The position numbers and the translations under genes were made by a program. 64,000 bases of DNA from Xestospongia bergquistia (lineage: Eukaryota > Porifera > Demospongiae > Haplosclerida > Petrosiidae), in contig OZ014425.1 in assembly GCA_963965975.1 (NCBI GenBank), positions 2,369,501 through 2,433,500 on the forward strand, written 5' to 3'. Of the stretch, positions 1 through 64,000 are shown piece by piece. Positions within the stretch are counted from its first letter, which is position 1; each line of letters begins with the position of its first letter. The notes below the pieces were generated by a model. That model did not search any database, was not told where the DNA came from, and saw only the letters and a program-made list of their open reading frames with translations.

Positions 1-240
1 ATTCATATGGACTCCAACTAAACCTTATTCTCTGGCATTCACGATTTCATAATACTATAATTTGTTGTTAAGCTACATTTAAATGTGACAATATGCACGC
101 ACCTTTAATTAATATTATTATACCTTAGCAGTACAGTTGATCTCTCCTCTATAAGCAGTTAAGCACTCATATTTGTACCAAAAGCTTTGATCACTCTGGA
201 AATGTTTGTGAAACGATTGATTATCTTCAGCTAATGCACT
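1..240. repeat. Duplicated segment (copy 1; partner at 28.48-28.69 kb)
   Basis: This stretch and 28479-28690 share long near-identical runs, for example the region around tttgatcactc and the stretch ending in accttagcag. The copies differ by small indels. The partner copy contains a minus-strand open stretch between splice-like ends, while this copy has indels that break that frame. It is a dispersed duplication of unknown origin. Confidence 0.75.
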
Positions 241-1680
241 CGTAAAATTATTATGACAACACATAATATGTCACTGTGGATTAAAGACAACTAACCAAAG
301 AAGTTCAAAGTGAGATCAGAATACTTCTTTTCTTTTAAAACATCATTAAGAGCAGCTAACGATGAGTAAGTATTAAAATAGCACTTATCTTAATTACTTA
401 CTTTGCTTCTGTTGTTTTCTGATGGTAGGGTTATTAATAAAACCAGAGAGATCTGGTAAATCAGTTTCTATTAAATTAAAAAATCCATTAATTTAAAAAA
501 AAAATTGTATAAACCATTACATGTACATATACACTCTACATGTACTTTATTATAAATTATACATTAGCAGGTATAATAAGAGTTATATTAATATCTATAA
601 ATCACCTGAAAGTCTTTTAGTTCCACTTCCATTTTCTCTAATGATGTTTTTACTAGGAGCCGAAAACAAAGCATGTGAATATCTTTCTTCTAATCCATAA
701 ACTTGAATAGGAGCCTATAATATAAAAGAAATAAAAAGACAGAGTTGGTGTGGGATATTAGAAGGACTGAGTGAAATCCAATGTTATATTATGTTTAGAC
801 TGTCCTTATGATACAAAGAAGGTAGGTAACAATCAACACATGTTTAATATTTTATGATACAGTTATGTTATAATAGAGGATATATTAGAACACTGTGAAT
901 AGAGGAAAAATAAATTTAATGGGTGGTAGTAACTACATTTATATTGTATGTATAGCAAGTTTATAGGGAATAAAATATACTTTGAAAACAATTTACTATA
1001 ATGAAAGGACAATATAGGCTATCAATAGTGGAGAGATCTATATAGTGTAATGCACTACAAAACAAGTAGAACTATACAAACTATCACAATGGATATCGTT
1101 TTCTTTGGTTAGAACTCAAAATCTAATGACCACATACCATTTAATTACTATTAATAATTTAGCATTATACAATAAATTGTCTTTACCAGATATTGATACA
1201 CATCGTTCTCTATATCTGGTAATGTTATTAATATCAGGTTTATTCAATTTTAGGGTGGAATCTAGTTACTATAATTTTTATAATTTACATAAACTAGATA
1301 AAATTGCTGGGTTGAGACTGTTGAGAGTAAGACCGCATGCTGCATGTATGTACTCATTAACGTTAACAGAACCAAATTAAATACTCTTTACTGAAATGAT
1401 TGCCTCATTAAAATGTTGACCAATACTATACCTATCATCACAGACATTTTAGACAATTATCTTAACACTTTGTTGTGCAGCTGCTTCTGTTGGTAATGTT
1501 GTACTTAGATATCTCATTGAACTAGTCTAAATGAATAAAACAACAAATCACATATAACTTAATGTACTGTAAATTCTAAAATCATTGAGATACACTTTCA
1601 TATTGATTGTCTCTAATTATCAATCCTGAAACAAAGGAGGTTATCCATTACTGAATGTTGTGACAATGACAAAACCAGAA
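241..1680. other. No recognisable gene
   Basis: AT-rich sequence. A 91-codon open frame at 1105-1380 on the plus strand has no recognisable motif, AT-driven composition and no convincing splice context. I see no supported feature here. Confidence 0.5.
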
Positions 1681-1695
1681 GTCAATCCCACATAG

Positions 1696-1744
1696 TCATA
1701 CCCAGACCTACAAACACCAGGAAACATTGTAGGTCTGGGTATGA
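1696..1744. repeat. Perfect 18 bp inverted repeat (hairpin)
   Basis: The arms tcatacccagacctacaa (1696-1713) and ttgtaggtctgggtatga (1727-1744) are exact reverse complements separated by a 13 nt loop. No gene overlaps it. It could be a tiny fold-back element or an RNA hairpin. Confidence 0.8.
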
Positions 1745-2386
1745 TCCTGTACATAGCTCACCATTGACCAATTTCATGTTGGATATGATATCCAGCTTTA
1801 TATTAAGAGATATATGTACAGCATTATGCAAGCAATTACTGGATGTTACATAATTATTTCAATACTTGTTGCAGCTATATGTGACTGGATATGCAAAAAG
1901 GAGGGACCACTTGAGTCATTTCTGTCATTTTGAGTTTTTCGTACCATTTTAAAGGATTTTTAATGCTGTTGTTGATACCTTTCATAGACGCATGCGTTGT
2001 TAAAATAACAATGTATAAACGAAAAAAGATTGGCTACTACCCAAAAAAATAATTTAGAGAAATAAGGAATTTAATCATTCCACCCACGCATACCATATAC
2101 TCCGCAAATCACGTGATCCAGAGTCAGGGCTTTTCTAAGGGAAAGGATCCTACCATCCTGCTGTTTTCATTACTTTTATGGTTTTTTTTGATCTGAAATT
2201 AGTGAAGAGAGTAGTTTAGTGAGCTACAATCATTACAAGAAAGAGTGTAAAGTCTCTATATTGGTGTTACTTCTACCGTGTAATTGAAAAATAGCGAAAG
2301 TATGTTAAATTATATTAGACAGAGGGTTTTGTTGCTAGTGCTCTCAGTTAGCCGTGGTACAGTTGGATGAGGGCAAACATTTTTCT

Positions 2387-4760
2387 TCATAATTTGTTAG
2401 GGCAGTGTTCCCTAGTATTATCATAAAGGTACCACTGTCTCTTGGAATCTAAGCCTTTAGGTAAAATTATAAGTGGTAAAGTGTCTTGAGACGGAGTCCA
2501 CGGAGTAATTAGGGCATTAAATGTATGTACTGTAGAATGCAAAGAAGTTTTTAGTGCTAACTTTCCTATTGTAGATATAGATAAGAAGTTAAAAATTTTA
2601 GAAAATACCTGGTTTGTCTGTACTGATGTGAAAATGTTTAAATTTTTTTTTATACCAGGAATTTTTTTAAAGTGAGGGGTGAGAAAATCTGACCAGTCGT
2701 GCATCTTTACAACCATCTCTCCATTCTGGTTAACAACTAACTGGGCCTGGTTGACTTCAGCTGATTGCTCAACAAGATGGTGAATGTCATTTAAGCAACC
2801 AACTATTGTTCTTCTGTATTTTTGTTTTTACAAGTCCAAAACACCAGTCTGGGGAAAATTTTGTGTGTCCGACTGGAAGAAAAGAGAGAGTGATGCAACT
2901 CTCTAGATTGACAAGAACTCTCCACAAAAGGTACTAAAATTTATGAGTGTTATTATTAATTTTTAAAGTAGCTTACCGTAAGGGTACAAATTTGAGGGTT
3001 TAAATTTTCATGTTTTTTAAATTTTGCTTTATTATTTAAATTTTGTGGGTATTAAGTTTCGTGTTTAGTGGGTGTGAAGTATTAATTAATGGGTGTAGTA
3101 TTAGACACGTGTTGTGAACACAAGCGTGATTTTTGTGAAGTATGGCTAGCTATTCCTATGAATCCATAGTGAGAAGGTACCATATATACAAGAAATTCTG
3201 GGAGGCACTTGACAGAGAAGTACTTCAGTGTAAATTAGAAAGAAGTAACCCTTTACAGTAGCTGTTATTTACACGCTTTATTGAGATCACGTGATTATGC
3301 GTGGGTGGAATAAAAGTTAAATTTCGTGATAAAAAAACAACCCACGAATACAACGAAATTAAAACCCCCACGAAAATTTATACCCTTACAGTATTATAGT
3401 ACCTGAATTACTGTGTTGTTTTTATTTTGCCCAACGCAATTGTCAGCATGTAGATGGCAATGTGCTTCTCCAAGACCATCTGTCTAAAAGAAGTGGTGGA
3501 GCATACTGATGACTTCATTAGCCCTTTTCCTGTTACTGCTGACTCATCAATTAGGTAATTCATCTGCATTGGAATACTCTCACAGTGCAGTCCAAAAATA
3601 CCGCACTTTCGTGGTGTTTTGAAATAGAGTGGTCCAGGCTGCCATGGGTCACTTGGAAAGTGCACCTATAAATTATGTTAAGTTAGGTTTATAATATTTA
3701 TTTTCATTTTATAGAACCTGTTGAGCAAAGTCAAAGCAGTAATGGAACAGTCTCTGCCCAGATTGAGGTTGACTGTATAGACCTGGTTGTGGAGGTGAGT
3801 ACTTGTTATTAATAGAAAAATGCTCCACTGAAATACGATGAGCCTCTTTTGTCACAAGATGATAATAGTTTCTCTCTGTTTTGACTAACTCTAGATGTTT
3901 TTTAGCCTTTTTTAAAACCTGAAGTACATTTACGTATGTAACCAGCATAATATTTGTATTGTAATATAATGTATCCACTCATTCCTTCTAATATTACCTC
4001 TACTTTTTCGCTTTCTGATGTCCCAAATCTGAAGGAACTAGCAATAAGAGAGCTGTTCTTGTGGGCAGATGGCACAAAGATCAGCCATAGGTTCTGTAAT
4101 ACAAAGAGTTGGTCGAAGCTTCCTCCAATAACAGCAGAAAGTAGTGTAAGCAGCACAATGACCTTCACATTGTTCAGTTGAGTCTTTGTATTTTATCTAG
4201 ATCATTCTCTTTGTAGTGCTTGATGGTAATAGCTTGCAGTCATCCCTTTTTTATCCTGGAATTCTACCTGGTAAAAGAATTGCGTTCTCTTCACTGTAGT
4301 TGTCCAGGAATGTCAATAAATTGTCAATGTCATCTCTTGCCAAGGTATTAGCTGGTAACTTTCCCTCATTGCCATGTTGTCGTGTAGCAATACCATTGTC
4401 ATGGTAATGCCTTTTTAGCATCTTGTATTTCTTAGTGCTGATGTCATGTAAAAAAAGAAAAGTCTTTAAACAGACCCGTCTCCCTCCATGTAGAAATGTT
4501 GAGTGCTGGTATTTCCAAGTCCGAGAGAAATAGTGGTTAACACTTACGTCACTGAAGTTGGTCATAGCTGCTATATTTGACCATGACAACCAAATCCAAT
4601 TCCTTCTTTGTCAGCTCAAATATGCTTATCCTGTAACTCTTGTATTCGTCAGAAGTAATGGTTGTACAGCAAGGTTGTTGTTTTTCTCCTAGTCGACAAG
4701 TACACCCATTCATAGCAAATTCTTGTATTTTTAGTTCCTCGTTTACATCAATTGTACTAA
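2387..4760 (-). pseudogene. Decayed multi-exon gene of a mobile-element-like family (probably DUF7869-like)
   Basis: I read at least four exons: about 4745-3998, 3918-3718, 3665-3403 and about 2875-2387. The 52 nt intron 3717-3666 joins FDFAQQ to VHFPSDPWQPGPLYF in frame. Family-like blocks in order are RVCLKTFLFLH, ILLPGRIPG, KRDDCKLLPSS, YLIDE, ISMLHHFF, LHADNCVGQNKNN, VGHTKFSPDWCFG and RQWYLYDNTREHCP. From memory these match a family of repetitive cnidarian and sponge proteins, which I believe carry Pfam DUF7869; function unknown. It is broken: a stop at 4251-4253 in the PGRIPG block, another at 4197-4199, a stop after HHFF, and frameshifts near 4575, 4060, 3525 and 2825. Its 5' end abuts the duplicated block that starts at 4756. 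The identity of the family is fairly sure, its name less so. Confidence 0.7.
2974..3393. mobile_element. 420 bp MITE inside an intron of the decayed gene
   Basis: Terminal inverted repeats of 20 nt match at 18 positions: taccgtaagggtacaaattt at 2974-2993 and the reverse complement of 3374-3393. The ends begin with TA, so a TA target duplication is possible. There is no coding capacity. It lies between the exon ending near 3403 and the exon starting near 2875 of the minus-strand pseudogene. Confidence 0.7.
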
Positions 4761-6305
4761 GCCTATTGTAAGTCTTTTTGAAATATAATATCTCACTAGT
4801 CCTTTTCTCTGTAATATAAAGACTTTAGTAACCAATATATTTTGTACAATGTAGCAAGTTTCAATAAAATTAGTCGAATGTTTTTATTTAGTACTAGCCT
4901 CGTACCCAGACTTTTCGTGGTAGAAAAGAAAGCCTGGTATTGACATCATAATGACACATTTTAAATTAAATGACGAATTGATGGGTAGGGTTTATATTGA
5001 TGATGTTTTATTCACTACACGAGTTTAAGCACGAGTTTGTCAGTTATGCAGAAATTTATTTAGTGGAAGCTGAAAGAGCAACAAATTTGTTCAGTGCTGT
5101 TGGAATGTGAAATAATTGGGGTTCGTGAATAACTGCTTTACTTGATGTTATTGTTTCTAGACATGATATGATAGTCTCTCTTCATATATTTTTATGAAGT
5201 GCAAACTTCGAATTATGTCTCTAGAGAAATCTGTTGCAGACCTAGAGGAATTCAAGCAGTTGGTTCATAACCTAGCTTGTAATCCATCATGAAAGGGAGG
5301 ATTTTGAAACACAAACTCTTTCCAAAACGAAGACATCTTTTCCGTTATGTATAGCTACAATAGAAAAGATCTGCTCTTTTTTAAAAGATAGATTTGGCTT
5401 TCCTAGCTGATTTATAGCATATAATAGAGCAGCAGAGAAGTTAGCTATCACCAATAATCTAAAGTACAGTGGTTTGTACTAGAAATCATAGACTGCATTA
5501 CTTCATTTTAGCAATCAATGTGTCAGGACTTTACTTCTGCAGGGCTGTTTAACAAGACAAAAGAAGGAACTGGATTCCAACAGGCAAGCATTTGACAGTG
5601 TTCTCTGCAGTAAATCCGAGACAATGAAATTCCTTGCTAGAACTGAAGGAAAAAACAGTAGTAACAAGTACTGCCAGTCAATGTAGCAAGTCTCAATAAT
5701 AATATTCAAGTGTTTTTAAAAGGCTTTTTACCCTGATTGTGTCTGCTTTGGTATCAGTATCAGCTTGTAAAGGTTTGTACTAAAAATCTTAGACAGCATT
5801 ACTTCATTTTAGCAACCAATCTGTCAGGACTTTACGTCTGCAGAGCTGTGGAGCAAGACAGAAGAAGGAACTGTATTACATGCAGCCAAGTGATTTGACA
5901 GTCTTGTCTGCAATAAATCTTAGACGATGATGTTACTCGCTAGAACAAAAGAAATTGAGTCAGATTTAGCCCTTAGTTTTAGTGCATCTGTTATCCAAAC
6001 TTAGCCTATAATAAGTCTTTTGGAAACATATCTGACTATTCCTTTTCTCTAATATATAAACTTTAGTAACCAGTATATTTAGTACAATGTAGGAAGTCTG
6101 AATAATATTAGTCAAATGTTTTATCACTACAAGCCTATTTAGCCCCATTATGTCTACCATTATATCAGTAGTTAGTCAAGCGTTTTTATTTAGTACAAGC
6201 CCATTTAAACCTATTGTGTCTACTTTTGTATCAGTATTAGCTTGTAATGTTTTGTCACAACTTTATTTCTGCAGGGCTGTTTACCCTCACTGTCTCTACG
6301 TTTGA
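4756..6305. repeat. Segmental duplication of 49643-51227
   Basis: The block is almost identical over 1.5 kb to 49643-51227. It contains the left end of the TAGCCTCGTACCCAG element (from 4895), a RecQ-like fragment and two units of the 113 nt exon-like repeat (near 5545 and 5850). This copy has lost about 16 nt in the helicase part (near 5325) and other short pieces, so it looks like the more decayed partner. Confidence 0.85.
4895..5462. mobile_element. Left part of a TAGCCTCGTACCCAG-type TIR element
   Basis: It begins with the terminal motif tagcctcgtacccag right after atttagtac, which matches the attttgtac next to the right end of the copy at 35926-36068. The right terminal repeat is missing. 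The inner part holds a minus-strand RecQ-like helicase fragment whose Walker A codons have been deleted. Confidence 0.65.
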
Positions 6306-6790
6306 GTTATGAGGTAGGTGGAGTCATATGATATTGCATGTATGTTGTCTTTATTAATTCCTTAATTAAAAAAGTATACTAATTACAAATAATAATAAAA
6401 GAGTGAACATACTACATATGTTTTTGTTTGTTATAAATATTTACATTGTACTATACAAATTGAAATAATTGCCACATTACAATACAAGTTTCAACACTCC
6501 TTTACTTTACATTTGTGTATATATATTTATAAATCATTTAAACTGATATCTGTCATAGCTGTTAAATTAACTTATCATTAGATATCTAATTACTGTTCCA
6601 GGAGTGTTATTGTACATGTCCACTGATTTACATATATTTTCATATCAGAATAGTTTTGAATATTATATGAGGAAGGACAAAACTTCATGGAAATGTAAAC
6701 CTGTTTGACTTGTTAGACAGTTTTGGCAACATTATAAACATCTTCCTAATCTATAAGAAATGGAATTTGTAAATGTATTTTAGATGAATG
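6306..6790. other. No recognisable gene
   Basis: AT-rich spacer between the duplicated block and an exon-like ORF. Its 3' end carries a short acaaacaaacag-type low-complexity stretch (6815-6840). Nothing else is supported. Confidence 0.5.
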
Positions 6791-6864
6791 CATGACAAAT
6801 AAATGGACAGACAGACAACAGACAACAAACAAACAAACAGATATCAATCTCTTTTCATTTACAG

Positions 6865-7256
6865 ATGTCTCTTTATCAGTGAGAATGTTGTCATTTTATA
6901 AACACATACTAACACACTGTAATTTGTATGAAACGTTAGAACTTGTCCAGTCCAACAAAGATAGGAGTGACTTATCTCCCACATTATGGGACATTAATCT
7001 CATGATTGACCTAGCACAGTCTGTAATTGAACCAATGACCATACCGAAACTCTCTCGTATAATTTGCATGATACAAGAGAACTATCATGTCATTATTTTA
7101 GCTATTATTATTGTACCAGGAGAAGATGACTACACCCACAAATCAATCTCTTTCACCCTTTATATGCTGCTAGTCAATAAAAATGAACTTTTTCCATGTC
7201 TCACTATCGACTTTCCTATCTCATTAGATGGGCACATCAAGATCAGACAAGGGTAG
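6865..7256 (+). CDS. Possible exon, unknown protein
   Basis: An open frame runs from a good acceptor-like site (tttcatttacag just before 6865) to a stop at 7254-7256, about 130 codons, with motifs such as SVRMLSFYKHILTHC and PTLWDINLMIDLAQS. An in-frame ATG exists at 6792, but it lies in low-complexity DNA. I do not recognise the family. It may be part of the same decayed plus-strand gene as the exons at 8.3-11.4 kb, or chance. Confidence 0.3.
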
Positions 7257-8300
7257 ACTAGATAGTGAGACAATGTCACAGATTCAACTAGATGTGTCTG
7301 TCAGAAATCATCAAAGAAAACTAGGATATGATAATTTAAATTCACCATCATCAGTATAGGAAGTAGCTATTAATCCCAGTGTAATGGTTGAAGAATGGAT
7401 GGAGTAAAGGTACATATCATTTTAATATTAATCTTAGTAAATTAGATAACAATGTTAGTAGATATGATATCAATGTTGATAGGTCAGATATCAGCATTTT
7501 TAAATCAGATATCAAGATGAGTAAATTAGATGTCAGTATCAGTGTATGATCAGATATCATAGTTAAAAATCATGTTGATGCCTGTTTGTAGTAGGTCTGA
7601 TATCAGCATTTCTAAATTAGATAAAGTCAACTCCATCCTATATTTACTTCATAATGCTACACATTTAAGAAGTGTTTACCTTTTCTAACATCTAAATAAT
7701 GCTTATAATAGTGCCAATACCTTCTGTAGGCTATACGTTAAAAGTAATGAAGATTTAGTGACAGCAAACAGTTGTATTGATGATTGTTGAATGATATATT
7801 GAAGGTATATTACCAAGAATACAGCTACAGTACAATAAAAAAATGTTTGTGAATGTTAATGTTACATTGATTAAGAGATTAAATAAGTAAATAGTTTATG
7901 AATTTTGGTTCTGTAGGAAAGAGGATTGCATACTTCAAGGTCATCATCATATAACATAATTTCCAAAACAGTGGAAATAATAGAAAACAAAGGATGGTCC
8001 TTGTAAGACTTGCCATCTGACATTAGCCCATCTGCCCTTTGACTGCTAGTAAGTATCTAATTGGTGTGCATGCTACTAAATTCACATGTAAATGTATTAT
8101 TGTTCTAACCTCAGTATAGATCTTAAGGACAAAAGATATTCCAGAAATGGATTATCATAGACACATTTTTTGTGAAATTTCAGAGGCCATTTTCCTTTAT
8201 TCCTTTTACAAATAAGCTTTTCTCCAATCATTCTCTTATGCCTCCTAAAATGAACAATAAGAAAATACATATAATATTATATGTGTATTCATGTCTATAT
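7257..8300. other. No recognisable gene
   Basis: AT-rich sequence with several short diverged repeats of the type agatatcaatgttgatagg around 7440-7620. No supported coding or RNA feature. Confidence 0.45.
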
Positions 8301-8317
8301 GTATCCTACTCTGGTCA

Positions 8318-9566
8318 TTTAGACAATCAGCTTGGAAACAACAAATAGGGGGTGTGGTTTGTTTGGATCTTTCATACAAGGATCCCTTTGTTCCTCAGAC
8401 ACAAATCATCTATCATGGAAGTACTGTCAAGGCTTCACTTTTATGATCTATAGTACTGCTTCATTCATCTATCCACTCATCCGTTGATAGTGTAATAGGA
8501 TGTTGTATTTGAGATGGGTTCTTTATAAAGTCTACTATGAAAATTACTAGAGTAAGTCTCTCACATAAAATATATCAATTTGACAGTCCTTTGTCTAGAT
8601 TCTGAAATTGAAGTGGTTATGGCGTATCCAATGCAATCAAATGTTACTATTTAATGCAATATTCCACCTGTGAGTGTTTAATGTCCATTCCATGAATCTA
8701 TCCATCCATTTTCTATTTCATGTATCCATTCATCAGTCTATTGATCCATTCATCCACCCATTTATTTATTCATTCAATCAATGCATTCATTCATTCTTTT
8801 ATAGCCCTGGCCTCTTATTGACTTTAGCTGTTCACTGGTGGTGACATTCTCATTTGAAGCTTCTTATCCATTTGTTAGAGACTTCCAAAATGAAAAAGAC
8901 ATCCAACATTTTCAGGGCCTCAATCAGTCTACTGTTACTATCACAACAGATGTCACATTATTATTAATTTTATATCGCAAAACTGCTCTAAAATGACTTA
9001 ATAATAATAATAATATTAAAGATATTTGTTACTTAGCAACCATTAACACACACAAATTTATTTTTGCTATTTGTCCATTCAAAATTTGAATCAAAAAATT
9101 ATGTGTCTATTTTAGCATAGATTAGTCTGATATTGTGGGTGGAGCCACAATAATGAGACTGTTCTTGCTGCACCATCTGGTCTTCAATATCTTGTTGGAG
9201 AAAAAGTATTGGACATTCCTTATAAGGTAAACTAGCAACTCTTCCACCTCTTGTGTCCATCCATCCTTCCAGCATCTATTCACCTCTTCAATACATTAAC
9301 AGACTATTCATTTATTTAACATTTTTTCTCTTTTTGTGTAGATCCATTCTGACGATATTGAGGTCCTAACAAGTTTTTTAGAGCAATATTCTGCTGGTTC
9401 AATACCTACTCTACTTCCTTCTCTATCTTTCTTGACCTTTGGACTACAAACTGTAAATACAACTATTTTTAACAGCTGATAACAGGGAAATTAATCCAGT
9501 TTAAACTCTCATCACTTTACTCCAAGTCTCAAGTTACAGCATACACTTTCTCAGCATTTATAGAAG
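8318..9566 (+). CDS. Exon chain of an unrecognised plus-strand gene
   Basis: Exon-like open segments follow each other. 8318-8419 encodes WKQQIGGVVCLDLSYKDPF; 8803-9000 follows the acceptor-like cttttatag; a segment ending at 9226 encodes APSGLQYLVGEKVLDIPYK and ends at a gtaaac donor; 9342-9452 (37 codons, IHSDDIEVLTSFLEQYSAG) follows a tttttgtgtag acceptor in matching phase; 9476-9566 (LITGKLIQFKLSS) continues in frame only if 23 nt (9453-9475) are removed. I do not recognise the protein. In-frame breaks elsewhere suggest decay. It may be the upstream part of the HECT gene at 13-14.3 kb, but no link is visible. Confidence 0.4.
8697..8796. repeat. Degenerate (ATCC/ATTC)n microsatellite
   Basis: Irregular tandem tccattcatcc-type tetranucleotide repeats. 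The same kind of repeat recurs at 11458-11574. Confidence 0.7.
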
Positions 9567-9889
9567 GTGAGAAAGTATTATTGACTAACAATAAAGCTAT
9601 CAATTAACTATAAAACCAAAAAAATGATAATTCAAAATTAATTACCTATTATTAAACTTAATAATTAATAGTAATTTATAAAAAGTTTAATAATTGAGTA
9701 TGTTTAAATTTTATTTCAAAAGATATATGGGTGTGGCTTAGAAAATTACTAATGAAAACATTCGTAATCTCTAAAGACATTAATTTTAGTGATAGATGCA
9801 GTACATTATATGTAATGAATAGTAAGAATTAATGATTCTAAAATTTGATTCTGAAATAAAAATACTATTTCATACAACTTTCAATGCAT

Positions 9890-10150
9890 ATTTTTGTGTA
9901 GATCCATTCTGACGATATTGAGGTCCTAACAAGTTTTCTAGAACAATATTCTGCTGGTTCAATACCTACTCTACTTCCTTCTCTATCTTTCTTGACCTTT
10001 TTCAAGTTACAGCATACACTTTGTCAGCATTTATAGAAGGTGAGAAAGAATTATTGACTAACAATAACAGCTATCAATTAACTATACAATAAAATGATAA
10101 TTTAAAAAAAATTACCTATTATTAAACTTAATAATTTATAAAAAGTTTAA
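9890..10150. repeat. Local direct duplication of the 9331-9690 exon region
   Basis: The exon at 9342-9452 and its flanks are repeated here from 9901 with few changes. This copy lacks the stretch between gacctt and tcaagttacagc, so it has lost the end of one exon, the 23 nt intron-like interval and the start of the next. The frame through the junction then hits a stop (TTATAG), so this copy is non-functional. Confidence 0.8.
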
Positions 10151-10199
10151 TAATTGAGTTGGAAGTTATTTCAAGAGAGATCAAAGTTGTTGTGGTGAC

Positions 10200-11434
10200 G
10201 TTTTGCTTACAATGAACAAGAGAGTCTTCCTCTAATTTTTATACCATGTTTCCTATGCCCCACCCATCAATCTCAACTCAAGGGACTTATTGTCTTCCAA
10301 TGGTATCCATTGCTAATAGCAATATGCGAGCATCCCACATTTGTAGACAAAATCACAGAAACATTAGCATCACTTTTTGAAAGGAAATATTTTTATCATT
10401 TCTTCAAGAATTAGTATTTATTCAATTGAAGGTGTGGGCAGATACTTTTAACATTTGGAACATCACACAAAAATACATAATGAGAAAGATGTGAGCTGTC
10501 GGTCTGTTCATTCATTAAATGATTAGTCCATTCATTCATCCATCTATCCATTCATTTCCTTTTAGTCAACTATTATACATGATGATAGAGGGTCCCTCGA
10601 ATTACTTCCACTTACAACAAAGTCCCCTACTCCAAGATTTTTACCCTCAAACTAGATGACACAGATAATGAAGATGAGACGATTGACCTAGAACTGTTAT
10701 TATCACTTTCATCAGAAAGTGCTCGCTGTTCCAGTCTCCATATAAACCACACCTCTTTATTTCTACATTTGAGTTACACATTAAAATATAACTCCATTGA
10801 AGATAATGCAGAACAAGATAATTAAAGATGGCAGAATTCCTCTCTGCTTAAGTAAATTCATTTTGTTTCGAATAAATTTTACATGTAATAAATGCATTTT
10901 GAATATTTAACAAACGATTTACATATCAATGTTATGTGTACACTACATATACTATATATGCCAATTGATAACACTAACAATGATATCATTATTTTATTGC
11001 CGTGCAGGTTGTCTGTTATCACGTGCAACAAGTGAAGACAATTTTCTCTGTGACTTGAGATTAAAACTTAGACTCTTTTCACTTCTTGATGCCAATGAGC
11101 TAGCAGACATTACTTAAGAGACTTTATGTAGTCCAACAGATCCTACTGTCAACATACATCAATGTTTCTGTCCAGCAGCTAGTTCACTGAATGGAAGGTA
11201 CTCATGTTCCTTTTTAGCTTTCTAATCTCTTTCTCTTTCCCATAGTTTGAGTGGTTAGTATAAGATGAGTTCCTCTTGTTTTTTTGTCATTGGAGAGCTC
11301 ATCCTTTCATGTCGTTTATAACCCATAGCATCTCATGTACAAGGATATTCTGGAAAGTTTGCAAATTGTATTTTCAACCAAGAACAAATCAACTTTGTGT
11401 TTGATGCTCAAGATTGTATGCATCAAATTCTATT
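10200..11434 (+). pseudogene. Further exon-like pieces of an unrecognised plus-strand gene
   Basis: Open segments without good starts lie at about 10206-10411 (ESLPLIFIPCFLCPTHQSQ, then FQWYPLLIAICEHPTFVDK), 10589-10825 (YSKIFTLKLDDTDNEDETID, ending in a stop at 10823-10825), 10997-11201 (after a gccgtgcag acceptor; EDNFLCDLRLKLRLFSLLD, with an in-frame TAA soon after and an AG/gtactc donor) and 11325-11434 (GKFANCIFNQEQINFVFDAQ, after an acceptor-like catag and before a gttagt donor). The residue composition looks like real protein, but I cannot name a family. Stops within exons suggest decay. Confidence 0.35.
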
Positions 11435-11457
11435 GGTTAGTTTGTTATTTGCCTTGT

Positions 11458-11574
11458 CATTCATTCATCCATCCATTCATTCATTTGTGTGTTCATCTAT
11501 TCATCCATCTATTCATTCATTCATGCGTTCATCTATTCATCCATCCATTCATTCATTTGCCATTTATCCATCCA
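11458..11574. repeat. (CATT/ATCC)n microsatellite
   Basis: Tandem cattcattcatccatcc units over about 115 nt. They produce the Pro-His-Ser-Ile-rich open frames seen here, which are artefacts of the repeat. Confidence 0.9.
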
Positions 11575-11609
11575 TTACAGCACTTTTAAAAAGCAATGAT
11601 TATTACTAG

Positions 11610-12990
11610 CTACAAAATCAACAAAAAAGCAAATAATGGTTACTTCTACTTCAAACTGTCCGGCTCACCCATGTCATTCCCACATATCTCTCTTAATTCA
11701 GTCTCCCTTTTGACTTCTCTTTAATAGAGACACTCAACAGGACCCTGTAGCTCACCCTTTTCTCCTCCTCCATTCTACTCACCAAAGAAGCATAAACACA
11801 AAAGAAGTATCTCCTGGTCAACAACACTAAGAACAAACCAGGTATATAATGAATAGATGGATAAAGGAGTGTAACAATAGATGACAAATGAATGACAGAG
11901 TAATGGACATATCATTGAAGTCAATGGATGGATGAGTAGATAGACTAATGTAAAGACAGGTGAACATATGGATTCACAAACAGATAAATAGATTTACTAA
12001 TGAATGTTTTATTAATGAGTGCTTTGTTAATGATTGTTCTGTTCTCTCTTTATAGTGGTTTTTGTTAAATGATCTACTTGATACTCGTGTGTAGTCCTTT
12101 GTTGCTCCCTGAGTCTTGTTCTGATAAGTGGGTAGAGGGAGTTATGGGAAATCAAAGTGAAAATATTCAAACTGGGGAGCGATTTGCTCCCTAACAATAG
12201 AATGTCCATCAAACTGGTAAAAACATATCACACCACAACATTGGAGACTGAGAAATATGAAAAGTAATTATTATATTTGTGCATGTTTTTAGCAATTTTC
12301 TACCTATCATCAATCCATCCATTTATTATTTACTTCCTCTTTTTGTCTTTCTGTCTTTGTCTTCCTCTATTGTTTGTTATACAATGTACATACAATAGGT
12401 AAAACAGGTCTTAAAATTACTCATAATGCTTTAGATGCCTTTGCCATTAATAGCTGTATGGATGTTTTATGTAATACATGATGCACATTAGATGGAGGTG
12501 AAGAGGCTATCTTTTATATCAAGCATAAACCAAACAGGATGGACCAGTTATTAATACTTATATTACAGGATGTTTTAGTTATTATGTCAAGTTGAAGGAG
12601 GATTTAATGTACATGGCAATGATTAACATTCATGACATTCGCAACAATATGTATCACTCTACTAATCTGTACGTTCACTCTAGTGATCCATCCATTCATA
12701 GGTATGGTACTCATATCTGCCAGTCTTTTTTCACCCATGGGGACTGTCCTTTCTCCTTTACCCATTCTTCTCCCTCCTCCAATTCTCTCTGATTCCCCAA
12801 CCCTTGAAGAATCAATACTGGTCACCATACCAGCTTGTCTATCAGCTATGAATGACGCTGGGTCTCCTACTATTTTTATCACAACTGTTCCCCCTACCTG
12901 CTACCTACACAACTGATGTGTTCTCTCTATCACGCTCTCTTTTCTCTTAAGTCTACTCCAACAGAAATGAAATTAGTATATTTGATATCT
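11610..12990. other. No clearly recognisable gene
   Basis: Mixed sequence with overlapping open frames on both strands at 12592-12916. The plus-strand frame is rich in Pro, Ser and Thr with a hydrophobic start and has no known motif. The stretch 12430-12520 (ALDAFAINSCMDVLC) may be another decayed exon. Confidence 0.35.
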
Positions 12991-13001
12991 GTATCTCTTA
13001 G

Positions 13002-14345
13002 TCAAGGAAGGATCAGGCTATCCTTATATCTGTAAAGGGGTTTACGATTACCTTTGTGGCATTGAGCTAAACGAAATCACTATTGACTATACTATTATAC
13101 CTGATTATGACATCAATCTGTTAGTAAGCAAGGTAAATAAGTCATGATGACTATGTTATAGGTACTTCTAATTTAAGAGTGTATTCAGCTTAGATTTACT
13201 GAACTAACCTGAACTTATGTTAAAAGAAAAATGACAGTACTATTCCCACAATAAAACTTTATAATTTGTTTACAAATTTCCTACTTATTAGCAGTTAGAG
13301 ACACTTTTCCTATCTCTGTTATTTATAGACTTGTTAATTGTTGTCTTAGATGATATATGCTGTCAACAACGAGCAGATCCAAGTCCAATCCATGGATGCA
13401 ATAGAAGTACTGTCCTACTGTGGGTTCAACAAGAGTCCCACAACATTGACACTTGAAGATCGTTCTACCTTAGTCCATAGTATCACAATGTACTATACAA
13501 TACTTCAATCAAAAGCTGAGCTTGATCAACTATTGAATGGTCTATAAACTCTTGGTGTAGCAGATGCCTTGAAGTCTCACCCGAATAGTCTAGAACCCCT
13601 CTTCACTGCTCCTTCATACCCTACTGAATTGACTCCAGGTATTGATTGCATAGAAAAGTCGATAGTGCATGTACTTTGTGATAATGGTTTGCTCTTTTAT
13701 TTCTAATAGTGAGTATCTAGTCACTGTTTCAAAACCGAGTTCACTACTCTGAGAATTTTCCAGTCATAGAAAGGAGAAAGACATGTCAACATACATACTT
13801 TTTGGTGACTATTTAGAGGATTGCAAAAGTAAGTAGTTTAGTCATCCTATTTATTAAAAATAAAACAACAACCTTGTATTGTATTCATTTGCCAATGTCA
13901 ATACTTTCTGGTGATGGGGTTGGCCTTGTGGTTTATAGCTCACTAAGTAATTACATAATTGAGGTAGCTTTCAGCCTCTATTGTTTTAGTGATTTCTTTG
14001 ATATCATTTCATTAGTCACTTAATGTATGCATTCACTAAAATTAGTTATAAAATTTGCATACACCATTTAGATACTTTCAATATACTTTTACATTCCTTA
14101 CAGGTGGGAGTAATGAAGTTTCCTTAAAGGACATTCTGTGTTTCTTTACTGGTTCATCAGCTGTACCTCCATTCGGGTTTGATATAGATCCAACCCTGTC
14201 ATTCAGTCACAATGCAGTTTATCCAACAGCCTCTACATGTACTTTCTCACTCACTCTACATACATGATACTACAATGACTATAATCAATTTAAGCTCAAA
14301 ATGGATCAGGCCTTTACTTGTCATGGTGGGTTTGGTGTAGTTTGA
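13002..14345 (+). pseudogene. HECT-type E3 ubiquitin ligase, C-terminal part, degenerate
   Basis: Exons read: 13002-13132 (EGSGYPYICKGVYDYLCG), 13350-13638 (AELDQLLNGL then TLGVADALKSHPNSLEPLF), 13710-13828 (DYLEDCK) and 14104-14345. Phases agree across the first junctions. The last exon is the HECT C-lobe: ILCFFTGSSAVPPFGFDIDP, then PTASTCTFSLTL with the catalytic-type cysteine codon at 14238-14240, and GFGVV just before the stop, the usual HECT end. The arrangement resembles G2E3-like animal HECT proteins. In-frame stops at 13545-13547 (between NGL and TLG) and 14265-14267 and a frameshift in the third exon make this copy non-functional. An inverted partial copy lies at 15754-16178, and the site of the second stop reads as sense there (LPTQYYNDY). 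Confidence 0.8.
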
Positions 14346-14492
14346 TTAATGTTACATTCAATATATATTTATGTTCTTGATAGTTTATCTTATGCTCATT
14401 GTATTCATTTTATGTTGATTTTATTTTATGTTTTTGATAGTATTGTCTCTCTAATGCTTGTATACCTCTGATAAATTTTTGGTAATTTTTTT

Positions 14493-15475
14493 TTATTTTA
14501 CATTCAATCTGTTTATATTTTGAAAGGGATTCATATTTTCAAAAAAAGGGGAAAATGTTTCTGTAACTGTTTGTGGTGTTTCCATCCTAGCTTGAGCCAT
14601 TCTGAGAACCCATAGCTGATGTGGTGTTTGGTTGTGTGCTGTGCGTAGAGGATGATTACACCATGCCTCATGAAACATGTCCACTTGAGATTATATAATT
14701 GGTACATAAACAAAGTTGAGGGCACATATATCAACTTCACTAACTGAATCTAATAGACCTACTTCTTCCAGTGAATAGAACAGGAAGTAATAGAATCTAA
14801 TGCAACCTTCTCTCCATAAACGTTCTACTCTTTGGTTGTGGACACTTCAACCACAGATGAAACTTCCCCTCTCCAGACCTCTCTTGGAATGCTCAAGCAT
14901 GAAGTGTCCAACTAGAACATTTTTTCCTCCACACTCCGAATGTACATGAGATGGTAATCCATAACACTTGACACCTTGCAGAAATCCATTAAAAACAGTC
15001 ACAGCTTTGTTAGTAGAGGCTACTTTTAAGTAAACTGGAACTCGGCTATATCCATCTATTCCTTCATGTATTACTAATAGCCGCCTCATAACTTTGTGAT
15101 ATCCATCAATGTGTTAACATTATATTGCTGACAATGAAAAGTTCTATGTAGCCTAGTTTCAAATCCCAAGGGGTCAACACAATGAATAGACTCTTTTACT
15201 CTTTCTCTTTGCAATATCTCACCATTAACTTTAAGCAGGGTCTGTATTGATCGTATACCACAAGCAGGTAAGCGTGTTACAATCTCGTTAACCAGGTCAT
15301 GCAAATGTTGATTAGTTATTTCACTGAATCAATTACATTCAATTCCAAATTCTGTTAGTCTTCTTTGAATCATATGTGTAGAGTAACCTATCAGTGCTGC
15401 AATCTAAGTCTATTTAAATCCAAGAATCTAACTTAATCCTCACATATGTCTAAAGGTGGTCGACCATGGCCTCTC
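14493..15475 (-). pseudogene. Integrase-type element (rve/DDE core), degenerate
   Basis: Read from 15475 downward: a helix-turn-helix-like start (GRPW, then IAALIGYSTHMIQRRLTEFG), RVKESIHCVDPLGF, then HIDGYHKVMRRLLVIHEGID, VYLKVASTNKAVTVFNGFLQ, VHSECGGKNVLVGHFMLEHS, and EAWCNHPLRTAHNQTPHQLW near the end. This matches a large class of single-ORF animal proteins with an integrase core. The first Asp of the DDE set is seen in HIDGYHK, while the expected D-x-G at the second site reads SECGG. Stops near the N-terminus and frameshifts near 15110 and 14840 break it. It lies between the HECT pseudogene and its inverted copy. Confidence 0.75.
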
Positions 15476-15753
15476 ACACCCAAAGTAATCACCTTCATTG
15501 CTAGTCAGTAGTTAATTGAACAATAAGTTGGTGGACTACTCCAGTTATAGGAGTGAAGTCCCAGCGATTAGGAACCAGCAATTCTAGGTGTATACATATA
15601 AATGGTCAGCTCCCTTATAAGAGCCTTCTTGGTGCATATATATCTCGAGGAATAGATTCTCTTAAATCCTCTCTATTCCTTCTCAAATTTGTCTATGCTT
15701 TCAATCCATCCATCCATCCTTATCGAGCTGCAGCATACACAGATAACACAGCT

Positions 15754-16178
15754 TGAGTTTAAATTGATTATAGTCATTGTAGTATTGTGTTGGTAGAATA
15801 AGTGAAAAAGTGAAAAGTACATGTAGTGACTGTTGGATACAAGGTTGCTGGATTACTTACTTTTGCAATCCTCTAAATAGTCACCAAAAGTGTGTACGTT
15901 GACATGTCATTCTCCTTTCTATGACTTGATTTCTCAGGGTACCGAACTCGGTTTTGAAACAGTGACTTGATACTCACTATTAGAAATAAAAGAGCAAACA
16001 CATTACCACAAAGTACATGTACTATTGACTTTTCTATTCAATCAATACCTGGAGTCAATTCAGTAGGGGGTGTGAAGGAGCAGTGAAAAGGTTTTCATAC
16101 TATTCTGATGAGACTTCATGGCATCTGTCATACCAAGAGTTTGAAGTCTGTTCAATAGTTGATCAAGCTTACCTTTTT
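15754..16178 (-). pseudogene. Inverted partial copy of the HECT pseudogene
   Basis: The reverse complement matches 13515-13836 and, after a deletion, 14210-14301. The exon reads GL, then QTLGMTDAMKSH-like sequence; the next exon gives SLFQNRVRYPEKSSHRKEND. The intron before the C-lobe exon and most of that exon are missing. Identity to the first copy looks like roughly 85 percent by eye. Confidence 0.8.
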
Positions 16179-16224
16179 TATCAAAGTATTGTATACTTTG
16201 AGTTAAGGACTGCCATAGACTTGT

Positions 16225-16640
16225 TAAAGGCTTTATGCTTGATGATTAGGCTGTAAGTCCGTTGTAATCATGCCAGTTAGGATGATGTCATTTTTCTCAA
16301 GTTAATTGGTTACTAACATCACTTTCCAAAGATACCTTGTGCCTGAACTTCAATATCTACTTCGTTGGAAATTTTCACGCAAAATAAATAAGGTATAAGG
16401 AATGCCATAGCCATCTCTGACTTTATCCTTGGCAATTAGGATTTAAGTCTGTAGTAATCGTACCAATTAGGATCATGTCATTTTTCTCATAGATCTATTG
16501 TGCCAAAACTTCAGTACATACTCCATTCGCAATTTTTACTCATATAGATGACGGATCAATTACGGTTTGCAATAGAAATCTTAAGGCTTCATGCTGGCAA
16601 ATTAGGGTTTAAGGCTATTGTAATCATATCGTATTATATT
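16225..16640. repeat. Diverged tandem repeat, about 2-3 units of 170 bp
   Basis: Motifs such as ttaggatgatgtcatttttc and ccaaaacttcagtac recur around 16290, 16465 and 16600 with many differences. No coding potential was seen. Confidence 0.5.
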
Positions 16641-16880
16641 GCTGATAATAGTAATACTTAATAATGATAATAACAATAATAATGATGATAAAAATAATAA
16701 TAATAGTAATAGCTATGATAATAATAATGATAATAGTAATAATAAAAAGAACAACAACGGTAACAATGACAATAATAATGTTATTTTTTAAAAATTGGAC
16801 CAGCCATAGGCAGAGACATAATGCATCCTGAAATTATAATAATAACAACAATTAACAATAATAATAATGATCATTATATC
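16640..16880. repeat. AAT/GAT-rich low-complexity DNA
   Basis: Irregular aataataatgataataa-type sequence, interrupted at about 16785-16835 by non-repetitive DNA. Confidence 0.85.
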
Positions 16881-16889
16881 TCAGTTAGC

Positions 16890-17960
16890 TATTAAAATAT
16901 GCCTTAACTGACTGTTGCACATTTGCCTATCCGTCCACAAGTTGAGAGAATCAGTAGGATGAAGGTAGAATGTTCTATCTCAAGTACCCGTTGGTCACAT
17001 TGTTGCATTTTATCATCCTCATGTCAACAATACACAGCTACGAGTGGAGCGAGACAGTCTAAAGGGGCAAAACGATTAACATCTGTACATCAAAAAAATA
17101 TCTCTCAAACCGGCCACCCATACTACATTTCCTGCAATGTCAAGGTAGCATAAGGGCTGGTATTTGCTATGTTGTAATCTATCTGTTCTCCCGATAGTTG
17201 TTGCAGACTTGGCTCTATCGACACATTGTAACACACTTCAGAAAGGAAGGAGGCAGTAATGTTGCATATTTCGTTCTGTCTTATAGAGGGAACCCCCCAT
17301 TGAACAAGACAGCACATGCTCAGTTGTAAAGGGTTGGCCACAATTATAATGTGAAGGAGAATTCTTAAAGGACCAACCATAGTGGAGATATCATGCATCC
17401 AGAAAAGCTGTCTTACGTAGTGTGAATCCATGAGATTTGATTGGTAAAACTGAGAGCCAGATGGACCCACCATTTTCATTAGAAAAGATCCATAGGCCTA
17501 GTTTGTTATAAAGAAAAAGCTGCATTATCCTTTTTATACTTCCTCTCTTTTCTTTAATGAAGGTTTTGATCCAGAGTTGTTTCCAGCTACAGTTCACTGG
17601 GTTTGCAGATGTTGATTGGTTGTTAATAAGTTCAATGAAGGGACCACAAATCGAATTTGAGAAAGAAAATTGTCCTAATGCAAACATAGCCGGTTTCTGT
17701 ATCCCATGAGGATGGGACGTAGCGATGAAATTCAGGGAATTAAACTCTTCACACCAAAGACTAATCTTATTTTTAGCAATTTGTCTTATGGAATTGTGAG
17801 ATCCAATAGGCTAAGTACCTCCAAGATATTCAAATCTATCTGAACTGACCTGTATCCCAGAGCCAGCAGAGACCCTCTTTGCCTCAGAGTTGAAGTCAGG
17901 TTTTACAAGTAATTGAGTCTTCCGAAGTAACCATACTGTTGGCCTAGTGTATTTGGCTGA
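16890..17960 (-). pseudogene. Non-LTR-like retrotransposon fragment (C-terminal part of a reverse-transcriptase ORF)
   Basis: Read from 17960 downward: SGIQVSSDRFEYLGGT, a region after the polymerase core, then GSIWLSVLPIKSHGFTLRKT and AFLDA, then CGQPFTTEHVLSCSMGG in one frame and PSIRQNEICNITASFLSEVC in another, SIEPSLQQLSGEQID, FFDVQ and finally HEDDKMQQCDQRVLEIEHST near 16960. This order (WLxxLPL..HGF, C-x-CG..F...H.LSC, RHNEIRD, FFDVR) is a conserved C-terminal region in many sponge and coral RT proteins. Several stops and frameshifts (near 17390, 17300, 17080 and 17020) make it inactive. The RT catalytic core itself is not present here. Confidence 0.75.
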
Positions 17961-18770
17961 TCCAACCACAAATTAAAATTCTGAGAGGGAGGGGCTGGCA
18001 ACGCGAGACTATTATAGTTGAACTCAGCTCATGTGGTCGTTTTAATATTCTTGACCGTATTGTTCTTATTAAAGGAAATTGAAGATAGTCTCGTATAATA
18101 CTTGGGAGAGGGTGAGCAACTCTGTTGAAGTTAGCAGCACATTCCTGTAGGTGGATCTTAAAACCGCGGTATGTGCTGCTGCAGAAGCCTAATTAATGCC
18201 TAATTAATGTCTCATCACCACATGACAATGCTACAAGGAAATTTGTATTATTTTGGATATGAGACTGCACTGAAAGATCTCTGAAGGTCAGTGTTTTTGT
18301 ATTGATGCCTAGGCAGCAATAGCAAACATTAGTGTAGTATACTCTGCTCAAAGCATTATTGATTGTGCATCAAGTGCTTATGTTGTAGGATATGAGACTC
18401 TTATTGGCTTAAGATTGGTTTGTAAGTCCAATATAACTTCAGGGTTTCCAATTAATATTCAAATTTCTGACTTTCTTTCAAAGCATTTCAGTACAAATTT
18501 GATCAATATGACTATCAGATTCATATTAAAATACAGCAATATGTCATTTCTATCACTACAATAGAGTTCAAGTTAATAACTTAAAATCAAGAACTTTGTG
18601 TTTGGATACAGGGAAGCTGTCTTTGTACGAGGCACTTAACTGCCTTTTCATGTGAAAAGTGAAATTTCTCCGTTATTGACAAAGTGAGAATCTGTAAGTA
18701 TAATTCAATGAGGTTATAGGTTACGACTTATTATCTGGAATTACCTGTGGCCAGACAATTGATTTCATAA
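17961..18770. other. No recognisable gene
   Basis: AT-rich sequence between the dead RT fragment and the 3' end of the USP-like gene. No supported feature. Part could be the 3' UTR of that gene. Confidence 0.4.
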
Positions 18771-18776
18771 AATCAT

Positions 18777-20603
18777 TTAAATAGAAAACAGGTTTTTTAG
18801 ACAATCACTCGCCAAAGCAAGTAAATAGTAATTAATTTCCATTACCTACATGAAACTGTATGAAGTAATTGTTTGTTAGACTGATATTCTCACCATATCA
18901 TCAAGGTCAATTGGCCAATCATCATCCACATACTTTACTTTAACAAAGTCACTATAACATTCTCCATTTAATAGTTGTCTGATTGTGTGCTATTTTGTAT
19001 CATAAAAACATGAATTTTATATGATATTTGTAAACATACTTCATTTGCATTGTTGTTTTAATGAACCCTCTTGTAAATATGCAGTCACTGATACAATGAT
19101 AGAATATTATCTATAGTATTCACATATATGAAAACATACTGATCTGATTTGTCACGTCTGAAGTTTGGATAACTTTTAAGGTAAAATTCCTTGCCCCATT
19201 TTTGTTCAGTACAAAATATATCATCCTTATCTATTACTGGTTCAGATGTAAATGATGGAAGTAGTATGTCATTGTCCTCTAAATCTTCTACTAAATATCA
19301 ATCACAACATAGAATTTATAGAACAGTATGCTTACGATCCATTATATAATTAACTTCATTGTCTCCATCCCAGCCTAAAGTTACCAAAGATTGAAATTAT
19401 AATCACTCAGTATTTATGTAATTTATTATGTACCTGAGTTGACATAAGTTTTGATGGTTTCTATATAATCTGGTGGAACATTTTCCATATGCACTTCTGC
19501 TACTGAACAGCTAGATATTAACAGGCAATGTATTAATGTATAATGAGTGTACTCATTTCATGAACAGCATACCTAATTTTAAGGATCCATTTCTTGTAAG
19601 TTGTCAGCTTTTTTTTTAAAATAATGTCAACATGTAATAAACAGTCTCTACCTCAAAATCATCCTCATCATATGATAATCTGAGATAACTTGCCACATAC
19701 NNNNNNNNNNNNNNNNNNNNNNNNNNNNNNNNNNNNNNNNNNNNNNNNNNNNNNNNNNNNNNNNNNNNNNNNNNNNNNNNNNNNNNNNNNNNNNNNNNNN
19801 NNNNNNNNNNNNNNNNNNNNNNNNNNNNNNNNNNNNNNNNNNNNNNNNNNNNNNNNNNNNNNNNNNNNNNNNNNNNNNNNNNNNNNNNNNNNNNNNNNNN
19901 TGTTAAGTTTAATTGACTAATGTAAATGTTAAATCTTAGCTATGCTTTTCACATACCTTACATATATATACATTTCTGTAGATGTCATGGCATGTGTCCA
20001 CTGTTGCACATCTGTGTGTATATAAGTACCATAAAAGTACATTTGCGGATGTGTAATGTACTTTGGAATGATAGTATCTCCACTTACTAACGGATAGTTT
20101 AAACTTTGACAATGTACACAAATATAGCCTATGTTTTTTTTAAATGTTATCTTATGTAATAATTTCTTACCATATGCTATTTATTAAATGAGGCCGACTA
20201 TTATGATATGAATCAACTTCATATATGACCTTATCATTTACATCAACAACCTATGTAATGTATCCCAAACATATATTGTGTTAATTAAGGCACTGACGAT
20301 GAGAATACAATGTTGTGGACAATGAATAGGAAATATGATCATGTCTTTCTCTAACAGATTTTTGCCCTATAATTTATTACTTTTCATACTTTGTTAAAAT
20401 TGTAAAAGCCTTACATATTTTATAACACCACTAAAGCCTCTTGCTCTTAATAATGGAAGGAATGTGGAGTTGACAATGGCTATGTTTCTCTTGTTTTAAC
20501 AATTTCTGTGACGTGCATGTAAAATGATTTGACTTACATCTTTTGCTAACAATATTAAGTAATTCATTATCACCTACAACAATATATACTATTATATATA
20601 CTG

Positions 20604-20639
<36 letters not shown>

Positions 20640-22290
20640 CATAATATATACACTGTTTGCTTTTGCAGTTAGCCACACTCCTGGCTGTAAAGTATTGTAT
20701 GGTGCCTTAATCTCTTTCCAGTCCTTTATTCAAATATATAGAATAAATTCTTTGCTAGCAATGCACTTACTATTTCCTTGTCTTCATTAACAACAACAAG
20801 TGGACTCTGATAGAAATATTATAACAGTAAAGTATGCACATTTTAACAACAGACTGACTTCGCTCCATGTTAAAATTGGTGGACAATCAATCACTTTTAA
20901 TACAGTCTATAGTTAGCAAAATGAATTACAATATGTATTATGTGATATACAACAATTGCATGCTAACCTCAGACTCATCAGACTTGTATATAGCTAGACA
21001 TACATTTCTCTAAGAGGTAATCATAATGATGCATTGTTTTCATTATCTTTACTCACTGAAATGTAATCTATATTTCTGTTGTAATCGTAGTTAGTATTTA
21101 CATTATTGTCATCATATTCAATCCATTCTCCACCTGGTGTTTTCACTAATGCAGTGTCTATTGTGTTTGTTTTAATGTAGGTATCTTATAGCTGTATAAT
21201 AACTTACAGTGACCTGTATCTACAGATGTTGGATGGATGTCCATGATGAACCTAAATGGAAGCAAGATTAAAAGGATACTTTCATTGTCATCAGTACTAA
21301 CAGCTATTCCAAGTAATCTGTAAGTTCTTGAGGTGTAATCATGTCTGGTAGTACTTTCAATTGTAATTGACCTATCAGATATAATATCAGATGGATTACA
21401 TTGCCTGCATCTTACTCTTGTAGCAACAATGGCTTGTTTGATTTTTTACTTGAATGTGTGTTTCGAGAAATGCCTATTATCTGTAATCAGGTAATGAAGC
21501 AACTTTTGTGCTAACAGTCATTAGACGTTCATTGCAAGGTATGCATTGTAGGCTTTATTATGACATTATTGTCCACAATAAACAGCTTACAAATGATGGG
21601 ATGATTCATCTGATTAACAAGATATTTTCTTCCACCACAATTCTGATATGCGGTCTTCTTTATGTCCACTACTGAAATTAGTAGTATTTTTGTGTACTCT
21701 TCTCCAACATCTATCTAATTGTTAATATAAACGACACACACTATAACAGACCTCCTTGCAGATAGGACATTGTTTCTCAGTGATTGTATACATATTAAAC
21801 AGTTTCTGTTAATTAGACAAACATCTTACTTGATTACAGTTGTATATTTCTTAAATCTCTATTACCTCCATTGATTGAACAGTAAGGGATCATCAAATAA
21901 TTCTATTCCTTCTATTACATCATTCTGGCCACCAAAATCTATGTGTGTTGATGTCATCAATGTCTATTAAATTACATATATTATATCATATTGCCTAGAA
22001 ATAAATGAGTACTGTTATCATCTGTGAATTAACAACGTTATCTTCTACTGCACACTCAATGTTTAAGTATTCTTTCTGTACTGGTGTTAATTCTGCTTGT
22101 GGTATACCTATTAAAATAATTCATCAATGCTTCAACAAAGTTTGGGGTTTCTAATTTCCACACAGATGTTTTGCCAGGGGTGTTACATGCAATAACTGGA
22201 GGACACAGTTTATCCTACATAGGTTGCTGGTTTGATTTTCAAAAGCCTTGTTAGGTCTAAAGCACAACTCCAGTGCTATGAATGTGAACG
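18777..22290 (-). CDS. USP-type ubiquitin-specific protease-like gene, about 20 small exons
   Basis: Exons (descending): about 22290-22162, 22107-22013, 21963 to 21919 or 21866, 21805-21752, 21714 to about 21565, about 21445-21208, 21157-21057, 20982-20968, 20806-20771, 20723-20654, 20573-20538, 20479-20415, 20250-20171, 20103-19957, gap, 19700-19652, 19607-19573, 19510-19434, 19374-19336, 19290-19140, 18978-18894, 18845-18777 (stop). Nearly all junctions keep phase with GT-AG ends. USP marks: degenerate Cys box SNLCRINCVLQLLHVTPLAK, FGGQNDVIEG, a CPIC and a CRQC pair, and the His box GHYTALVKTPGGEWIEYDD with its His codon at 21209-21211. Such enzymes remove ubiquitin from proteins. The Cys box keeps Cys and Asn but has R and L where Y/F and T are usual, so activity is uncertain. 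The region after the His box, through exons on both sides of the assembly gap, is not recognised. Two junctions near 21.9 and 21.5 kb do not resolve cleanly. Confidence 0.65.
19701..19900. other. Assembly gap (200 N)
   Basis: Exactly 200 unknown bases, lying inside the minus-strand USP-like gene. An exon of that gene reaches the gap edge at 19700. Confidence 1.
20606..20634. repeat. (AT)n microsatellite
   Basis: An uninterrupted AT dinucleotide tract, within an 80 nt intron of the USP-like gene. Confidence 0.9.
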
Positions 22291-22577
22291 ACGATATGAT
22301 ATTCAAGTGTGTCAGGTTAGTACAAATACTATCGTCAGTTGTTTTGATATGGGTGTGTCTTTCCCACCCAGCAATAAGGCCATTTGTTCATTTTTTAGTA
22401 CATTTCCTCTTATTGCTGGCTTTTGAGACTTTGAATGTGAACGACGATATGATATTCAAGTGTGTCAGGTTAGTACAAATACTATCGTCAGTTGTTTTGA
22501 TATGGGTGTGTCTTTCCCACCCAGCAACAAGGCCATTTGTTCATTTTAGTACATTTCCCCTTATTGCTGGCTATTGA
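22280..22577. repeat. Two-copy 153 bp tandem duplication at the 5' side of the USP-like gene
   Basis: The unit beginning gaatgtgaacgacgatatg at 22280 repeats at 22433 with only a few changes. It lies just upstream of the first USP-like exon that I can read, so it may include the gene's leader or promoter. Open frames seen here on the plus strand (22232-22577) owe their length to the duplication. Confidence 0.85.
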
Positions 22578-22599
22578 GTCCATTTTTTGTGAACCATTG

Positions 22600-23196
22600 T
22601 AATGATGTATATTAAGAAGTCACATTGAATGATGTTGTCACCTTGTATATTACAAGTCATTATGATTTTATATTTGCAAATAAGAATGTGAAGCTTGTCA
22701 CTATTTTTAACTCGGTAATAAAATTCATGTAAATGTTTATAATAACCTAATGTTTTTTAAATTTGTATGCAAAACAATCTAGTGTAAGAAATTAAGGACA
22801 AACGTTCCTGGAGACCAGTAACTGCAGTGCTAGTTTCTTGATTATTGTTTATACTAACAAGGTTATGCTAAAAAAATTTTTTTAAAGAAAATATGAAAAG
22901 TGATTTTTAAAAAAATTAGTAAACAAACTGTTTAGAAAGGATTTAATTAGCTATCATTTATAATATATTAGCTAAATCGAAAGAATGTTCTGTCTACACA
23001 CAATGTTGTAAGTTTTCCGTATCTGCAGCTCCACCCTATATACAATGTTGTTGTAAGTTTTCCGTATACAGCAACTGCAGCTCCACCCTATCAAAACACT
23101 TGAAACCACAAATATTTAATAAGGCGTGGTTTTCTAGTACCTGAGGAATGTCAATAGAGTGGGTGAGCAGGGACAAACTCCTGGACAGTACAAAAT
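22600..23196. other. No recognisable gene; small local repeat
   Basis: AT-rich sequence. The phrase gtaagttttccgtat with ctgcagctccaccctat occurs twice (23008-23040 and 23052-23090). Confidence 0.5.
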
Positions 23197-23204
23197 CAGC
23201 CAAG

Positions 23205-24065
23205 CATAGGCGTATCTAGGTCTCTAAAAGTACTAGGGCTTATTAATTATTCATCATTATGAATTAGTAGTTATTAATAGTTATTAACAATTTTAAACTT
23301 TTACTCAACCAAAAACAAGGTATGTTTCCTGTCCCTGAACCCGTTCTGAATGAATGCATCATTTGGATTGCTATACTAGAAAACCTACTGTTGCTTGGTA
23401 CCATCTAGGTTTAAACAATCGACTAAAACAGAAAGTGGAAAATCAATGCCGACTGGTTGAATAGGCTTTTCGGATTTATCTTTAGCTATGTCTGCAGGAC
23501 CATCTACTCTCGGCTTGAGGTTGATGCTACATCACCAACATGTACATTTACGTTAACTCCTGGTATTGTGGATATATCATTACCTATACCCTATGAATCT
23601 GTAGATCAATACCATCACCATCTGTGTCTGCAGAGTACAAGAAAAGTAGAAAGAATAATTTCAAACTACTTCGTTATTAAATTTACAGCTAACCATCTTG
23701 ATCATTTAATCCTCTAATTTCTCTGTCAATTTCTTCATTGCTGTCATTTCCACTGTCATATTCCTCACTCTCTGGAACATTGTATGATTTTTTTGATGGA
23801 CCAGCCTACACCACTACTGCTACTATTACTAGAGGCCCAAGTCTACAAGAGTCTTTTCATATTGGCACTCAGTCTGACTCAGATCACAGTTCATAAAAGA
23901 GGTGCTAATTGCTAACTGTGAAGTCATACATGGCATGTGTTAGTGGTTAATCTTTTTGTGTAAATAAAAGCAATAACTTTATCTTTGAAAAAATGTAATT
24001 AATTTTGGTCTGGCCAAGTTTACCCGGGCAAAGCCCGTGCTGGCCCGGGTCTAAATACGCCTATG
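23205..24065. mobile_element. Non-autonomous hAT-like element with 8 bp target duplication
   Basis: The ends are cataggcgtatctagg at 23205 and, inverted, cataggcgtatttaga ending at 24065. They are flanked by perfect direct repeats cagccaag at 23197-23204 and 24066-24073. An 8 bp duplication and C-A-x-x-GGCG-type ends fit hAT elements. The inner ORF (23457-23717) has no recognised transposase motif. The right end contains a GC-rich stem (acccgggcaaagcccgtgc). Confidence 0.8.
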
Positions 24066-24073
24066 CAGCCAAG

Positions 24074-25280
24074 GCCCAAGGATAGCAATTAATAAATATC
24101 GTTTTCTTGTCAAATCTGTGTTTAAGGCAACAACGTTGTTTGGGATTTTGTTAAAATTTAAAAGGAATTTAGAAAAGTTAAATTTGAATTTTATTTATTT
24201 CTTTTTCATGATTTGACCCGTTCTTTATATTTTATTTTCATCTTAACAAATCTAGCAAGAGGAGAGGGTAGTACCCTTAATATAGAGCATTTGTCTTACA
24301 GCTGGTATAGACAAATTTATTTTATCTCCATGTAAACATCTCTTTAATGTGCCTATTTCTAAGAAAGCTATACATATAATTGAAGTTGAGATGTCACTCG
24401 TGTAGCTCCTGGAATCTTTATGTACATAAATATATTATTTTAAAATTTATCTTAAAGTCCTTTAAAATGAATGAATTTGTGCCACCTAATTTAAGTTGAT
24501 TTTGAAAGTTTTTCATAGCAGAAGTATGTGCTTTTCATGTATATTTGATCAGCTATGGTCTTTGTGTGTTCAAAGTCAATTACCCAATTCCAATAGCACC
24601 ATCCCAAATAATCTTTACAATTGAAGATGGCCTTTCTAGATAGTACTTGTCAAAGTCTTCACAAGATTACAAATTGTTGCAGAATATGATGCAAAGCTAA
24701 CATATGCAATACATGTGTATGTACATAAAAATAATTCAAAGCAAATTTAGTACTACCTAGTTATAAGATGCAAACATGCCAGGTGGAATGATATATATTA
24801 TAGTATTATTCTTACTAGACTACACTTTCAAAAAATATCTATTTCATAATTCCCCAACACTCAACATTCTTAATTCCTTCAAAGAATTGATTCTCTCTCA
24901 AATTTTTTTTCTGGAGTAACATTTTTTGTCTCTATACTCTAGTTTTACTGCAACCAGGACTCCGACAATTTATGTTATCTCCTGATTTAATTTTATACCA
25001 AAATCATGAAGACATTTATCTTTAGCAAAATCAACCCTATACATTTATTGATCAATTACTGTAGTTAAGAAAATGTAATTATATCAGAACACTTCATTCT
25101 TCAGTAAAACATAAAAATTACAAGACAATAAGATATGTGTACCTTCTACCTGTATTGTATGTGTATATCAAATATCATGAACACAGTATTGCCGCTATTG
25201 GCACAAATATTATGGCCACTGTGGATTTTACAACCACATTTCTTTCTAACTTTCCTGAATCAACGTCTAAGCTTATGGTT
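24074..25280. other. No recognisable gene
   Basis: AT-rich sequence with no convincing splice-bounded open frames and no repeats other than short runs. Confidence 0.5.
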
Positions 25281-25289
25281 CCTCTACAT

Positions 25290-25610
25290 TTACAATCTAT
25301 CTACTGGCAACCTCTACAGTCCATCTACTATAGCAGTTTCTAAAGTCTATCTACTACTTGCCTTTATAAACCTACCTACTAGCAACTTCTACAGTCTTTC
25401 TACTAAAAGCCTCAACAAATTTTCTACTAGCAACCACTACAGTCTACTTACAAGAGACTTCTGCAGGCAATGTATACATAACCACTAGCAGCCTATACAG
25501 TCTATCTACTAGCAACCTCTACAATGTAGCCTACTTACTAGCAACCTCTATAGTCTATCTACTAATAACGTCTACAGTTTATCGACTAGCAACCACTACA
25601 CAATATACCT
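25290..25610. repeat. Minisatellite (ctactagcaacctctacagt type)
   Basis: About a dozen diverged units of 20-30 nt with the phrases ctactagcaacc and ctacagtctat. The 117-codon plus-strand ORF at 25135-25488 runs through it and is a by-product of the repeat. Confidence 0.85.
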
Positions 25611-25619
25611 ACTAACAAA

Positions 25620-26645
25620 AAAATCACTAAGCATTAAAACACATTACAGGATCACATGGAAATCCCATGGGAGGAATTTCTTCTGCTCCAGAAAAAAGTT
25701 AAGAAGTGAATACAAGCTCACCTTATCTCTATAAAATCAAACAGTCATGGTAAAGTGCTGGCTACATCAACCCAAATATATTAAATAATGTTATTAAATC
25801 AGGTCTATTGATGAGTACTAACAATATATAAGTTGGGATTTAAGTTATTTTGACAATACAGTAATGAAGCTCCCTTTTCTCTATTTTTAGCAATATGCAC
25901 AAAAGACAAATGATCAACAAATGTTTGTAATGCCTTAATCAACCATTAGCCAAATAAAAGTACCATTTTTACTGGACAATATTGAATATAGCGCTAAAAC
26001 GTTCGTAATGTGCAAAAATAGCACCTTATCAAATACTTCTAATCTCTTGAAAAAATAAATTCTACAAATAAGAAAGTGGCAATGGTGAGTTTAGTTAAAT
26101 AAGCCTATACAATACATTTTGGTAAGTTGTAAAAGAATTATGTCACACTCTTTGTGACATAAACTTTGACATTACATTTGAAAATATGGAGAATCTTTTC
26201 TATATAGCCTTTTAGACTATCAGTGTCACTAGTAACTGTTGAAAGTTTTTGTGTAGTTCTATGGCAAGACTGCAGTTGAATATGCAGCTCTGTTCTCGTC
26301 ACAACTAAGTTTAAGTAGAAGTTGTATTTAAACGAAATTGATACAGTCAGGAACAAACAAAATCAGGTATTTATCTGAAATTGAATAAAGAACAAAGATC
26401 AAACTAAATGGAAGGACAATGAACAAAGATAAGAACTATTACAGAAATCAGGAATGAGGCAGGCTTACACACACTTAATTAACACTTAAATGATTCAAAG
26501 AAAATGTGGTTATAGATTTAAAGATAGACTAAATTACACACAAATATCTTGCATGAGTCTCAAATAGTTGTATCACATATAGAAACAGGTTGACAGAAGT
26601 GGTTCATTATTACAAAACAGATCATATGTGATCCATTATTATATA
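25620..26645. other. No recognisable gene
   Basis: AT-rich sequence with no supported coding, RNA or repeat feature. Confidence 0.5.
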
Positions 26646-26653
26646 CTATACAT

Positions 26654-27135
26654 CAGGCTTGGGGTCAAATATATGAGTATTTGTATTTAGCTGTATTTAA
26701 ATACTTTTTTTGAGTATTTGTATTTGTATTTTGAAATTTTGAAACAGGAAGTATTTGTATTTGTATTTGAAATACTTCATGAAATCTTTAAATACTCCTT
26801 TTTAAATTGTTTGTTTCTGTGGAAAGACTATTCAGCATAGTAGGAAAAGTTTTTCCTGCCCTGATCAATGTTGCCTAACTGACAAAACATTTGAAGAGAT
26901 TATCAATAATTTGTAATGATTAGTTCATTATATGTAAAGCAAATAATGGGGATTTTCCTGCTGGGATAGTATAAAGAAGTATTTGGAAAGCATTTAAATA
27001 CTTTTCAAAGTATTTGTATTTGTATTTGAAATACATTCCTGCTAGAAGTATTTGTATTTGTATATTGTATTTCATGTTTTGAGAGTATTTGTATTTGTAT
27101 TTAAATACTATTCAATGTATTTGACCCCATGCCTG
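26654..27135 (+). mobile_element. hAT-derived element with 8 bp target duplication and transposase remnant
   Basis: The ends are caggcttggggtcaaatat at 26654 and, inverted, caggcatggggtcaaatac ending at 27135. They are flanked by ctatacat at 26646-26653 and 27136-27143. Between them, on the plus strand near 26815-26925, lies SVERLFSIVGKVFPALINVA, then a stop and LTKHLKRL, which matches the C-terminal dimerisation region of hAT transposases. The outer parts are filled with gtatttgtatttgtattt repeats in both directions. It is an internally deleted, inactive copy. Confidence 0.85.
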
Positions 27136-27143
27136 CTATACAT

Positions 27144-28476
27144 ATAAATTATGTAACAAAACTGTAAAAGATAATTCATTGCAAATTGATTTAATTTTAA
27201 ATACAGTGTATACAGGTTGCATAGTTATGAAAAATATCTACATATAATACTATTAATTACTAATGTATTACGAAAGTGAAGGTGATATAGCTAGAATTAG
27301 TAAAAGCAATAGGTTACGCTTATTTTCAGTAAAAATAAATTTGCAATTGCAATCTGTACATATAACTAGTGGTAATTATACTGTTGAATATCAGATTTAT
27401 CCCAAGTATTGCTGTGAAGTACTTCATATATCTAAAGTGTATAGTCTGTTATGTTCATATCAGGTCATTGTGACAATTGGGAATTATAAGAGTTGATAAA
27501 TAGAATTTTATATTTTTAGGTTTCTCTGTTTTCAAGTATAACATTTGAGAAATAACAAGTCATAAGTCAAGATTCTTTAGTCATTTCTGTCATTTGTCTT
27601 CACAGTCATCTATTTTTGTAATTGTCTGGGATGTTCTAATGTATCACTACATTATATTATAAAGATATTTTGGATATACTATGTACAGCAAACTCAGACA
27701 TCAAATAGTGCCAGTAATACTACTTTTAAATAATGAATATTTTATGAGTTTTCTTTGTTCTCATTATCTAGACAGATAGTTAATGTGTGGACAGGATATT
27801 ATAAGATCTTTGTTACTGGCATCTTCTTGTGCTTTTTTTCTTGGACACTTCTGGTGTGTGTTTTATTATCAGCTTATTGCCCTAATAATCCATTATTTTT
27901 TGTAATATATGCACTTGCATATCTTTGTACTGTAGCTGGTTTTCGAAACTACTCCTCTCATGAATTTTATCAAGTTTGATTGTACTCAACTATGCTAGGA
28001 AGAACAAGTACCCAAAGAATTGCAGTGCCTTGACCTACTGGGAGGTGGACTACCATACCAAATCACTCATCATCAGCACTTTATATTAGATAACGCATAT
28101 AATGTACTTTATATCAGAGAAATTAAAATTTGTTTTACCTCTTTTAATGTGTTTCCTGTAAAGGAAACAACAGACACCCTTAATGTTAACTGCGATTGCA
28201 GCAAAATTACTCCTGCTCTGCTCTACTAAATGGCTTTTTGAAAGCCACCATTACAAGACGTTGTGCTGTTGTTGTTTACTAGAATGGGACTGTGGCTGAT
28301 TCGATAGTATTTGTTGTAAACTGCTCTATTAAGTATTCTTTAATTCAATATACTGAGACTTTATAAGACAGTATCTTACATACTAAAGCTCTTTCCTCCT
28401 CTCTCATGCACTCACTCTAGCTCACTCACTCTTTTTCTCATCTTGTCTAATATGTCAGTTAAATCATTGTCTCCAT
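27144..28476. other. AT-rich stretch with weak ORFs only
   Basis: Open frames at 27263-27496, 27755-27979 and 28020-28229 on the plus strand have no recognised motif. The middle one is strongly hydrophobic (GIFLCFFSWTLLVCVLLSAY), like two membrane segments, and could be an exon of a membrane protein. Support is weak. Confidence 0.3.
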
Positions 28477-28478
28477 TT

Positions 28479-28690
28479 ATATGGACTCCAACTAAACCTT
28501 GGCATTCGCGATTTCATAATAGTATAATTTGTTGTTAAGCTGCATTCAAATGTGACAATATGCACCTTTAATAATATTATTATACCTTAGCAGTAGTGAC
28601 AACACAGTTGACCTCTCCTCTATAAGTACTCATATTTGTACCAAAAGCTTTGATCACTCCAGACACTTTGGTGAAACGATTTTTTTCACA
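28479..28690 (-). repeat. Duplicated segment (copy 2) with a minus-strand exon-like stretch
   Basis: The partner of 1-240. On the minus strand, about 28676-28587 reads FTKVSGVIKAFGTNMSTYRG then EVNCVVTTAK and ends at a gtataa donor-like site. The protein family is not recognised. The copy at the window start has indels that break the frame. Confidence 0.5.
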
Positions 28691-28856
28691 CTTAGCTTCT
28701 TTGAGCAATTAACTTTAGCATACCAATTCGTGAATGTCATTGATTCATATACAGGTGGTTGATTGTTTGAATAATCAAATTATTTTTCACCCAGTTTGTT
28801 AGTGAGGAGTGGAATTCATCATGCATACTTGTATATCACACAGTCAAAAATCAAAC

Positions 28857-28921
28857 AGTAAGGGGGCAGAGCCCCCCCCCCAATTTCAAAAGTGGGGGGG
28901 CTCCATCCCCCTGCCCCCTAG
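28857..28921. repeat. G/C-rich hairpin, small palindromic element
   Basis: The arms taagggggcagagcccc and its near reverse complement (ccatccccctgccccct side) face each other around an AT-rich loop, with runs of 10 C and 7 G. In AT-rich surroundings this stands out. It may be a small fold-back element. Confidence 0.75.
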
Positions 28922-29876
28922 TTCTCTACAACTGATTAATAAACGTATATTCAGACAGACAATGTTCATTGTGTACTATAGATAAGATATACGGAGTTAT
29001 ATAGTTGTTATTATCATGGCGCAATATCCATCATCAACTGAACATTCTCAGTTCACAATAGTGCCACATTTCTACAGTGTGTCAGCATTTTACTTCTGCA
29101 GGGCTGTTTAGCAAGACTACTGGCACCAAATTTGTACTAGAAATTAATAAATTTAGATGCCATTCCTTCATTTTAGCAACCGTGTGTCTCGACTTTACTT
29201 CTGCAGGGCTGTTTAGCAAGGCAGAAGAAGGAACTGGATTCCATACAGACGAGTCATTTGACAGTGATGTTCCTCGCTACAACAAAAGGGAAAGACAGTA
29301 GTCAAATACGGTCAGAGTAGCAGTACTCCACGTGTGTGTGTATATCTAGCTTGCCCAACTTAAGTTTTAAATTCAGTACTTTTAGTGCATCTGTTATCTG
29401 AACTAACCCTGTGATAAGTCAAAAATATCTCACTAGTCTTTTCTCTGTAATATATAGACTTTAGTAATCAGTATATTTAGCACAATGTAGCAAGTCTGAA
29501 TAATATTAGTCACGTGTTTTATTAACTACAAGCCTATTTACCCCCATTGCGTCTACTTTTGTATCAGTATCAGCTTGTTTGATAATGATGTTCCTCACTG
29601 CAACAAAAGGGAAAGACAGTAGTAACAAATATGGTCAGAGTAGCAGTACTCATGTATGTTAGTATATCTAGCTTGACTTTTAAATTCAGTGAGATTTAGC
29701 TCTTAGTTTTAGTGCATTTATTACCTTAACTAAGCCTGTAATAAGTCATTTTAAAACATAATATCTTACCTGTCCTTGTCTATATAATATATACACTTTG
29801 GTAACCAGTATATTTAGTATAATGTAGCAAGTCACGTGTTTTTACAGGCTTTTTACCACCATTGTGTCTGCTGTGG

Positions 29877-32800
29877 TATCAGTATCAGCTTGTAATGGTT
29901 TGTACTAGAAATCATGGACTGCATTACTTCATTTTAGCAATCAATGTGTCAGGACTTTATTTCTGCAGGGCTGTTTAACAAGACATAAGAAGGAACTGTA
30001 TTCCATGCAGTTCCATGTGTGTTAGTATATTCAGTGATCTTTAGCCCCTAGGTTTAGCGCATCTGTTATCTGAACTAAGCCTGTCGTAAGTCATTTGGAA
30101 ACATATCTGACTAGTCCTTTTCCAGTATATTTAGTACAATGTAGCCCATTTAAATCTATTGTGTCTACTTTTGTATCAGTATCAGCTTGTAATGGTTTGT
30201 CACAATTTTTTTTGCAGCGCTATTTACCCTCACTGTCTCTACGTTTGTGTCAGTATCAGCTTGTGCTGCATTATTATTGGTTGGTTGTTGTATTGTGTAT
30301 ACTTATGAATATGATTATCATGTGTAGACTTCCTGTCCCGTAAGTTATGTATGCACTATGTATTATAAAATGTGCATATTGTGGAGATTTTTTTGAGTCT
30401 TGAGTATTGTCCTATATCATACGTGAATGTGTTTGTAATGGTTGTACTACAAATCATTAGAAATGCATTACTTCATTTTAGCAACTAATGTGTTAGGACT
30501 TCACTTCTACAGGGCTGTGGAGCAAGACAGAAGAAGGAACTGTATTCCATGAAGGCAATTCCTCGCTACAAGAAAGGGAAAGACAGTAGTAACAAACACG
30601 GTCAGAGAAGCAGTACTCCATGTGCTGTAGTATATGACTTTTAAATTCAGTGAGCTTTAGCCCTTAGTTTTAGTGTTTTGTTATCTTAACTAAGCTTATC
30701 GTAAGTCTTTTTGAAATATAATATCTCACTAGTCCGTAATATAAAGACTTCAGTAACTGGTATATTTTGTACAATATATATAGCGAGTCTCAATAAAATT
30801 AGTCGAGCATTTTTATTTAGTACAAGCCTTTTTACCCCCATAGTGTTTACTTTTGTATGAGTATGACTTTGTAATGGTTTATACTAGAAAACTTAGGACA
30901 TTACTTCTGCAGGGCCATTTAGCAAGAAAGAAGAAGGAACTGAATTCCGTTTTGCCAAGTCATTTAACAGTGTTCTGCAGTAAATAACGTTCCTCGCTAC
31001 AGCCCTAAGGCAAATAAATAGTGTCAATACTTCATGTGCATTAGTATATCTACCTTCACTTTAAATTCAATGAGCTTTAGCCCTATCTACCTTGACTTTA
31101 AATTCAATGAGCTTTATCCCTCTCTACCTTGACTTTAAATTCAATGAGCTTTATCCCTATCTACCTTGACTTAAAATTCAATGAGCTTTAGCCCTATCTA
31201 CCTTGACTTAAAATTCAATGAGCTTTAGTCTTGTCTACCTTGACTTTAAATTCAATGAGCTTTAGCCCTTAGTTTAGTGCTTTTGTAGTATCAGTTTGTA
31301 ATAGTTTGTGCTAGACAGCATTACTTCGTTTTAGCAAGCAATGAATCATGACTTTATTTAGCAAGACAGAAGAAGGAACTGGATTTCATTCAACCAAATC
31401 ATTCGACAGTGTTCTCTGCAGTAAATCCGAGACAATAATGTTCCTCGGTACAGCCCAAGGGTAAATAAATACAGTCAAGTGTCAATACTTCATGTTTGTT
31501 AGTATCTCTAGCTTGACTTTAAACTTATTGTGTCTACTTTTGTACCAGTATCAGCTTGTAATGGTTTGTACTAGAAATCATGGACTGCATTACTTCATTT
31601 TAGCAATCAATGTGTCAGGACTTTATTTCTGCAGGGCTGTTTAACAAGACATAAGAAGGAACTGTATTCCATGCAGTTCCATGTGTGTTAGTATATTCAG
31701 TGATCTTTAGCCCCTAGGTTTAGCGCATTGAACTAAGCCTGTCGTAAGTCTTTTGGAAACATATCTGACTAGTCCTTTTCCAGTATATTTAGTACAATGT
31801 AGCCCATTTAAATCTATTGTGTCTACTTTTGTATCAGTATCAGCTTGTAATGGTTTGTCACAATTTTTTTGCAGCGCTATTTACCCTCACTGTCTCTATG
31901 TTTGTGTCAGTATCAGCTTGTGCTGCATTATTATTGGTTGGTTGTTGTATTGTGTATACTTATGAATATGATTATCATGTGTAGACTTCCTGTCCCGTAA
32001 GTTATGTATGCACTATGTATTATAAAATGTGCATATTGTGGAGATTTTTTTGAGTCTTGAGTATTGTCCTATATCATACGTGAATGTGTTTGTAATGGTT
32101 GTACTACAAATCATTAGAAATGCATTACTTCATTTTAGCAACTAATGTGTTAGGACTTCACTTCTACAGGGCTGTGGAGCAAGACAGAAGAAGGAACTGT
32201 ATTCCATGAAGGCAATTCCTCGCTACAAGAAAGGGAAAGACAGTAGTAACAAACACGGTCAGAGAAGCAGTACTCCATGTGCTGTAGTATATGACTTTTA
32301 AATTCAGTGAGCTTTAGCCCTTAGTTTTAGTGTTTTGTTATCTTAACTAAGCTTATCGTAAGTCTTTTTGAAATATAATATCTCACTAGTCCGTAATATA
32401 AAGACTTCAGTAACTGGTATATTTTGTAAAATATATATAGCGAGTCTCAATAAAATTAGTCGAGCATTTTTATTTAGTACAAGCCTTTTACCCCCATAGT
32501 GTTTACTTTTGTATGAGTATGACTTTGTAATGGTTTATTACTTCTGCAGGGCCATTTAGCAAGAAAGAAGAAGGAACTGAATTCCGTTTTGCCAAGTCAT
32601 TTAACAGTGTTCTGCAGTAAATAACGTTCCTCGCTACAGCCCTAAGGCAAATAAATAGTGTCAATACTTCATGTGCATTAGTATATCTACCTTCACTTTA
32701 AATTCAATGAGCTTTAGCCCTATCTACCTTGACTTTAAATTCAATGAGCTTTATCCCTCTCTACCTTGACTTTGAATTCAATGAGCTTTATCCCTATCTA

Positions 32801-33075
32801 CCTTGACTTAAAATTCAATGAGCTTTAGTCTTGTCTACCTTGACTTTAAATTCAATGAGCTTTAGCCCTTAGTTTAGTGCTTTTGTAGTATCAGCTTGTA
32901 ATAGTTTGTGCTAGACAGCATTACTTCGTTTTAGCAAGCAATGAATCATGACTTTATTTAGCAAGACAGAAGAAGGAACTGGATTTCATTCAGCCAAATC
33001 ATTCGACAGTGTTCTCTGCAGTAAATCCGAGACAATAATGTTCCTTGGTACAGACCAAGGCTAAATAAATACAGT
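29877..33075. repeat. 1.66 kb tandem duplication within the array
   Basis: 29877-31542 and 31543-33075 are nearly identical apart from short indels. This gives the twin ORFs at 30095 and 31753. Confidence 0.85.
31044..31270. repeat. 38 bp subrepeat cluster inside the array spacer
   Basis: About six copies of the unit tctaccttgactttaaattc plus aatgagctttagcccta. Similar clusters sit at 32680-32870, 35180-35330, 35610-35705, 41505-41660 and 42930-43080. This is a second level of tandem repetition built from the spacer of the large unit. Confidence 0.85.
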
Positions 33076-35925
33076 CAAGTGTCAATACTTCATGGGCGTT
33101 AGTATATCTTGCTTGACTTCAAATTGAATGAGCTTTAGCCCTTAGTTTAGTGCATTTGTAGTATCAGCTTGTAATGGTTTGTAGTAGAAATCTTAGACAG
33201 CATTACTTCGTTAGCAACCAATGAGTGACGACTTTATTTCTGCAGGGCTGTTTAGCAAGACAGAAGAAGGAATTGGATTCCATTCTGCCAAGTCAGTTGA
33301 CAGTGTTCTGCAGTAAATAATGTTCCTTGCTACAGCTCATGGGCAAGTAAATACAGTCAGAGTATCAATACTTCATGTGTGTTGGTATGACTAGCTTGAC
33401 TTTAATGAGCTTTAGCCCTTAGTTTAGTGCATTTGTTAAAGCCTGTATTAAGTCATTATAAAACATAATATCTCACCTTTCCTTGTCTCTATAATATATA
33501 CACTTTAATAACCAGTATGTTTAGTACAATATAGTAAGTCTGAATAATATTAGTCAAGTGTTTTTAAAAGGCTTTTTACCACCATTGTGTCTGCTTTGGT
33601 ATCAGTATCAGCTTGAAAAGGTTTGTACTAGAAATCTTAGGCAACATTACTACTTTAGCAGCCAACGTTTCAGGACTTTACTTCAACAGGGCTGTTTAGC
33701 AAGATGGAAGAAGGAACTGCATTCCATTCAACCAAGTCATTTGACAGCGTTCTTGCAGTTCCTTGCTACTGCCCAAGGGCAAATAAATATGGTCAGAGTA
33801 GCAGTACTCCATGTGTGTTAGTATATTCAGTGATCTTTAGCCCCTAGGTTTAGCGCATCTGTTATCTGAACTAAGCCTGTCATAAGTCATTTGGAAACAT
33901 ATCTGACTAGTCCTTTTCCAGTATATTTAGTACAATGTAGCCCATTTAAACCTATTGTGTCTACTTTTGCATCAGTATCAGCTTGTAATGGTTTGTACTA
34001 GAAATCATGGACTGCATTACTTCATTTTAGCAATCAATGTGTCAGGACTTTATTTCTGCAGGGCTGTTTAACAAGACAAAAGAAAGAACTGTATTCCATG
34101 CAGCCAAGTGATTTGACAGTCTTGTCTGCAATAAATCTTAGACGATGATGTTATTAGCTAGAACAAAAGAAATTGAGTCAGATTTAGCCCTTAGTTTTAG
34201 TGCATCTTTTATGCAAACTAAGCCTGTAATAAGTCATATGGAAACATATCTGACTTCCTTTTCTCTAATATATAAACTTCAGTAACCAATATATTTAGTA
34301 CAATGTAGTCTGAATAATATTTGTCAAATGTTTTATCACTACAAGCCTATTTAGCCCCATTATGTCTACCTTTATTTAGTACAAGCCCATTTAAACCTAT
34401 TGTTTCTACTTTTGTATCAGTATCAGCTTGTAATGGTTTGTCACAACTTTATTTCTGCAGGGCTATTTACCCTCACTGTCTCTACATTTGTGTCAGTATC
34501 AGCTTGTGCTGTATTATTGGTTGGTTGTTGTATTGTGTATACTTATGAATATGATTATGATGTGTAGACTTCCTGTCCCGTAAGTTATCTATGCACTATG
34601 TATTATAAAATGTGCATATTGTGGAGATTTTTTTGAGTCTTGAGTATTGTCCTATATCATGTGTTTGTAATGGTTGTACTACAAATCATTAGAAATGCAT
34701 TACTTCATTTTAGCAACTAATGTGTTAGGACTTTACATCTACAGGGCTGTGGAGCAAGACAGAAGAAGGAACTGGATTCCATTTGGCCAAGTCATTTAAC
34801 AGTGTTCTGCAGTAAATAACGTTCCTCTCTACAGCCCTAAGGCAAATAAATACAATCAGAATGTCATTACTTCATGTGCGTTAGTATATCCACCTTGACT
34901 TTAAATTGAATGAGCTTTAGCCCTTAGTTTTAGTGCATTTGTAGTATCAGCTTGTAATGGTCTGTACTAGAAATCATACACAGCATTACTTCATTTTAGC
35001 AACCAATGAATCACGACTTTATTTCTGCAGGGCTGTTTAACAAGACAGAAGAAGGAACTGGATTCCATTCAGCAAAATCATTTGACAGTGTTCTCTGCAG
35101 TAAATCCGAGACAATAATGTTCCTCGCTACAACCCAAAGGCAAATAAATAGTGTCAATACTTCATGTGCATTAGTATATTTACCTTCACTTTAAATTCAA
35201 TGAGCTTTAGCCCTATCTACCTTGACTTTAAATTCAATGAGCTTTAGCCCTATCTACCTTGACTTTAAATTCAATAAGCTTTAGTCTTATCTACCTTGAC
35301 TTTAAATTCAATGAGCTTTAGCCCTTAGTTTAGTGCTTTTGTAGTATCAGCTTGTAATAGTTTGTGCTAGACAGCATTAATTCCTTTTAGCAAGCAATGA
35401 ATCATGACTTTATTTAGCAAGACAGAAGAAGGAACTGGATTTAATTCAGCCAAATCATTTGACAGTGTTCTCTGCAATAAATGCGAGACAATAATGTTCC
35501 TCGGTACAGCCCAAGGGTAAATAAATACAGTCAAGTGTCAATACTTCATGTGCATTAGTATACCTAGCTTGAGTTTAAACTATTGTGTCTGCTTTTGTAT
35601 CAGTATCAGCAATGAGCTTTAGCCCTATCTACCTTGACTTTAAATTCAATGAGCTTTAGCCTTATCTACCTTGACTTAAAAATTCAATGAGCTTTAGCCC
35701 TTAGTTTAGTGCTTTTGTAGTATCAACTTGTATTAGTTTGCGCTAGACAGCATTACTTCGTTTTAGCAAGCAATGAATCATGACTTTATTTAGAAAGACA
35801 GAAGAAGGAACTGGATTTCATTCAACCAAATCATTCGACAGTGTTCTCTGCAGTAAATCCGAGACAATGATGTTCCTCACTACAGCCTAAGGGTAAATAA
35901 AATTGGACGAGTGTTTTTATTTATT

Positions 35926-36068
35926 TAGCCTCGTACCCAGACTTTTGCGATAGAAAAGAAACCCTGGTCATTACTGCTTGTGCTTTCGCGTAATTATTGA
36001 CATCACATTGACACGCAAACAGTAGTTACCAGGCTCTTTTCTATTGCGAAAGCTTGTCTACAAGGCTA
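35926..36068. mobile_element. Short (143 bp) TAGCCTCGTACCCAG-type MITE
   Basis: The left end tagcctcgtacccagac and the right end cttgtctacaaggcta are imperfect inverted repeats. The right flank attttgtac matches atttagtac at the left flank of the copies at 4895 and 49782, suggesting a 9 bp target duplication at this site. It has only the terminal regions. Confidence 0.75.
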
Positions 36069-39000
36069 ATTTTGTACAAGCCTTTTTACCTCCATTGTCT
36101 TTATTTTTGTATCAGTATGAACTTGTAATAGTTTGTACTAGAAATCTTAGACAGCATTACTTCCTTTTAGCAAGCAACGATTATTCTGCAGGGCTTTTTA
36201 GAAGAAGGAACTGTATTCCATGCAGGGAAGTCATTTGACAGTAAATCCGAGACAATGATGTTCCTCGGTACAGCCCAAGGGTAAATAAATAAATACAGTC
36301 AAGTGTCAATACTTCATGTGCGTTAGTATATCTAGCTTGACTTTAAACTTATTGTGTCTACTTTTGTATCAGTATCAGCTTGTAATGGTTTCTACTAGAA
36401 ATCTTAGACTGCATTGGTTTATTTCATTTTAGCAATCAATGTGTCAGGACTTTACTTCTGCAGGGCTGTGGAGCAAGACTGAAGAAGGAACTGTATTCCA
36501 TGCAGGGAAGTCATTTGACAGTGTTCTCTGCAGTAAATCCAAGACACTAATTTTTCTTGCTACAGCCCATGGGCCAATAAATACAGTCAGAGTATCAATA
36601 CTTCGTTTTTGTGTTAGTATATCTAGCTTGACTTTAAATTCAATGAGCTTTAGCCCTTAGTTTTAGTGCATTTGTTATCTCTAACTAAGCCTGTAATAAG
36701 TCATTTTAAAACATATATCTCACCTTTCCTTGTCTGTGTAATATATACACTTTAATAACCAGTATATTTAGTACAATGTAGCAAGTCTGAATAATATTAG
36801 TCAAGTGTTTTTAAAAGGCTTTTTACCCCCATTGTGTCTGCTTTTGTATCAGTATCAGCTTGTAAAGGTTTGTACTAGAAATCTTAGACAGCATTACTTT
36901 GTTTTAGCAACCAAAGATTCATGACTTTATTTCTACAGGGCTTTTAGCAAGATAGAAGGAGGAACCAGATTCCATTCAGCCAAATCATTTGACAGTGTTC
37001 TCTGTAGTAAATCCAAGACAATAATGTTCCTCGCTATAGCCCAAGGGCAAGGAAATACAGTCAAGTGTGTTAGTATATATAGCTTGAGTTTAAATTTAAT
37101 GAGCTTTAGCCTTTAGTTTATTGCATTTGTAGTATCACGTTGTAATAGTTTGTGCTAGAAATCTTAGACAGTATTACTTTGTTTTAGCAACCAATGAGTC
37201 ATGACTTTATTTCTGCAGGGTTGTTTAGCAAGAGAGAAGAAGAAACTGGATTCCATTCAGCCAAAACATTTTACGGTGTTCTCTGCAGTAAATCCAAGAC
37301 AATAATGTTTTTCACTATACCCTAAGGGCAAGTAAATACTGCTTGACTTTAAATAAATGAGCTTTAGCCCTTAGTTTAGTGCATCATTACTTCGTTTTAG
37401 CAACCAAAGATTCATAACATTATTTCTACAGGTCTGTTTAGCAAGATAGAAGAAGAAACCAGATTCCATTCAGCCAAATCATTTGACAGTGTTCTCTGCA
37501 ATAAATCCAAGACAATGTTCCTTGCTCTAGCCCAAGGACAAGTAAATACAGTCAAGTGTGTTAGTATATGTAGATTGACTTTAAATTCAATGAGCTTTAG
37601 CCCTTAGTTTATTGCATTTGTAGTATCACGTTGTAATAGTTTGTGCTAAAAATCTTAGACAGTATTACTTCGTTTTAGCAACCAATAAGTCATAACTTTA
37701 TTTCTGCAGGGTTGTTTAGCAAGACAGAAGAAGGAACTGGATTCCATTCAGCCAAGTCATTTGACAGTGTTCTCTGCAGTAAATCCGAGACACTAATGTT
37801 CCTTGCTACAGCCTGTGGGCAAATAAATATAGTCAGTGTATCAATACTTCATTTGTGTTAGTATATCTACCTTGACTTTAAATTCAATGAGCTTTAGCCC
37901 TTTGTTTTAGTGCAGTTGTTATCTTAACTAAGCCTGTAATAAGTCATTTTAAAACAATATGTCACCTTTTCTTGTCTCTGTAATATAAACACTTTAATAA
38001 CCGGTATATTTAGTACAATGTAGCAAGTCTGAATAATACTAGTCAAGTGTTTTTAAAAGGAACTAGATTCCATTTAGCCAAATCATTTGACATTCTTCTC
38101 TGCAGTAAATCCAAGACAATAATGTTCCTCGCTATAGCCCATGGGCAAGTAAATGCAGTCAAGTGTGTTAGTGTATATAGCTTGAGTTTAAATTCAATGA
38201 GCTTAGCCCTTAGTTTAGTGCATTTCTAGTATCACGTTGTAATAATTTGTGCTAGAAATCTTAGACAGTATTACTTTGTTTTAACAAGCAATGATTCATG
38301 ACTTTATTTCTGCAGGGTTGTTTAGCAAGACAGAAGAAGGAACAGGATTCCATTCAGCCAAGTCATTTGACAGAGTTCTCTGCAGTAAATCCAAGACACT
38401 AATGTTCCTCGCTACAGCCCATGGGCAAATAAATACAGTCAGTGTATCAATACTTCAATTGTATTAGTATATCTAGCTTGACTTTAAATTCAATGAGCTT
38501 TAGCCCTTAGTTTAGTGCATTTGTTATTTTAACTAAGCCTGTAATAAGTCATTTTAAAACATATGTCACGTTTCCTTGTCTCTGTAATATATACACTTTA
38601 ATAACCAGTATAAAAGGGTTTTTACCCCCATTGTGTCCTCTTTTGTAACAGTATCAGCTTGTAAAGGTTTGTACTAGAAATCTTATACAGCATTACTTCT
38701 TCAGTAGCAACCAATGAGTCACGACTTTGTTTCTACAGGGCTGTTTAGCAAGACAGAAGAAGGAACTGGATTCCATTCAGCCAAAACATTTGACTGTGTT
38801 CTCTGCAGTAAATCCAAGACAATAATGTTTCTCGCTATAGCCTAAGGGCAAGTAAATACAGTGAAGTGTATTAGTATATATAGCTTGACTTTAAATAAAT
38901 GAGCTTCAGCCCTTAGTTTAGTGCATCGTTACTTTGTTTTAGCAACTAAAGATTCATGACTTTATTTCTACAGGGCTGTTTAGCAAGATAGAAGAAGGAA

Positions 39001-40015
39001 CCAGATTCCATTCAGCCAAATCATTTGACAGTGTTCTCTGCAGTAAATCGAAGACAATAATGTTCCTCGCTATAACGCAAGGGCAAGTAAATACAGTGAA
39101 GGGTGTTAATATATATAGCTTGAGTTTAAATTCAATGAATTTTAGCCCTAAGTTTAGTGGATTTGTAGTATCAGCTTGCAATGGTTTGTACTAGAAATGT
39201 TAGACAGCATAACTTCATTTTGGCACCCAATCATTCACTGTTTTATTTCTAAAGGGCTGTTTAGCAAGACAGAAGAAGGAACCAGATGCATTCAGCCAAA
39301 TCATTTGACAGTGTTCTCTGCAGTAAATCCAAGGCAATAATGTCCCTCGCTATAGCCCATGGGCAAGTAAATACAGTCAAGTGTGTTAGTATATATAGCT
39401 TGAGTTTAAATTCAATGAGCTTTAGCCCTTTGTTTAGTGCATTTGTAGTATTCCGTTGTAATATTTTGTGGCAGAAATCTTAGACAGTATTACTTCATTT
39501 TACAAACCATGGAGTCATGACTTTATTTCTGCAGGGTTGTTTAGCAAGACAGAAGAAGGAACTGGATTCCATTCAGCCAGGTCATTTTACAGTGTTCTCT
39601 GCAGTAAATCCAAGACAATAATGTTCCTCGCTATAGCCTAAGGGCAAGTAAATACAGTGAAGTGTGTTAGTATATATAGCTTGACTTTAAATTCAAGGAG
39701 CTTTAGCCCTTAGTTTAGTTCATCGTTACTTCGTTTTAGCAGCCAAAGATTCATGACTTTATTTCACAGGGCTGTTTAGCAAAATAGAAGAAGGAACCAG
39801 ATTCCATTCAGCCAAATCACTTGGCAGTGTTCTCTGCAGTAAATCCAAAAAATAATGTTACTCGCTATAGCCCAAGGGCAAGTAAATACAGTGAAGTGTG
39901 TTAGTATGTATAGCTTGACTTTAAATTCAATGAGCTTTACTAAATGAAGGTGCTAAAACTGTGATATTTGTGAGTGACACAGCAATAATTATCATTAAAT
40001 ATTCTTTATTATTAG

Positions 40016-40140
40016 GTGGATTCTGATATACCTGGTATTTCAGTTGAGATCGTAGTGGAGGCATTTCAATTACTGGAAGAGCAAAAGCAGATGTAATTCT
40101 TGTACCAGCTGTTGCCGGAGGATATTATACAGTTGGAGCC
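40016..40140 (+). repeat. Second exon-like sequence type in the array (four copies)
   Basis: A block starting ggtggattctgatatacctg occurs at 40016, 40737, about 47790 and 52285. In one plus frame it reads RSGGISITGRAKADVILVPA then VAGGYYTVGASYKTK, which looks like genuine protein but is not a family I recognise. At 40140 and 47917 it is fused abruptly to the end of the 113 nt core (ggagcctcgctatagccc), while the copies at 40737 and 52285 continue into tcatataagactaaag. The shared junction shows that the fused form was itself duplicated. Confidence 0.6.
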
Positions 40141-41199
40141 TCGCTATAGCCCAAGGGCAAGTAAATACAGTCAAGGGTGTTAGTATATATAGGTTGACTT
40201 TAAATTTAATGAGCTTTAGCCCTTAGTTTAGTGCATTTGTTATCTTAACTAAGCCTGTAATAAGTCATTTTAAAACATATCTTGTCTCTGTAATATATAC
40301 ACTTTAATAACCAGTATATTTAGTACAATGTAGGAAGTATGAATAATATTAGTCAAGTGTTTTTAAAAGATTTTTAACCCCATCGTGTCTTCTTTGGTAT
40401 TAGTATCAGCTTGTAAATATTTGTACAAGAAATCTTAAACAGCATTACTTTGTTTTAGCAACGAATCATTCACAACTTTATTTCCACAGGGCTGTTTAGC
40501 AAAACAGAAGAAGGAACTAGATTCCATTCAGCCAAATCATTTGACAGTGTTCTCTGCAGTAAATCCAAAACAATAATGTTACTCGCTATAGCCCAAGGGC
40601 AAGTAAATACAGTCAAGTGTGTTAGTATGTATAGCTTGACTTTAAATTCAATGAGCTTTACTAAATGAAGGTGCTAAAACTGTGATATTTGTGAGTGACA
40701 CAGCAATAATTATCATTAAATATTCTTTATTATTAGGTGGGTTCTGATATACCTGGTATTTCAGTTGAGATCGTAGTGGAGGCATTTCAATTATTGGAAG
40801 AGCAAAAGCAGATGTATTTCTTGTACCAGCTGTTGCTGAAGGATATTATACAGTTGGAGCCTCATATAAGACTAAAGATAACATCAGTAAGCTTGTCACG
40901 ATGTGTACTAGAAATCTTAGCGTTTTTGCAACCAATGAGTACGACTTTATTTCTGCAGGGCTTTTAACCCCCATTGTGTCTTCTTTGGTATCAGTATCAG
41001 CTTGTAAACGTTTGTACTAGAAATCCTAGACAGCATTACTTCGTTTTAGCAACCAATCATTCACAACTTCATTTCTACAGGTCTGTTTACCAAAACAGAA
41101 GAAGGAACTAGTTTCCATTCAGCCAAATCATTTGACGGTGTTCTCTGCAGTAAATCCAAGACAATAATGTTCCTCACTATAGCCCAAGGGCAAGTAAAT

Positions 41200-44040
41200 A
41201 CAGTGAAGTGTTACTATATATAGCCTGAGTTTAAATTCAATGAGCTTTAGCCCTTAGTTTAGTGCATTTGTAATCACATTGTAATATTTTGTGCTAGAAA
41301 TCTTAGACAGTATTACTTTGTTTTAGCAAACATGGAGTCATGACTTTATTTTAGCAGGGTTGTTTAGCAAGACAGAAGAAGGAACTGGATTCCATTCAGC
41401 AAAATCTTTTGACAGTGTTCTCTGCAGTAAATCCGAGACAATAATGTTCCTCGCTACAACCCAAAGGCAAATAAATAGTGTCAATACTTCATGTGCATTA
41501 GTATATCTACCTTCACTTTAAATTCAATGAGCTTTATCCCTATCTACCTTGACTTTAAATTCAATGAGCTTTAGCCCTATCTACCTTGACTTAAAATTCA
41601 ATGAGCTTTAGTCTTATCTACGTTGACTTTAAATTCAATGAGCTTTAGCCCTTAGTTTAGTGCTTTTGTAGTGTCAGCTTGTAATAGTTTGTGCTAGACA
41701 GCATTACTTCGTTTTAGCAAGCAATGAATCATGACTTTATTTAGCAAGACAGAAGAAGCAACTGGATTTCATTCAGCCAAATCATTTGACAGTGTTCTCT
41801 GCAATAAATCAGAGACAATAATGTTCCTCGGTACAGCCCAAGGGTGAATAAATAAATACAGTCAAGTGTCAATACTTCATGTGCGTTAGTATATCTAGCT
41901 TGACTTTAAACTTATTGTGTCTACTTTTGTATCAGTATCAGCTTGTAGTGGTTTCTACTAGAAATCTTAGACTACATTGGTTTATTTCATTTTAGCAATC
42001 AATGTGTCAGGACTTTACTTCTGCAGGGCTGTGGAGCAAGACTGAAGAAGGAACTGTATTCCATGCAGGGAAGTCATTTGACAGTGTTCTCTGCAGTAAA
42101 TCCAAGACACTAACTTTTCTTGCTACAGCCCATGGGCCAATAAATACAGTCAGAGTATCAATACTTCGTTTGTGTTAGTATATCTAGCTTGACTTTAAAT
42201 TCAATGAGCTTTAGCCCTTAGTTTTAGTGCATTTGTTATCTCTAACTAAGCCTGTAATAAGTCATTTTAAAACATATATCTCACCTTTCCTTGTCTGTGT
42301 AATATATACACTTTAATAACCAGTATATTTAGTACAATGTAGCAAGTCTGAATAATATTAGTCAAGTGTTTTTAAAAGGCTTTTTACCCCCATTGTGTCT
42401 GCTTTTGTATCAGTATCAGCTTGTAAAGGTTTGTACTAGAAATCTTAGACAGCATTACTTCGTTTTAGCAACCAAAGATTCATGACTTTATTTCTACAGG
42501 GCTTTTAGCAAGATATAAGGAGGAACCAGATTCCATTCAGCCAAATCATTTGACAGTGTTCTCTGTAGTAAATCCAAGACAATAATATTCCTCGCTATAG
42601 CCCAAGGGCAAGTAAATACAGTCAAGTGTGTTAGTATATATAGCCTGAGTTTAAATTCAATGAGCTTTAGCCCTTAGTTTAGTGCATTTGTAATCACGTT
42701 GTAATATTTTGTGCTAGAAATCTTAGACAGTATTACTTTGTTTTAGCAAACATGGAGTCATGACTTTATTTTAGCAGGGTTGTTTAGCAAGACAGAAGAA
42801 GGAACTGGATTCCATTCAGCAAAATCTTTTGACAGTGTTCTCTGCAGTAAATCCGAGACAATAATGTTCCTCGCTACAACCCAAAGGCAAACAAATAGTG
42901 TCAATACTTCATGTGCATTAGTATATCTACCTTCACTTTAAATTCAATGAGCTTTATCCCTATCTACCTTGACTTTAAATTCAATGAGCTTTAGCCCTAT
43001 CTACCTTGACTTAAAATTCAATGAGCTTTAGTCTTATCTACGTTGACTTTAAACTCAATGAGCTTTAGCCCTTAGTTTAGTGCTTTTGTAGTGTCAGCTT
43101 GTAATAGTTTGTGCTAGACAGCATTACTTCGTTTTAGCAAGCAATGAATCATGACTTTATTTAGCAAGACAGAAGAAGGAACTGGATTTCATTCAGCCAA
43201 ATCATTTGACAGTGTTCTCTGCAATAAATCAGAGACAATAATGTTCCTCGGTACAGCCCAAGGGTGAATAAATAAATACAGTCAAGTGTCAATACTTCAT
43301 GTGCGTTAGTATATCTAGCTTGACTTTAAACTTATTGTGTCTACTTTTGTATCAGTATCAGCTTGTAGTGGTTTCTACTAGAAATCTTAGACTACATTGG
43401 TTTATTTCATTTTAGCAATCAATGTGTCAGGACTATACTTCTGCAGGGCTGTGGAGCAAGACTGAAGAAGGAACTGTATTCCATGCAGGGAAGTCATTTG
43501 ACAGTGTTCTCTGCAGTAAATCCAAGACACTAATTTTTCTTGCTACAGCCCATGGGCCAATAAATACAGTCAGAGTATCAATACTTCGTTTGTGTTAGTA
43601 TATCTAGCTTGACTTTAAATTCAATGAGCTTTAGCCCTTAGTTTTAGTGCATTTGTTATCTCTAACTAAGCCTGTAATATATCTCACCTTTCCTTGTCTG
43701 TGTAATATATACACTTTAATAACCAGTATATTTAGTACAATGTAGCAAGTCTGAATAATATTAGTCAAGTGTTTTTAAAAGGCTTTTTACCCCCATTGTG
43801 TCTGCTTTTGTATCAGTATCAGCTTGTAAAGGTTTGTACTAGAAATCTTAGACAGCATTACTTCGTTTTAGCAACCAAAGATTCATGACTTTATTTCTAC
43901 AGGGCTTTTAGCAAGATAGAAGGAGGAACCAGATTCCATTCAGCCAAATCATTTGACAGTGTTCTCTGTAGTAAATCCAAGACAATAATGTTCCTCGCTA
44001 TAGCCCAAGGGCAAGTAAATACAGTCAAGTGTGTTAGTAT
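41200..44040. repeat. 1.42 kb tandem duplication within the array
   Basis: About 41200-42620 and 42620-44040 repeat with an offset near 1420 bp and very few differences, for example ttagcagggt at 41351 and 42771. Larger blocks at 36.3-40.6 kb and 43.4-48.4 kb also correspond in order, so the array has higher-order structure. Confidence 0.8.
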
Positions 44041-47000
44041 ATATAGCTTGAGTTTAAATTTAATGAGCCTTTAGTTTATAGCATTTGTAGTATCACATTG
44101 TAATAGTTGTGCTAGAAATCTTAGACAGTATTACTTTGTTTTAGCAACCAATGAGTCATGACTTTATTTCTGCAGGGTTGTTTAGCAAGAGAGAAGAAGA
44201 AACTGGATTCCATTCAGCCAAAACTTTTTACGGTGTTCTCTGCAGTAAATCCAAGACAATAATGTTTTTCGCTATAGCCTAAGGGCAAGTAAATACTGTA
44301 AAGTGTATTAGTATATATAGCTTGACTTTAAATAAATGAGCTTTAGCCCTTAGTTTAGTGCATCGTTACTCCGTTTTAGCAACCAAAGATTCATAACTTT
44401 ATTTCTACAGGGCTGTTTAGCAAGATAGAAGAAGAAACCAGATTCCATTCAGCCAAATCATTTGACAGTGTTCTCTGCAATAAATCCAAGACAATGTTCC
44501 TTGCTCTAGCCCAAGGGCAAGTAAATACAGTCAAATGTGTTAGTATATGTAGATTCAATGAGCTTTAGCCCTTAGTTTATTGCATTTGTAGTATCACGTT
44601 GTAATAGTTTGTGCTAAAAATCTTAGACAGTATTACTTCGTTTTAGCAACCAATGAGCAAGATAGAAGAAGGAACTGGATTCCATTCAGCCAAGTCATTT
44701 GACAGTGTTCTCTGCAGTAAATCCGAGACACTAATGTTCCTTGCTACACCCCGTGGGCAAATAAATATAGTCAGTGTATCAATACTTCATTTGTGTTAGT
44801 ATATCTACCTTGACTTTAAATTCAATGAGCTTTAGCCCTTTGTTTTAGTGCAGTTGTTATCTTAACTAAGCCTGTAATAAGTCATTTTAAAACAATATGT
44901 CACCTTTTCTTGTCTCTGTAATATATACACTTTAATAACCGGTATATTTAGTACAATGTAGCAAGTCTGAATAATATTAGTCAAGTGTTTTTAAAAGAAG
45001 CTAGATTCCATTCAGCCAAATCATTTGACATTCTTCTCTGCAGTAAATGCAAGACAATAATGTTCCTTGCTATAGCCCATGGGGAAGTAAATGCAGTCAA
45101 GTGTGTTAGTGTATATAGCTTGAGTTTAAATTCAATGAGCTTTAGCCCTTAGTTTAGTGCATTTCTAGTATCACGTTGTAATAATTTGTGCTAGAAATCT
45201 TAGACAGTATTACTTTGTTTTAGCAAGCAATGAGTCATGACTTTATTTCTGCAGGGTTGTTTAGCAAGACAGAAGAAGGAACAGGATTCCATTCAGCCAA
45301 GTCATTTGACAGTGTTCTCTGCAGTAAATCCAAGACACTAATGTTCCTCGCTACAGCCCATGGGCAAATATCTAGCTTGACTTTAAATTCAATGAGCTTT
45401 AGCCCTTAGTTTAGTGCATTTGTTATCTTAACTAAGCCTGTAATAAGTCATTTTAAAACATATGTCACATTTCCTTGTCTCTGTAATATATACACTTTAA
45501 TAACCAGTATAAAAGGGTTTTTATCCCCATTGTGTCTTCTTTCGTAACAGTATCAGCTTGTAAAGGTTTGTACTAGAAATCTTATACAGCATTACTTCTT
45601 CAGTAGCAACCAATGAGTCACGACTTTGTTTCTACAGGGCTGTTTAGCAAGATAGAAGAAGGAACCAGATTCCATTCAGCCAAATCATTTGACAGTGTTC
45701 TCTGCAGTAAATCCAAGACAATAATGTTCCTCGCTATAACGCAAGGGCAAGTAAATACAGTGAAGAGTGTTAGTATATATAGCTTGAGTTTAAATTCAAT
45801 GAATTTTAGCCCTAAGTTTAGTGGATTTGTAGTATCAGCTTGCAATGGTTTGTACTAGAAATGTTAGACAGCATAACTTCATTTTGGCACCCAATCATTC
45901 ACTGTTTTATTTCTACAGGGCAAGACAGAAGAAGAAACCAGATGCATTCAACCAAATCATTTGACAGTGTTCTCTGCAGTAAATCCAAGACAATAATGTC
46001 CCTCGCTATAGCCCATGGGCAAGTAAATACAGTCAAGTGTGTTAGTATATATAGCTTGAGTTTAAATTCAATGAGCTTTAGCCCTTTGTTTAGTGCATTT
46101 GTAGTATTCCGTTGTAATATTTTGTGGCAGAAATCGTAGACAGTATTACTTCATTTTACAAACCATGGAGTCATGACTTTATTTCTGCAGGGTTGTTTAG
46201 CAAGACAGAAGAAGGAACTGGATTCCATTCAGCCAGGTCATTTTACAGTGTTCTCTGCTGTAAATCTAAGACAATAATGTTCCTCGCTATAGCCCAAGGG
46301 CAAGTAAATACAGTCAAGTGTGTTAGTGCATCGTTACTTCGTTTTAGCAACCAAAGATTCATGACTTTATTTCTACAGGGCTGTTTAGCAAGATAGAAGA
46401 AGAAACCAGATTCCATTTAGCCAAATCATTTGACAGTGTTCTCTGCAGTAAATCCAAGACAATAATGTTCCTCGCTATAGCCTAAGGGCAAGTAAATACA
46501 GTGAAGTGTGTTAGTATATATAGCTTGACTTTAAATTCAAGGAGCTTTAGCCCTTAGTTTATTGCATTTGTAGTGTCACGTTGTAATAGTTTGTGCTAGA
46601 AACCTTAGACAGTATTACTTTGTTTTAGCAACCAATGAGTCATAACTTTATTTCTGCAGGGTTGTTTAGCAAGAGAGAAAAAGGAACTGGATTCCATTAA
46701 GCCAAAATATTTGACGGTGTTCTCCGCAGTAAATCCAAGACAATAATGTTTCTCGCTATAGCCAAAGGGCAAGTAAGTACTGTGAAGTGTATTAGTATAT
46801 ATAGCTTGACTTTAAATAAATGAGCTTTAGCCCTTAGTTTAGTGCATTGTTACTTTGTTTTAGCCAAAGGGCAAGTAAATACAGTGCTTGACTGTAAACT
46901 CAATGAGCTTTAGTCCTTAGTTTAGTCCATTTGTAGTATGAACTTGTAATATTTTGTACTAGAAATCTTAGATAGGATTACTTCGTTTTAGCAACCAATC

Positions 47001-49781
47001 ATTCACGACTTTATATTTACAGGGCTGTTTAGCAAGACAGAAGTAGGAACCACATTCCATTCAGCCAAATCATTTGACAGTGTTCTCTGCAGTAAATCCA
47101 AGACAATAATGTTCCTCGCTATAGCCCAAGGGCAAGTAAATACAGTCAAGTGTGTTAGTGTATATAGCTTGAGTTTAAATTCAATGAGCTTTAGCCCTTT
47201 GTTTAGTGCATTTGTAGTATCAGCTTGTAATGGTTTGTACTGGAAATGTTAGACAGCATTACTTCATTTTAGCATCCAATCATTCACGACTTTATTTCTA
47301 CAGGACTGTTTAGCAAGACAGAAGAAGGAACCAGATTCCATTCAGCCAAGTCATTTGACAGTGTTCTCTGCAGTAAATCCAAGACAATAATCTTCCTCGC
47401 TATAGCCCAAGGGCAAGTAAATACAGTAAAGTGTGTTAGTATATATAGCTTGACTTTAAATTCAATGAGCTTTAGCCCTTTGTTTAGTTCATCGTTACTT
47501 CGTTTTAGCAGCCAAAGATTCATGACTTTATTTCTACAGGGCTGTTTAGCAAAATAGAAGAAGGAACCAGATTCCATTCAGCCAAATCATTTGACAGTGT
47601 TCTCTGCAGTAAATCCAAAACAATAATGTTACTCGCTATAGCCCAAGGGCAAGTAAATACAGTGAAGTGTGTTAGTATGTATAGCTTGACTTTAAATTCA
47701 ATGAGCTTTACTAAATGAAGGTGCTAAAACTGTGATATTTGTGAGTGACACAGCAATAATTATCATTAAATATTTTATCTTTATTATTAAGTGGGTTCTG
47801 AGATACCTGGTATTTCAGTTGAGATCATAGAGGAGGCATTTCAATTACTGGAAGAGCAAAAGCAGATGTAATTCTTGTACCAGCTGTTGCCGGAGGATAT
47901 TATACAGTTGGAGCCTCGCTATAGCCCAAGGGCAAGTAAATACAGTCAAGGGTGTTAGTATATATAGGTTGACTTTAAATTTAATGAGCTTTAGCCCTTA
48001 GTTTAGTGCATTTGTTATCTTAACTAAGCCTGTAATAAGTCATTTTAAAACATATATGTCACCTATCCTTGTCTCTGTAATATATACACTTTAATAACCA
48101 GTATATTTAGTACAATGTAGCAAGTATGAATAATATTAGTCAAGTGTTTTTAAAAGATTTTTACCCCCATCGTGTCTTCTTTGGTATTAGTATCAGCTTG
48201 TAAATGTTTGTACAAGAAATCTTAAACAGCATTACTTTATTTTAGCAACGAATCATTCACAACTTTATTTCCACAGGGCTGTTTAGCAAAACAGAAGAAG
48301 GAACTAGATTCCATTCAGCCAAGTCACTTGACAGTGTTCTCTGCAGTAAATCCAAGAGAATAATGTTCCTTGCTATAGCCCAAGGGCAAGTAAATACAGT
48401 CAAGTGTGTTAGTATATATAGCTTGACTTTAAATTCAAATTCAATGAGCTTTAGCCCTTAGTTCAGCGCATCGTTACTTCGTTTTAGCAACCAAAGATTC
48501 ATGACTTTCTTTCTACAGGGCTGTTTAGCAAGATAGAAGAAGGAACCAGATTCCATCCAGCCAAATCATTTGACAGTGTTCTCTGCAGTAAATCCGAGAC
48601 ACTAATGTTCCACGCTACAGCCCATTAGGAAATAAATACAGTCAGTGTATCAATACTTCATTTGTGTTAGTATATCTAGCTTGACTTTAAATTTAATGAG
48701 CTTTAGTCCTTAGTTTTAGTGCATTTGTTATCTTAACTAAGCCTGTAATAAGTCATTTTAAAACATATGTCACGTTTCCTTGTCTCTGTAATATATACAC
48801 TTTAATAACCAGTATAAAAGGCTTTTTACCCCCATTGTGTCTTCTTTGGTTTCAGTATCAGCTTGTAAAGGTTTGTACTAGAAATCTTAGACAGCATTAC
48901 TTCTTTAGTAGCAAATGGGTCAGGACATTACTTCTGCAGGGCTGTTTAGCAAGACAGAAGAAGGAACTGGATTCCATGCAGCCAAGTCATTTGACTGTCT
49001 CCTGTGTAGTAAACGCTACAACGAAAGGGAAAGACAGTAGTAACAAATACGTTTACGTAAGTAGTACTCCATGTGAGTTAGTACATGTAGCTTAATTTCA
49101 AATTCAGTCAGACACACAAAAACTAACCCTGTCATTTGAAAACATATCTGACTGTTTCTTTTTTCTCTAATATATACTTTAGTAACCAGTATATTTAGTG
49201 CAATGTAGGAAATCTGAATAATATTAGTAAAGTGTATTTGAAAGGCTTTTTACTCCCATTGTGTCATTGTTCCATTGTGCATTAGTATATCTAGCTTGAC
49301 TTTAAATTCAATGAGCTTTAGCCCTTAGTTTTAGTGCATTTGTTATCTTAACTAAACCTGTAATATGTCATTTTATAATGTAATACCGCACCTATAACCA
49401 GTATATTTAGTACAATATAGGAAGTCTGAATAATATTAATCAAGTGTTTTTAAAAGGCTTTTTTTCCCCCATTGTGACTGCTTTGGTATCAGTATCAGCT
49501 TGAAAAGGTTTGTACTAGAAATGGAAAGATAGTAGTAACAAATACAGTCAGAGAAGCAGTACTCCATGTGCTGTAGTATATGTAGCATGACTTTTAAATT
49601 CAGTGAGCTTTAGTCCTTAGTTTTAGTGCATTTGTTATCTTAACTAAGCCTATTGTAAGTCTTTTTGAAATATAATATCTCACTAGTCCTTTTCTCTGTA
49701 ATATAAAGACTTTAGTAACCAATATATTTTGTACAATGTAGCAAGTCTCAATAAAATTAGTCGAATGTTTTTATTTAGTAC

Positions 49782-50406
49782 TAGCCTCGTACCCAGACTT
49801 TCGCGGTAGAAAAGAGCCTGGTCATTACTGCTTGCGCATGCACATAATTATTGACATCATAATGACACATTTTAAATTAAATGACGAATTGATGGGTCGG
49901 GTTTATATTGATGACGTTTTTTTCACTACACGAGTTTAAGCACGAGTTTGTCAGTAATGCAGAGATTTATTTAGTGGAAGCCGAAAGAGGAAAGAGCAAC
50001 AAATTTGTTCAGTGCTGTTGGAATGTGAAATAATTGGGGTTCGTGAATAACTGCTTTACTTGATGTTATTGTTTCTGGACATGATATGATAGTCTCTCTT
50101 CATATATTTTTATGAAGTGCAAACTTCGAATTGTGTCTCAAGAGAAATCTGTTGTAGACCTAGAGGAATTCAAGCAGTTGGTTCATAACCTAGCTTGTAA
50201 TCCATCATGAAAGGGAGGATTTTGAAACACAAACTCTTTCCAAAACCAGTTGGTAACCACACGAAGACATCTTTTCTGTTATGTATAGCTACAATAGAAA
50301 AGATCTGCTCTTTTTTAAAAGATAGATTTGGCTTTCCTAGCTGATTTATAGCATATAATAGAGCAGCAGAAAAGTTACTACAAGTAGCTATCACCAATAA
50401 TCTAAA
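49782..50406. mobile_element. TAGCCTCGTACCCAG-type TIR element carrying a helicase fragment (right end missing)
   Basis: It begins at tagcctcgtacccagact directly after atttagtac. The inner sequence matches, in reverse orientation, the complete elements at 57257-57746 and 59852-60410. Array sequence resumes near 50410 without a right terminal repeat. Confidence 0.7.
50170..50397 (-). pseudogene. RecQ-like DNA helicase fragment (motif I region)
   Basis: The 75-codon frame includes LSFKKEQIFSIVAIHNRKDV, then FVWLPTGFGKSLCFKILPFM. LPTGFGKS is a Walker A motif of the RecQ type, where the lysine and serine bind ATP phosphates, and the preceding KKEQ fits the Q-motif region. Only this short N-terminal piece of a helicase domain is present, without DEAH or later motifs. 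It lies inside a TIR element and equivalent pieces occur in three other copies, so it looks like a captured or relict gene fragment and not a working helicase. Confidence 0.75.
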
Positions 50407-53398
50407 GTACAGTGGTTTGTACTAGAAATCATAGACTGCATTACTTCATTTTAGCAATCAATGTGTCAGGACTTTACTTCTGCAGGGCTGTTTAACAAGA
50501 CAAAAGAAGGAACTGGATTCCAACAGGCAAGCATTTGACAGTGTTCTCTGCAGTAAATCCGAGACAATGAAATTCCTTGCTAGAACAGAAGGAAAAAACA
50601 GTAGTAACAAGTACTGCCAGTCAATGTAGCAAGTCTCAATAATAATATTCAAGTGTTTTTAAAAGGCTTTTTACCCTGATTGTGTCTGCTTTGGTATCAG
50701 TATCAGCTTGTAAAGGTTTGTACTAAAAATCTTAGACAGCATTACTTCATTTTAGCAACCAATCTGTCAGGACTTTACGTCTGCAGAGCTGTGGAGCAAG
50801 ACAGAAGAAGGAACTGTATTACATGCAGCCAAGTGATTTGACAGTCTTGTCTGCAATAAATCTTAGACGATGATGTTACTCGCTAAAACAAAAGAAATTG
50901 AGTCAGTTTTAGCCCTTAGTTTTAGTGCATCTGATAAGTCATTTGGAAACATATCTGACTATTCCTTTTCTCTAATATATAAACTTTAGTAACCAGTATA
51001 TTTAGTACAATGTAGGAAGTCTGAATAATATTAGTCAATTGTTTTATCACTACAAGCCTATTTATCCCCATTATGTCTACCATTATATGAGTAGTTAGTC
51101 AAGTGTTTTTATTTAGTACAAGCCCTTTTAAACCTATTGTGTCTACTTTTGTATCAGTATTAGCTTGTAATGTTTTGTCACAACTTTATTTCTGCAGGGC
51201 TGTTTACCCTCACTGTCTCTACGTTTGTGTCAGTATCAGCTTGTGCTGTATTATTGGTTGGTTATTGTATTGTGTATACTTATGAATATGATTATCATGT
51301 GTAGACTTCCTGTCCCATAAGTTATCTATGCACTTTATATTATAAAATATGCATATTGTAGAGATTTTATTGAGTCTTGAGTATTGTCCGATATCATATG
51401 TGAATGTGTTTGTAATGGTTATACTAGAAATCTTAGACTGCATTACTTCATTTTAGCAATAATGTTCCTCGCTATAGCCAAAGGGCAAGTAAATACAGTC
51501 AAGTGTGTTAGTATATATAGCTTGACTTTCAATTCAATGAGCTTTAGCCTTTAGTTTAGTGCATCTTTACTTCGTTTTTGCCACCAAAGATTCATGACTT
51601 TCTTTCTACAGGGCTGTTTAGCAAGATAGAAGAAGGAACCAGATTCCATTCAGCCAAATCATTTGACAGTGGTCTCTGCAGTAAATCCAAGACAATAATG
51701 TTCCTCGCTATAGCCCATGGGCAAGTAAATACAGTCAGTGTATCAATACTTCATTTGTGTTAATATATCTAGCTTGACTTTAAATTCAATGAGCTTTAGT
51801 CCTTAGTTCTAGTGCATTTGTTATCTTAACTGAGCCTGTAATAAGTCATTTTAAAACATATATCACGTTTCCTTGTCTCTGTAATATATACACTTTAATA
51901 ACCAGTATAAAAGTCTTTTCACCCCCATTGTGTCTTCTCTGGTATCAGTATCAGCTTGTAAAGGTTTGTAATAGAAATCTTAGAAGCATTACTTCTTTAG
52001 TAGCAACCAATGAGTCACGACTTTATTTCTACAGGCTGTTTAGCAAGACAGAAGAAGGAACTGGATTCCATTCAGCCAAAACATTTGACGGTGTTCTCTG
52101 CAGTAAATCCAAGACAATAATGTTCCTTGCTATAGCCTAAGGGCAAGTAAATACAGTGAAATGTGTTAGTATATATAGCTTGACTTTAAATTCAATGAGC
52201 TTTACTAAATGAAGCTGCTAAAATTGTGATATTTGTGAGTGACACAGCAATAATTATCATTAAATATTTTATCTTTATTATTAGGTGGGTTCTGATATAC
52301 CTAGTATTTCAGTTGAGATCGTAGTGGAGGCATTTCAATTATTGGAAGAGCAAAAGCAGATGTAATTCTTGTACCAGCTGTTGCTGAAGGATATTATACA
52401 GTTGGAGCCTCATATAAGACTAAAGATAACATCAGTAAGCTTGTCACGATGTGTACTAGAAATCTTAGCGTTTTCGCAACCAATGAGTACGACTTTATTT
52501 CTGCAGGGCTTTTAACCCCCATTGTGTCTTGTTTGGTATCAGTATCAGCTTGTAAAGGTTTGTACTAGAAATCCTAGACAGCATTACTTCGTTTTAGCAA
52601 CCAATCATTCACAACTTCATTTCTACAGGTCTGTTAACCAAAACAGAAGAAGGAACTAGTTTCCATTCAGCCAAATCATTTGACGGTGTTCTCTGCAGTA
52701 AATCCAAGACAATAATGTTCCTCACTATAGCCCAAGGGCAAGTAAATACAGTGAAGTGTGTTAGTATATATAGCTTGAGTTTAAATTCAATGAGCTTTAG
52801 CCCTTAGTTTAGTGCATTTGTAATCACGTTGTAATATTTTTGCTAGAAATCTTAGACAGTATTACTTTGTTTTAGCAAACATGGAGTCATGACTTTATTT
52901 TAGCAGGGTTGTTTAGCAAGACATAAGAAGGAACTGGATTTCATTCAGCCAGGTCATTTGACAGTGTTCTCTGCAGTAAATCCAAGACAATAATGTTCCT
53001 GGCTATAGCCCAAGGGCAAGTAAATACAGTCAAGCATATTAGTATATATAGCTTGACTTTAAATTCAATGAGCTTTAGCCCTTCGTTTAGTTCATCATTA
53101 CTTCGTTTTAGCAGCCAAAGATTCATGACTTTATTTCTACAGGGCTGTTTAGCAAGATAGAAAAAGGAACCAGATTCCATTCAGCCAAATCATTTGACAG
53201 TGTTCTCTGCAGTAAATCCAAGACAATAATGTTACTCGCTATAGCCCAAGGGTAAGTAAATACAGTGAAGTGTGTTAGTATATATAGCTTGACTTTAAAT
53301 TCAATGAGCTTTACTAAATGAAGGTGCTAAAACTGTGATATTTGTGAGTGACACAGCAATAATTATCATTAAATATTTTATCTTTATTACTAGGTGGT

Positions 53399-53800
53399 TT
53401 GGCATGCGCAAACGCACACTGTGACCAAATTATTTCTGTGGTTTGTAGAGGGAAAGAAATATAAGGTTAGTGATGTGAACGCTTTTGCCTTTGCTCGAAG
53501 TAAAGTTAGCATGTTGTGTTCTACGAAGAGTGAAAAGGATAGTGAAACGTTGTCCAAGATCTTGTCATCATAAAGGGAAGTTGGTAGCAAAATTCGCGAT
53601 CAAGGTCTACGTTTACATTTCTTTGTTTACTGACAGCGTTTGATTGTGTTCTATTCTAGGGCTACTTTATGATTGAAAGTTAGTTTCATATATTACTTGT
53701 ATTTGTATAGAACAAAGAAACGCTTTGAAGTGCATTTGTAGAGTAAAATGTGTGTAACATAATTTAGTATGTAAATAGCATGAGGATATGATACTATGAG
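53399..53800. other. Downstream flank of the piggyBac-type gene
   Basis: At 53398 the array sequence (actaggtgg) breaks off into unique DNA, which marks one side of the insertion. A 66-codon minus-strand ORF (53390-53590) has no recognised motif. I could not find a TTAA target site with matching inverted ends. Confidence 0.4.
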
Positions 53801-53815
53801 TGTGTGTGTGTGTAG
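53797..53815. repeat. (GT)n microsatellite
   Basis: A short gtgtgtgtgtgtgt tract just 3' of the transposase stop codon. Confidence 0.85.
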
Positions 53816-53826
53816 ACTACATAATA

Positions 53827-55475
53827 CTAATAATTGTGAAATGCTAGGAAACAGTCACTATCTGGTTTTCCTGTGTGGCATAGGTTTTTTTTGCACATTT
53901 GGCATTCCCACTGTGTCAACTTCAATTGTTTTCCCTTCCTGTAGCAATGAGAGCATTTGCTTCGCTTTGCTGCCTTCATTGGGAAGTGTAGAGTTGGTAC
54001 TGAGGGATGAATAGCAGAGGAAGGGCGACCTCTAACTTTTCGACCGTTATAATTCCCAATTAGCTGTTTTGCCAACTCTGACCTGAAGTCAACGTATTGA
54101 TGGTATACATGCCCTGTTGATGGTACATACCTGTGAAGGATGTAGGCATTTGCCAAAGTGAGTTCAAATAAAAACCAAAAGATGTATTTGTAGAATTTGT
54201 GGCTTTTCAGTCGTACACAGTAGTAGTGTCGTAGCTGGTCATTGCAATCAACCCCTCCCATATACTTGTTGTAGTCAATAACATTCAAGGGGCAGGTGAA
54301 AGTTTTTCTTGTGCCATCCTTTTGTTTTCTGGTTACTGTGCCTTCTTCATTTCTGCAGTTGGTAGAGAGAACACTTACTGTTTTGTTGTCTTGCCACAAT
54401 GAGAAAATGCAATTTTCTTTTTCAATTGTCTTGTAATCTCCCCTCTCTGGTAGTCCCTTCTTAAGAAAAGGCTTAAATCCATCAGGATAGCCTACTCGAT
54501 TTGATCGAATGGTGCCGCATGCATAGATCGAGTCCTTTAGAAGGTCATTGAAGAGCTGTACACTGGTGAAAAAGTTATCGCAGTACACTTTATAATGTTT
54601 GCCAACATGATTCCTGGTTAGATCTTTCACAACCCGTTCATGTATATGTGTTTCCGACCTGCCTCCCACTTTGCCAAGGTACACCTGAAATTGAGAAACA
54701 TAGCCATTTATAGCATATGCTCTCATCCAGACTTTTATCCCTCTCTTTGTAGGTTTTTTGGGAAGATATTGCTTGAGAGAGGATCTTCAATTGAAGGGGA
54801 TCATGGCCTCATCAATTGAGCTGGCACTGTGAGGATTATATATCTCCAAAAACCTCTCTGATATGGAAGTTATCACCGGTCGGATTTTCCAAAGACGATC
54901 ATAGCTAGGATCTGTTCGCTGAACTGAATAGGATTCATTCTGCGTGAAATGGAGAAACCGAGAGATTTCCAAGAATCGTCTCAGAGATATCCTGTCTGCT
55001 ACTGGGGAGTTATAGTAAGTTGGATCTAATTTCCAGTAATCATAAAGGCATGGTAATTGATTGATTCCCATTAGAATCATGAATCCAAAATACGCTTGAA
55101 TTTCAAGCGGTGTTACTTGGTCAAATCTCTCGTAGGCATCAGTTGATAGCACTTCTCGAGCGTATACATTAGTTTGCTCAGCAATCATATTGATTAGGGT
55201 ATGAGAGAGGGGAACTGTAGGTTCACATGGAACAGTACAGGGAAGGACAGTAGTAGGCCTGTCAGTAGTAAGGTTAGTTTTAGTTGACTCAAAAAGGATT
55301 CACCTGACTCAAATTCTAATGGTTCATCAATCTCCATAGCATCACAACTATAGAATTAGAAAAGACAAGCATCAAAGAATTATTTGGAGTGTTGGTATAA
55401 TAACAGAAGCAGTAGACATGGTTATAATAATTCTTTCTTTTGATCTTACCTTTCCAGATTTTCGTCGGTGTCCAT
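53827..55475 (-). pseudogene. piggyBac-type transposase (DDE_Tnp_1_7), one stop and one frameshift
   Basis: Exon 1 is 55475-55450 (MDTDENLE) and a 102 nt GT-AG intron (55449-55348) joins it in phase to exon 2. The reading then needs one extra base at the A run 55291-55295, after which it is open to 54790. A TGA at 54787-54789 replaces a residue between EAMIPFN and RSSLKQYLPKKP; the same frame then runs to the stop at 53827. Catalytic-type aspartates are seen in SIDEAMIPFN, VYCDNFFTSVQLF and KYMGGVDCNDQLRHYY. The C-terminus has the Cys-rich zinc-binding pattern (CSHC, CQMC, KNLCHTG). Length and order match the family. Such enzymes cut at TTAA sites. It may be a recently silenced transposon or a sequencing-level error case. 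Confidence 0.9.
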
Positions 55476-55655
55476 TCTGTGTAAAAGAAAATGGAATGAA
55501 AAGTACTTAGTGTTTAGTTTATTTTTCTAATTATAATGCAATAATATTGTTACTGCATACACATTATTATACATATTATATATACAATAATAACTATTAT
55601 ATATTATACTATATAACAACAATCTCTTCTTCCTCTTCCACGTCAAAATCATTTA

Positions 55656-56640
55656 ATACAATGTCTGAATAACATTAGTCAAGTTTTTCTATTTAGTACA
55701 AGCCTATTTTCCTCCATTGTCTCAACTTTTGTTTCAGTATGAGCTTGTAATGGTTGGTACTAGAGGTTTGTACTAGAAATCTTAGACAGCATTACTTCAT
55801 TTTAGCAACCAATGGGTACTGTATTATTATTTGGTTATTGTGTTGCATATAGTTATGAATATTATTATCATGTGTGTACCATAAGTTATCTATGCAACAT
55901 ACTTTATAAAATATGAATATTGTGTTATTTAGTCTTGAGTTGTGTGCTGTATCATATGTGAATGTGTTTATACAAGTTATTAACTAGTCATTTTAAAACA
56001 TAATATCTCACTAGTCCTTTTCTCTGTAAGGTATAGGCTTTAGTAATCAGTATATTTTGTGCATTACTTCATTTTAGCAACCAGACTTTATATCCTTTCA
56101 GCCAAGTCAATCCAAGACAATGATGTTACTTGCTACAGCCCAAGGGCAAATAAATACGGTCAGAGTAGCGGTACTCCATGTGTATTAGTATATCGTGTAT
56201 TTTTGTATGAGTGTCAGCTTATGTTTTTGTACTTGTAAGTACTTTACCTTTGCAGGGCTGTTAAGCAAGACAGAATAAGGAACTGGATTCCATACAGCCA
56301 AACCATTTGACAGTGTCCTCTGTAGTAAATCTCAGATAATGATGTTCTTGACTACAACAAAAGGGAAAGACAATAGTAACAAATATGGTCAGAGAAGCAG
56401 TACTCCACGTCTGTTAGTATATCAAGCTTGACTTTTAAACTAGTCCTTTTCTCTGTGATATATTGACTTTAGTAAGAAGTATATTTAGTACTATGTTGCA
56501 AGTCTGAGTAATATTCATTAAGTAAATATGCTGGTTACTAAAGTATGTTGCATTCCATTTAGCCAAGTCATTTGGCAGTCTTCCCTGCAGTATTTCTGAG
56601 CGAATGATGTTCCTCGGTACATGGTAAAGTAATGTATTAC
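55656..56640 (+). repeat. Outlying degenerate units of the 113 nt core array
   Basis: Array sequence resumes at aatacaatgtctgaataac and continues with decayed units, including cores near 56250-56370 and 56545-56625. This is the other side of the piggyBac-bearing insertion, more worn than the main array. Confidence 0.75.
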
Positions 56641-56860
56641 ATCGTGATAGACTCAAGTAACATGATTTGTTGTCCTTCTAGGTATACGGATATCAGTGTA
56701 ATGTTACATTCATATCGTATAACTTAACAATATTACCTTATTTTAAACATACACACACACACATACATGCAGATGAAGGAAATAACAATTGGTAAGTATA
56801 TTAACAATAAAAATGTATAAACATTAACTGGTATTTTGACATAAACTAATACTACAAATA

Positions 56861-56897
56861 TAATACTACCAAATGTAATACTGCCAAATGTAATACT
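56861..56897. repeat. Left inverted repeat flanking the small-unit array
   Basis: The 37 nt taatactaccaaatgtaata plus ctgccaaatgtaatact matches the reverse complement of 61544-61580 at 36 of 37 positions. It is itself made of about two and a half aatactgccaaatgt units. Confidence 0.85.
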
Positions 56898-57256
56898 GCA
56901 AATGTAATATTGTCATTAACATATTTTAACGTCAGTGTAAAATATATTATTCCTTCTCGTTTCTCTTTCATTACCCTAGATTCGCTGTACATCAGGACTA
57001 GGCTCAAGACATCCTCTGTCTCAAAAGAGTCTAGGGAGTAAGTTAAGACCATACAGTACTAGACTACTAGTGTACATTGATTCATAATACTTCAGGCTCA
57101 AGACTCAAGACATTCCTATACTTCGAAGAGTCTGAAGAGTAAGTTAACTGAATACAATACTAGTGTACATTAATTCATAATTAATTATTTCTGTTAATTT
57201 GTTTTTTATTACAATAGCTTCACTGGACATCAGGATCAAGGATCAAGACATTTCTC

Positions 57257-57746
57257 TAGCCTCGTACCCAGGCTTTTGCGATAGGAAAGAAAGCCTGGTA
57301 ACTACTATTAGCGCATGCATTTAATTTCCACAGATTCCTTTGAAAGTAGTATACTCTAGGAATCCTCCGTCAACTATTGATGTCAAAATTCCTTTAATCA
57401 CAATGTGAGACTATTTGTAGTACTGATAGAAAGTATTCTTCTGCTCTACTCTATGCTAATGATGGAAAAGATGTTTTCGTGTGGTTTTCTATTCCAACAA
57501 CACTGAACATGTTTGTTGCTCTTTTTGCTTTCATTAAGTATCTACAGAACCAACAAACTCAACTAGCCATGCCTAAACTCAGTAGTGAATGAAACATCAT
57601 CAATAGAAACCCAGCCATTTACTTGTCATTTAATTCTAAATCTTGCCATTATGATGTCAGTATATTGCGTAAATTACAATAAACGCATGCACAAGCAGTA
57701 GTTAGCAGGCTTTCTTTTCTATTGCGAAAACCTGGGTACAAGGCTA
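57257..57746. mobile_element. Complete TAGCCTCGTACCCAG TIR element, 490 bp
   Basis: The ends are tagcctcgtacccaggct and, inverted, agccttgtacccaggtt. The 10 bp gacatttctc flanks it on both sides (57247-57256 and 57747-57756). The length of the target duplication and the long ends fit Mutator-like elements, by inference. The inside carries a plus-strand relic (GKDVFVW near 57475) of the RecQ-like fragment. It is inserted in a core of the small-unit array. Confidence 0.85.
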
Positions 57747-59851
57747 GACATTTCTCCATCTCAAGGACTCTTGGGAGTAAGTCAGTGCTAGTATAAATTT
57801 ATTCATGATGCATTATTAATCTCTTTTATTACAATAGATTCGCTGGTTGTCAGAGGTCAAGGATGAAGACATTCCTCTATCTCGATGAGTTTGTCAAGTA
57901 AGTTAACAGAATACAATACTAGGTTACATTGATTCATGAAACACGATTACTCTTAACTTCTTTTATTACTATAGCTTGACTTGATGTCAGTATCAAGGCT
58001 CAAGACATTCCTATATCTCAAAGAGTCTGAAGAGTAAGTTAACTGAATACAATCATAGTGTACATTAATTCATAAGTCTTAATTCATAATACATTAATTC
58101 ATAATACTCTTAATCTCTTTTTCATTACTATAGCTTTGTTCGACGTCAGGCTCAAGGCTCAAGAAATTCATCTGAAGAGTCTAGGGAGTAAGGCTCAAGG
58201 CATTCATGTATCTCGATAGGGAGTAAGATCATACAGTACTAGTATAAAGTAATTCATAATGCATCATTACCTTTAATATCTCTTTTATTGCTATGGCTTC
58301 GCTGGATATTGGGATCAAGAATCAAGACATTCTGCTATCTTAAAGACACTGGGGAGTAAGTTCACAGAATACAGTAGTAGTGTACATTAAGTCATAATCC
58401 ATCATTACTCTTACTTTCTCTTTTATTACTGCATATTACTCTTAATTTTTCTTTTATTACTGTAGCTTCACTGGACTTCAGGATCAAGGCTTGAGACATT
58501 CCTCTATCACAAAGAGTCTCACTCTGTGGAGTAAGTTAACAGCATACAGTACTAGTGTACATTAATTCATAATACCCATTACTCATAATACACATTATTA
58601 TTACTATAGCTTCGCTGGATATCAGTATCAAGAATCAAGACATTCTGCTATCTCAAAGACACTGGGGAGTAAGTTCACAGAATGCAGTAGTAGTGTACAT
58701 TAAGTCATAATACATCATTACTCTTACTTTATCTTTTATTACTGCATATTACTCTTAATTTCTCTTATATTACTGTAGCTTCACTGGACTTCAGGATCAA
58801 GGCTTGAGACATTCCTCTATCACAAAGAGTCTCACTCTGTGGAGTAAGTTAACAGCATACAGTACTAGTGTACATTAATTCATAATACCCATTACTCATA
58901 ATACACATTATTATTACTATAGCTTCGCTGGATATCAGTATCAAGAATCAAGACATTCTGCTATCTCAAAGACACTGGGGAGTAAGTTCACAGAATGCAG
59001 TAGTAGTGTACATTAAGTCATAATACATCATTACTCTTACTTTATCTTTTATTACTGCATATTACTCTTAATTTCTCTTATATTACTGTAGCTTCACTGG
59101 ACTTCAGGATCAAGGCTTGAGACATTCCTCTATCACAAAGAGTCTCACTCTGTGGAGTAAGTTAACAGCATACAGTACTAGTGTACATTAATTCATAATA
59201 CCCATTACTCATAATACACATTATTATTACTATAGCTTCGCTGGATATCAGTATCAAGAATCAAGACATTCTGCTATCTCAAAGACACTGGGGAGTAAGT
59301 TCACAGAATACAGTAGTAGTGTACATTAAGTCATAATACATCATTACTCTTACTTTATCTTTTATTACTGCATATTACTCTTAATTTCTCTTATATTACT
59401 GTAGCTTCACTGGACTTCAGGGTCAAGGCTCAAGACATTCCTCTATCACAAAGAGTCTGTGGAGTAAGTTAACAGCATACAGTACTAGTGTACATTAATT
59501 CATAATACCCATTACTCATAATACACATTACTCTCAATTTCTATTTTATTACTATAGCTTCACTGGATATTGCGATCAAGAATCAAGACATTCTGCTATC
59601 TCAAGACGCTGGGGAGTAAGTTAACAGAATACAGTACTGGTATAAATTAATTGATAATGCATCTTATCACTGTAGCTTCATTTGATGTCTGGCTCAAGTC
59701 TCAAGACATTCCTATACTTCGAAGACTCTGAAGAGTAAGTTAACTAAATACGATACTACTGTACATTAATTCATAATATAGCATAGTCTTAATTTGTGTT
59801 TTATTACAATAGCTTTGCTGGATGTCAGGATCAAGGATCAAGATATTTCTC

Positions 59852-60410
59852 TAGCCTCATACCCAGGCTTTCACGATAGAAAAGAAAGCCTGGTAACTAC
59901 TGTTTGTGCATGCATTTAATTTCCACAGATTTCTTTGAAACTAGTATACTCTATGAACCCTCCATCAACTATGACGTCAAAATTCCTTTACCCATAATAT
60001 GAGACTATTTGTATCACTGATATAAAGTTTTCTTCTCCTCTACTGTATGTTCTAAAGCTGCTAGCAATGCCAAATCTATTTCTTAAAAGGAGCAACTCTT
60101 GTTCATTGAAGCTATATATGATGGAAAAGATATTTTCGTGTGGTTTTGTATTCCGACAGCACTGAACAAATTTGTCGTTCTTTTTGCTTTCATTAAATCT
60201 CTGCAGAACCGACAAACTCAGCTAGACATGCCCAAACTCAGTAGTGAATGAAACGTCATCAATATAAACCTGACCCATTTACTTGTCATTTAATTTAAAA
60301 TGTTGTCATTATGATATGAACATATAACATAATTTACAATAATTAAGCGCATACACAAGCAGTAGTTACCAAGCTTTCTTTTCTATCGCGAAAGCCTGGG
60401 TACGAGGCTA
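59852..60410. mobile_element. Complete TAGCCTCGTACCCAG TIR element, 559 bp
   Basis: The same family as the 490 bp copy at 57257, with ends tagcctcatacccaggctt and, inverted, tagcctcgtacccaggctt. The flanks gatatttctc (59842-59851) and gacaattctc (60411-60420) match at 8 of 10. The inside keeps more of the helicase relic on the plus strand (PNLFL, KEQLLFIEAIYDGKDIFVW near 60070-60145), with a 1 nt deletion. Confidence 0.85.
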
Positions 60411-61543
60411 GACAATTCTCTATCTCAAAGACTTTTGGCAGTAAGTCAACAGCATTCAGTAGTCAGTACTAGTATGAAGTAATTCATTGCTCTTAATTTC
60501 TCTTGTATAACTGTAGCTTCGCTTGAAGTCAAGATAAAGGCTCAAGACATTCCTCTATCTGAAGATTCTGTGAAGTAAGTTAGCAGCATATAGTACTGGT
60601 GTACATTACTTAAAAAAGACATCATTACTCTTGATTTTCCTTTTATTACCATAGTTTCACTGGACATCATGATGAAGACTCAAGACATTCCTCTACCACA
60701 AAGAGTCTGTGGAGTAAGTTAACAGCACACAGTACTGGTGTGCATTAATTAATAAGTCTTAATTCATAATACATTAATTCATAATACTCCTAATCTCTTT
60801 TTCATTACTATAGCTTTGCTCGACATCAAGCTCAAGGCTCAAGAAATTCATCTGAAGAGTCTAGGGAGTAAGGCTCAAGGCATTTATGTATCTCGAAGAG
60901 TCTATGGAGTAAGATCATACAGTACTAGTATAAAGTAATTCATAATGCATCATAACCTTAAATATATCTCTTTTATTGCTATAGCTTCACTGGATATTGG
61001 GATCAAGAATCAAAGACATTCTGCTATCTGTCAAAGACGCTGGGGAGTAAGTTCACAGAATGCAGTAGTAGTGTACATCATTACTCTTACTTTCTCTTTT
61101 ATTACTGCATATTACTCTTAATTTCTCTTTTATTACTGTAGCTTCACTGGACTTCAGGATCAAGGTCAAGACATTCCTCTATCACAAAGAGTCTGTGGAG
61201 TAAGTTAACAGCTTACAGTACTAGTGTACATAATTCATAATACTCATTACTCATAATACACATTACTCTCAATTTCTGTTTGATTACTATAGCTTCGCTG
61301 GATATCGGGATCAAGAGTCAAGATTTTCCACGATCTCAAAGATGCTGGGCAGTATGTTAACAGAATACAGTACTAGAGTACATTAATTCATAATGCATCT
61401 ATTAATGTAGCTTCGCTGGACTTGTGGATCAAGGCTCAAGACATCTGGATCAAGACTCAAGACAGACATTCCTCTATCTCAAAGAGCCTGGGCAGTAAGT
61501 TAACAACATACAGTAAATTTTGACAAGTAATCTAATGAGTGGT

Positions 61544-61580
61544 AGTATTACATTTGGCAGTGTTACATTTGGTAGTATTA
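61544..61580. repeat. Right inverted repeat flanking the small-unit array
   Basis: The reverse complement matches 56861-56897 at 36 of 37 positions. Together they enclose the 24-unit array and its two nested elements. Confidence 0.85.
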
Positions 61581-61782
61581 CATATTTATGATAAAATGGT
61601 GTGTCTGTATCTATACTACTCTATATATTGTACCCAATTATACAATTTGTAGTAGTCAGTAAAGGTAAGTATCGAGAATACAACTATAAAGGTGAGTATA
61701 TCTTCCAGAGAGAAAGCCGAGGAAGCCACAAGAGATTAGTTAGTCTGCTTTTGTGAGGGAAATGAGATTATGTAGAGCATTA

Positions 61783-61962
61783 ATGGGTGTGGCTATTGTG
61801 GCTTGATAATTGGGTGTGGTGCTTGCAGCTATGCATTAATTTCCTAGACTACCTGGAGCATTAATTAAAATATGAGGTGTGGTCAAAATAAACCACATCC
61901 AAAATATTTAATGGGTGTGGCTATCGAAGTTTGATGAGTGGGTGTGGTGCTTGCAGCCATGT
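61783..61962. repeat. Two-copy direct repeat rich in gggtgtgg
   Basis: The phrase gggtgtggctat, a spacer and then tgggtgtggtgcttgcagc occurs at 61783-61836 and again at 61915-61962. No gene was seen in it. Confidence 0.7.
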
Positions 61963-61979
61963 ACAGGTTTGTGAATATT

Positions 61980-62266
61980 GTTTACTGATTGTAGGATTCA
62001 TGCAGGTTTCGCCTAATCCACATTCGCCTACATTATTTTTAATACAGTATGGTTATGTTGACCATCTTAGATGTAACTACTCTGATCACGTTCCACAGGA
62101 ACCAGTCGAAGATTGGTATATATCAGACGAGTTCACTCCAAATCCAGATCCTCCTGCAGTTCAAATTGATATACCACCACTTGCACAAATTCGTCCTGTT
62201 GCTGTTCGCCATTCTACTTATGTACCTCGACCTGTTGATTGTTTTGCACCCCTGCATCAAGCTTGA
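61980..62266 (+). pseudogene. C-terminal tail of a Ty3/Gypsy-like Pol (integrase end)
   Basis: The open frame contains QYGYVDHLRCNYSDHVPQEP, like the RRHVDHLR sequence after the integrase of Gypsy elements, then an acidic and proline-rich tail (EFTPNPDPPAVQIDIPPLA) and YVPRPVDCFAPLHQA before the stop. A polypurine run (gagagggtagaa) and TGTGATAAC follow at once, as expected at the start of a 3' LTR. No protease, RT or catalytic integrase part lies upstream, so this is a truncated remnant. Confidence 0.5.
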
Positions 62267-62276
62267 GAGGGTAGAA

Positions 62277-63060
62277 TGTGATAACTAGGGATATTCCAGA
62301 TGAGCACATGTATATATTGTGTGAGCACATTTTCAGTTGTTTATATTTGTTGTTTTATGTTGAATCTATCCCGGCCAGGTTACAACCCAGATACTGGTAT
62401 TGGAGAAAACAAAAGGAAGTATATTTACAGGAAAGTGATAGCTCCTTGTTAAGCAGGTAATAATGCTTAAAAATGAAAAGTGGCATAACATGTAAGTATT
62501 ACTAGAAATGCTTTATAAGATAACTACTGTATACATATATAGTGTTGTCATGTTCGTTAGGGCATAATATGAGCTATTTACATGGTAAAATTATATCATA
62601 ATAAAACGTTATATAGATAACAACATAATATGAGGTACGTCACTTTGTAATATTATAATATGGATAGTAATGTAATACATGAAATTGTAAACCCTATTTC
62701 TCTAAATTTGCTACTGAAATTTTGATGCCTTTTTCCAAATATTATTGGGGCCAAAAATATGCCTAATTAATCTCTTTTTTCTTATAATTTTTGTTACTGA
62801 AAATATGCAAAATCTTAACAAATTCAGTGAATTTTAAGCCCTTTTTTTCAAAATTTTGCCACTATCAATTTTTAAGTATTTTTTAGAAGTATAGTTTGCA
62901 ATCAAAATGCACAAGTATTTAAGCACTTCCTTTTAAATGTAAGTCCTTTTGTAACTATTTTCAACTCCAAAAATACAACAAAATTTTAACCCCTACCTCC
63001 CTAAATTTGACACCGAAAAGGAATTTTTACCGATTTTATCTAATTTCCTTTTGTTCAAGA
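62277..63060 (+). mobile_element. LTR-like sequence, copy 1
   Basis: It starts TGTGATAAC after a polypurine run, contains a catgtatatattgtg TATA-like stretch and aataaaacgttatatag as a possible polyadenylation signal (62600). The same sequence begins again at 63120. The right boundary is uncertain. Confidence 0.45.
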
Positions 63061-64000
63061 TCCCCCTGCAGTTCGAGCTGATACCTCAACCAGTTGATCA
63101 TTTTGCTTGAGAGGGGAAATGTGATAACTATGAATATTCCAGATGAGCGCATGTATATATTGTGTAAGCACATGTTCAGTAGTTTTTTCTTTTATATTTG
63201 TTGTTGTATGTTGAATCTGTCTTGGCTAGGTTACAAAAAAGACACTGGTATTTGGAAGTATATTTACAGAAAAGTGGCATGTTCGTTAGGGCGTAATATG
63301 AGGTAGTTATATGGCAAAATTATATTATAATAAAACGTTATATAGATAACAACATAAAATGAGGTACGTTATGTTGTAATATCATAATATTGGGTAGTAA
63401 TATAATCCGTGAAATTGTAAATCCTATTTCTCTAAATTTGTTACAGAAAACAAGTGAATTTTGACTTTTTGCAAGTATTATTGGCACCAAATTATACCAA
63501 ACTATATGTTACTTTTAACTATTTTCGACTCCAAAAATGCAACGAAATTTTAACCCCTATCTCCCTAAATTTGTCACCCAAATAAAGGAATTTTTAATGT
63601 TTTTTTCTAATTTAATTTTGCAAAACTATATGTGAAAATTGAACATCTTGTGCATAAAATACACAATTTTAAAAGTGTGCCCTTACTTTTTTGGCACAAA
63701 GGTGTCTAAATATCTATACTTTGGTCACCCAAACACATAGAAAAAGAGAAAAGATGCAATTTTGGCCCAAAAGGTTTTCAAAAAGTCTTTTAAATTATGA
63801 GTATTTTCAGAGGTTAAAATGCATGTATTTTTTCATCAAAAAAATTTTAAAAGATGTCTTCAAAATTCATGAATTTTTGTGGTAATATCGGATTAAAATT
63901 TGCGTATTTTTCGCACCACAAAGGGGATAAAATAGACGTAAAATACACCTAAACCATGAACCCTAAATACTAACATTATAACATAAACCCAAACCTGAAA
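63061..64000 (+). mobile_element. LTR-like sequence, copy 2, with a shortened Pol tail before it
   Basis: 63061-63110 repeats the end of the Pol tail (gatccccctgcagttcgagc and cagttgatcattttgc) in shortened form, followed by gagaggggaaa and TGTGATAAC at 63120. The order of motifs to about 63640 matches copy 1, with deletions. The final 350 nt show only AT-rich sequence. Confidence 0.45.

Follow-up and report, generated by a model that had tools for sequence, protein, structure and literature searches.

Related systems

The foldback transposon Tetris of Drosophila virilis is reported to contain internal tandem TIR-220 repeats that expanded into kilobase satellite-like arrays, a growth favoured by heterochromatin (PMC4079207). 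Genes of human segmental duplications contain internal tandem repeats, on average four units of 30 bp, with RNA support (PMC2812944). Centromeres of Drosophila are reported to contain retroelement islands, complex DNA within satellite-rich regions (PMC6516634).

The locus described here lies in a window of 64,000 nucleotides from the sponge Xestospongia bergquistia, the window being the whole stretch of DNA analysed (C15, positions 2369501-2433500). As in Tetris, tandem repeats within a dispersed element have expanded into satellite-like arrays (PMC4079207), and as in Tetris-type foldback elements the number of tandem repeats varies among dispersed copies, here 1, 2, 3, 16 and 26 units. However, the Tetris repeats reportedly lie inside terminal inverted repeats, whereas the sponge unit lies between inverted minisatellites with homology continuing beyond both; moreover, the sponge unit has constrained splice signals (PMC4079207). 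The number of repeats varies between paralogues and alters the exon-intron structure, as in the human duplications, but the sponge units are approximately 138-150 bp long, each contains a whole exon-like core, there are up to tens of them, and they are known from DNA alone (PMC2812944). The islands of Drosophila centromeres share with the sponge islands the position of complex DNA within satellite-rich regions, but in the sponge one kind of island recurs on eight contigs and is centromeric only as a candidate (PMC6516634). In a limited search of the literature nothing was recognised on centromere satellites of sponges or on comparable exon arrays.

In insect Dscam genes, mutually exclusive exons stand in arrays and the introns pair. 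The sponge locus is similar in having many similar short exon-like cores in a row and complementary intron sequences. Unlike in Dscam, no coding phase is maintained across the loci read, and the arms show no locus-specific match.

The array in the window

A profile built from strict units yielded 29 pieces, which were grouped by eye into 26 units: 20 full ones, three without the 5' part, two split and one duplicated internally. The array and its unusual parts are as follows.

56961..61505, plus strand: tandem array of 26 units (profile search, grouping by eye)
57089, 58190 and 60869: units without the 5' part (profile search)
57201+57735 and 59796+60405: units interrupted by the nested element (profile search)
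61398+61440: unit with internal duplication (profile search)
58595..59475, plus strand: most homogeneous part of the array, with alternating 59-nt and 65-nt cores; it belongs to a 313-bp higher-order repeat (58230-59663)

The unit has a period of approximately 138-150 bp and consists of an exon-like core, a donor, a short intron-like spacer and the next acceptor, the cores being bounded by AG at the 5' side and GTAAGT at the 3' side. The preliminary description had reported about 24 exon-like units with splice-like ends kept in nearly every one. The array is real, with 26 units, and the ends are indeed kept, since donor GT is intact in all 20 full units and acceptor AG in all but one, the unit at 58278, which has GG in its place. 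The core length given there as usual, 59 nt, is the commonest one, but not that of the majority: among the 20 full units it occurs nine times, followed by 58 nt (four units), 65 nt (three), 54 nt (two), 60 nt and 62 nt (one each). Tandem Repeats Finder reports periods from 119 to 313 across the array region plus short sub-repeats, and the repetition is far above chance (for instance, period 313, 4.6 copies, 94% matches). No known RNA family reaches its gathering score in the window.

The array is surrounded by the following features.

56621..56960, plus strand: left flank, which shares homology with the dispersed family; the homology with C12 begins at its start
56773..56791, plus strand: mini-exon-like stretch of 19 nt, ATGAAG..AATTG, flanked by CAG and GTAAGT
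56847..56909, plus strand: minisatellite of 15-mers on the left side (TAATACTACCAAATG), in inverted orientation to that on the right
61506..61990, plus strand: right flank, homologous to the family member on C12
61540..61583, plus strand: minisatellite on the right side (TGGTAGTATTACATT), the complement of that on the left

The 19-nt mini-exon was found at all five loci where this region was read (the window, C12, C7, C8 and C2); the variant on C2 has acceptor TAG and donor GC.

Comparison of blocks shows that two blocks of the array are an internal duplication, with a copy of a nested element at the equivalent place in each block.

57040..58400, plus strand: duplicated block A (block comparison)
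59615..61080, plus strand: duplicated block B (block comparison)
57256..57743, no strand assigned: first copy of the nested element, which has terminal inverted repeats and interrupts a unit (ends approximate)
59852..60411, no strand assigned: second copy of the nested element (ends approximate)

With gapped columns omitted, 17 of them donor columns, the blocks differ at 44 of 343 core sites (12.8%), 66 of 394 spacer sites (16.8%) and 64 of 487 sites of the nested element (13.1%). The pyrimidine tract, with 11 of 72 sites changed (15.3%), is not clearly constrained. In the splice signals none of 36 donor sites and one of 12 AG sites changed. It had been suggested that cores diverging as fast as spacers would count against an array of exon cassettes; between the two blocks this is nearly what is seen (12.8% vs 16.8%), but over 44 units the cores change somewhat more slowly.

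The dispersed family

Searched with up to three mismatches, a 30-base pattern from the core occurs 334 times in the genome, and the control pattern does not occur. Five matches are exact, all of them on C12. The core pattern was found in no stretch of the bacterial and archaeal genome contigs and in none of the viral contigs.

The array arose through an increase in copy number of a single unit of approximately 138-150 bp. This unit is part of a family, of repeats or gene-like, whose members are dispersed and clustered. Family copies were read at five loci outside the islands, one of them (C4) over 470 bases. The same flanks enclose one unit on C2, two on C7, three on C8 and 16 on C12, compared to 26 in the window, which supports well the origin part of the proposal that the array is a satellite derived from one exon. 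As unit numbers differ between family copies, arrays must have grown, or shrunk, repeatedly at one family position. Thus a lone exon-like unit, long arrays and an amplified array in candidate pericentromeric islands occur as a series in the same genome, which makes the route from exon to satellite open to testing.

The C12 locus matches the window in its flanks, mini-exon and inverted 15-mers; its 16 cores repeat at a period of 138, and all but one, of 35 nt, are 59 nt long. On C2 the lone unit stands between inverted minisatellites. On C7 the homology ends after the two units, and on C8 approximately 3 kb of inserted DNA separates the left repeats from the first unit. Reverse-transcriptase-like frames are visible in this insert; the one that was tested had no Pfam match.

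For the left flank of the C12 copy, 40 of 80 candidates were scored and gave at least 40 matches. Of these, 17 lie within the islands, at 82% identity, and 23, among them the C12 locus itself, lie elsewhere at 75-100%. The family region further upstream, past the homology with the window copy, has at least 45 matches in approximately 38 places, and none of these 45 falls into the island clusters (40 of 110 candidates scored). They form clusters of their own, for instance at 1.89-1.97 Mb of C10, 5.99-6.17 Mb of C5, 3.93-4.17 Mb of C4 and 5.76-6.12 Mb of C7. A search with the C8 units yielded at least 199 matches (38 of 235 candidates scored), the best of which map array spans at the following positions.

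C4, 3999225-4012275: approximately 13 kb, space for approximately 95 units at 138 bp
C4, 4174244-4179525
C10, 1928819-1934312, 1953749-1957631 and 1967255-1970026
C5, 6089545-6092671
C3, 3828667-3831660
C8, 5244057-5246150
C14, 2360380-2362568

All these spans are known by matching; the one segment read letter by letter covers 470 bases of C4 and includes three complete cores.

The islands

On C15 at least 269 monomers of a 143-bp satellite, with a mean identity of 96% to the consensus, were found in 264 kb. They occupy 2365706-2367075, most of 2439171-2543253 and the region from 2602279 onward. The array of the window lies within complex DNA with satellite arrays on both sides, an arrangement seen on C15 only. 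The two islands in these 264 kb measure 72 kb and 59 kb, and segments as long as 17 kb occur in both at 97.7-99.9% identity. An exact 40-mer of the satellite occurs 5,689 times; among the matches listed, all are on C4. The unit itself is not related to the 143-bp satellite, as their longest match is nine bases.

The right flank of the array has at least 40 matches (40 of 140 candidates scored), which form one mid-contig cluster on each of eight contigs, approximately 33% to 64% along their length: five matches on each of C4, C5, C13 and C15, eight on C6, and four on each of C7, C10 and C11. Eight more island copies (L029-L036), which stand outside all tests below, are 97.0-97.9% identical over the first 2.3-2.6 kb of the query in BLAST. 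C14 carries four similar arrays approximately 130-170 kb apart, and other island segments match there as well; thus this contig probably has islands too. The islands are candidate pericentromeric DNA.

Conservation of splice signals

Changes were counted by parsimony in 44 units from six loci (20 from the window, 15 from C12, three each from C8 and C4, two from C7 and one from C2). Per column, AG and GTAAGT show 0.75 changes, compared to 3.7 over all columns; the core has 3.36 and the spacer 4.37 (P=0.0017 by block permutation, P=5e-5 by rank test). The eight adjacent columns with the fewest changes are those of GTAAGTTA. Surprisingly, the splice signals are thus the slowest-changing part of a unit that has no clear coding constraint. 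The cores also are slower than the spacers (P=0.015), so the exon content may not drift freely.

The effect is present in subsets of the data. For the window units alone, the splice columns have 0.25 changes vs 1.78 in the core and 2.43 in the spacer (P=2e-4), and none of the 161 six-column stretches is below the donor. The 24 units from the other five loci give P=0.003, with five of 161 stretches below the donor, and the nine units of C2, C4, C7 and C8 give P=0.014, with 11 of 161; the profile that found the units was trained on splice-bearing ones, and although no donor-less piece was lost in the window, such bias is possible at these other loci. GT is lost in the second unit of C7 and the first unit of C4.

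Coding potential

The two cores singled out in the preliminary description are stop-free in all three frames, as it stated. However, its further suggestion, that the frame would rotate and stay open under serial splicing, does not hold: the 20 full cores joined together contain seven, nine and seven stops in the three phases. Only eight of the 20 are open in all three frames, and each of the three 65-nt cores carries a stop in one frame. Hence the original observation is confirmed only in part. Even an open single core is weak evidence, as dinucleotide-preserving shuffles of the same two cores leave all phases open in 1.8% and 12.4% of 5000 trials, and those of a C12 core in 14.4%. Stops in every phase, mixed core lengths and divergence like that of the nested element speak against the window copy being an array of cassettes for a protein that is repetitive or variably spliced, and there is no sign of a protein product from it. 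Coding in one fixed phase was also considered and rejected: the three classes of core columns have 2.8, 3.5 and 3.8 changes over 44 units, with no clear periodicity.

The situation on C12 is different in that the mini-exon and the 16 cores joined together give 313 open codons in the phase of the ATG, vs four and three stops in the other phases. Without the 35-nt core the joined sequence has three stops. There are only four stop-bearing combinations of exon and phase at this locus, all of which would be missed by chance with an estimated probability of roughly 0.2, and therefore the open phase is weak evidence. The identity of cores to the consensus is 0.964, slightly lower than that of spacers (about 0.98).

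Ten units of C2, C4, C7, C8 and C12 were compared in the phase set by the mini-exon. The pN/pS ratio is 0.62 (95% interval 0.36-1.06), not significantly below 1, and in the other two phases 0.65 and 1.96. Five of the ten have a stop in the mini-exon phase (all three units of C4, one of two on C7, at least one of three on C8). In nine units of C2, C4, C7 and C8 the columns at the would-be second codon position change less than the other two classes (0.5 vs 1.45 and 1.42), which counts against a non-coding reading. These comparisons leave a past coding role of the family units possible and make a present one across the whole family unlikely; given the open frame of C12, some family members may yield a spliced product.

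Pairing of the outer introns

The intron before the first core pairs with the intron after the last one far better than shuffled sequences do at all four loci read on both sides (100 single-base shuffles per locus). The energies, with the means of shuffles, are -125.7 vs -48.9 kcal/mol on C12, -107.4 vs -35.3 on C8, -65.1 vs -37.9 on C2 and -83.3 vs -42.0 in the window. The minisatellite arms thus could loop out the array in the RNA. However, the pairing is not locus-specific: arms from different loci pair equally strongly (for instance, -192.2 for the left arm of C8 with the right arm of C12), hence there is no sign of co-evolution and the arms are shared minisatellites. A mobile element ending at the inverted repeats was rejected as well, since the family homology continues for at least 900 bp past the left arm and approximately 400-600 bp past the right one.

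Origin of the array

Probably one unit of the dispersed family, which was once spliced or still is, expanded into a satellite-like array that was amplified as a passenger of the islands. A genuine exon in a transcript of the family would have been the starting point, multiplied by unequal exchange; selection for splicing would have kept the splice signals of the unit while the exon content drifted. If so, the exons would be mainly non-coding, past or present, belonging to a leader or a long non-coding RNA, and the island copy would have been amplified without encoding a cassette protein. Should RNA confirm a constraint on splice sites without one on coding, these units would represent an unusual kind of tandem exon, spliced but not coding. 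It is rather unlikely that the array is a neutral satellite or a minisatellite internal to a transposon, whose splice-like signals arose by accident or are left over from the past and were conserved by chance or only seem so through biased detection. This reading shares the origin part with the preferred one, and the probabilities of the two overlap. The wide variation in copy number agrees with it, as does the evolution of cores, which resembles that of the spacers and the nested element, and a known transposon is reported to have seeded a satellite similarly (PMC4079207). However, it would leave to chance that the slowest eight columns coincide with the splice signals and that these are slow in window units and units of other loci alike.

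We consider it unlikely that up to tens of tandem exons per locus are spliced without being translated, each donor and acceptor being kept by selection while the exon content changes, and that pairing of the inverted repeats on either side turns the array into circular or skipped RNAs, with some members such as C12 perhaps encoding a frame-rotating repeat protein as well. Even more doubtful is a protein-coding family, in which serial exons of 59 nt rotate the frame to produce a super-repeat of 59 residues, C12 being the live member and the island copies its dead relatives. The constrained splice signals fit such a family, and on C12 all 15 full cores have 59 nt, the odd core of 35 nt leaves the same remainder on division by three, and the phase set by the ATG mini-exon is the one open over 313 codons. 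But the frame closes when the 35-nt core is omitted, the few stop-bearing cases could be avoided by chance, stops occur in the mini-exon phase on C4, C7 and C8, and the C12 cores vary slightly more than the spacers. Mutually exclusive or skipped exons, or a circular RNA, produced by pairing of the introns with inverted 15-mers around the array, are quite improbable. Here the excess of pairing over shuffles at four of four loci and the fact that 15 of the 16 C12 cores, attached to the mini-exon one at a time, give an open frame stand against the equally good pairing of arms from different loci and the mixed core lengths in the window.

Neighbourhood of the family copies

The frames next to the family copies vary by locus: MATH domains were found on C12, nidogen-like and sushi domains on C7, a fibrinogen C-terminal domain on C8 and a VWD domain on C2, and four of the ten frames scanned for domains had no match. 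An imperfect palindrome of approximately 740 bp (65%) lies upstream of the C12 copy, and matches to an inverted partner adjoin the family copies on C7, C14 and C2 too. As a guess from this arrangement, the palindrome and the inverted partners may be candidate two-way promoters.

Other repeats in and beside the window

A second tandem family, separate from the main array of exon-like units, occupies window positions 36903-53313, with periods of ~188-281 and 491 bp. Its units contain an acceptor-like TTTATTTCTACAG followed by GGCTGTTTAGC, and the family could be a second exon-like expansion. When one unit was searched against the genome, 40 of 936 candidates were scored and 581 matches counted; the listed ones are on contigs C4, C5, C6, C7, C10, C13, C14 and C15. 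Within 31047-43072, a 37-bp repeat forms six short tandem arrays, each with 2.4 to 6 copies and 90-93% matches.

Starts of the 37-bp repeat blocks (window positions)
31047
32684
35177
35610
41504
42924

The initial satellite stretch past the window (C15 2439236-2440971) is inverted in orientation, and its identity to the main array of the satellite is just 80-85% or so.

Probable mobile elements and neighbors of the dispersed copies

The segment 20700-21300 of the window is probably a dispersed element inserted into the island, the complex DNA between satellite arrays. The islands carry copies with 99-100% identity, and copies with 96-98% identity were found at sites on C1, C2, C4, C5, C10 and C12 (40 matches; 40 of 55 candidates scored).

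Seven frames of the window were scanned against Pfam; five had no match, and the other two are pieces of a piggyBac-like transposase divided by an in-frame stop.

53827-55299, minus strand: piggyBac-like transposase (Pfam DDE_Tnp_1_7)

Long frames also adjoin the single-unit copy of the exon-like family on C2 (stretch L040, 2682-4250, minus strand). They look like a hAT-type transposase; a Pfam scan of one of them, 3162-4250, gave no match. The C12 family member has an imperfect inverted duplication upstream of it (stretch L037, about 5650-6400), adjoined by MATH-domain frames on the opposite strand.
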